The position numbers were made by a program, and so were the translations under genes. Below are positions 1 to 33,979 of a stretch of DNA of 33,979 nt, one piece after another. A model generated the notes under the pieces. The model did no database searches. It was not told the DNA's origin and worked only from the letters and a program-made list of their open reading frames with translations. The DNA comes from a virus. How positions within the stretch are numbered: the first letter of the stretch is position 1; each line of letters opens with the position of its first letter. Location of the stretch: the IMG/VR virus record IMGVR_UViG_3300028374_000036, positions 1-33,979 of that record. One strand, written 5' to 3'.

Positions 1-650
1 TAGGTTGAATCGATTGTTGTCGTTGCTGTGCCCGTCATAGAAACGGAAACGTCTTGTGTTACAGTCGAATCGACGGAAATCGTTGCGGTCCCCGTCATGG
101 AGGTGGTTATTGGCGTAGACGCCTGAGCACCTGTTGTTATAGATGCGGATCCCACCATAGAGACGGATGCTGTGGAAATTTCTTCGCTTTCCACCGAGGT
201 CGTGGCAGACCCCGCCATAGTTACCGTTGCCGAGGCGATGGCTGTTGGGCTGGTTACGGTGGTAGCGGATCCCGTCATAGCCGCCGAGACCCTTAACACT
301 TGGGTGACACCTATATCCGTAATAGCTGCCCCCACCATATCTACAGCACTGAACATTTCCATGACGGGGGTTGAACCCAAGGAGGCCGTTCCTGTTAAAT
401 CAGCGTCTCCTTTGTGATCCAAAAACGCTTCAACTTCCACGAAAGCCAAGCCATACATTGAGATAGCGCAAGGGTCCTCTGGGTTGCGCCCGAGGATCAC
501 TTCCATGAGAGAATCACCTTCCATTGAAACAGAGGCGAGGTGTTCTACCGTAGGCGAAGGGGCAAGGGTACCTGAACCGTTCATCAAGGCCGAAGCTGAC
601 GTGGACCACGTAACATCGTTGATCGTCAACGTACCTGTGCCGAGCATCTG
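1..650 (-). repeat. Tandem coding repeat, about 60-bp period (20-aa units, core SMTGTAT)
   Basis: The core Met codon (read as cat on the plus strand) recurs at 36, 96, 156, 216, 276, 336 and 456, exactly 60 bases apart. At 396 the same phase carries a Leu codon (core LTGTAS). Further diverged units have their Met at 522, 582 and 645. The units nearest the left edge are most alike (SMTGTAT, SMVGSAS, TMAGSAT, AMTGSAT), and those toward the PKD-like domain are more diverged. The array runs off the window. Because the period is an exact multiple of three and the reading frame is preserved, this is a protein repeat, not a CRISPR or iteron array. Confidence 0.88.
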
Positions 651-1943
651 AACTTGATGCTGATCGAGTACTACAATAACGGCACTATCTTTGGCCTTAC
701 GTCCCCGCTGGTCGGTCCCCTTTACCCATACCGTTATCTCAGCGGGTCCAGAAGGCGCTGTGTACGTCACAGAGGCTCCCGACGCATCATCATATACGTT
801 ATCCCCATCAAGGTCCCAGACGTACTCTACGTCGCTACCGTTGGACGAGGCGGTTAGTGTGGTGTCCGTCATTTCGGTGACGGTATAAGGCCCACCTCCA
901 TCTACGGTAAGCCGGGATGTATCGTAGAACTGGCTGGACACATCTTCTTCGACCAGTAGCTCTTTTTTGCGTCCGAGGCGGTCCACTTCGACGTGGTAAG
1001 ATACCGGGTCCTCCGCCCCTTCGAATTTCGGAAAGACCTTGATCGAATTGGAGGTAGGGTGCCCAACGACGGTGTAACGCCCACTGTTAAGGCAGGTTTC
1101 AATCAAGAGGGTTGCGCCTTCCGAAACGGAAGCCAAGGGCTTGTCTGTGGCGTCGTCTTTGAGTACACTGAGGCTACCTAATTCGATATACCCGGATGTA
1201 CTATCGAAACCCGCCATACCCGCGCAATACCCACGAGCATCGTCATAGTAATAGTTGCGGAGGTGCATCCGCATTTCGTCGGTCACATTGTTCAGGAGAT
1301 CCGCGTCCTCACCGAACATAAAGCGGAGGCGGTAAAGTGTATGCGCCGGGCGGATGATCTCGATCAACAACCGGAGGTTCTTGTCGAAACGGAAAACGTC
1401 TTTCGGGAACTTCGCTTGGAGGTCAAAGTCCAGCGAAAACCCAAACTGATCACTAACATCAAGCGGGCTGCCCTCTTGGCGTGCATCTTCGAAGTTCTCA
1501 CGAATGGTGAATTCTTCGGAAGTGAATAGCTCGACGCCTTTGCGAATTGCCGCAGGTGTTGACCCTTCAAAGTAAATTTCGATGACCGCTTTGAGGAAAT
1601 CCCGAAAGCTCTCGTCGTCGAATTCGAGGTCTGGCAACTGTTGGTTCAGGAAAACAAGGTACCCGACCGTCTCCCAGAGAAACTCAGATCGCACCTCATC
1701 AAAAGACACGTCTGTGCCGAGGCGCTCTAGGATGATCGTAATGCGTGCCAACTCCGTAGCCATTGCTTTCATGTAGACCGTGTAATTCGGGCCTACGACG
1801 CTAGACTCATAGTTGGAGGGCAGCAGGTTGATTAAAGCGTTGAGGACCGCTTGACTTCTCGATATGAGAAGTTTCTGGTACCCTTTCCCCTCCTCTACCA
1901 AAGGATACGGGTCTTGCTTTCCGTTGTTAAATCCGTTGGCCAT
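1..1943 (-). CDS. Tail protein I/gp7-like baseplate wedge protein with PKD-like domain and C-terminal 20-aa repeats (3' end outside window)
   Basis: The frame starts at ATG 1943, one base after the stop of the J-like gene, and stays open to base 1, giving at least 647 residues. Residues about 30-200 are helical and acidic (motifs LLPSNYES, LARITIILERLG, GSTPAAIRKGVELF), the style of the P2 I / Mu gp48 tail-protein family. That family connects the wedge to receptor-binding fibres. Position right after a J-like gene supports the assignment. Residues about 345-425 form a PKD/Ig-like domain (YVWDLDGDN near residue 376, then VTYTAPSG and a closing VIVV strand). From about residue 431 the protein becomes a chain of roughly 20-residue units with core SMTGTAT. 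The repeat tail is an addition to an ordinary I protein and may be a fibre-like stalk or adhesin. The stop codon lies outside the window, so total length is unknown. Family assignment is moderately sure; the open frame itself is certain. Confidence 0.8.
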   Translation of the reverse strand, partial: MANGFNNGKQDPYPLVEEGKGYQKLLISRSQAVLNALINLLPSNYESSVVGPNYTVYMKAMATELARITIILERLGTDVSFDEVRSEFLWETVGYLVFLNQQLPDLEFDDESFRDFLKAVIEIYFEGSTPAAIRKGVELFTSEEFTIRENFEDARQEGSPLDVSDQFGFSLDFDLQAKFPKDVFRFDKNLRLLIEIIRPAHTLYRLRFMFGEDADLLNNVTDEMRMHLRNYYYDDARGYCAGMAGFDSTSGYIELGSLSVLKDDATDKPLASVSEGATLLIETCLNSGRYTVVGHPTSNSIKVFPKFEGAEDPVSYHVEVDRLGRKKELLVEEDVSSQFYDTSRLTVDGGGPYTVTEMTDTTLTASSNGSDVEYVWDLDGDNVYDDASGASVTYTAPSGPAEITVWVKGTDQRGRKAKDSAVIVVLDQHQVQMLGTGTLTINDVTWSTSASALMNGSGTLAPSPTVEHLASVSMEGDSLMEVILGRNPEDPCAISMYGLAFVEVEAFLDHKGDADLTGTASLGSTPVMEMFSAVDMVGAAITDIGVTQVLRVSAAMTGSATTVTSPTAIASATVTMAGSATTSVESEEISTASVSMVGSASITTGAQASTPITTSMTGTATISVDSTVTQDVSVSMTGTATTTIDST

Positions 1944-1944
1944 C

Positions 1945-4900
1945 TTAACTCTGCTGGTATGTGATCGTAAAGTTTCCGAGTTCGAGATAGGTTACGTCAG
2001 TGACCATGATAGATTTGGAACCACTATCTCTGTTCACGGCGTAAGTGGCGGCATACGTGTGGTTTTCCGGGGAATCATTGCCATCCACACTGAAGAAGAT
2101 GCGGTTAGCTGTCAGTGTTTTGCGCCGGGCTTCCCGCTCAGTGGCTGTAGCATAGCCCGCAGCCGTCAACGTGGCGTCGTCGCTATACCCGGCGATATTA
2201 AGACCATCGGCCCCCACGACTAATGCTTTGCCTGCCTCATTAAATAGGTCGTTGTACGAGCTTACGAGATCCATCATTTGCGTATCTTCGAAGACCCCGT
2301 GGTGTTGGGAAACATCTCCACCACCGGCCACCGTGGGGTAATTGAGGCCGTCTTTGAGGACGTAAACCTTAGCGTTGCCTTGCTGCTCTAGGAACGTGGC
2401 ATCGTTGTTAACCGGCTCCCGGATAATCAGCGACCCATCGGCAAGAGCCATACGGGCAAAAGGCATAACCACGTATATAACACCGGTCGTGTTTTCGATC
2501 GCTTGCACCACATCCGATTGGTAAACGGGTTCGCCGATCGCTTTGCTGTTGAGCAGTTGACTTACGTTGGTTCGGAGGTCCGCATCCACTTGGGCTCTGG
2601 AGGAACCCGGCTCCAAGACGACGGTCATTTCAAGTTCCACTTCATTTGAAATGGCTTGCTTGACTAAGACGTCCGCCGTGATATGCCGCTGTTTGTTGAT
2701 AGCCCCCTGAACACGATCAAGTAGGTTGTTGATCGTGTACTCCACTTCAAAGTTTTCGTCGTGCTCGTAATCGACGCTCACCTCTTCACCGTTACCGATT
2801 GACCCGGACGGTACCCGGAAAATTTCGAGGGGTGTCGTTTCGTCACCCTCTTGGATCAAGAAATCAGGTGAAGCTGAGTTAGGGCCATCGTATTCTGTGA
2901 GGCGGTCCAAACTAAAGACACGAACACTGATCGGATTAACACCCAAGTTTTCAAGGGGTTCAGGAGCTTCACCCACTAAGACATGATTTTCATCATTGAC
3001 TACGAAAGTGTTCCCGGAGGGCACGCCCCCGCTCTGAGTGATCTCGATGTAATCTTGGGCTTGCGTCGAATAGCCGTCCAGCAACGGGTCTTCGACCCGA
3101 TAAAGTTGGTAGTTTGTACCCTCTTCGAGGACCGCACCTGTGTTGAGTGACGAGATACTTTCCACCCCGAACGCAGGCTGCCGACTAAAGACGTATTGAC
3201 TCGTTTCTTGGAATCGGAAATCACCAGCCACGATGTCATTGGTACTGACGGAAGGCTGTGTTAGGCTTGCATCCAACTTGATTCGGTTGTAATCTAAGAT
3301 CGTGTAATTAGTGAGATCGAAATCTTCACCGGTCGATACGTTACGGAAACCAAACCCTTGGGCCTGTTGTTGGCTAGTAGCTCCGAGTAATTCCGTGATC
3401 GGATTATCGGGAGACAGGCGGGGGTCGTCCGCTACAAAAATGAGGTCGGAGGGGTTGGAGTCCAGAATGAACTGGATGTTCCGAGCCACCCTGAAACGCA
3501 AAGCAAAGGTGTCAGTAACCTGCACTTCTTCAAGACCTTGCAACCATACGTCTACTTTGCCTCCGATATGTTTTTCGCGGAGATCGTCATAGTCTCGCAT
3601 CATAAATTCGCTTTCGGACTTGACCACCTTGGCCCGGAACACACCCTGTTGTTTCAGGGCTGTGGATAGATAGCCACCTTCCGTACCAACATCCACGCTG
3701 GAGTACGCAAGGATAGCACGTTCGGCAAGCCGGGCGTTGCTTTCCCGGTCCCGCCCGAACCGTGTAGCTTCAAGGTTCTCTACTTGCATGGAGGAAGCAC
3801 CGCCAAGTACCCGGTTGATTCCCCCGGCAACTACGTTACCGTCTTCGCCCGCTTCAGTTGCTCGGATGTTGGCTTGGATCTCCCAGCGCTTCTTACGCAA
3901 ATTGTAATACGAATCCTTCACATCGAACGGAAGCACAACACGGGAAGTCGTTGTGAACGATACCGAAGGATTGTCTTGGCTGGATTCGGTCGATATAATC
4001 GTTCCCTCTTCCACCACAAGGTCCGTTGTCGGTTCCGTCGTCGTGTAAAAGATTGCTTGCCCAATCGCAAAACCTGCGCCCCCACGAGCTTTCTGGACAT
4101 TACTCGCCAGTTTTTCAAAGGAGTCGTCAATCAGCGCCTGAACATCGGAATCACGGTCAATACCAAGCGCCGATTTCAGGGCTTGTTTATAGGGGTTTTG
4201 AGCTACCGGATCTGACTCACCATCACCATCGAGGTCGTCAATGGCCAACAAGGTCGAGAAACTCTGGGAGCGACGAATGAACCCGGCGATGAAATGGAGC
4301 CGTTCGGTTTCAGACGCAAACGGTTCAATGAACACATCTCGAACCACCGAGCCGGGAATCGCGCTTACTTGGTTGTCGGTACGGGTGATCGAAGACAGGT
4401 AGTCCCGGACAATATCGTTCTGAGACTTGGACGGAATCTCTTGGAGGCCCGTAGTGATTACCAGTGGCAAGCCCACAAGCTCAGAGCTATATGTACTTTC
4501 GATCTGCCGATTTGTGTCCGGGTCGTAAGCAACTGTAGTGATTACATAAAACAGAGGTTCATCATTCGGGACGTCGGCGAAAAACTCATTGTTAATGACG
4601 CCATCATCTTCAGTCGCCACCCGGTCGTGTACGAAATGGAGGTAGTCACGGGTTTCCACCCCATCAAGGGAGGTCGTGACTTTGATCTCATTGGTCGCCC
4701 GGAGGCTTGTGGTGACGACGCTTTCCCCTACCGTCTTGACCGGGTTGTCATTGAAATCCTCTTCCACCAAGAGAATGCGCAACTGGCCGCCTTCGCTCGT
4801 ATAGAACGTGGAGTCTTCAGCGACACCCGTAAGCTCAGTTTCTTCGAACGCCACCTCGGTGATGAGGTTTTTATTGAGCTTGATGTAACCTTGGGTACCA

Positions 4901-5370
4901 CCTCCGCTATCAATCGCTCCGTATACATTGTAGCCGATGACATTGGGGAGGTCGTTTTGTGCCCACACGATCTCGACTTCATTTGACCGGCGACGTACCC
5001 TCAGTCCCGAAGGAGGCGATACCACCAGATCGAGGTCCGAATCCCGTATCACATTAATCGAAGCTACAGCCGGTGTAGATACACCACCCGTCACATCAAT
5101 GATGCGAATTTGGATCTTGTTGGCCCCGTAGTCCAAGCGTAGCCCTTCCGGGAAGACATTAGGGTTAGGTACCGTAAACGAATCCTGATCGAACGAGACG
5201 AGGTTTGAGTCGCTCTTGAACGGTTCGTTGTTGACCTTCACCTGAACATCAACAATATCCGAAGACAACTCACCCGTGAGCACTTGATCACGTACTGACG
5301 TTACCAAGTCTAGGGTCGTGGTTTTTGTCTGTCCGTTAGGCGTTACAAATTTTGGGGGTTCTACAGGCAT
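1945..5370 (-). CDS. Baseplate wedge protein J-like (T4 gp6 / P2 J / Mu gp47 family) with N-terminal Ig/FN3-like domains
   Basis: At 1141 residues this is much longer than a typical J protein of about 300-650. The J-like core is around residues 490-650, where EAGEDGNVVAGGINRV is followed by a conserved-looking Asn/Ala strand, GRDRESNARLAERAI and a Gly-rich turn. That layout is characteristic of J-like proteins, which dimerise to form the wedge ring around the hub. Ahead of it, residues about 30-110 look Ig/cadherin-like and about 115-310 FN3-like (SPPSGLRVRR, GYNVYG, FYVITTVAYD). A loop DLDGDGESD near residue 380 resembles a calcium-binding thrombospondin/dockerin loop. The start ATG has a GA-rich ribosome site (AGAGGATT). 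The gene sits between the gp25-like and I-like genes, the canonical W-J-I order. The last 250 or so residues are extra and unrecognised. Confidence 0.85.
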   Translation of the reverse strand: MPVEPPKFVTPNGQTKTTTLDLVTSVRDQVLTGELSSDIVDVQVKVNNEPFKSDSNLVSFDQDSFTVPNPNVFPEGLRLDYGANKIQIRIIDVTGGVSTPAVASINVIRDSDLDLVVSPPSGLRVRRRSNEVEIVWAQNDLPNVIGYNVYGAIDSGGGTQGYIKLNKNLITEVAFEETELTGVAEDSTFYTSEGGQLRILLVEEDFNDNPVKTVGESVVTTSLRATNEIKVTTSLDGVETRDYLHFVHDRVATEDDGVINNEFFADVPNDEPLFYVITTVAYDPDTNRQIESTYSSELVGLPLVITTGLQEIPSKSQNDIVRDYLSSITRTDNQVSAIPGSVVRDVFIEPFASETERLHFIAGFIRRSQSFSTLLAIDDLDGDGESDPVAQNPYKQALKSALGIDRDSDVQALIDDSFEKLASNVQKARGGAGFAIGQAIFYTTTEPTTDLVVEEGTIISTESSQDNPSVSFTTTSRVVLPFDVKDSYYNLRKKRWEIQANIRATEAGEDGNVVAGGINRVLGGASSMQVENLEATRFGRDRESNARLAERAILAYSSVDVGTEGGYLSTALKQQGVFRAKVVKSESEFMMRDYDDLREKHIGGKVDVWLQGLEEVQVTDTFALRFRVARNIQFILDSNPSDLIFVADDPRLSPDNPITELLGATSQQQAQGFGFRNVSTGEDFDLTNYTILDYNRIKLDASLTQPSVSTNDIVAGDFRFQETSQYVFSRQPAFGVESISSLNTGAVLEEGTNYQLYRVEDPLLDGYSTQAQDYIEITQSGGVPSGNTFVVNDENHVLVGEAPEPLENLGVNPISVRVFSLDRLTEYDGPNSASPDFLIQEGDETTPLEIFRVPSGSIGNGEEVSVDYEHDENFEVEYTINNLLDRVQGAINKQRHITADVLVKQAISNEVELEMTVVLEPGSSRAQVDADLRTNVSQLLNSKAIGEPVYQSDVVQAIENTTGVIYVVMPFARMALADGSLIIREPVNNDATFLEQQGNAKVYVLKDGLNYPTVAGGGDVSQHHGVFEDTQMMDLVSSYNDLFNEAGKALVVGADGLNIAGYSDDATLTAAGYATATEREARRKTLTANRIFFSVDGNDSPENHTYAATYAVNRDSGSKSIMVTDVTYLELGNFTITYQQS

Positions 5371-5385
5371 AATCCTCTACCACCT

Positions 5386-6468
5386 TTACTTTACCCGCTG
5401 AAAGCCTTGCGCGAAACTAGCATCGCCCACAAGCAGGGTATCCGTGATCTGTTCGAGTTCACCCGACTGGCTTTCCAACACGATAGATACATCGAATACC
5501 GTGGCGTCGTATTTGTCTTGCTTCACTTCGATTGAAACAATCCGCTGCAGCATCTCCTTTCGCGACACCGGCTGGTAACGCGATTGCTGCTCTTTGATTT
5601 GCTTGTACCGTTCGAGCGCATCGGAAACCTCTGTGACCAACTGTGTCTCTACATACTGGCCGCCGCCTACGATCTTGGTGCCGATCAACTCACTAATAGA
5701 CGTGCCGTACCAGCGGTGAAAAAGGTTGGACCCTTTCACCGTGAATACGATCTTTTCTACCTCCTGCAAAAGGAGGCGTTGGTTTTCCACAAAGATAGGA
5801 TCGCCTTTCCGGTCGTGCCGGAAATCGTTCTCTATCCCAAGACCCATACACCGGCGACAGACACCCCGGACGGTGTGGTACGACACCTCAAAAATATCGT
5901 CATCGGTACGCAAGGGTTCGTGGAAACGAATCACCCGAGCGTGGGGGTCCATGTTGTTTTTATCCTTGATGATCTCCCAACCGGGCACTATAATACGGCC
6001 ACGGTAATACCTGAGTGCCGAGAAACCTAACGTGGCGTGAGCATTCCCACCCTCCATCTTGAGTGACGACTGTGCGCCACCCTTGTTATGCTCGATCGTA
6101 AGGCGGCCATTCTTTACCGACGCTGTAATTCCCGTGGCTTGCTCGTTGATGGTCCGGGCAAGGTAAGCAGCTTTGATTTTGCGACCCTTGGGGAGGGTGA
6201 TAGTTTGGGTTGACTGACCATCCACACTGAAAGCCAAGGTATCGTTATCACCTGTTTCGATCTCAAAAGGCTCCGCTTTCAGACCTGTAACTTCGATGGA
6301 AGAAGCCAGACCATCCCGAGGAACTTCAATGCGGTTCCACAGGACCTTTATTTGTTGGCTGGAGGGGTAACGCACGGTACGGAGTGTTTCCCGATCGTCT
6401 TCGATAGACAACCACTCTTCGACCACGTGGTGCGGGCATTTGTGCTTTAGGCGGAGATCCTTGGACAT
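5386..6468 (-). CDS. Baseplate wedge protein with C-terminal gp25/W-like domain and internal CxxCxGxG motif
   Basis: I chose ATG 6468 (MSKDLRLKHK), one base after the upstream stop, over an earlier in-frame start that would overlap the previous gene by about 70 bases. This gives 360 residues. The C-terminal part, with FHRWYGTSISELIG, VTEVSDALERYK, MLQRIVSIEVKQ and a closing strand, has the helix-strand pattern of gp25/W-like wedge proteins. Its place directly before the J-like gene fits. The middle (about residues 85-165: LAFSVDG, ITLPKGRKI, LARTINEQ, ATLGF) resembles a beta module often seen in phage and flagellar structural proteins. Two putative metal sites stand out: CPHH at residues 11-14 and CRRCMGLG with cysteines 204 and 207, which is CxxCxGxG as in DnaJ zinc fingers. 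The gp25 assignment is from motif style and synteny, so moderate. Confidence 0.7.
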   Translation of the reverse strand: MSKDLRLKHKCPHHVVEEWLSIEDDRETLRTVRYPSSQQIKVLWNRIEVPRDGLASSIEVTGLKAEPFEIETGDNDTLAFSVDGQSTQTITLPKGRKIKAAYLARTINEQATGITASVKNGRLTIEHNKGGAQSSLKMEGGNAHATLGFSALRYYRGRIIVPGWEIIKDKNNMDPHARVIRFHEPLRTDDDIFEVSYHTVRGVCRRCMGLGIENDFRHDRKGDPIFVENQRLLLQEVEKIVFTVKGSNLFHRWYGTSISELIGTKIVGGGQYVETQLVTEVSDALERYKQIKEQQSRYQPVSRKEMLQRIVSIEVKQDKYDATVFDVSIVLESQSGELEQITDTLLVGDASFAQGFQRVK

Positions 6469-6469
6469 A

Positions 6470-7087
6470 TCAGCGGTCCGTGGCCGAGTGAAAATCTTCG
6501 CTGGTGATGAAAAAGTCGATATCTTTGCGGAGGTCCTCAAGCGTCTCCGCGCCGGTACTACGCTTCACCAACAAAACCACCTCTTCGATGTACTGATCCG
6601 AAAGGTCGATTGTCCTCTTGATGCGGAATTCAAGGTCTTCCAATTGACGCTTGATCTTAGGTGTTATCCAATCCTTTACGCCCGCCACATAATTGCCGGG
6701 CACGGTATCGTCGTAATGCCTCGAACCTTCACTGTAATTACCCTCCGAAGGTTTACCTCCAGCGTAAGGCGCAGCATCGTCTAAGTTGAACTCGCCCTTG
6801 GTGATATAAATCCAATCACCACGGCTTCGAATCTGAAGCTCTGTTAAAGATCCACCATAATATTCGAAGGCTAGAGCGTACTTTGCCAGTTGACTATTGA
6901 GCGGTTGGATGTTATAATCAATTCGACGCCCCTCCTCATCGAATTCATATTCGATCCACCCCAGCCGCTCAATCTCACTTTTAAGGTACGTTATACGGGG
7001 ATCCACGTCCTGCAGGGACGCTTCCGCGTAATCAGCCAACAGTTCGAACTGCGACCGTTTGAATGTACCTAGAAAATCGTAAGCCAT
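6470..7087 (-). CDS. Baseplate-module protein of unknown function (205 aa)
   Basis: I do not recognise the family. The N-terminal third is helical and acidic/aromatic (FLGTFKRSQFELLADYAEA, EIERLGWIEYEFDEEGRR). A Gly/Tyr/Asp-rich loop region follows (about residues 90-130), then a charged helical C-terminus (PKIKRQLEDLEFRIKRTIDL). No signal peptide or membrane segment is visible. It sits between the 724-residue virion protein and the gp25-like gene, one base from the latter, so it probably belongs to the wedge or baseplate periphery. The start has an AGGGTAAAGGT ribosome site, unusually close to the ATG, and follows a 78-base gap, one of the largest in the window. Confidence 0.72.
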   Translation of the reverse strand: MAYDFLGTFKRSQFELLADYAEASLQDVDPRITYLKSEIERLGWIEYEFDEEGRRIDYNIQPLNSQLAKYALAFEYYGGSLTELQIRSRGDWIYITKGEFNLDDAAPYAGGKPSEGNYSEGSRHYDDTVPGNYVAGVKDWITPKIKRQLEDLEFRIKRTIDLSDQYIEEVVLLVKRSTGAETLEDLRKDIDFFITSEDFHSATDR

Positions 7088-7165
7088 ACCTTTACCCTGC
7101 CAGACAAACAGAGAATCTCTACTGAGGTAGGCTTACAAGTAGATTAGGGCCAACAAGATTAGAGA

Positions 7166-9340
7166 TCACAGGCCAAAAATGAACCGGATGGCATTTTCAG
7201 AGGCTTCGACATCGCCGCGTCCAGCGCCACCGAACGCAAGGACCACACCCGCAGAGAAATCATCTGGCGAAGTATCGGGAGGCGATTCAGCTTCCATGAA
7301 CTCCCGCGCTAAGTACGGAGTGCCTCCCACATTCGGCGGGATGAACAACACCGACACCGAAAAGTCAAGAGCGTCCAGACTTGCGTAAAACGAAATGATC
7401 GTGTCAAGGAAATCCACAATATCGTTGAGGATTCCAAGCCTTGCCCGCAAGCCGTCAATGGTGTTCTCAATCGCGGCGTTTATGTCGGCGAACACGTTTT
7501 CAAACGACTTCATCATACGAAATAGGCGGTCAAGCAACTGGTCGCCTTCCGGGATGAGATCTTCAAAGAGACGGAGTGATTGCCAATTAGGCGGCTGCCC
7601 AAGAACCACGTATTTATCTACCGTCTGAATCAGCAGATGTACCTTGGTCCTGACTGTATCGTCTGTGATCAAATCTTTGGACGTGTTGAAACCGTCTGAG
7701 GTCAAGAGGTCAACGATGGAGCTTTCCGCATCCTCGTAAAAACTCTTCACCATCTCGTACAGGCTTTCGTTTTGTGTCAAGGTGGGTAAGATCTCGTCTA
7801 CCCGTTCAAGGGCTACCTTGTCCACCCAGATCCTGAATTGTTGGTGGGGAGACATACCAAAAACACCATCAAATAACTCCCGAGCACCCGCAAAGGGGTC
7901 CTTTTCTAGTGTATCCGAAGACGTGATTGATCCGACAACAGATACGTAACGCCGCGAGGTGGCATAATCTTCGATAGCCGCAGCGTCTTCGAACAGACCG
8001 CCTTCGAGAATTTCGAAATTGATATCGCCTCGGTCCTCTTGGATAAGTGTGTCGCTGTACGCAGTCACGAATTCGGGTTCACGAGCACCCTCGGCTTCGG
8101 CGTCAAGAATACGTGTAGGTATTCCGGGTTCGATGCTACTACTACCAATGAAAAGGTTCGAATCTGAATGATCGGTAGCGTCTGTATCAAAACGCAATAG
8201 ATAAGCGGCCCGATAAACATTTAGGAGGGCCGTAGGCATGTCGAAACTGGTATCCACATCCGGCAGGTGCCCGAACACAGGCATGGAGGGCTGTGACCCT
8301 AACCACTCTTTACCGTTGCGCACCAAGGTATATACTGTTTCCCCGTTTGGCCCTGTGACGTAGCTTAAACCTGTATCCGAAGGCACAGACCGGATGCGAT
8401 AGTAATACCCGTTTTCGATCCCCTTTTCCACGTCCCGCATCACATACGAATAACTGCCCGCAATGAAATTCTGACTAACGTCATCGTCACCCAACTTGAA
8501 AAAAGGGTCGTTTGGGAAAGCGGGTTCCCACACATAAATCGGTTCGCCCAACCGATTAAGCACCGGCTCCTTGATCTGTGAGTCTTGGCCGTCCTCTTTG
8601 CGTTTCTTTTGGATCGGATTCTCTTGTACTTTCCGAGTTTTATCGCGAGTTAGGAGGGTGCCTTCACGGGATTTGGAGCGTTCAAGGTAAAATTTATTGC
8701 TCGCAAAAATATCGTAAAAAAGGCTCTGGGAAAACTTTGGCTCTTCCCATGAAAAGACCAACGACGTAAGGTCGTCATCCTCTTCGAACAGGTTGATGAT
8801 ACTTCCCGCTGTATCACCATCAGCATCAGCGGGTTCGACAGTTACGTTTATAGGCGGCGGATATTGGACGTGTAAATCTGGCTGCCGGAACAGGTTTGCG
8901 AGGGACATTACCTGCCGCAAAAAGTCAGCAACCGAATCCTTATTGACGAACAAAAAGAATGCTCCAAGGTGTCCGTCCGGTCCGATCTGGGGACGGTTGG
9001 GATCTTCAACGTCAAACAGGCTCTGTAAAAACAGTTGCTTGAACTTGGGATACCCGCCCTTATAGGCTTGCACTTCTTCCAGCGTAGTGGGGATCAAGAA
9101 CAACCCGAAGGCCCCTGTTTCCCGCAGGTTATCGAGGATGGTCTGAATTTCAGCCAGTAGCAATGAAATGGATGCACTGACCGGGTTCGGAAGAGCGACC
9201 AAAAATGCTTTCAGGACTTCCAAAACGGTGACTGCCACGTCCCCAACGGCGACAAGCGCATCGACTACCGTCTGAAGTTCCTCAAGGTTCTCAGCGCCCG
9301 GCAGGACGTCTGATAAGTCAAATGTCTTCCACTCAGCCAT
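7166..9340 (-). CDS. Large virion/baseplate structural protein (724 aa), family not recognised
   Basis: The gene starts at an ATG directly abutting the stop of the preceding small gene (TAAATG). The first 90 or so residues are long amphipathic and hydrophobic helices (VTVLEVLKAFLVALPNPVSA, LLLAEIQTILDNL). Residues about 165-370 look like FN3/Ig-type beta domains (INVTVEPADADGD, SLVFSWEEPKF, NGYYYRIRSVPSDTG). The region from about 480 to 640 is helical again, and the C-terminus returns to short strands ending GAGRGDVEASENAIRFIFGL. The mixture of helical ends and Ig-like modules, and its position in the baseplate block, suggest a peripheral baseplate or tail-associated virion protein. I see no catalytic motif. 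Confidence 0.75.
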   Translation of the reverse strand: MAEWKTFDLSDVLPGAENLEELQTVVDALVAVGDVAVTVLEVLKAFLVALPNPVSASISLLLAEIQTILDNLRETGAFGLFLIPTTLEEVQAYKGGYPKFKQLFLQSLFDVEDPNRPQIGPDGHLGAFFLFVNKDSVADFLRQVMSLANLFRQPDLHVQYPPPINVTVEPADADGDTAGSIINLFEEDDDLTSLVFSWEEPKFSQSLFYDIFASNKFYLERSKSREGTLLTRDKTRKVQENPIQKKRKEDGQDSQIKEPVLNRLGEPIYVWEPAFPNDPFFKLGDDDVSQNFIAGSYSYVMRDVEKGIENGYYYRIRSVPSDTGLSYVTGPNGETVYTLVRNGKEWLGSQPSMPVFGHLPDVDTSFDMPTALLNVYRAAYLLRFDTDATDHSDSNLFIGSSSIEPGIPTRILDAEAEGAREPEFVTAYSDTLIQEDRGDINFEILEGGLFEDAAAIEDYATSRRYVSVVGSITSSDTLEKDPFAGARELFDGVFGMSPHQQFRIWVDKVALERVDEILPTLTQNESLYEMVKSFYEDAESSIVDLLTSDGFNTSKDLITDDTVRTKVHLLIQTVDKYVVLGQPPNWQSLRLFEDLIPEGDQLLDRLFRMMKSFENVFADINAAIENTIDGLRARLGILNDIVDFLDTIISFYASLDALDFSVSVLFIPPNVGGTPYLAREFMEAESPPDTSPDDFSAGVVLAFGGAGRGDVEASENAIRFIFGL

Positions 9341-9547
9341 TTAATTGGTTCCCGATTTGGATACGAGTCGGTCAAAGTCAGATTCTAAAAGCCGATAGGT
9401 CTTCTGGTAAAAGTCGGTGTAAAAGTCGATCACCTCGTGAAGGTTTTCAAGCTCTCGCGACTCCTCTTCCGTCAACCCGGTGGCTTCTTTCTTGAGCACA
9501 AGGTCCATCCGGCGTTCGTTTAATGTGTACCAAACCTCAAGCATCAT
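9341..9547 (-). CDS. Small helical protein of unknown function (68 aa)
   Basis: The preferred start is ATG 9547 (MMLEVWYTLN), inside a short overlap with the preceding 51-residue gene. A GTG at 9592 in the same frame would overlap that gene far more and make an unlikely Arg/Lys-rich leader. The protein is almost entirely charged helix (KKEATGLTEEESRELENLHE, DFYTDFYQKTYRLLESDFDR). It sits in the same operon as the giant structural protein and the 724-residue virion protein and abuts the latter. It could be a small assembly factor for either; this is inference from position only. Confidence 0.6.
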   Translation of the reverse strand: MMLEVWYTLNERRMDLVLKKEATGLTEEESRELENLHEVIDFYTDFYQKTYRLLESDFDRLVSKSGTN

Positions 9548-9692
9548 CCTGTTTTTGTTCCTTTTCCTGTATTTCCCTTTCCAGACGATCACGTTCTTCG
9601 ACCAGTTTGTCCCGTACCTCTTGGAGCTTATCTACCAACCCCTTGTAAGGGCGCAACTTAGTCTTTTTCCATTTCGGCTTTTCGTCAGACAT
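9537..9692 (-). CDS. Tiny basic coiled-coil protein (51 aa)
   Basis: A complete frame runs from ATG 9692 to TGA 9537-9539 and fills the space between the giant protein (stop at 9695) and the 68-residue gene. Translation begins MSDEKPKWKKTKLRPYKGL and continues as a heptad-like charged helix (KLQEVRDKLVEERDRLEREI) ending EKEQKQDDA. The start is two bases after the upstream stop, and the gene overlaps the next start by 11 bases. That packing matches the operon style here and argues that it is real. It is probably a short coiled coil; function unknown. Confidence 0.65.
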   Translation of the reverse strand: MSDEKPKWKKTKLRPYKGLVDKLQEVRDKLVEERDRLEREIQEKEQKQDDA

Positions 9693-9694
9693 AA

Positions 9695-12600
9695 TCAACT
9701 CGACAGTAACTTGGTGAGTTCGCGCTTCCGCTTACGTTTGCGTTTCGCTAAATTGCTTTTGTACCGTTCGATTTTCGCTAACGTTCCATCTTCGAGGTTC
9801 GTGCGGAAATCAATCCACGCATACCGAATGTCATAGAGCGCCTCCACCCCTTTCAAGAGAGCGACGATCTCTTGTCGCAAGTCAGGGCTGGCGTCCCGAA
9901 TCCAACTAAAGCGGTCGTTCACCTCTGATTGGTGATCCAACAGCGTGTAATCCGCAGGGTCGCCCGGACGTTCGGTTAACGCACCTAACGCACCTAAAAG
10001 GTTGAGGGGGTCATGGGTACACATCCTGATCCCATCATCAATCCGTTCGATGACCTCAAACACATTGAAATATTCATACAATACCAACTGGTTAGACCTT
10101 GGCTGCAACACGTCGCTTCGGTAAATGTCGAAGTCTACACCGACCTCATTCGACAGGACATAAGTGGTGTAGCTGTTGTTTTCGAACACGATCAACTGTT
10201 GCGGAGACACCGAGTCGTCTATCGAGGCTACCGTATAGAAACCACGGTTGATCCCCTCTTCGACCACGACAATATCACCCTGCCTTATGTCTTCGGCTAC
10301 GAAATCAGCACCTTCGAATCCCGTAACGGAAGCAACAGCATCCCCACCCGTCACTGAAAGGATGGGCGGCCCGAAAAGAACTTCGCGCAAATCCGTCAAC
10401 CGCTCTTTCAAAGTGGTCGACGGGTTGCCAGAGGTTGCCGTCAAGAGCGGCTGGATGTCCACTGGCGCATCCGAATTCAAAGTATAGGTGACACGTTGCT
10501 CCACCAACTCATCACGCAAAGCGTCGATTTCAGGGGCAAAGCGGCGCGGCCTTGTTACCCTCCAAGACATTGGGTAATTGGCGAGACCCGAATCACCCAG
10601 CGGCGAATAGAACGTCTCTTCGATTGTGATCGTGTTGACCGCACCTGAATCATCAACCGAAGATACCTTGTAGCGCCCACCATTGACTGTACTCGAACCC
10701 ACGATCAATGTTTGGCCCGGCTCAATATTGGCGACAGAATCGGCGGTTTGCATCACCGAACCTGCGGCGTCCACCGAACCCGTACCCGAAGCGACGACCG
10801 AAGCATTGGAAATACCAATGACGACCTGATCCCCGATACTTAAAGGGATCGTTTCGATATGCAAAAATCCGGGTCCACCACCTTTAGCTGTGTACGAGGT
10901 CCCATTGTTGGGACCACCACCACTTACCGTCACATCACCTGTAGCATCGCTGAAATCAATGCCCGTTGAGTTGATCCGGTCAATGGTAGCCGGGATGCTG
11001 CCGCTATCTGAAAGGGACAGATAATAGTCGGTGGGTCCAGATTCAGCGATCGGGTTTGACGTTATGAGATACCCATCGAACACTGAATCCACATCGTATG
11101 CGCTATAGCCCCCGGCCCCATCTGAAACGTGGAGGGTCATCGTATCGAAACCACTGAAATCAGTAAAGTCTTTGGTACCGTCATTCCACCTCGTAGTTAC
11201 AGTATCGCGTTCGCCATCTGTACCCTCATAAAGTTTCTCTACCGTGAAGTTCACGGTATCCGGGGTCACAAAGGACGCCAAACGCACATTGGACGGATCA
11301 ATGCTACCAACATCGAACTCTACTGAGTCGCCTAATTCCGTAATGCTATCCGCCACCACAAGATCGAACTCGTCCGGTGGGTTAGCGATTGCTGTCAGGT
11401 CGGTAGATACCGAAAGGGTCACAGCATCGACAAGGGTGCCTTCGATTACTGTGCCACCATCGGTGTCGTCTATGACCGTCTGGTTGGCGACTAACTCCGC
11501 ATTGAGACGTTGGATCTCACTGTCCTTGAATGGGGTAACAAACGGCGGCGGCTGATCACCATCGTCGTCTACCACACCACCGTCAAGTGCCGGGAATCTA
11601 AACGGTTCTGTGCGTTGATTGCGGAAATTCACCGTCATGTCGAGGAATGTACCCGGACTGATAGGGGACTGGCCTAACAGCTTCGCAATGAAGCCGGGGA
11701 GCGTTGTGTTGATCAATTCGCCTTCCGATGAATTGACGAACATGTCAAGGGGCGTTCGATAGTATGGCGGCGTGCTTTCCCCGAGTACAAACCCCGAATC
11801 CGCCACCGGGGGCATTGTATAGATCGTGTCCCCTTTCTGAGGACTCAAGGTCGTTGCGTCGGTCATCGTCAGATCGTTGAAATCTGAGTTGCCATTTTCA
11901 GGGTTCGTGCTGACTTCGATGTAATCGGCACCTACCGCAGCAACAATGAGGTTCTGTCCGTAGAGGGTAGTCGTCTGGTCAATCACACCACCTGAAACCG
12001 AATAAGTCACCCGGCCAAGGTTCACGTGGTCGCCCACTTCAAAGGCCGGGATATACAGTTCCGGTACGGGTCCCGTGGGATCGTAGGTTGTGTTACTGAA
12101 ATCGCCAGTAACCGGATCGTACTCCATCGCCACATGGATACGCACATCACCTGTGGAAGCTGAGAAAGTTCCACCTTCCCGCACACGGGCTTTGGCAGCA
12201 CGTTTGCGGACGTTTTCAAGCGAAAGGATGCTTTCCTGTTGGGGGTCCGCCAAGATATGTAAGAAATCATCTGGGAATTCATACTCCTGGTCCCCGTCTA
12301 TTTGCGGGACAGTGATCGAGAAACTTTGCTTTTGCTCCGGGTACAGTCGGCTAAATTTCGAAGGCTTCCATACCGGCCTGAAAGTCCCCTGAAACTTGAA
12401 ATCGAGGGGCAACCCGATCTCCAGCTTGAAAGGCTTCTTGCTCACCATCACAAGGTCGTCGATGTAATTTTCGACGGCACCCATCTGGCTGGAAAGGTTT
12501 TTAGTGTTGGCGATCTCTGTGGGCGTGGGCTTGGTGCCGGGGCTTTGCGGGTTGGCGTAGAACGGGATGAGTTCTCCCGTCACAGGGTCAATACCGCCCG

Positions 12601-15600
12601 GCGTGTTGTCATTACGCAAACGGAAAACAAACTTACTGTCACGGTCACCCACCACCCGTCCGTCGATAACTTCCAAGACCTCTTCGAACTTGAGGATGAT
12701 CTGGTTGTAGAATTCTAGGAACACCCGACCTGCACGGTCTTGGTCCCGCAAGTTACCACCTTCGAAAATCAAGCCTTCATTACCTTTCTTGAACAGGTCT
12801 TGACTCTGCGCGGTGGACAAGACAGGCCCTCCCGAAGGGGCGCTCTGTCTGGCCTTGGAGTTGATCTCTTCGGCCACCTCAAAGGCGTACTCCTCCATAC
12901 GCACGGCCCTGAAATAAAACGTGTCGGGGGACGAAAAATCGAACGACGCCCGGAGCATAGCCCCTTTGATACCGTTATCTTCCGTGGCGTTAACCCGTCT
13001 TGTGTACGACGCTTTGAACCGGGGCAAGAACGTTTGCCCGGCGATAGATCGTGGCCCCACTTCACGCAATGCCGTGTAAGCGAGGTACCACACCTCTTCG
13101 GGATTTGGCGGGGTCGTAACTGTAGGTTCGAGGATGATACGCCCACCCGCTTCGAACGTATATGCGAAATCCTTTTCCAAAACAGACCCGTTGCCTGTTT
13201 TATCAAAGCGTACCAGACGAACAGTGCGTTCCGGGATACCAAATTTCGAAGCATGTAGGATCTGGGTTTCGGGGGCATAGACCTCGTAGGTAGATACCAC
13301 AACCGTAGGATCCGTATACTCTTGCATCAAGGCAGACGCCAGAGTGACCCTCGTGAAGCCACTGTTTTCGTTGAACTCCGCGCCCTGCACGTAATAGGGG
13401 TCGTCGTCCAAATAGATGATCTTAGACTCACTGATCTTGTCCGTAAAGTTCCCAATCAACCGAAGCTGTTGTTCCCCGGCGCTATTATCCTCAACCTCTA
13501 CCATCACCGTTTCGGTGTTCGTGATGGGTGTTGTCGATACCAGCACGTTCGGGTTGCGCAAAGCTCCGGTGGCCGCCGGTGAAACCTCTACCGTCGTTTC
13601 ATTTGTCGTGGAGTTATAAGCCGCCGCCAATACCGTGAAGCTCTGGTCGTTCGCCTGCAAAAACACATCCGCTTCAAGCACATCTGTATGATCACCCCTG
13701 AACGTCTGGGTACTTCCCTCTTCAAATAGAACAGGGGACCCCATCGGACGTTCCAAAAGTGATACCGTCGTCTCCCCGCCATCAGCATCGAGTGCATAGT
13801 AAGACACCTGCACCCGTCGCCCTCTCCGCACCGAATCTAGGGATACAGTTTTCGTAGTGGTATTGATTTCGAGGGCACTACGCGCACCATTAACAAGCAC
13901 CTGAGTAGGACGCTGGAGGTCAACGGTACGCCCGGCACCGAAAGTGTCGGAGGCACCGGACCCCACGTTTCCGAGGGTATCGACGACCCTGAAACCAACA
14001 TCCTCTTCGATTTCGGTGCCGTCGCTATCCGTATACCGCACGAACAACCGCTGTCCCGACCGGAAAGGCTTATCAAGGAAAAGCACCAAACCTTGGAGGG
14101 TATACTGATCTTCTGGTACCAGAGCACGCACTTCAAGGTCGGTCCCTTGTAGGTCCGTAGGGACATTAAGTTCACGCGAAGAAACAAGCACTTCGATAGG
14201 ACCCGTACTCCTCGTGCTACTGAGGTCAGGGTCCAGAATAATGTCGGTCCCCACGTTATCGGCTTCATCGGTGCTGTTGAACACCAGCGTGTTTCCACTG
14301 AGCGAATACTCCCCTGTGTTGGGGGATGAGGTCGTGAAAAACAACTCTACGCCTTCGCGGAAAATCCGATAGTTGGCTTCCGAGGCTTGATAATAGGCTG
14401 GGAGGGTGATCGTACTCCCAAGGGCTCCGAGGGTTTCCGGCTCAAGGAGTATATGTGGCACTACCGACCCGTCCGAAACGAATTCAAGGGCTTCACCGTC
14501 CGGGGCGTGCGTGTCTACATCTGAAACGACATACGGAAACACGGTACGTTCCCGGAGGTCCACCGATTGCATCGCATAGCGGAACACGATTTCGGGCACC
14601 TCTATGATCGTGAATTCAGTGATGTTTCCCGACAGGTCAATGTTCCGATCGACCGTGACCGTATTCGCTGTTGTAGACACGATGCGATAAGCATCTTCGC
14701 CGACAAGGAGAAGGGGCGCTCGCAGAGAGTCAGAAGGGACTGTAAGGCCGCTCAGATTGGCCGTAGCGGCTTGGAGCGTATCAGGGTTGGTTAGGACTCC
14801 AATGTCTTCGAAAAGTACGTCTCCGACGTCCTCAATGAATGTGATGGTGCCCGTGTCGAAATTGATGAGCACGTCATCGTCTGGTTCCAGCGGAACAAAG
14901 CCCCCACCCTCATTGAGTTCAAACGAATAGTTTTCGTTGTGGATAATTTGGTGCGGTAATTGGACCGAGTACGAGCTACTTGGGATCACCGAACTATGGG
15001 AAGCCTGCTGCGCCCACTGAAGCTGCCGGTTGTCGAAGTCATACATCACATCGAGGCCCGGCTGCAGGATCTTACGCTTGGCTCCCTGCTCTAGCTGGTA
15101 AAACACATTGTCGTCATAGCCCGCCACGTCTTGTAGGGGCAACTGATTCAAGAGGAAAGACGGACCTGCCGGTAGACTTGTAGACAGGATTTCATTGGCC
15201 ACACGGGACACTCCTTTTCCGTCCGGGAGGCCACGGTTGTTTGTCGGATCAACCGGGGACTGTTCCATGCGAAAAGTAATACCTTTCTCCACCGGGAAGT
15301 CGCTTGTTCCCACGGACAGCGAATAGTTATTGTCCGCCTTTTCCCTACGGAAAGTGTGCGACAACTGGATCTTACCCGCGTCGGTACCCGACCGGACCAC
15401 CTGTGCCTTGGTAGACGGCAAGTTGAGCGAATCGGTAAAGTCGCCGGTGTCCTCTACGAATTCAAGATCACGAATAGCTTCACCGGTCTCCGTGACGTAC
15501 AGGATGATGCTATCGTGGTCGTAAGCAGTGAAATCGATGTCTGATAGGCCCGCCGTGGTAAAAGGGTTCGCATCTTCGATCGACCCTAGATTCGTGTGGG

Positions 15601-16663
15601 CATAGCTTTCGATAGGATCAGCATTTGAAAAGACCCCATCATAATAGATGGCCTCGCCCTCAAAGTCAGCTTCCACCGAGCTATCAAGATGGACTGCTCC
15701 CGTGTTGGGGTTCCACACGAAGTCGTAACCGGTCGACGGCGTGGTTGTTGAAGTCGACTGTTCACCCCGGAGATACGTGCGATACTTGACCCGGATACGG
15801 GGCACCTCCGTAGCGTCCGGGATAGGGTTCATGTAAAGTGCGTCGCCCACATGACCGATCTGGCCGGTCGAAGCGTCGTAAGCGAAGAAATTTTTCCGGT
15901 AAAAGTAAACCGGTTGGCTCAGATAGGTATTGACCAGATCATTAGCAAAGAGGACGGTCCCGTTGTCCACGTTCAGGACCGCTTCGCCGCTGGGGACCGA
16001 GGAGGTACCGTTGATGTACGCTTGAAATTGCCCGTCAGTCAGGCGGTTCGCTTCCGGGACCGGTACCACTGTGCCTGTATTCTGGTCGGGTGTACCGATC
16101 ACCACAAGGGGTTCGCCGCCCTCCACCACTGGCAGAGCTAGGGGCGTCTGTCCGTTCGGAGTGTCAGGTAGGGTGCCGAGGTTCTCGGGGGCACCGCCCG
16201 GAAGTGGGGTCCATCGTTGGAAACGGTCATCGAATCCGAAACGTGTGCGCTCGTCGTTTTTGGTCCAGTTGATCTTGAGGCGGGCAGGTTCCCACACGAC
16301 CACGACGTCTTGGCCCGGATCACTACTGTACTTGACCAACCCGGACTGTGCATCGGTCGAATCCGGGGTAGGAGTCACACTAGAAACCGACTCAATAGCC
16401 CGGCCTTCGCTGTTAAACTGGTATACCCATTCGCTTACTTTCTTCGCGGTCTCCGTGATCTCAGAAGGCACCACCAAGTCAGCGGTTTCGTGGACTTGCA
16501 CCAAATATTCGGTCGTAGGCGCACTACTATTGTTCACGAAATTGGTGAGGTAGGTAGAGCGATCCTGTTGGCGAACAAAAACGTCGCCTTCCGCCGTGAA
16601 CGGACTGTTGGAAGCTGCGATGCGGGGCTTGCGAAGAACGAAGCCGTCGAAGGGAACACTCAT
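9695..16663 (-). CDS. Giant beta-rich virion/baseplate structural protein (2322 aa)
   Basis: This is the largest gene in the window, about a fifth of it. The start ATG 16663 has a good ribosome site (AGGTAGG, about 8 bases upstream). The sequence is almost wholly beta-rich, Thr/Ser/Asp/Gly-rich and low in Cys, as expected of a virion fibre or baseplate scaffold. Recurring small-barrel-like units can be seen, for example GQTLIVGSSTVNGGRYKVSS and RQGDIVVVEEGINRGFYTVA, each a Gly-Asp/Gln strand, a G-x-Y turn and a VxSVDD-like strand. A helical segment lies near residues 1250-1300, with more helices after about residue 2000 (EIDALRDELVEQRVTYTL) and at the C-terminus. The protein ends in a strongly basic tail (LAKRKRKRKRELTKLLSS). 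No enzymatic motif was recognised. It could be a wedge connector, a tail-fibre hub or a sheath-proximal baseplate protein. Confidence 0.8.
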   Translation of the reverse strand: MSVPFDGFVLRKPRIAASNSPFTAEGDVFVRQQDRSTYLTNFVNNSSAPTTEYLVQVHETADLVVPSEITETAKKVSEWVYQFNSEGRAIESVSSVTPTPDSTDAQSGLVKYSSDPGQDVVVVWEPARLKINWTKNDERTRFGFDDRFQRWTPLPGGAPENLGTLPDTPNGQTPLALPVVEGGEPLVVIGTPDQNTGTVVPVPEANRLTDGQFQAYINGTSSVPSGEAVLNVDNGTVLFANDLVNTYLSQPVYFYRKNFFAYDASTGQIGHVGDALYMNPIPDATEVPRIRVKYRTYLRGEQSTSTTTPSTGYDFVWNPNTGAVHLDSSVEADFEGEAIYYDGVFSNADPIESYAHTNLGSIEDANPFTTAGLSDIDFTAYDHDSIILYVTETGEAIRDLEFVEDTGDFTDSLNLPSTKAQVVRSGTDAGKIQLSHTFRREKADNNYSLSVGTSDFPVEKGITFRMEQSPVDPTNNRGLPDGKGVSRVANEILSTSLPAGPSFLLNQLPLQDVAGYDDNVFYQLEQGAKRKILQPGLDVMYDFDNRQLQWAQQASHSSVIPSSSYSVQLPHQIIHNENYSFELNEGGGFVPLEPDDDVLINFDTGTITFIEDVGDVLFEDIGVLTNPDTLQAATANLSGLTVPSDSLRAPLLLVGEDAYRIVSTTANTVTVDRNIDLSGNITEFTIIEVPEIVFRYAMQSVDLRERTVFPYVVSDVDTHAPDGEALEFVSDGSVVPHILLEPETLGALGSTITLPAYYQASEANYRIFREGVELFFTTSSPNTGEYSLSGNTLVFNSTDEADNVGTDIILDPDLSSTRSTGPIEVLVSSRELNVPTDLQGTDLEVRALVPEDQYTLQGLVLFLDKPFRSGQRLFVRYTDSDGTEIEEDVGFRVVDTLGNVGSGASDTFGAGRTVDLQRPTQVLVNGARSALEINTTTKTVSLDSVRRGRRVQVSYYALDADGGETTVSLLERPMGSPVLFEEGSTQTFRGDHTDVLEADVFLQANDQSFTVLAAAYNSTTNETTVEVSPAATGALRNPNVLVSTTPITNTETVMVEVEDNSAGEQQLRLIGNFTDKISESKIIYLDDDPYYVQGAEFNENSGFTRVTLASALMQEYTDPTVVVSTYEVYAPETQILHASKFGIPERTVRLVRFDKTGNGSVLEKDFAYTFEAGGRIILEPTVTTPPNPEEVWYLAYTALREVGPRSIAGQTFLPRFKASYTRRVNATEDNGIKGAMLRASFDFSSPDTFYFRAVRMEEYAFEVAEEINSKARQSAPSGGPVLSTAQSQDLFKKGNEGLIFEGGNLRDQDRAGRVFLEFYNQIILKFEEVLEVIDGRVVGDRDSKFVFRLRNDNTPGGIDPVTGELIPFYANPQSPGTKPTPTEIANTKNLSSQMGAVENYIDDLVMVSKKPFKLEIGLPLDFKFQGTFRPVWKPSKFSRLYPEQKQSFSITVPQIDGDQEYEFPDDFLHILADPQQESILSLENVRKRAAKARVREGGTFSASTGDVRIHVAMEYDPVTGDFSNTTYDPTGPVPELYIPAFEVGDHVNLGRVTYSVSGGVIDQTTTLYGQNLIVAAVGADYIEVSTNPENGNSDFNDLTMTDATTLSPQKGDTIYTMPPVADSGFVLGESTPPYYRTPLDMFVNSSEGELINTTLPGFIAKLLGQSPISPGTFLDMTVNFRNQRTEPFRFPALDGGVVDDDGDQPPPFVTPFKDSEIQRLNAELVANQTVIDDTDGGTVIEGTLVDAVTLSVSTDLTAIANPPDEFDLVVADSITELGDSVEFDVGSIDPSNVRLASFVTPDTVNFTVEKLYEGTDGERDTVTTRWNDGTKDFTDFSGFDTMTLHVSDGAGGYSAYDVDSVFDGYLITSNPIAESGPTDYYLSLSDSGSIPATIDRINSTGIDFSDATGDVTVSGGGPNNGTSYTAKGGGPGFLHIETIPLSIGDQVVIGISNASVVASGTGSVDAAGSVMQTADSVANIEPGQTLIVGSSTVNGGRYKVSSVDDSGAVNTITIEETFYSPLGDSGLANYPMSWRVTRPRRFAPEIDALRDELVEQRVTYTLNSDAPVDIQPLLTATSGNPSTTLKERLTDLREVLFGPPILSVTGGDAVASVTGFEGADFVAEDIRQGDIVVVEEGINRGFYTVASIDDSVSPQQLIVFENNSYTTYVLSNEVGVDFDIYRSDVLQPRSNQLVLYEYFNVFEVIERIDDGIRMCTHDPLNLLGALGALTERPGDPADYTLLDHQSEVNDRFSWIRDASPDLRQEIVALLKGVEALYDIRYAWIDFRTNLEDGTLAKIERYKSNLAKRKRKRKRELTKLLSS

Positions 16664-16687
16664 ACTAAATACCTACCTAAACGCAAA

Positions 16688-16717
16688 TGCCCTGCCTCTA
16701 CTGTAAGGGGCAGGGCA
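16688..16717 (-). terminator. Hairpin between the 110-aa gene and the giant protein gene
   Basis: A perfect 9-bp inverted repeat (TGCCCTGCC / GGCAGGGCA) encloses a 12-base loop in the 74-base gap downstream of the 110-residue gene. On the minus strand the stem is GC-rich and followed by TTTGCGTTT, a weak interrupted T-tract. It is compatible with a Rho-independent terminator of modest strength or an RNA processing/stability hairpin that splits the late transcript. The giant gene's ribosome site follows directly. Confidence 0.55.
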
Positions 16718-16737
16718 CAAATGGAGTACCGAGCAGG

Positions 16738-17070
16738 CTAAATATCGTCGTAGGGGATGTGGCCGTGCTCATCATGGACATGTAGGTAAGTACCTCTCCA
16801 TATCATAGTAAGGCGGCCCCTATCATTATAAAGCCGGAAACCCTTTCTTATGTGACCCTCATGATCTACTGAGGGCTCTAATACCGTTGTTCGGTTGAAT
16901 TGATCAGGACCCTCTAACTGAATAACTTCGCCGTCTTCATCATACTCTGCTTTGCGAACGGCTACATTCACATGTCCGCATATAACTACGAGGTCCTCTC
17001 TTTCAAATATCTCGGCATCAGTACCTGTTCTTTTGTGCAAACGGCGTACCGGATCTTTTAACTTTGACAT
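16738..17070 (-). CDS. Small protein of unknown function (110 aa)
   Basis: Start ATG 17070 follows a clear AGGAG ribosome site. The protein is soluble and mixed-charge, beta-rich in the middle (REDLVVICGHVNVAVRKAEY, DRGRLTMIWRGTYLHVHDEH) and rich in His toward the end. The pattern DLVV then D-[KR]-G-x-[LI] strands then an aromatic Tyr loosely resembles the N-terminal halves of the four paralogs at 25614-27388, but the DPYE/YLK helical half is absent. It is the last gene before the hairpin and follows thioredoxin in a block of auxiliary genes. No function can be assigned. Confidence 0.68.
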   Translation of the reverse strand: MSKLKDPVRRLHKRTGTDAEIFEREDLVVICGHVNVAVRKAEYDEDGEVIQLEGPDQFNRTTVLEPSVDHEGHIRKGFRLYNDRGRLTMIWRGTYLHVHDEHGHIPYDDI

Positions 17071-17081
17071 AACAACTACTC

Positions 17082-17390
17082 CTATACTAGATTTTCAAGG
17101 TGGTCTTTAAGCTCACCCACATTGGCGATGATGGTTTCGTTCACGTCACCATCCACTAGCACCACAAAGGTCGGGATGCTGCGGACGCTGAACTGTGCAG
17201 CCAACGCACCTTCATCATCCACGTTGACCTTGTAAAAAGCCACGTCGTCACCAAAATCTTCCGACAAGGCTTCGAGCTTAGGCAAGGCGACCTTACAAGG
17301 TCCGCACCATTCGGCCCAGAAATCGATCACTACGATTCCTTCACTGTTGCCTACCATTTCTTCGTAATCAGATTGTGTCAATTCTTTCAT
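17082..17390 (-). CDS. trxA: Thioredoxin
   Basis: A 102-residue single-domain thioredoxin, close to the usual length of about 105. The redox-active WCGPC is at residues 28-32 after a VVIDFWAE strand, and the cis-proline is in SIPTF (Pro73). It is expected to reduce disulfides in the cytoplasm using the host thioredoxin reductase. In phages thioredoxins may also support ribonucleotide reductase or act as a polymerase processivity factor. The start overlaps the preceding gene by four bases (ATGA), so it is translationally coupled. There is no signal peptide. A complete, apparently active thioredoxin within tail genes, away from any nucleotide-metabolism gene in the window, is notable. The family assignment is secure. 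Confidence 0.96.
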   Translation of the reverse strand: MKELTQSDYEEMVGNSEGIVVIDFWAEWCGPCKVALPKLEALSEDFGDDVAFYKVNVDDEGALAAQFSVRSIPTFVVLVDGDVNETIIANVGELKDHLENLV

Positions 17391-17632
17391 AGGATCATTC
17401 CTTTGTCTAGGGTCTGGGGAAGGTCCGCTCGGTTTTTAAGTCCGAGGGTACGGCCATCCGGGGTTTCAAAGCATACGTGGGAAGCACGTCTAACGACTTC
17501 CAAATAAGGGTATTCCAAATGGTTAAGTACCGCGCCCCGCAAAACATCCTCTTGCCCTTTTTCGAGGTATTCATCGGGTAGATCAACACAGTCGTCAATC
17601 GTGAACGTCACCAAAGCTCGCGTCTGTTTCAT
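17387..17632 (-). CDS. Small protein of unknown function (81 aa)
   Basis: I chose ATG 17632 (MKQTRALVTFTIDD) because it overlaps the preceding SLOG gene's stop by four bases (ATGA). An upstream in-frame start at 17725 would overlap it by almost 100 bases and gives a low-quality leader. The protein is mixed alpha/beta with three short strands (ALVTFTIDD, YLEVVRRA, HVCFETPDG) and one helix (EDVLRGAVLNHLE). It lies between the SLOG and thioredoxin genes with four-base overlaps on both sides, so the three are one translational unit. I do not recognise the family. Confidence 0.7.
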   Translation of the reverse strand: MKQTRALVTFTIDDCVDLPDEYLEKGQEDVLRGAVLNHLEYPYLEVVRRASHVCFETPDGRTLGLKNRADLPQTLDKGMIL

Positions 17633-18066
17633 AAATCGTCTTCCGTGTAAAGGTTGGCCCGCCTCTTGATCCGACGCCGAGCCTTTTTGAAAGTGTCCAT
17701 AGTCCCGTTTGACCCTTGATAGCAAAAGGCCAAAAGCACATCCGCATCATCGGCAATCAAAGTGTTGCGCTCGAAATAGTTACTGTAGGCGAAAGGCCGA
17801 TACCGTGGGTCGTCTTTATCCAGCCAGTGCGCCGGTGGGTGTTCGATATAACCCATATCGTGCTGTTCGGCGTAATCTTTTGCCCAACCATCAACACCCA
17901 GAGGCTGACCGCCTGAGACGATCGTATCTACCGTAGGGTATTTTTCCAGATAAGACGTGATCGTGTCAAATACAAAATCACGATCGGGCCATTCTCGCGA
18001 ACCTACGACGCCCATAACTTTGGGTTCGGGAGCCGTGAAAAGATCATCAAAACTGATCTCGCTCAT
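17629..18066 (-). CDS. SLOG-superfamily protein (YspA / cpYpsA-related, DUF2493-like)
   Basis: The 145 residues carry the family's signatures in order: the first strand and glycine turn VMGVVGSREW (GSR at 22-24), the second strand and loop IVSGGQPLGVDGWA (SGG 51-53, GVD 57-59), then RNTLIADDADVLLAF (from Arg100), and GSNGTMDTFKKA (118-129). These form a Rossmann-like pocket in SLOG proteins. That superfamily binds or processes nucleotide-derived ligands and includes members in conflict systems. A phage copy could sense or cleave a nucleotide signal, but its ligand is not evident. It overlaps its neighbours by four bases on each side. A 15-residue acidic leader precedes the domain. The superfamily call is strong; the biochemical role is open. 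Confidence 0.86.
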   Translation of the reverse strand: MSEISFDDLFTAPEPKVMGVVGSREWPDRDFVFDTITSYLEKYPTVDTIVSGGQPLGVDGWAKDYAEQHDMGYIEHPPAHWLDKDDPRYRPFAYSNYFERNTLIADDADVLLAFCYQGSNGTMDTFKKARRRIKRRANLYTEDDL

Positions 18067-18650
18067 GTGATTTTACCCGTACCCAAACCGGTAGTGGGGT
18101 TGAAAGGGAAGACCGGGCTACCCACGACAGCGTTTGTAACCACCCCGGAAGCAAACCAAATAGCAATACCTTGGCCGAGTCCCGACGCAAGGTTAGCCGC
18201 TTTAGGCCCTACGATTCCGTAAGAGGTTAAGCCCGAATAGATAAAGCTCGTGGCCGCCGTAGGGTCCGCGTTAATCACAGCGCCAGTCTCACTGCCTACA
18301 GCAACACCAGCGACCGCAGTCTGAACAACCGCCGAGCTATTGATCACCTGAGCCGTACCAAACGCTACACCATTGGCTATCTTGGACTTGTCCGTTCCGG
18401 GTAATGCCGATGCCATGATGTTGGTGTCTAGGATCTGCATACCCGATAGCGGGTCCAGTGTCCATTTACCTGTACCCTCACCGGCACCCAGAGTCCCGAA
18501 AGCCTGAGCCTGTACGACCAAGGTCTGGACGAAATTCTGAATACCAATACCCACACCCGAAGCGAGGTTGGTCACAAAGGATCCAACCAAGCCTTGGGAG
18601 TTAAGCTGGGCTTGTATTGCGGGAGCTAACTGTAGGGCGGTAACAGGCAT
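18063..18650 (-). CDS. Gly/Ala/Val-rich protein with internal repeats, probable tail/baseplate-associated (195 aa)
   Basis: The sequence is low in charge and rich in Gly, Ala, Val, Ser and Thr. A unit recurs near residues 28, 89 and 153: NLASGVGIGIQNFVQTLVV, KIANGVAFGTAQVINSSAVV and NLASGLGQGIAIWFASGVV. These look like repeated amphipathic segments with small-residue packing, not classical membrane spans. The C-terminus is a Pro/Gly tail (NPTTGLGTGKIT). The start overlaps the stop of the acidic 135-residue gene by one base (TGATG), which couples it to that gene. Position just after the spike gene suggests a baseplate or spike-associated structural component. Family not recognised with certainty. 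Confidence 0.68.
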   Translation of the reverse strand: MPVTALQLAPAIQAQLNSQGLVGSFVTNLASGVGIGIQNFVQTLVVQAQAFGTLGAGEGTGKWTLDPLSGMQILDTNIMASALPGTDKSKIANGVAFGTAQVINSSAVVQTAVAGVAVGSETGAVINADPTAATSFIYSGLTSYGIVGPKAANLASGLGQGIAIWFASGVVTNAVVGSPVFPFNPTTGLGTGKIT

Positions 18651-19057
18651 CAGGTGCTTTCTTCCTCATCGTTATTACGACGAATGACCGGCATGGTTTG
18701 ACGGCGCGTTTCCTCGTATTTCAAAGTGTCCAAAACGATTGACCAGTCGTCTTTGTGGAGCACATTGAACGAATAGAAAACCGGCTGACCGTTAATGCCA
18801 CGGGGTCCGGCTTTGCTCATGTACTCGTACAGGCAACCGATATCGTCGATAATCGGTTCCAAATGCTCAGAGGCCCCAAGCATCAGGGGCATAAAGACCA
18901 TCGGAATGTCGCTTTCGTTTTGGACCTGTTCGCTCGTGAAAAGGTTCCCGGACAAAAGGGCGTCCACGAACTCACGAATTTCGTCGTCTTCCATCCGGGG
19001 CAAGGTCTTGATACCCGCCTCTTCGGAGGAGTCTTCCGGCGTGTTTTCTTCACTCAT
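18650..19057 (-). CDS. Acidic protein of unknown function, baseplate module (135 aa)
   Basis: Start ATG 19057 has a strong ribosome site (GAGG, six bases upstream). The N-terminus is acidic and probably disordered (SEENTPEDSSEEAG). A helical segment follows (DDEIREFVDALLSGNLFT), then a mixed core (IPMVFMPLMLGASEHLEP, PVFYSFNVLHKDDWSIVLDT), and the C-terminus is charged and disordered (RRNNDEEEST). Folded core with disordered acidic ends is typical of small phage assembly proteins, but no family was recognised. It is the first gene after the spike and the first downstream of the candidate promoter. Confidence 0.7.
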   Translation of the reverse strand: MSEENTPEDSSEEAGIKTLPRMEDDEIREFVDALLSGNLFTSEQVQNESDIPMVFMPLMLGASEHLEPIIDDIGCLYEYMSKAGPRGINGQPVFYSFNVLHKDDWSIVLDTLKYEETRRQTMPVIRRNNDEEEST

Positions 19058-19082
19058 AATTACCTCGTATGTTGGTACGTAG

Positions 19083-19112
19083 TGTATACCACAAGAATAC
19101 CCTCACCGTCAA
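19083..19112 (-). promoter_or_regulatory. Candidate sigma70-like promoter upstream of the 135-aa gene
   Basis: In the 51-base gap after the spike gene the minus strand reads TTGACG (19107-19112), an 18-base spacer, then TATACA (19083-19088). This matches the -35 consensus at five of six positions and the -10 at four of six. The -35 element overlaps the spike stop codon, and the -10 lies 26 bases before the start codon. It could give separate expression of the block 16738-19057, which ends at the hairpin. Judged by eye only. Confidence 0.35.
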
Positions 19113-21274
19113 ACGGAAGGTACATTGACCAGAGGGTTCCCTGTCAACGGTAAGCCTGTGAGTGGATCAATATAAGGGCTAGGTCCGGGGGAGCCTCCCA
19201 CAACTGCCAGAGCGGCTGCCGCCGTACCTAGCGCGACCTTGCCTGTCACATTGACGGTGGGAGCTTGGATGTTGATTGCTGTGGACGCGGAAACATTTAC
19301 ATTAGCTCCCGTTAAAGAGATCGTGCCCGCACCCAACGTCACCGAATAGGTACCGCTTGAGGCTTGGAAAGTAAAGTTTCCAGTAGTCGGGCTTTGCCAT
19401 GAACACGTAAGGGGGCCGCCCGCCTGTACGGTCTTAGTGCCGGTTGAGGCATACGTAATGGTGTCCGTAGCTGGAGCGCCAAATGTCGTCTGGCGGTTGC
19501 CCGCAAGGATCTTGAGTTCCTCAGCATTCGCACTCGTGGTGCTGGGCTTGACGATGGTGGTGGTGCGCCCTTCGCCGATGCTATTGGACACATTCCCCTT
19601 GATCGTGTGGCTCTGGTTACTGAGGACGGTCAAAGCATCATCACCGGTACCGACGCTAGCCTCACGACCTTCGGAGGACACCTGTTTTTTCCCGTTGATC
19701 TCTTCGATATGGTCTTCGGTGGTGGAAAGGCCGAAGCTACCTTCAATGGCGAGGCCCACGTCCCCGGAAAGCTCACCGGTGATTGCCGAGCCATCCCGGT
19801 CGGAACCGGTGACCTTCACGCCGAGGCCACCTTTCGCAATGAGGTCTAGGGATCGACCCGTGGTGTCAATGGAGCCAAGCGTCCACTTGGCTCCACCGGT
19901 GGCAAATATGTCGAGCGAGGTATGGTCGTTTTTGTTCGCTCCGATCACTGCTTTGATAGACCCCTTCACATCGGCTTCGATAGATCGACCAGCACCGAGG
20001 TTGGATTTTTTCGACGTGGAAGCCGGGATCGAAAGGAAAACATGCCCTTCTTTATCGTGAGCAAGGAACAGTTCACCAAGCCCATCGGGACGGTTCATCC
20101 GATATAGGTGGGCCGCCACTAGCGACTTTTCTTTTTCACCCTGTTCGTTCTTGACCGGCTCCATACGAACACGTCCAGACGTGGACGAAGGCGAATCGAA
20201 AAGAACAGGTTTCAGGAGCTTACCATAGTTAGACCGGCCCCGTGCTGTATATGGGTTGTTCCCCACCACGGTACCGCTCACCTTTTCGATGAACGGGTTC
20301 CATTGGGGGTTGTCGCCAATCAAGTCCCCATCAAAGCCGTAGTGGTCCGGGAACGGTAGACGTTGGTCGGTAAACTCTTGAATCTCCACCCGATCTTCAG
20401 CATACACCTGAACGTCCGGGTCCGTCACGTCTGCAAGGTTTTCCGTCACGAGGGCAAGGCGCTCCCCGCTTTCCAAGGTGATGAAGGGGAGGCGGTTAAT
20501 GTCTGGCGGTATGTCGCCATCCTCGAAAATCAAACCAGCATCTACGAGGTGTTCGAACAGTAGAGTGCCCGGCTTGATACGACCGTCTTCCCCAAAAGTC
20601 ATATCCGAAGGCAACGTAAGAGCGCTCCGAGTGATACGGCCCGAACGACGCCGGGCGGCAGCCGTGGTAGCATAGGCGTCCAGAGTCGTTGTGATCAAAG
20701 ACTGGTCTTCGGTCCGCAACCACAACTCAGCACCACCACTGTTAAGTAGTCGGGCATCCCGATCCAGAATAAGCTCCGCACCCTTATCAGAAGCGCCGTA
20801 AATGTCTCCGGGATACAGCTTACGCATCTTGTGTCGGGTCGGACCATAGAGGCCCTGTAATTCCCTCTGAAGCGTTTCTAGAGGCTTGTCGATCCCTTCA
20901 GCGTTACGTTCAGCCACACCGAGGGGGTCGAAACCTAAAGCCGTCAGGTAGCCGTTCGGCAAATAGGCCAGAATATAAGGCTTGACTGCTTGATCAGTAT
21001 GGGCAGCAGAAAAACCACACACGACGACACTACCTTCTTCGGGCATCGCGCCGAGAAAACCACGCTTGGACCAGTAGCCGCTGGTGAGCGGGACCTCTTT
21101 TGCGGGAGGGGTCGCACCCTGTAGCCAGTGGATATCACAGACCATGTGCTCATAGTCCACCCGCTGGATCTCACCAAGGCGGAGGGCAAAACGCAAAGGA
21201 CCTTTATGTCCGAGCATTTTGCTTCGGAGTGGTCTTTCCCCAATAGGTGTTGGTGGTCCAAAACGTTTAGCCAT
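19109..21274 (-). CDS. Baseplate spike protein, gp5/gpV-like (OB domain plus beta-helix)
   Basis: At 721 residues this has the layout of a central spike. A basic N-terminus (MAKRFGPPTPIGERPLRSKM) leads into an OB-fold-like stretch at about residues 25-115 (LRFALRLGEIQRVDYEHMVC, VPLTSGYWSKRGFLGAMPEE, GSVVVCGFSA). The C-terminal part, from about 440, is repetitive short strands rich in Thr, Ser, Gly and Asn (VNVSASTAINIQAPTVNVTG), as in the trimeric beta-helix needle of T4 gp5 and P2 V proteins. No lysozyme domain is visible here; the neighbouring hub carries the murein-degrading domain instead. The middle third is an unassigned insert. The gene starts three bases after the 63-residue gene. The end (GNPLVNVPSV) is not an obvious PAAR-like tip. 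Role as spike is well supported by domain style and position. Confidence 0.78.
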   Translation of the reverse strand: MAKRFGPPTPIGERPLRSKMLGHKGPLRFALRLGEIQRVDYEHMVCDIHWLQGATPPAKEVPLTSGYWSKRGFLGAMPEEGSVVVCGFSAAHTDQAVKPYILAYLPNGYLTALGFDPLGVAERNAEGIDKPLETLQRELQGLYGPTRHKMRKLYPGDIYGASDKGAELILDRDARLLNSGGAELWLRTEDQSLITTTLDAYATTAAARRRSGRITRSALTLPSDMTFGEDGRIKPGTLLFEHLVDAGLIFEDGDIPPDINRLPFITLESGERLALVTENLADVTDPDVQVYAEDRVEIQEFTDQRLPFPDHYGFDGDLIGDNPQWNPFIEKVSGTVVGNNPYTARGRSNYGKLLKPVLFDSPSSTSGRVRMEPVKNEQGEKEKSLVAAHLYRMNRPDGLGELFLAHDKEGHVFLSIPASTSKKSNLGAGRSIEADVKGSIKAVIGANKNDHTSLDIFATGGAKWTLGSIDTTGRSLDLIAKGGLGVKVTGSDRDGSAITGELSGDVGLAIEGSFGLSTTEDHIEEINGKKQVSSEGREASVGTGDDALTVLSNQSHTIKGNVSNSIGEGRTTTIVKPSTTSANAEELKILAGNRQTTFGAPATDTITYASTGTKTVQAGGPLTCSWQSPTTGNFTFQASSGTYSVTLGAGTISLTGANVNVSASTAINIQAPTVNVTGKVALGTAAAALAVVGGSPGPSPYIDPLTGLPLTGNPLVNVPSV

Positions 21275-21277
21275 CGG

Positions 21278-21469
21278 TCAATATCTCCGCTTGTGTGGCC
21301 ATTGATTATGCTTACGTTGGTAAGGCTCTTGCGCAGCCTTGATCTTGCGCTCAAGCTCCTCCGCACCGCCGTCCTCTAGTGCTTTTGTCACCGCATCCGG
21401 GTCGAAAGAGTTTGGGTCAATATCTTCGAGGGCGCTTTTAGTCTTGGGGTCTGTAGTCCAAAGGCTCAT
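21278..21469 (-). CDS. Small protein between hub and spike genes (63 aa)
   Basis: ATG 21469 overlaps the hub stop by four bases (ATGA), and the gene ends three bases before the spike start. The N-terminal half is acidic (DPKTKSALEDIDPNSFDPDA), a helix follows (AVTKALEDGGAEELERKIKA), and the C-terminus is basic and aromatic (YQRKHNQWPHKRRY). It is probably a small hub or spike assembly factor, or a linker protein; no family was recognised. Tight coupling on both sides argues that it is real. Confidence 0.68.
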   Translation of the reverse strand: MSLWTTDPKTKSALEDIDPNSFDPDAVTKALEDGGAEELERKIKAAQEPYQRKHNQWPHKRRY

Positions 21470-24400
21470 TCGTCGTCATCCGTAGTGGGGTTAGGAGTAA
21501 GATTCGAAAGTGCGGATCCAGCATCTTCGATCGATTGTTCGGCGGTGTTCTTAGAATTCCTAAATTTTTCGCGGAGCTGCTCAACGGCTCCATCCTCGCG
21601 GAAAAGGCTGGACACGGTCTCACCACTGTCCAAGGCGTCCTTCACCTCTTTACGACTGAGGGGCGAGTCTACAAATTCCTTTTCCGAGGGGGTAGACGTC
21701 GGGATTGACGCGGCATCGGGCACCCGAGGAACCTGCTTTGTTTCACCGCGTAACTCAGCCTCACGGGTCTTACCTTTCTGAAATGCGCTCTGATACAAGT
21801 CCCGAAGGAACGTCGTGACGACCGGAATCACTGAGGGATCACGAGGTGGTTTAAGGTCGGACGGAAGCGCATTGATCCCTTGTGACCTGTTTTCTTGGAG
21901 TCGTTGTCCAAACAGTTCCAACTGTACACGGGCCTCATTCTCTTCCGAAGGGAGGCCCACCCGGTTAATTCTTTTGGAAGCCACCGGATCGTTCGCCTCA
22001 TCAATAAGGTTTGCGGCCTGTGCCGCCACACTATCCGCTGCTGATCCGCCTGCGGCACTGGCATCTTCGGTTTCTTCTTCGGTAGGCCCTGCCGGTTCTT
22101 TTTCAAGTGCTGTATTCCACACCCGGCTGGCCGCCTTTACACGGCTTGCGTACTCATCAACGCCCCAATTGACAGCTACTTCCTCACCCGCTTTATTGAT
22201 CTTCGTCTTACCCGGAGGGTAATTCGCCAACCAATGCTCCAACTGTTGGTCGGTCTGCCCCGCCGCCTCTTGACGGTTGTAGGCTTTCAGCGTACCCGGA
22301 CCGCCTTTCCAGAGGATGGCCTGTTTTCTGGGATCACCATTGTGGCGATCTTTGTATTCATCCTGATATTCTAGGAAATGTTGGATTGACAGTTCCGGGT
22401 TGCCCATGAAATCCGTATTCTTACGCCCATGATCGGCGGCGTTATCTTTTCCGATCTGCAACAAGCCCACGAATTGTGACAACGATTCGTTCCCATCTTT
22501 ATCCACATTTGTACGCCGGGCACTCGCATCACCGGCGCTTTCTGTGTGGATAAAGGCGAGGATCACTTCATCTGGGTAAGTCTCTTCGGAATAGCCCAAG
22601 CGTTCACGCACCGAACGGATTGTCCCCCGCCAACGCCCCACGTTACTGTTGTACGCAAAGGTACGGCCCCATTTACTTTGGGCCGTTGTGGGGGTTCGAG
22701 TCACTCCCGGCTGTTCACCGTTATAGCCCTCCCAATTCGAAGAGGTGCCTGTATCCCCAGAAGGTGTACCGGGACCTACCGAACCCTTGAAAGCGTCCGC
22801 AAGACGGGCCGCCTCGGTCTGGGCCATACCCGCAAGGTCTGCGGCCCCCAGACTAGGAGGACGCACTTCCGTAAGCATCCGCCCGTAGTTGTTGGGATCG
22901 ACCATAAAGTTCTTGTCTTTACTCGGATCTACCTTGTGTGCCGAAGCTGCTTGGTTGCTACGGTCTTCAGACTGGTTGGGGGTCGTGGTTCCTCCACGTT
23001 GGTGATCAGGCTCCATACTGAGTAGCCCTTCCGCCCGGATATCATCCTCTTGCTTGTCGAAAATGAAACCTTTCGAATTAAGTGAGACGCGGCGACCATA
23101 TTCATAAGTCCCCACAACCTCGTACCCACGTTCATCGGACACCGGGAAAGTCGTAGCGTTCACTTCTATTTTACGGCCTTCCTCATCAATGTCAATCTTG
23201 GGGTCCGCTTCGATATGCATGAGGGGTCCCCGATTACGCTTGCCATTGTCGTCGGAATCGTGGGGTGTGTCACGGTTCGGATCAACCATGTACATGTATT
23301 TGTTCGGCCCGTTGGTGCCAAACTGTGACCGGAGGTTCACGAGGTTGCGCATCAAGACCTCGGTATCGTCCGCTTTGGCTGCTTGATCCTCAAACGTCTC
23401 GACTTTGCCGTATTCGTCAAGGGCCTTTTCCGGGAAATAGGTCAGGATGACGTTGCGGTCCCCTTCGGGCGTACCCGACACCGGATCAATGTTACGCTTG
23501 TACATGTTCTGGGGGACAGTGCCCGGATCAGCAATATCGCCCGGTTGCGGCTCTTGATTTTCCGTTTCCCATCGACCGAAATCCCCGTAAAACTTCTGAC
23601 GCCGGGCCATCAAAGTGGCCTGTGTTGTACATCTGGACCCGTAAGAAAAGGTATGTGTCAGGGACTCGATGTAGTAATAGGCGTCACGGCCTTCGACATA
23701 CACCGGGTATCCCAACCGAAGCTCCGGGCGTAAAGGGATCGTCACGGTACCATTGTTGACCCGTGAGTTCTGGCGGTCGAGGACATCCACGAGGTAGTAG
23801 AACAAAGCCTTGGGACCGCCGTAAGCATCCCCACCAACGAATTCAGATGAAAAGCTACCGGGCTTCCACCCGAACTTTTGCACGAGGCGGTAGTCCACAT
23901 ACGTAGCTTTGGGTTGGATCTCGTCGCCCATTCCCACTTGCTGGCCCCGGAAACGAAAACCGGTCGCTTCGACAAATGTGGCGTCCGGGGGGTTTTCCGC
24001 GAAGTTCCACGAGATCACATCAAGGTCACGGATCCACGATACGGGATAATTGGGCCGCACGTCCATATTGTAGAATGGAGGCTTGAAGATCAACTCACCC
24101 GTCACGTCCATGAAGAACTCGTAACCGATGGCCTCCTTGACTTGGTTTGCTACATTGAGCTTGGTTTCGAACTCCGAGTTGGTCATCTCCATTGATTGCA
24201 TCTTGGAAAAGACCAACGCAAAGGGTGTGATATTGGCGAAGTCAATGTCCCCTTGTTTGAAAGCATCGAAAAAGGTGCCTTCATTTTTGGCGGCTTGACC
24301 CCTTTTGCCTTTCAGAAACTTTCTAGGGTTGATCGCGAAATCAAGAGCATCCCCCTGCAAAACTTCGCCGGTCGGACCGTACATTCGAAGGGAGTTAGCA

Positions 24401-25071
24401 ATACGGCCCCAACGCAAAGACCAATACGCCATTAAGCGACGGTTTTCTTCGGGGGAAGGTTCGGAACGTTCGTCTTGCCCCGTGAGGCTCAGGTTCCGCA
24501 TGTTCATCGAATCGCCGTACACGTTCCGAGCAAGCGAATACAGGACCGCGAAAGGGTTTTTCCGGGTGAAGACACTACCCTCCAAGTTGAATCGCTGTTG
24601 CTGGTCGTCTCGTGACGCCATCCAAGAAGGGTTGTGCGCAATCTGTTGGATCTCCCACCAATACAGAATATCGCTACACGAAAGGGATACGGTATGTTCA
24701 CCGGCGCTGTAAGATTCGTTGACCGACGTCACGATACCCCAGAACACAGGGTAAAACTGTGGCGCACCACCAACTGTGAAGTGGCCTTTCATGTAAATCT
24801 GGACTTCCATCATGGTCGTCAGAGTCAGCTTGCCGCCCACGTAAATATCGTCCAGATAATGTTCGGGGATATGGAGTTCGAGGGAAGCAGACCCGGAGCC
24901 GCCTTGCGTGCCGACGTTGACACTTACGGAAACCAGCATGGGTTGTAGATCAACACGGCGGTTGGGGTTCGAACCGCTAGGAAGGCTCAGTTCGCCGTTG
25001 ATATAGACCAGACAGTCCGGTGCAGTAGTAACTACTGGACGCCTGTTAGCCTTGTACGTACCTTGAAACAT
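21466..25071 (-). CDS. Baseplate hub protein (gp27/gpD-like) fused to an SLT-type lytic transglycosylase domain
   Basis: This 1201-residue protein joins two functions. Residues about 1-480 are beta-rich and hub-like (LVYINGELSLPSGS, SASLELHIPEHYLDDIYVGG, FWGIVTSVNESYSAGEHTVS, VSLSCSDILYWWEI, YYYIESLTHTFSYGSRCTTQ), the pattern of T4 gp27 and P2 D-like hub rings. A long charged, probably disordered linker follows (about 500-790). Residues about 815-975 form a lytic transglycosylase-like domain: VILAFIHTESAGD with Glu844 as the likely catalytic acid, then FVGLLQIGKDNAADHG and a later aromatic/Tyr segment. This would cut peptidoglycan during tail penetration. The last 220 residues are charged and disordered. 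A GGAG ribosome site precedes the ATG. In T4 the lysozyme is in gp5, so the fusion partner differs here. Confidence 0.86.
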   Translation of the reverse strand: MFQGTYKANRRPVVTTAPDCLVYINGELSLPSGSNPNRRVDLQPMLVSVSVNVGTQGGSGSASLELHIPEHYLDDIYVGGKLTLTTMMEVQIYMKGHFTVGGAPQFYPVFWGIVTSVNESYSAGEHTVSLSCSDILYWWEIQQIAHNPSWMASRDDQQQRFNLEGSVFTRKNPFAVLYSLARNVYGDSMNMRNLSLTGQDERSEPSPEENRRLMAYWSLRWGRIANSLRMYGPTGEVLQGDALDFAINPRKFLKGKRGQAAKNEGTFFDAFKQGDIDFANITPFALVFSKMQSMEMTNSEFETKLNVANQVKEAIGYEFFMDVTGELIFKPPFYNMDVRPNYPVSWIRDLDVISWNFAENPPDATFVEATGFRFRGQQVGMGDEIQPKATYVDYRLVQKFGWKPGSFSSEFVGGDAYGGPKALFYYLVDVLDRQNSRVNNGTVTIPLRPELRLGYPVYVEGRDAYYYIESLTHTFSYGSRCTTQATLMARRQKFYGDFGRWETENQEPQPGDIADPGTVPQNMYKRNIDPVSGTPEGDRNVILTYFPEKALDEYGKVETFEDQAAKADDTEVLMRNLVNLRSQFGTNGPNKYMYMVDPNRDTPHDSDDNGKRNRGPLMHIEADPKIDIDEEGRKIEVNATTFPVSDERGYEVVGTYEYGRRVSLNSKGFIFDKQEDDIRAEGLLSMEPDHQRGGTTTPNQSEDRSNQAASAHKVDPSKDKNFMVDPNNYGRMLTEVRPPSLGAADLAGMAQTEAARLADAFKGSVGPGTPSGDTGTSSNWEGYNGEQPGVTRTPTTAQSKWGRTFAYNSNVGRWRGTIRSVRERLGYSEETYPDEVILAFIHTESAGDASARRTNVDKDGNESLSQFVGLLQIGKDNAADHGRKNTDFMGNPELSIQHFLEYQDEYKDRHNGDPRKQAILWKGGPGTLKAYNRQEAAGQTDQQLEHWLANYPPGKTKINKAGEEVAVNWGVDEYASRVKAASRVWNTALEKEPAGPTEEETEDASAAGGSAADSVAAQAANLIDEANDPVASKRINRVGLPSEENEARVQLELFGQRLQENRSQGINALPSDLKPPRDPSVIPVVTTFLRDLYQSAFQKGKTREAELRGETKQVPRVPDAASIPTSTPSEKEFVDSPLSRKEVKDALDSGETVSSLFREDGAVEQLREKFRNSKNTAEQSIEDAGSALSNLTPNPTTDDDE

Positions 25072-25106
25072 GCTGCTCCACTCACTAAACTCAACCGTTC
25101 ATGTTC

Positions 25107-25130
25107 GTCTATACGGAGCAACATATAGAC
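25107..25130. repeat. Perfect inverted repeat upstream of the hub gene
   Basis: Two 7-base arms (GTCTATA / TATAGAC) flank a 10-base loop in the 62-base gap between the small membrane protein and the hub start. The stem is AT-rich, with no T-tract, so it is a weak terminator candidate. It could be an operator-like site, an RNase site or a small leader hairpin for the hub gene. Confidence 0.45.
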
Positions 25131-25133
25131 GCA

Positions 25134-25322
25134 TTATGTGATCGAGATCAGGTGAAGCTCGAAAGACGCCCACCCCAAAAACAGCACCAAAAAATAGAAC
25201 AGCACCTTGGAAAACGTGCTGTTAGGCCATGCTTTTCCTGCGATGAGAATGCCAGTTGATGCGGGGCCAAGGAGGGCGAGGGCGATTGATTCAATCAAGA
25301 GCAAGGCGGCTAACTGGTTAAT
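25134..25322 (-). CDS. Small membrane protein with two predicted transmembrane segments, start uncertain
   Basis: Past the cREC stop the frame reads about 62 residues with two hydrophobic stretches: AALLLIESIALALLGPASTG with the following ILIAG, and FSKVLFYFLVLFLGWASF with a short tail. There is no ATG after the cREC stop. Options are ATT 25322, overlapping the cREC stop with GGGA upstream; TTG 25304 or 25298 without a clear ribosome site; or ATG 25403, which overlaps the cREC gene by 86 bases. The coordinates given are the minimal reading with the ATT choice. Size and topology are compatible with a holin-like or other small phage membrane protein. It lies just ahead of the transglycosylase-bearing hub gene, but nothing else supports a lysis role. 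Confidence 0.45.
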   Translation of the reverse strand: MNQLAALLLIESIALALLGPASTGILIAGKAWPNSTFSKVLFYFLVLFLGWASFELHLISIT

Positions 25323-25617
25323 CGTTTTCCCGGTTGAAACGGATCCAATTATCCAACAACCCGCGAATGTTTTCCGCACCAACTGGATTTGCACTGTGGA
25401 CATTATAGCTTTGCGGAACGTAACCCTGCTCCACCAGCCATTTAGCACAGTCGTATCCAGTTGGCTCGTCTTCACCGAGGTCGTGGTCGAAGGAAATGTG
25501 TTCAGGCATCCCCCGTTCCTCGATAGTCGTTACAAACGCATTATAGGTACGAACCACCACCCAATCACGCTCGGTCTTAGGGCTGCGCTCGTCGTCGATG
25601 TAAAGGGCGTAGCTCAT
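25318..25617 (-). CDS. cREC: cyclic-phosphate-processing receiver-domain protein
   Basis: The 99 residues match the cREC family, a receiver-fold domain that lost its signalling role. LYIDDERSP (acidic DDER at 8-11) is followed by WVVVRTYN, then ISFDHDLGEDEPTGYDCAKW (SFDHDLG at 42-48, GYD at 54-56) and VHSANPVG (74-81) before a last helix. The family is predicted, mainly from genome context, to act on 2',3'-cyclic phosphate ends or related RNA products, with the Asp/His cluster as a metal-dependent active site. A cytoplasmic phage copy might repair or neutralise RNA ends made by host nucleases; this is inference. The ATG overlaps the preceding paralog's stop by four bases. Family identity is strong; substrate is not known. 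Confidence 0.84.
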   Translation of the reverse strand: MSYALYIDDERSPKTERDWVVVRTYNAFVTTIEERGMPEHISFDHDLGEDEPTGYDCAKWLVEQGYVPQSYNVHSANPVGAENIRGLLDNWIRFNREND

Positions 25618-26057
25618 GCGTCTTCCCGCTTTTGAAAGTCGTCAAACCAATCTTTGGAAGCTATATCATACAATACGCTGTGATAATAGGAAGCGACCCT
25701 TTTCAGGTAACACGACATTTCGTAAGGGTCCGCAGGGGGTTTACCTAGCATTTTCCCCAAACAATTCTTGGGGTTTATCAACTGAGCATCCCGCACATAG
25801 GACTTAGCCTCGTAGCCCCGTATCCCACCACTGCAAGGCATCACTTCAATGCTCCCTTTTCGATCCCCTACCAACATGCCCCGTTCGCTCGGACTGCGGG
25901 GGATACATTTACGGGTTATGTAAGTCAAAAGGAGTTGGACCCTATGATCGGAAGTAAACCGGATCATGCCGTTGCCTAGTTCCCTCCCTGAATGGACGGG
26001 AAACACCTCAACCACCCAATCGCAGGGTCTGATTTTCCCTTGCACTAGTAAAGGCAT
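25614..26057 (-). CDS. Tandem paralog 4 of a phage-specific family with C-terminal DPYE/YLK helix (147 aa)
   Basis: This is the fourth copy in the array, starting at an ATG that abuts the previous stop (TAAATG). The N-terminal half is beta-like (MPLLVQGKIRPCDWVVEVFP) and the middle holds a basic stretch and a GDRKGSIEV strand. The C-terminal helix carries the family signature DPYEMSCYLKRVASYYHSVL (from residue 110), then YDIASKDWFDDF. It is closest to copy 3 (shared YHSxLYDxxxKxW). Cysteines are frequent but not in a clear metal pattern. No known family or enzyme motif was seen. It overlaps the cREC start by four bases, so the two are probably co-translated. Confidence 0.75.
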   Translation of the reverse strand: MPLLVQGKIRPCDWVVEVFPVHSGRELGNGMIRFTSDHRVQLLLTYITRKCIPRSPSERGMLVGDRKGSIEVMPCSGGIRGYEAKSYVRDAQLINPKNCLGKMLGKPPADPYEMSCYLKRVASYYHSVLYDIASKDWFDDFQKREDA

Positions 26058-26486
26058 TTATTGATCCTCAGTCTCGCAATAGCGATCGTACCATTTTTTC
26101 ATCGAAAGATCGTACAGGTAAGAATGGTACCCTTTTGCAACCCGGCGAAGGTACTGCTTAACGGTATACGTGTCAAGATGATCTATACCGCCCGGAATCA
26201 CACCCATGATGCGTTCTTCCGTCGCATAGTGCCTATACACGCCCGAATGTGAAACGTAATGCACGCCGCTGAACCCACCCCCTCGGTATGGGGTGAAATG
26301 TAACGTACCCAACCTCGTGACGACGTGATCTTTATCCGTTATGAAATCATCAAAGCCGACAAACTGCAACAGGGTGAGTTCGACGATACGTGGGACGGGA
26401 TCACCCTCTTTGGGGATACACATGATGTAGACTTCGACGAGGAAATCATCTACTTGGACCTTCGACTTGTCGATGAGTATTGACAT
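26058..26486 (-). CDS. Tandem paralog 3 of the DPYE/YLK family (142 aa)
   Basis: The third copy starts one base after the stop of copy 2 (TGATATG). The N-terminus (KVQVDDFLVEVYIMCIP) aligns with the RxGDLxV strand of the other copies. The mid-region has RLGTLHFTPYRGGGFSGVHY. The C-terminal signature is diverged to LDTYTVKQYLRRVAKGYHSY (from residue 104), keeping the YL-[KR]-x-V helix and the Tyr-His-Ser-x-Leu-Tyr-Asp run shared with copy 4. The DPYE tetrad itself is lost. It ends in the acidic tail (CETEDQ) seen in the family. Function unknown. Confidence 0.73.
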   Translation of the reverse strand: MSILIDKSKVQVDDFLVEVYIMCIPKEGDPVPRIVELTLLQFVGFDDFITDKDHVVTRLGTLHFTPYRGGGFSGVHYVSHSGVYRHYATEERIMGVIPGGIDHLDTYTVKQYLRRVAKGYHSYLYDLSMKKWYDRYCETEDQ

Positions 26487-26487
26487 A

Positions 26488-26970
26488 TCAGATCTCCTCG
26501 TCCTCGTCCCAAATATCCCGAAGCATCAGCGTCATTTCTTCGATGAAAAACGGTCGGTACTGTTGGATCACTTGCTTGAGGTAAGACCGCACCTCATAAG
26601 GATCTGAGCATTCTAAAGTACCACACACGGTGCCCAAGATCAGTTCGGAATCAATGACCTCTAAAAACGACCACTTACTTTGGTCAGGGTGGGGGTAAAA
26701 TAAAGCACCGGCATAATCTTTTGCTTCGAAATATAACGAACCACGTTCGTCCGCCCGGATAAAGGTAAGCCCCTCTGTAGTCCCCAAGCCCACCCAAAAT
26801 GGGTGTGGATTGCCCAGAACAACCCCTTGGTAAATACCGACCGACACCTCACAGAACGGATAGACCTGCAAAGGGCTACCGATACTTTCTTCGACCTCTT
26901 CAAAGTCGATGGAATACCAGACGATCAAGTCGCCTTTGCGAAACCGTTCTTTTTTGCGGATCAGAGGCAT
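26488..26970 (-). CDS. Tandem paralog 2 of the DPYE/YLK family (160 aa)
   Basis: The second copy, and the longest, starts one base after the stop of copy 1. The N-terminus, FRKGDLIVWYSIDFEEVEES, defines the family's opening strand. The mid-region ADERGSLYFEAKDYAGALFY matches copy 1 (SMYCKASSYAGNRFY). The C-terminus reads ILGTVCGTLECSDPYEVRSY (DPYE at 123-126), then LKQVIQQYRPFF and an acidic end. Copies 1 and 2 share the LGxVCGxLxCxDPYE block and form a closer pair than 3 and 4. No catalytic motif or membrane segment was found. A small beta domain plus a helical tail is the simplest reading. Confidence 0.75.
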   Translation of the reverse strand: MPLIRKKERFRKGDLIVWYSIDFEEVEESIGSPLQVYPFCEVSVGIYQGVVLGNPHPFWVGLGTTEGLTFIRADERGSLYFEAKDYAGALFYPHPDQSKWSFLEVIDSELILGTVCGTLECSDPYEVRSYLKQVIQQYRPFFIEEMTLMLRDIWDEDEEI

Positions 26971-26971
26971 A

Positions 26972-27388
26972 TCACTCGTCCTCGCTACTCACAAGGCAAA
27001 GGGCTAATTGCATAATATCGTCTCGGAAGCGGGAACGGTACTTTTTGATCACTTGCTTGAGGTAGGCTTTCATCTCGTAAGGGTCGTCACAGTTCAGAGG
27101 CCCGCACACGGCCCCTAAAAGACTTTCACACCCCACTTGACTAAGCGCTCCCGTAGGTACGTAAAACCGATTACCGGCGTAACTGGACGCCTTGCAGTAC
27201 ATGCTAGCTTTCATGGCTATGAGGTGTCGGGTCTTTCCCGTGTCGGACAAGGTTTCCGACTTTTCATAGGTACCAAGGCGAAACATGAATGACGGCTCAA
27301 GCTCACCTTCCCAATGCTCATAGGTTGCAAACCCATACACAAGAAGTTCGCCGGGCCGGTAATGCTCTTTGGACAAGAGGAGGGGCAT
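26972..27388 (-). CDS. Tandem paralog 1 of the DPYE/YLK family (138 aa)
   Basis: The first copy transcribed has its ATG overlapping the stop of the 412-residue tube-initiator-like gene by one base (TAATG). The N-terminus YRPGELLVYGFATYEHWEGE is the family's opening strand. The C-terminal block is LLGAVCGPLNCDDPYEMKAY (DPYE at 102-105), followed by LKQVIKKYRSRFRDD. The tail (SSEDE) is acidic as in the others. Direct coupling to a structural gene suggests expression with the late tail genes, though the small acidic-tailed proteins do not look like virion scaffolds. Function unknown. Confidence 0.75.
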   Translation of the reverse strand: MPLLLSKEHYRPGELLVYGFATYEHWEGELEPSFMFRLGTYEKSETLSDTGKTRHLIAMKASMYCKASSYAGNRFYVPTGALSQVGCESLLGAVCGPLNCDDPYEMKAYLKQVIKKYRSRFRDDIMQLALCLVSSEDE

Positions 27389-28626
27389 TAAATGCTCTTC
27401 ATGGATTGTTCGAAACGGACGGTGAAAGCGAAATTGTAATCGAACGTGAACGGCTTGTCTTCGGATTGCGTGATCGAAAAAGAGTCGAAAGAACCCGTGT
27501 AAATAGTGCCGTCGTAAAAAATGGAGATCGCCCCCACAAGGGAGATCCTTTGTTGCGTGTTGTAAATGTAACCGTTGCTTCGGTACACTTGATAGAGGGA
27601 GAGGAACTGCTGGTAAGCGTAAGACCCCTTACGTGACCCTACAGCAAGACCGCCAGACCCTCGCCCTAGCTTGTCCTTATCGTTGACGTAGAAGGCTCCC
27701 ACTTGTCCAGTAGCTTGGATCTTGGGCATTTGTTCGCCCCAGTTTTCGATACTGAAGCCGTGACGCACTTTGTTTGCGTCGGATACGATATGTTCGTAGG
27801 TCCGGGAAAAGGTCGTAGGGTTGACGTACATAAACAGGGGCGGCATCTCCCGCATCCTAAGAGCTTGCTCCCGAAGGTAATCAAGGTCGTCGGCTACTTG
27901 CCGTTTACGGGCGTCTTTGATCTCGTGGTTGTCGGCAAAAGGGTCTTTGCGTTCACGACGATTAGGCCCTGTGATTGGGGTGTTCAAAGTAGCGATACGA
28001 CTGCGTGATTCACGGGACGACCGCTGGAAATCTTCGTACCGGTTCCGCATCCCACGCAAATACTCATCGGTGCGTTCGATTTGTTGCTCTTGACCGGCTG
28101 GAGTGCTTTCCGGCACTTCGACTTCAATGTACCGTGCGGCGCGCTGGAGATCGGTAACTTCCCTTCGGATCTCTGCTTTATCCTCAGCGCTCAGATTTTC
28201 ATCGTCCTCAAGCTGTTGGCGCAAGGCGTCAATTCGCTCCGCCCGTTCAGGACTCGTGGGGATGATGCGTGTGATGTTTCTGGCACCACCGGCTTGGGGC
28301 CGGAAACGCTCGGTCATGGTCGTGAGCGCCACATCCTGTTCCATTGGCGCATGGACTTTTTTCGTAGAGGTTTCGCCGGTGGGGAAATTGTCCGGGGGCA
28401 CCACTGAGATAAGCATCGGGATCAGCGGAGTTCGGGCATGAGCCACGGCTTGAACGGGGGAGGGGAACGCCCGGAAGTCATAGCCGTTACCCGACACCAA
28501 CCGGGCAAAGTCGCCCACCGTGGAGCGGGCTTTAGTGAATTTCGACGTTACCTTTGCCTCGGTGTCCGGGGTGATCGGCTCATCTAACAGGACCCGTAAT
28601 ACGTCTTGGTTTTCATTATCCGCCAT
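27388..28626 (-). CDS. Tail tube initiator-like / baseplate protein, larger paralog (412 aa)
   Basis: I chose ATG 28626 (MADNENQDVL), 10 bases after the upstream stop and preceded by AAGGGA. A longer in-frame reading would extend 95 residues back into the previous gene. Residues about 260-412 (MYVNPTTFSRTYEHI, GFSIENWGEQMPKIQATGQV, FYVN, AYQQFLSLYQVYRSNGYIYN, ISIFYDGTIYTGSF, FTFDYNFAFTV) align along their length with the 183-residue protein encoded just upstream. Ahead of that lies a long charged coiled-coil region (about 125-260). Two homologous tube-like proteins following the tape measure parallel T4 gp48 and gp54, which cap the baseplate and start the tube. The assignment rests on synteny and internal homology. 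Confidence 0.72.
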   Translation of the reverse strand: MADNENQDVLRVLLDEPITPDTEAKVTSKFTKARSTVGDFARLVSGNGYDFRAFPSPVQAVAHARTPLIPMLISVVPPDNFPTGETSTKKVHAPMEQDVALTTMTERFRPQAGGARNITRIIPTSPERAERIDALRQQLEDDENLSAEDKAEIRREVTDLQRAARYIEVEVPESTPAGQEQQIERTDEYLRGMRNRYEDFQRSSRESRSRIATLNTPITGPNRRERKDPFADNHEIKDARKRQVADDLDYLREQALRMREMPPLFMYVNPTTFSRTYEHIVSDANKVRHGFSIENWGEQMPKIQATGQVGAFYVNDKDKLGRGSGGLAVGSRKGSYAYQQFLSLYQVYRSNGYIYNTQQRISLVGAISIFYDGTIYTGSFDSFSITQSEDKPFTFDYNFAFTVRFEQSMKSI

Positions 28627-28636
28627 AGGGGTTCCC

Positions 28637-29188
28637 TTACACGAGCAAGCTGGTAACTTCCTTCTCCACTCGGAAAGAAAAATCCGCCGTGAATTGGAAC
28701 GGTGAAGAGGCGGTTTCGTTGATGTTAAGGCTTCGGAAAGACCCGTCGTAAATGCCACCTTCGAACATGAGGCGGATGCGGCCTCGGTACTGTACGTTGC
28801 CACGGGTATCGAAAACCAACCCGTTGTTGTGGAACAGTTCAACCAAGTGCTGAAATTTCTCGTAAGCGATCGTGTCCCGGCGATTTTGGACCGCCATCCC
28901 CGTGTCCACATTCACGAAACCACCGGAGGTCACGTCTGCCGATATCTCACTCATTTGATCCCCGAAATGCTGCTCTTGCCACCCACCTTTCGTCTGGAAC
29001 CGCTCAATGATCTTGGTATAGCTGAAGCTCAGTGAGGTGGGGTTGACGTGGAGGTACATCGCTTCGGGTAAAAGCAAGGACTCGTGGTCGATCGACAATA
29101 CCTGAAACAACAGAGGTATTTTCCCACGCTGGTCGTTTGGCCCGTTAAATGCGCTCGGCACAGAGGCAACTGGATATCCATTTGGCAT
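28637..29188 (-). CDS. Tail tube initiator-like / baseplate protein, smaller paralog (183 aa)
   Basis: Start ATG 29188 is preceded by AAGGGAG, 13 bases after the tape-measure stop. The domain runs from MYLHVNPTSLSFSYTKI (about residue 44), through WQEQHFGDQMSEISADVTSG and FVNVDTG, AYEKFQHLVELFHNNGLVFD and IRLMFEGGIYDGSFRSLNIN, to the closing beta pair (FQFTADFSFRV). Every landmark recurs in the next gene: VNPT, the G[DE]QM turn, FVN/FYVN, the NG turn, the G-x-I-Y-[DT]-G-S-F strand and the PF-x-F strand. Small, single-domain and just after the tape measure, it is the likely equivalent of T4 gp48 or gp54. The contractile-injection tube-protein family has a similar NPT opening. Confidence 0.72.
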   Translation of the reverse strand: MPNGYPVASVPSAFNGPNDQRGKIPLLFQVLSIDHESLLLPEAMYLHVNPTSLSFSYTKIIERFQTKGGWQEQHFGDQMSEISADVTSGGFVNVDTGMAVQNRRDTIAYEKFQHLVELFHNNGLVFDTRGNVQYRGRIRLMFEGGIYDGSFRSLNINETASSPFQFTADFSFRVEKEVTSLLV

Positions 29189-29201
29189 AGGTCAAACTCC
29201 C

Positions 29202-32200
29202 TTACGACGTAGAACGCTTCCGCTCCCATTCTTCGATCACTTTCAGGATGGATTCGCGGATTTTTGAAACGTCGCCACCGTAAATGTTGAAGTTTGCGTG
29301 CATCGTATTACCGCCCCCAGCACCACCGCCCCCACCCTTTCCTCCAGCGCTTTTGCGGATAAGGTCTGGCACATAGTCCCCTTTACCACCTGCCAAAGTG
29401 GTGGCAAGGGATTCCTGATCTACAATGATATCCCCTTCTTGGAGGTCCAAGAAAGGAATACCTGCCGTGACCATTTTCGCATCATAACCTTTTTTCGGTT
29501 TTACTTGTTTCGTTGATCCCGGTTGGACGCCATAGTGCTCCATGACCGTTTCCATCGCAATGCCGGTGCTTCCCTTTTTCTTTGCCGCCGCTAAGAAATC
29601 CTTATCTCCCGCTTTGTACTTTGAAACGAAATTCTGGGCTTCATCTTTTCTGTACCCGCCAACACGCATCAGTTCGTTGATCATCTCCGCATACCGCTGT
29701 TCATCAACAAACGTTTTTGCCCACTCTCGAAGAGTAGACTTATCAACCTTGATCCCGTCCTTTGCTAACGTCTGGTACGTATCATCGAGGATTTTTTTCT
29801 GTTGCGTTGCTGTGATGTTTCCTTTTTCGGCTTCCGCTTTGAGCTTCTCTTCTAGCTTGGTTCGGGCAACCCCATCTTTAGAAAGTTGCTCTACAAACTT
29901 TTTAAGCTCTACGGGATCTTTAATGACTTTTCCGTCATGGACTGCCGATTTGAGCTTCCCGTAATCAGCACTTTCCATACCCTGAAAGTTTTCAAGGTTA
30001 GGACTTCCCTCATACCGGAAATGCTTTCCACCGAGTTTCCCGCTGGCCTTGGCTTGTTGCTCCCCCGCGAACTTCACATCTTCGTATTCATCAACCGAAC
30101 TTACCGTGGGGATGGCCTTTGCTTCAGCAACCTTTTTCTGGGCCTCTTTAGCTCCTTTCCCGGCAAGTTGCATTTCAATTTCTTCGAGATCTAGTTTCGC
30201 TGTTCTAATTTTTTCTTTATCGCCAGACTCCTTGGCTTTATCAAGGGTCTTTTCCCTTTTGTTGAGTTCATTTTTCAATTCCATTTCACGTCTTTGAGCC
30301 GCCACCCGTGCTCTTTCTTCGTCCGAACCGCCCCACGGAGTGCTGAGCAAAAAGTCGTAAATGCCCAGAAGGGTCTTGTACATCCCGGACACAAAATCAA
30401 GCAATTTATATTTTATCGTGTCGAGGATGGAGCGTTGCATCTCCGCCGACTTTTCAGCATGGGTCTTTTGCTTTTCTTGTTCCTCGATTATCTTGTCTTG
30501 CTTGTCTTTTGTCATGACCCCAAGAAGGTCGGTCCATTCATCGAGCTTACCGTTTTGAACCTCACTGAGTTCAACGCTATACCCCATTGACTCAGCGACC
30601 TTTTTGAATGATTCAGGATCATCCTCGTTTTCCTCAGCGGCTGCACGGAGGCGACTTAGATCCCCGCTAAGATCACTTTTCATTGCTTTCATCATACGAA
30701 GTTGGGCTTCGCTGACACCTTGACTTTCAGCCAATACAGAGTTCATATTTTCAAGAGGCATTCGGAGCTTGCCTTCGAGTTCCCCAATCTGCAAAGCGAT
30801 CTGGTCACCAAGAGCGAAGTCCATCGTAATGCCTTGCATCTCCATAACGCTATTACGGTTAGCTTCGAGGATCCCCCTGAATTTCCTAAGCTCTTCACCT
30901 GTAGCCGTGCCAGCGGCCTTACTCATATCATTGACCAAAGATTGCAACCGGTTCTTCTGGTCCGTAGAGAGCTTTTTCATTGCACCTTCGAAACCTAGTT
31001 CCTCGTATATGTCCCCTTGGCCGAGCTTCTTAAACGCCTTTTTCATTTCGTCAGTATCAAGCGCCTTTGCCAGTCTTTTCTGAGTGCGGTCAGCCATCTC
31101 ACCGACCTTACCCAACCCGTTGACAACCACCGTAGTAGAGCGTTCCAGTGCCGAAGCGTCTTTAAGGGCAGTTGAAAGCGAATTGGTAAACTCTTCGGCG
31201 CTCTTGGCGTCCATTACGTTCGACAGCTTACTGAACAAGGCCGCCGTATCTTCGATCCTGTAATTGAACAGGCCCATTTGAGGGATAAGGTCCGATACAA
31301 CGCTGAAAAGTTTTTTGGGCGCGACACCGGCTTCATGTGCAAACGAAATAACTTGGGTGAGTGACGCTTTTGCCTCCTCAAAGGATTCAGAGGATACGTC
31401 TGCCAACTTTCCGATCAAAGATGCTGTTTCGCTTGCGTCCACCCCGAGGTTCAAAGCGGCCACTTGTGCGGTTTCCAATGCGTCGACAGCGTCATGTCCC
31501 TGTGCCCGAAGGTCCCCCAACAACATCCCCTGTTCGTTAAGGGATTGCAGGGTGCTAGCCATATCCTCTTCTTTCATGCCAAGCATACGGAGATCAGCAT
31601 TGGTCATTACCGTATCCCGGAAATCTTGCATAGCCGATTCGGCGTCGGCTATCCGTTCACCCATGCTTGAGTATTGACTACTCGACATTTCGACCAATGA
31701 CACGTTCTTGAGCATTGATTTATTGACGTCCGCAATTTTTTGATCAAGGGCGAGGAACATCTTGACCAGTGCCGCAGCCGCACCCACAAATAAAGCGATA
31801 CCCCCAGCCATTTTCCCGAAGGTCTTTAGGAGTTTCATGAGTTTTTTGTTAGCTTTTCCGGCCCCTTTACCCCCCATCATCTCGGCGTCAAACGAACGTT
31901 TACGTGCTTGCTCACCGCCTTTTCTAACCCCACCCTTAACTGTGTCTGCGAAACCGGATATATTGCCTTGACGAAGCTGGTTGATTCCCCGGAGTCCCCC
32001 GCCCATTGCCTCTTTGCTCAATGAAGCAAGGGATTTCTTTTCCGTGTTGACAAGTTTATCGAATTCTTTTTTGTGCTCCTGAAACACTTTTCCGGTCTGT
32101 GCCGCTTCAAAATCAGCAGCCTTCTTGAGGTCCTCTAAACGTTCACGGGCCATTTTTTTTTGCTCTTCACTACCCGAAGCCATGACCTTTGACAGCTTGT

Positions 32201-32504
32201 CCATCTCCTTTGTGATTTCCCGGACTCGCTTTTCTTGGCGGCGGAGCTTACCTCCCGTGAACATTCCAGAGTATTTATCACGTGTCTTGACGATCACTTT
32301 TTCAAGAGCGCCGAGGGATTTCCGCATCCCCGTGGTGTTTTTCTGAAGAGCATCACTAGATTGATCTGCAGCTACATTGAATTTTTTATATTCCTGAAGC
32401 GCCGAGGTGATACCACCTTCGATGTTTCGGAAACTCCGTTCGACTCGGGCAGCACCCTGCTGCTCAACCTCGAATATCAGCTTTGTGAAATCGTCATTTG
32501 CCAT
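29202..32504 (-). CDS. Tape measure protein
   Basis: The 1100-residue protein is mostly charged helix with coiled coils at the N-terminus (RRQEKRVREITKEMDKLSKV) and in the C-terminal third (ELNKREKTLDKAKESGDKEK). There is one hydrophobic segment at about residues 230-255 (MAGGIALFVGAAAALVKMFL), as usual for tape measures. The end is Gly-rich (SAGGKGGGGGAGGG) followed by a conserved-looking strand-helix finish (NFNIYGGDVSKIRESILKVI). Tape measures span the tail lumen and set its length; at about 0.15 nm per residue this implies a tail near 165 nm. It is flanked by a pre-tape-measure gene and the tube-initiator-like pair. I saw no clear Shine-Dalgarno before the ATG, which lies 8 bases after the previous stop, so translation may be coupled. 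No enzymatic domain was recognised. Confidence 0.93.
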   Translation of the reverse strand: MANDDFTKLIFEVEQQGAARVERSFRNIEGGITSALQEYKKFNVAADQSSDALQKNTTGMRKSLGALEKVIVKTRDKYSGMFTGGKLRRQEKRVREITKEMDKLSKVMASGSEEQKKMARERLEDLKKAADFEAAQTGKVFQEHKKEFDKLVNTEKKSLASLSKEAMGGGLRGINQLRQGNISGFADTVKGGVRKGGEQARKRSFDAEMMGGKGAGKANKKLMKLLKTFGKMAGGIALFVGAAAALVKMFLALDQKIADVNKSMLKNVSLVEMSSSQYSSMGERIADAESAMQDFRDTVMTNADLRMLGMKEEDMASTLQSLNEQGMLLGDLRAQGHDAVDALETAQVAALNLGVDASETASLIGKLADVSSESFEEAKASLTQVISFAHEAGVAPKKLFSVVSDLIPQMGLFNYRIEDTAALFSKLSNVMDAKSAEEFTNSLSTALKDASALERSTTVVVNGLGKVGEMADRTQKRLAKALDTDEMKKAFKKLGQGDIYEELGFEGAMKKLSTDQKNRLQSLVNDMSKAAGTATGEELRKFRGILEANRNSVMEMQGITMDFALGDQIALQIGELEGKLRMPLENMNSVLAESQGVSEAQLRMMKAMKSDLSGDLSRLRAAAEENEDDPESFKKVAESMGYSVELSEVQNGKLDEWTDLLGVMTKDKQDKIIEEQEKQKTHAEKSAEMQRSILDTIKYKLLDFVSGMYKTLLGIYDFLLSTPWGGSDEERARVAAQRREMELKNELNKREKTLDKAKESGDKEKIRTAKLDLEEIEMQLAGKGAKEAQKKVAEAKAIPTVSSVDEYEDVKFAGEQQAKASGKLGGKHFRYEGSPNLENFQGMESADYGKLKSAVHDGKVIKDPVELKKFVEQLSKDGVARTKLEEKLKAEAEKGNITATQQKKILDDTYQTLAKDGIKVDKSTLREWAKTFVDEQRYAEMINELMRVGGYRKDEAQNFVSKYKAGDKDFLAAAKKKGSTGIAMETVMEHYGVQPGSTKQVKPKKGYDAKMVTAGIPFLDLQEGDIIVDQESLATTLAGGKGDYVPDLIRKSAGGKGGGGGAGGGNTMHANFNIYGGDVSKIRESILKVIEEWERKRSTS

Positions 32505-32512
32505 AAGTTAGA

Positions 32513-33718
32513 TCACGATTCTTCGTCGTCCCACCGAGGTGGGCGCAGGTGATTTAGATCGTTGGATACCCTTTCATAATTATCCTTTATGAGTGGATTC
32601 TCGATCTCATTGCCCCGTTCAGCCGTCTCACTACCTTCACGATAGTAATGGCGTCTGGTTTCGGGAACGTCTTGCTCATCAATGAATCCCCACCGGATAA
32701 GGTTGCGTTCGCGTTCTTCGACAGGTGTATGCTCGGCGGCAACAGCGCGATTCTCACGGCGTCTCTGGTCTGACACACGGAGGTAATGTTCGATCTCTTC
32801 CGGGGTGTACCCGTCAAAGTCGATTTCGCTTTCGAGTTCTTGCTGATACTGTGCCATCCGCTTGCGGCGGGCTTCTTCACGCCGGGCTTTCTCTTCTTCA
32901 CGGCGGCGAACATAAGACTCGTGGATCTTTTTACGGTGCTGTTCAATCACCAAATCGTGGTAGTCTTTACCTCCCTGAATGGAACGCTCCATCTGGTCGA
33001 GAAGTTCGTCCGCTGTTTCGTTGGTAATCTTGATCTGGTTGTCCTCTTGGATAAGGTTCGGACTCCGCCCTTCAAACAGTGCTTTACGTCTCTTGTCCCG
33101 TGTACGGATCTTTTTGCGATCCTTCTGGTCCATTTTTTTGACGTCTTTGGGTGCATGGGGACTTACGACGAACTTAGCCAAACCATACATCTGAAGGTAA
33201 CTAACTTCATCATCTTCGGTCGCGTTGAAATAGGTCCACAACCGCTGGTGCATATTAAGGCCCATCTGGTCAGTACCCGTAAACCCCGTGATCTTTGGGT
33301 CACAAAGGTTAGACCCTTTTGTCATTTGCCACATCTGGCGGCTCCGAGGACCATAACTGTACCCCTGCACCTGTTTGAGGCATTCGGCAGCCTTACCGTT
33401 GATACGGTTGGCGACAACAAGCAAGGCCACCAACACGGACTTAGGCATGTACCGATAGTGTTCCGCCAAGGTGGGGATCACCTCGTGGCGGTTAGGCAAG
33501 ACATTCGTGTGGTTGAAAAACAGGGTAGAGTACGCTAAGAAATAGCTAGCCGTATCTTCCCATTCATCCGACATGGAAAACGAATGCAGGTCCAGTAAAT
33601 TGTATTCGACTCGGTTGAGGGTCTTCAGGACAATAGGCACCCCACCGACCACTACCTCAGAGGTGAGGAAGCCCCTATAAAGCATGTTTTCAAGTGATTC
33701 GTAATCTTGTTTTGACAT
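32513..33718 (-). CDS. Tail-module protein upstream of the tape measure, possible hub/tail assembly protein (401 aa)
   Basis: Start ATG 33718 has a strong GGAGGGG ribosome site. The N-terminal domain (about 1-130: YRGFLTSEVVVGGVPIVLKT, LNRVEYNLLDLHS, YFLAYSTLFFNHT) has the look of tail-assembly or baseplate-hub-assembly proteins found before tape measures. The middle contains a basic stretch (KKMDQKDRKKIRTRDKRRKA). The C-terminal half is a long charged helix (SYVRRREEEKARREEARRKR), then a Tyr/Pro-rich end. Size and composition are unlike simple tail chaperones of about 100-250 residues, and I see no convincing frameshift site. It could be a chaperone for the tape measure or an equivalent of the T4 gp26/gp51 assembly group. 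Position is the main evidence. Confidence 0.6.
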   Translation of the reverse strand: MSKQDYESLENMLYRGFLTSEVVVGGVPIVLKTLNRVEYNLLDLHSFSMSDEWEDTASYFLAYSTLFFNHTNVLPNRHEVIPTLAEHYRYMPKSVLVALLVVANRINGKAAECLKQVQGYSYGPRSRQMWQMTKGSNLCDPKITGFTGTDQMGLNMHQRLWTYFNATEDDEVSYLQMYGLAKFVVSPHAPKDVKKMDQKDRKKIRTRDKRRKALFEGRSPNLIQEDNQIKITNETADELLDQMERSIQGGKDYHDLVIEQHRKKIHESYVRRREEEKARREEARRKRMAQYQQELESEIDFDGYTPEEIEHYLRVSDQRRRENRAVAAEHTPVEERERNLIRWGFIDEQDVPETRRHYYREGSETAERGNEIENPLIKDNYERVSNDLNHLRPPRWDDEES

Positions 33719-33735
33719 AGCCCCTCCACAGAAAA

Positions 33736-33979
33736 TTACGGGGACTCATCATATTCAGCGGCCTTCACCCCATAAGTGGTAGTTTTTTGGTGGCAAGTCT
33801 CACACAAGGTACGTCCATTGGATAATTCCCAGAGGTCCGAACAGTTAAGGGCTTCATTTACGGTCTCAATGTTGTTCTTTTTTAGGATGTAGGCAAAAGG
33901 CACTATGTGGTCCGCATTGAGGTTTCTTCCGGTATTGTCTCCGCACTTCACACACGCATAGTCGTTTTTATCATACAGC
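33736..33979 (-). CDS. HNH endonuclease (5' end beyond window)
   Basis: The frame is open to the right edge. A GTG at 33951 could be read as a start, but it lies inside the motif, since the codons before it read YAC and continue upstream without a stop. The visible 80 residues hold a complete HNH core: CVKC (Cys 9 and 12 counting from the first full codon), NADHIVPFA (His24), WELSNGRTLCETCHQK (Asn54, Cys59, Cys62, His63). The two cysteine pairs bind a structural zinc and the His/Asn/His set coordinates the catalytic metal. Such genes in phages are homing endonucleases or packaging-associated nickases. Location beside tail genes favours a free-standing mobile homing type, but the missing N-terminus prevents certainty. 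The gene ends 17 bases before the pre-tape-measure gene. Confidence 0.84.
   Translation of the reverse strand, partial: LYDKNDYACVKCGDNTGRNLNADHIVPFAYILKKNNIETVNEALNCSDLWELSNGRTLCETCHQKTTTYGVKAAEYDESP

Follow-up and report, generated by a model that had tools for sequence, protein, structure and literature searches.

At the end of a viral contig of 33,979 bases (the window, which is the entire IMG/VR contig), a minus-strand gene encodes what we read, with a probability of about 0.6, as a baseplate-wedge protein with a receptor-binding extension, the extension being built on a fixed-length β-strand stalk that is a version of a repeat module linked to Gp80 genes. The genetic linkage between 20-residue repeats and Gp80 is directly countable; a physical partnership between the two we infer.

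Architecture of the repeat-bearing protein

The features discussed here are as follows, with coordinates in the window unless another record is named.

3..1943, minus strand: repeat-bearing open reading frame, 647 residues within the window, truncated by the contig end
L002:6001-8679: full-length repeat protein, 892 residues
939..1943, minus strand: N-terminal baseplate-wedge domain, residues 1 to about 335, remotely Mu gp48/phrog_1160-like
666..914, minus strand: PKD-like domain, residues about 344-426, based on PF00801 in the aligned homologue P0006
3..665, minus strand: putative repeat stalk, about 11 units of about 20 residues, residues 427-647
3-482, minus strand: strict 20-residue register, residues about 488-647
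36-38, 96-98, 156-158, 216-218, 276-278, 336-338 and 456-458, minus strand: core Met codons
396-398, minus strand: core Leu codon, the one exception among eight exact 60-base steps
1945..5370, minus strand: baseplate J-like protein, 1141 residues, PF04865 (E 2.7e-19), just upstream of the repeat open reading frame
5386..6540, minus strand: baseplate-like protein, phrog_43 baseplate wedge subunit (2.5e-4), just upstream of J

The periodic part of the open reading frame comprises its last 220 residues, which are Ser/Thr/Ala-rich and of low-complexity composition. Measured against codon shuffles, the 60-nucleotide lag gave z = 5.2 (residues 427-647) to 6.3 (residues 489-647), and the observed value was reached by 0 of 5000 shuffles; the 60-bp period is thus real and coding, as originally predicted. 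The top lags were 60 or 120 in the DNA and 20 or 40 in the amino acid sequence, with the 20-residue lag (z 6.7) marking an exact 20-residue period. A core Met had been described at exact 60-base spacing over eight units; the spacing holds, and the residue is Met in seven units and Leu in one. The older, diverged units reported upstream were recovered as well, these outer units being looser, with a spacing of 20-22 residues, and more divergent. Pfam, PHROG and PDB searches with the window repeats returned nothing useful, and a tblastn search of the repeat region against phages gave no match, probably on account of the low-complexity filter.

That a wedge/I-like protein carries the repeats was borne out, through remote similarity. 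The wedge domain matches phage G gp189 by tblastn (4e-10), and the phage G homologue L083 matches phrog_1160 at 2.3e-13; the window protein (P0001/P0002) gave no direct PF10076 or phrog_1160 profile match, its hhalign alignment to the PVJ1 Gp48 protein was weak, and PF10076 matched 5 of 23 members weakly (best 0.048). The putative wedge identity is reached remotely, through these intermediates and through the position adjoining J. For the PKD-like domain, PF00801 scores 23.8 bits against a cut-off of 23.5 (E 4.4e-5) in P0006, which is 69% identical to the window protein where aligned; the window copy itself lies below the PF00801 threshold. The tail gene block also holds a thioredoxin-domain protein (17082-17390, minus strand, phrog_22, 5e-11) and a GTP-binding-domain match (17629-18066, minus strand, phrog_289, 7.9e-15).

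The gene runs to its end in two longer contigs, of 115,647 and 41,425 bp, that are 100% identical to the window over its first 12 kb; the protein it encodes has 892 residues. In both of these identical contigs, the array ends two or three residues beyond base 1 (...TTTIDST/YTMDPTSIAGLVYWIDPSDKDTIYQ...); its apparent run off the window was an accident of the contig end. The repeats are followed by about 245 residues with the motif DGxPVxxIxDxSGN, which also occurs in proteins of Vibrio, Pseudomonas and Rhizobium phages. A phrog_10356 match at 2.7e-4 is the sole profile support for this C-terminal head, and a Pfam search of the head gave no LamG match; the motif and the phrog_10356 match point to a probable ConA/LamG-like domain. 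The next gene encodes a 130-residue Gp80 (PF23140, 9.2e-42) scoring 142.8 bits against a family cut-off of 27, and matches PDB 8jou chain a at E 4.5e-23. The same phage has a second Gp80 gene (G001:C1:12842-13207; L089:3334-3717, minus strand), which adjoins a β-propeller-like open reading frame and not 20-residue repeats.

Age of the array and copy number among homologues

Unit similarity is about 15-35% in the outer units, climbs to about 47% and is level across the last five, so that the rise toward the contig edge noted in the original prediction describes the outer units and then flattens. Nor are the units exact repeats, as had been stated: the last five full units share 42-52% pairwise DNA identity, and TRF detected no array in the repeat region even at score 30. 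Among same-amino-acid codon pairs in the last six units, the codon is identical in 25 of 84, where codon usage by itself would give 22.4, and exact repeats in window positions 1-420 reach 10 bp at most. Synonymous sites between units are saturated, which indicates an old array maintained by selection on the protein; this saturation and the absence of long exact repeats rule out the recent expansion at the edge that had been proposed. With a longest exact repeat of only 10 bp, homologous recombination between units is unlikely at this locus, and the array is identical in three assemblies (the window, G001 and G002); both counts weigh against the proposal that the array changes by recombination between its units. 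Length variability, the remaining element of that proposal, was not seen within the species (n = 3) and is present between homologues.

An alignment search with the wedge domain found homologues in 69 viral contigs of up to 497 kb. Unit counts among the closest relatives are about 11 plus a head in the window phage, about 7 in L023, about 6 in L022, and none in L021/L020 and L024. The L022 and L023 proteins carry 20-residue repeats (z 4.4 and 5.0), terminate in them without a head, and have a Gp80 gene downstream. Two homologues terminate after the PKD-like domain with zero units, and in the sisters L004/L005, whose wedge protein is 68-69% identical, PKD is the last domain of the protein and the next gene abuts. 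In L002, the genes that adjoin in L004/L005 are separated by about 1.85 kb (7276-9131); this block consists of the repeats, the head and the Gp80 gene (PF23140), its flanking genes are 49% identical (E 1e-72), and block-bearing and block-less versions both come from metagenome 3300035034. Gp80 lies downstream of every repeat-bearing version, with two open reading frames intervening in L023, and was absent from the entire contigs (96, 35 and 125 kb) of versions without repeats; the L024 and L021 contigs hold neither repeats nor Gp80. The repeats, the head and the downstream Gp80 gene are one gain/loss cassette, and we count its presence and absence as shown. The original prediction had staked itself against two outcomes: an array halting at once past the edge, which is what the longer contigs hold, and homologues without varied copy number, which is not what we found. 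The array differs between species, and probably not now through unit-to-unit recombination.

An array of another kind lies on a related contig of 376,674 bp (L094:8772-10502, G014), directly after a Gp80 gene and followed by two Laminin_G domains. Its nine 'VASSLSGDAALSAxL...' units share up to 85% DNA identity and include an exact repeat at least 60 bp long, and this array could vary in length by recombination.

Linkage of 20-residue repeats to Gp80 genes

Our viral test set comprised 43 non-redundant Gp80 loci chosen without reference to the window. The gene right after Gp80 had its best lag at exactly 20 residues in 24/41 of these loci (20 with z>=4), the gene before Gp80 in 0/41, and background genes in 33/543. 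An independent set of 55 Gp80 loci, drawn from bacterial genomes across many phyla, gave a best lag of 20 in 19/52 genes after Gp80 and 2/54 before it. In isolate phages, the gene after Gp80 peaked at lag 20 in 8/8 cases, some weakly. We count the gene linkage as shown; about half of the Gp80 loci have no clear 20-residue array, and the order in the window phage, with the repeats before Gp80, is reversed relative to most Gp80 loci. Fusion to a wedge domain recurs in Lietuvens and PVJ1, both of them cultured myophages, where 20-residue repeats are joined to PF10076 Mu gp48 domains (3e-13 and 1.6e-21). At marine-type Gp80 loci (L095-L174; e.g. L117:4389-5279), the repeat proteins carry a further array at their C-terminal end, made up of Trp repeats of 10-11 residues (NTWTPVSADS).

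We compared 20-column periodic profiles column by column with composition removed. The window repeats matched the marine Gp80-linked repeats of L117 (z 4.5, p 0.0004), L092, a small repeat protein from a related jumbo phage (z 4.5, p 0.0002), and Lietuvens (z 3.8); some class members do not match. An HMM of the marine repeats did not score the window repeats above shuffles, and hhalign of window against marine repeats gave a 10-column match only. There being no profile-HMM bridge, we claim a shared pattern and gene linkage, with common descent unproven. The class pattern reads roughly [AS]-x-hydrophobic-x-G-x-[AS]-x-hydrophobic, and the window repeats would belong by this pattern. Searching the PDB with the repeat proteins of BcepMigl and Itty13 turned up no solved partner, and the marine repeat profile gave weak PDB matches, the best at 1.2e-4 to a '60 kDa protein' (9lc0). 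Modular repeat fibres are already known. The literature that we could search had nothing on Gp80-linked 20-residue repeats; within that literature and the sequence libraries used, the repeat class and its Gp80 link seem to be undescribed, the window containing one, more elaborate, instance.

A model for the stalk and competing explanations

Taken together, a model for the 892-residue protein can be proposed. The N-terminal domain, remotely Mu gp48/P2 gpI-like, would dock on the baseplate beside J, the PKD-like domain would act as a spacer, and about 11 β-strand-rich repeats of twenty residues would form an extended stalk, presenting a C-terminal ConA/LamG-type head that may bind a host-surface ligand, probably a sugar. 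Because the repeats fall by pattern into the class that accompanies Gp80, they most likely hold Gp80 subunits or are capped by them. AF2 models of the whole protein (5 sequences, pLDDT 36.6) and of a Gp80-linked repeat protein (26 sequences, pLDDT 37.8) were both of low confidence, and both placed two strands in each 20-residue unit. That the stalk is part of a fibre or adhesin, as first suggested, is plausible.

The nearest described systems each resemble a part of this architecture. Mu gp48/P2 gpI-type wedge proteins (PF10076, phrog_1160) share the gene position beside J and the remote N-terminal domain; the window protein differs in its additional C-terminal PKD domain, repeats and head. 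Sporosarcina phage Lietuvens ORF27 and Psychrobacillus phage PVJ1 gene 58 combine a Gp48-type wedge with 20-residue repeats and are encoded beside J and Gp80, as in the window phage, but their repeats are N-terminal, a ConA-like head is absent, and Gp80 precedes the gene. The Gp80 fibre of Ralstonia phage GP4 (gp80, PF23140, PDB 8jou) belongs to the same family as the gene downstream in the window phage; GP4 is a podophage, whereas the Gp80 of the window phage adjoins a contractile-tail-type baseplate module. In Alishewanella phage LSH1, gp34-36 form a co-inherited, dispensable fibre module, gp35 of which matches the GP4 fibril chain 8JOU_g, with repetitive sequence suspected by the authors alongside it, and the working model has a GP4-like fibril protein linking the virion to an adhesin (PMC13243795). 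This model is consistent with Gp80 as a connector, though it cites chain g and our Gp80 match is to chain a; no 20-residue period is reported for the LSH1 module, which we compare by its description (PMC13243795). The neck fibre of Anabaena phage A-1(L) is a bead chain of repeated subunits (PMC10966104), similar in being a chain-like fibre and different in that whole subunits recur instead of repeats within one chain. The A-1(L) genome (neck-fibre genes at L185:8299-10624) gave no Gp80-profile match, which removes it as a relative; it appears to be a separate solution.

Other readings of the repeats were weighed against the fixed-length stalk. A recombination-driven adhesin whose stalk length shifts within the population would accord with the differing copy number between species, and the closely similar units and long exact repeat of the L094 array show where such behavior is possible; at the window locus, the divergence of the units, the 10-bp longest repeat, the synonymous saturation and the identity of the array in three assemblies largely refute it, and we regard it as very improbable there. 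Alternatively, the repeats may do no more than space the head from the wedge, as a flexible Ser/Thr/Ala-rich stretch that has no specific partner, the Gp80 link reflecting common fibre-cassette genes. Low-complexity composition, low AF2 confidence and the missing HMM bridge are all compatible with such a spacer. We consider it unlikely, since many unrelated phages share a period of exactly 20 that is specific to the gene after Gp80, PVJ1 and Lietuvens have similar repeats fused to a Gp48-type wedge protein, and the L022 and L023 proteins end in repeats, with no head to space out.

If Gp80 has the repeats as its partner, they may act as a template that sets the number of Gp80 subunits on a bead-like fibre, one per repeat or repeat pair. 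The strict unit length, the gene adjacency, the presence of Gp80 with repeats and its absence without them would fit, as would the GP4 fibril chain (8JOU_g) that joins an adhesin to the tail collar (PMC13243795); no repeat protein was found in 8jou, where Gp80 accounts for 10 chains, and we rate this counting role as decidedly improbable. More broadly, and tentatively, a widespread two-part fibre system, as yet without a name, is possible in which Gp80 assembles on β-repeats of exactly 20 residues, either in a neighboring protein or fused to a wedge, and the repeat number sets the composition or length of the fibre; the window protein would then show it in a form where the repeats join a wedge domain to a lectin-like head. 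Our preferred reading remains the wedge protein with a fixed-length, Gp80-linked stalk.

Phages and prophages commonly carry Gp80-type genes, which are often annotated merely as 'head protein' or 'hypothetical'; a neighbor with a strict 20-residue period makes a likely working partner for Gp80 and suggests a role that can be tested. Repeats of 20 residues adjoin Gp80 in podophages and myophages as well as in prophages from many phyla, and are fused to wedge proteins in at least two arrangements. Such a partnership would explain a class of proteins for which neither Pfam nor PHROG has a repeat family and which is poorly modelled by structure predictors.

Follow-up and report, generated by a model that had tools for sequence, protein, structure and literature searches.

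A rapidly diversifying, clade-specific family of tandem paralogs in a jumbo-phage tail operon

Background

What is the role of four small, adjacent and diverged paralogs that lie between the tail-tube-initiator-like genes and the baseplate hub gene of a jumbo-phage tail operon? When a set of genes expands and diverges amid conserved surroundings, it often marks the line of contact between virus and host. Should the array proteins be inhibitors, each array would document the host systems met by a jumbo-phage lineage and would offer candidate anti-defence proteins whose fold is undescribed; as tail parts, they would form an unusually plastic layer within an otherwise conserved machine.

Results and discussion

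The tail operon and its array

The DNA analysed (the window) is a virus record of 33,979 bases, in which the large frames lie on the minus strand and read as a single tail operon with the following features:

1945-5370: Baseplate_J protein (PF04865, 2.7e-19)
19109-21274: spike-like protein, a member of the tail operon
21466..25071, minus strand: hub/tail protein with an SLT lysozyme-like domain (PF01464, 22.1 bits against a cut-off of 21.3), immediately behind the array and the cREC gene
25318..25617, minus strand: cREC_REC gene of 99 aa that closes the array, with a predicted cyclic-phosphate-processing receiver domain (PF20274, 6e-29, 101 bits against a cut-off of 27)
25614..26057, minus strand: array copy 4 (W4), 147 aa, type 2, which pairs with copy 3
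26058..26486, minus strand: array copy 3 (W3), 142 aa, type 2, which pairs with copy 4
26488..26970, minus strand: array copy 2 (W2), 160 aa, type 1, closest to the only copy of lineage L011 (phmmer 1.3e-20 to B1)
26972..27388, minus strand: array copy 1 (W1), 138 aa, type 1, homologous to copy 2 and to copies in lineages L011, L015, L034 and L035
27388..28626, minus strand: second tail-tube-initiator-like protein, immediately ahead of the array
28637..29188, minus strand: first tail-tube-initiator-like protein, 183 aa
29202-32504: protein at the tape-measure position, 1100 aa

The 1100-residue protein owes its assignment to its size, its composition and its synteny with the gene annotated as tape measure in Tunturiibacter phage Tunturi_5, with no profile match behind it. 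The second tube-initiator-like protein, for which the start was set at MADNENQ, matches PF23980 weakly (0.002, under the cut-off) and is kept in about 30 related loci. Other minus-strand frames of the window include a thioredoxin gene in the tail operon (17082-17390; PF00085, 7e-25); a small HNH-endonuclease-like frame, perhaps of a homing endonuclease, that lies upstream of the tail genes and reaches the window edge (33736-33951; PF01844, 5e-5); and, after the spike gene, a gene for an internally repetitive protein (18063-18650), the window copy of which has no Pfam or PHROGs match and which is found in relatives too (L071 11444-12031 and L072 14970-15620; about 195-216 aa). The gap between the cREC and hub genes (25072-25317) could encode, on the minus strand and from a TTG start, a very small hydrophobic, membrane-like peptide; a hydrophobic frame also comes after cREC in the 437-kb relative described below, but not in L011 or L015. 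No short-period tandem DNA repeats were found at 25000-29500 of the window.

Homology and shared motifs of the four copies

The initial annotation had described four adjacent genes of 138, 160, 142 and 147 residues, and the coordinates and lengths proved exact, with all four genes on the minus strand. An all-against-all comparison bears out the homology claimed for them: each of the six pairs scores above all 1000 shuffles, with z values of 32 for copies 1 and 2, 19 for copies 3 and 4, 8.2 for 1 and 3, 7.2 for 1 and 4, 6.6 for 2 and 3, and 5.9 for 2 and 4, which rules out chance similarity. A protein search of the window record with copy 1 as the query recovers the other three (E 2e-15, 9e-4 and 3e-3).

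The features put forward as hallmarks of the family fared unequally. The opening strand resembling R-x-G-D-L-x-V and the later G-x-[LI] strand are confirmed and are seen again in relatives, as is the C-terminal helix, in the form D-x-Y...YL[KR]xV...Y; DPYE, however, is not a fixed motif but one of several forms of D-x-Y (DPYE, DTYT, DTYA, DSYV, DPYV and DLYA), and copy 3, which was said to have lost it, carries an ordinary variant. The acidic tail does not hold as a family feature, being missing from most copies of the nearest five-copy array (L015); in window copies 1-3, the acidic C-terminal codons overlap the GAGGA-type Shine-Dalgarno stretch of the next gene (GAGGACGAGTGATATG, GAGGACGAGGAGATCTGATATG, GAGGATCAATAAATG). 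An MPL start is conserved in the array proteins of the window and its relatives (21 of 26 begin MP).

Distribution and copy number in related phages

Relatives were fetched with the hub and the 183-residue tube-initiator-like protein as queries. The phage of the window is represented by two further, near-identical contigs (115 and 41 kb; 99.98% identical, differing by just 4-11 bases), and the family occupies the same slot in four further lineages: one copy in L011/L010, five in L015/L013, about seven in L034 (a 125-kb contig) and about nine in L035 (a 437-kb contig). A type-1 copy is present in all five array-bearing lineages, and the further copies vary in number and sequence among phages. 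The two highest counts are approximate, because sequence does not prove the membership of D2, D4, D7 and E3-E5 taken singly: ten core copies together with D1, D3 and E1 are linked by significant profile scores, strict profile iteration adding only these three to the core, and the remaining array genes of L034 and L035 were assigned by position, length, start motif, a group-level excess in score, some pairwise links (D5/D6 to the core, hhalign 88%; D6 to D9, 2.5e-5) and the structural model of D9. As a group, the individually weak copies of these two lineages far outscore 3487 background sequences (Mann-Whitney p ~1e-19).

The slot is empty in 25 further loci that have the same pair of tube-initiator-like genes (a few of these loci being the same phage assembled twice); there the hub gene comes directly next, with a gap of at most about 110 bases. 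The array is therefore specific to one clade, in which it expands and contracts. Two array-less loci were obtained when bacterial genomes were scanned with the tube-initiator-like protein; scans of viral contigs with single, paired or grouped copies gave no additional lineages, and tblastn with C5, W2 and D10 as queries found no homologues in isolated phages at E <= 1. Profile searches of whole records, including contigs of 115, 96 and 57 kb, found the family nowhere beyond the slot, except in the 437-kb phage, where an additional copy lies 126 kb from the array (G006:C1:293286-293663; L075 9287-9664, minus strand; E 1.3e-9).

The surroundings of this dispersed copy include two small neighbouring genes similar to each other in layout (L075 9728-10111 and 10009-10482), a putative lipoprotein gene and, on the opposite strand, a Ro60/TROVE RNA-binding gene (L075 11254-12912, plus strand; PF05731, 2e-41), which among the phages of the set was found in the 437-kb phage only. 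The 125-kb relative shows an apparent inversion at the slot: the hub gene and two unknown genes that come after the array lie on the strand opposite to it (L072 1745-9033, contig G005), and a repeat-rich stretch (~4220-5296) adjoins the hub.

This distribution bears on the main rival to the explanation favoured below, namely that the array proteins belong to the tail or baseplate as minor components, or serve as dedicated chaperones in the assembly of the neighbouring hub and tube initiator, with extra copies specialising for different parts of the tail tip. We consider such a tail role possible but rather unlikely. The fixed slot between the tube-initiator-like genes and the hub, the tight gene overlaps, the presence of type 1 in every array-bearing lineage and the absence of the family elsewhere in the 115-, 96- and 57-kb contigs would all suit it; yet 25 loci encode the same neighbouring proteins without the family, and one copy lies far from the tail operon. 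The occupant of a slot that holds one, four, five, about seven or about nine copies, and is empty in 25 loci, is therefore not a core tail part. An obligate hetero-oligomer, an explanation offered at the outset for the retention of several copies, is likewise disfavoured, because one relative has a single copy and the 25 related tail-operon loci have none.

Divergence, charge and phylogeny

Between phages, copies of the first type are 24-37% identical, as against 44-78% for the tube-initiator-like proteins, 52-68% for the hub and 42-59% for cREC; the array copies diverge about twice as much as their neighbours. Net charge ranges from -24 to +9 over all copies and from -14 to +9 inside one array, with W2 and the corresponding copies B1, C1, D1 and E1 the most acidic. 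Taken together with the varying number of copies per slot, this pattern looks like the selection for variety that had been suggested from the window alone. It also weighs against a tail role, in which the array proteins would be diverging much faster than the hub to which they must be fitted.

Neutral birth and death, by which recombination in the slot would yield spare copies that drift until lost, leaving the first copy alone functional, would account for the high divergence, the variable copy number and the existence of copies too diverged for single recognition by sequence. It is nevertheless very unlikely, being difficult to reconcile with the full-length open frames of all array copies and the start motif kept in most of them; moreover, the D9 group keeps the predicted fold and the weak copies stand as a group far above background, which is unexpected for decaying spares.

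The tree of the copies is weakly resolved. Copies 3 and 4 pair with good support (98/94), as first proposed, and copy 2 groups not with copy 1 but with the only copy of L011 (85/90), although the other proposed pair, copies 1 and 2, is not rejected (AU 0.12). To invoke two rounds of duplication within the lineage of the window phage is too simple: a single in-lineage clade of all four copies is rejected (AU 0.011), and the split into types (copies 1/2 and copies 3/4) therefore predates the window phage.

Predicted structure and family searches

In agreement with the first impression of an unrecognised family, no known family or fold was found for the array proteins in Pfam, PHROGs, NCBIfam, PADLOC, the PDB or BFVD. 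The four window copies have no match in Pfam or PHROGs at useful E-values; the six copies of L015 and L011 reach 0.027 at best against Pfam, under the cut-off; the 26 array genes yield nothing meaningful in NCBIfam (best 0.027) and no match in PADLOC, a library of defence rather than counter-defence proteins; and a search of PDB sequences with the family profile came back empty.

The AlphaFold2 model of W2 (13 homologues; mean pLDDT 81.6, pTM 0.79) has strands at residues 15-26, 35-51, 70-82, 90-92, 103-107 and 111-115, and helices at 124-137 and 139-159. The model of D9 (pLDDT 77.2, pTM 0.76), built from an alignment without any core sequence and independent of the W2 alignment, has its strands and C-terminal helical region in the same order. 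On the basis of the order of elements in these two models, the copies are predicted to have a fold in common, in which a beta meander precedes a C-terminal helical region. Foldseek gave no match at E <= 1e-3 for the W2 model (PDB, BFVD) or the D9 model (PDB), and thus no fold match to tail proteins, which counts against a tail role. Two matches are leads at noise level only: a BFVD match of the W2 model to a T4-like 'transcriptional regulator' (probability 0.95 but E 0.21 and TM 0.30), and matches of the D9 model to Sm/Lsm-like barrels (E ~1).

A cREC gene at the end of the array

The start of the cREC gene overlaps the end of copy 4. A cREC gene is found at the array end in four of the five lineages (the window, L011, L015 and L035) and is absent in L034, with its approximately seven copies; among 17 array-less relatives searched, many of the records being fragments, only Tunturi_5 has one, elsewhere in its genome. 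In PMC7824862, cREC is predicted to process cyclic phosphates of ADP-ribose or of RNA ends, in the setting of NAD+ and RNA-repair conflict systems.

The array proteins might accordingly work with cREC to repair RNA or to clear nucleotide signals, binding nucleic acids or nucleotides, with a different damaged RNA or signal for each copy. The adjacency of cREC in four lineages and its predicted role speak for this partnership, as do the position of the dispersed copy near the Ro60/TROVE gene and the noise-level Sm/Lsm-like matches of D9. We judge it improbable: L034 maintains its array with no cREC; TROVE is confined to the 437-kb phage and lies on the opposite strand; several type-1 copies are acidic (net -10 to -24), unlike nucleic-acid binders; and the fold matches are not significant.

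Further along the tail operon, the window encodes a YspA-type SLOG protein (17629-18066, minus strand; PF10686, 2.3e-10), and a similar protein is recognisable by eye in the contig of L034 (L072 16150-16653, plus strand). SLOG proteins are linked to nucleotide and NAD+ signals, and the YspA-type gene may be a second accessory conflict gene. The cREC and YspA/SLOG neighbours lend plausibility to a host-conflict setting, in which the array proteins may have an anti-defence role, though they are no proof of it.

Proposed diversification against host targets

We tentatively favour, ahead of the alternatives above, the explanation that the array is a rapidly diversifying, clade-specific tandem family of late accessory proteins in a jumbo-phage tail operon, diversified against host targets. 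An accessory rather than core-structural role is suggested by the absence of the family in relatives, its variable copy number and the dispersed copy; the tempo of divergence and the spread of charge suggest diversification against host targets, with array proteins that interact with a changing host rather than being fixed tail parts. Because the array genes are read together with the tail genes, their products would be made late, and may then either enter the virion and be delivered together with the DNA, or act upon the machinery of the host at a late stage of infection. Each copy would keep the scaffold but, with a changed surface, bind a host target of its own, for example a defence protein or a nuclease, and the adjacent cREC enzyme may share in this accessory function, removing a cyclic-phosphate signal or an RNA end.

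Counted in favour of host targets were the varying occupancy of the slot, the divergence, the charge range, the copy outside the tail operon, cREC in four of five lineages, the SLOG gene and the T4 precedents described below. Counted against them were the lack of a PADLOC match, the place in the tail operon beside the hub, which would suit a tail role too, the dependence of the cREC link on one clade, and the fact that, in the two longest arrays, most copies are linked to the family only collectively or by position. It is doubtful whether a more specific version applies, in which the family would be a diversifiable binding scaffold of new fold, each copy neutralising a different host defence, functionally coupled to a signal- or RNA-end-processing cREC.

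Comparison with known systems

The closest parallel in organisation is offered by the Salmonella jumbo phage SPN3US and its relatives, which possess paralog families A (PF12699) and B, the latter numbering from 2 to 20 (PMC5694885). As in those families, the number of paralogs in the present array varies strongly among related jumbo phages (1, 4, 5, ~7 and ~9), members occur in runs of adjacent genes and function is largely unknown. Unlike the array, which belongs to a tail operon and adjoins cREC, the SPN3US families consist of head proteins detected in virions (PMC5694885), and in the stretch inspected the SPN3US genes with B-family numbers (gp148-154) encode larger proteins of about 300-480 aa. 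Profile A6 found nothing in the whole SPN3US record, whereas it recovers all five copies in the contig of L015.

Phage T4 supplies two precedents for small proteins directed at the host. Its internal proteins, such as IPI, are small and highly variable with a compact fold of their own, and at least one of them is injected and inhibits a restriction enzyme of the host (PMC3012670); the array proteins are likewise small and highly variable with a predicted compact fold, but are encoded among tail genes, whereas the T4 proteins are packaged in the head via a capsid-targeting sequence. TifA of T4 is a small counter-defence gene that was multiplied by recombination under host pressure (PMC9391042). 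The array resembles that amplification in being a small gene multiplied, and differs from it in that the TifA copies are recent, identical and laboratory-made, whereas the array consists of old, diverged paralogs.

The array-closing gene is a clear member of cREC_REC (PF20274; PMC7824862), and the array proteins themselves are not cREC. The partners of cREC named in the available portion of that paper are RNA ligases and NAD+-processing systems, and a tail-operon array is not mentioned there. As a lineage-variable set of paralogs in a jumbo phage, the array is of an already known kind; what appear to be new, within the databases searched, are the protein family, the fold predicted for it, the slot that it occupies in the tail operon and its association with cREC.
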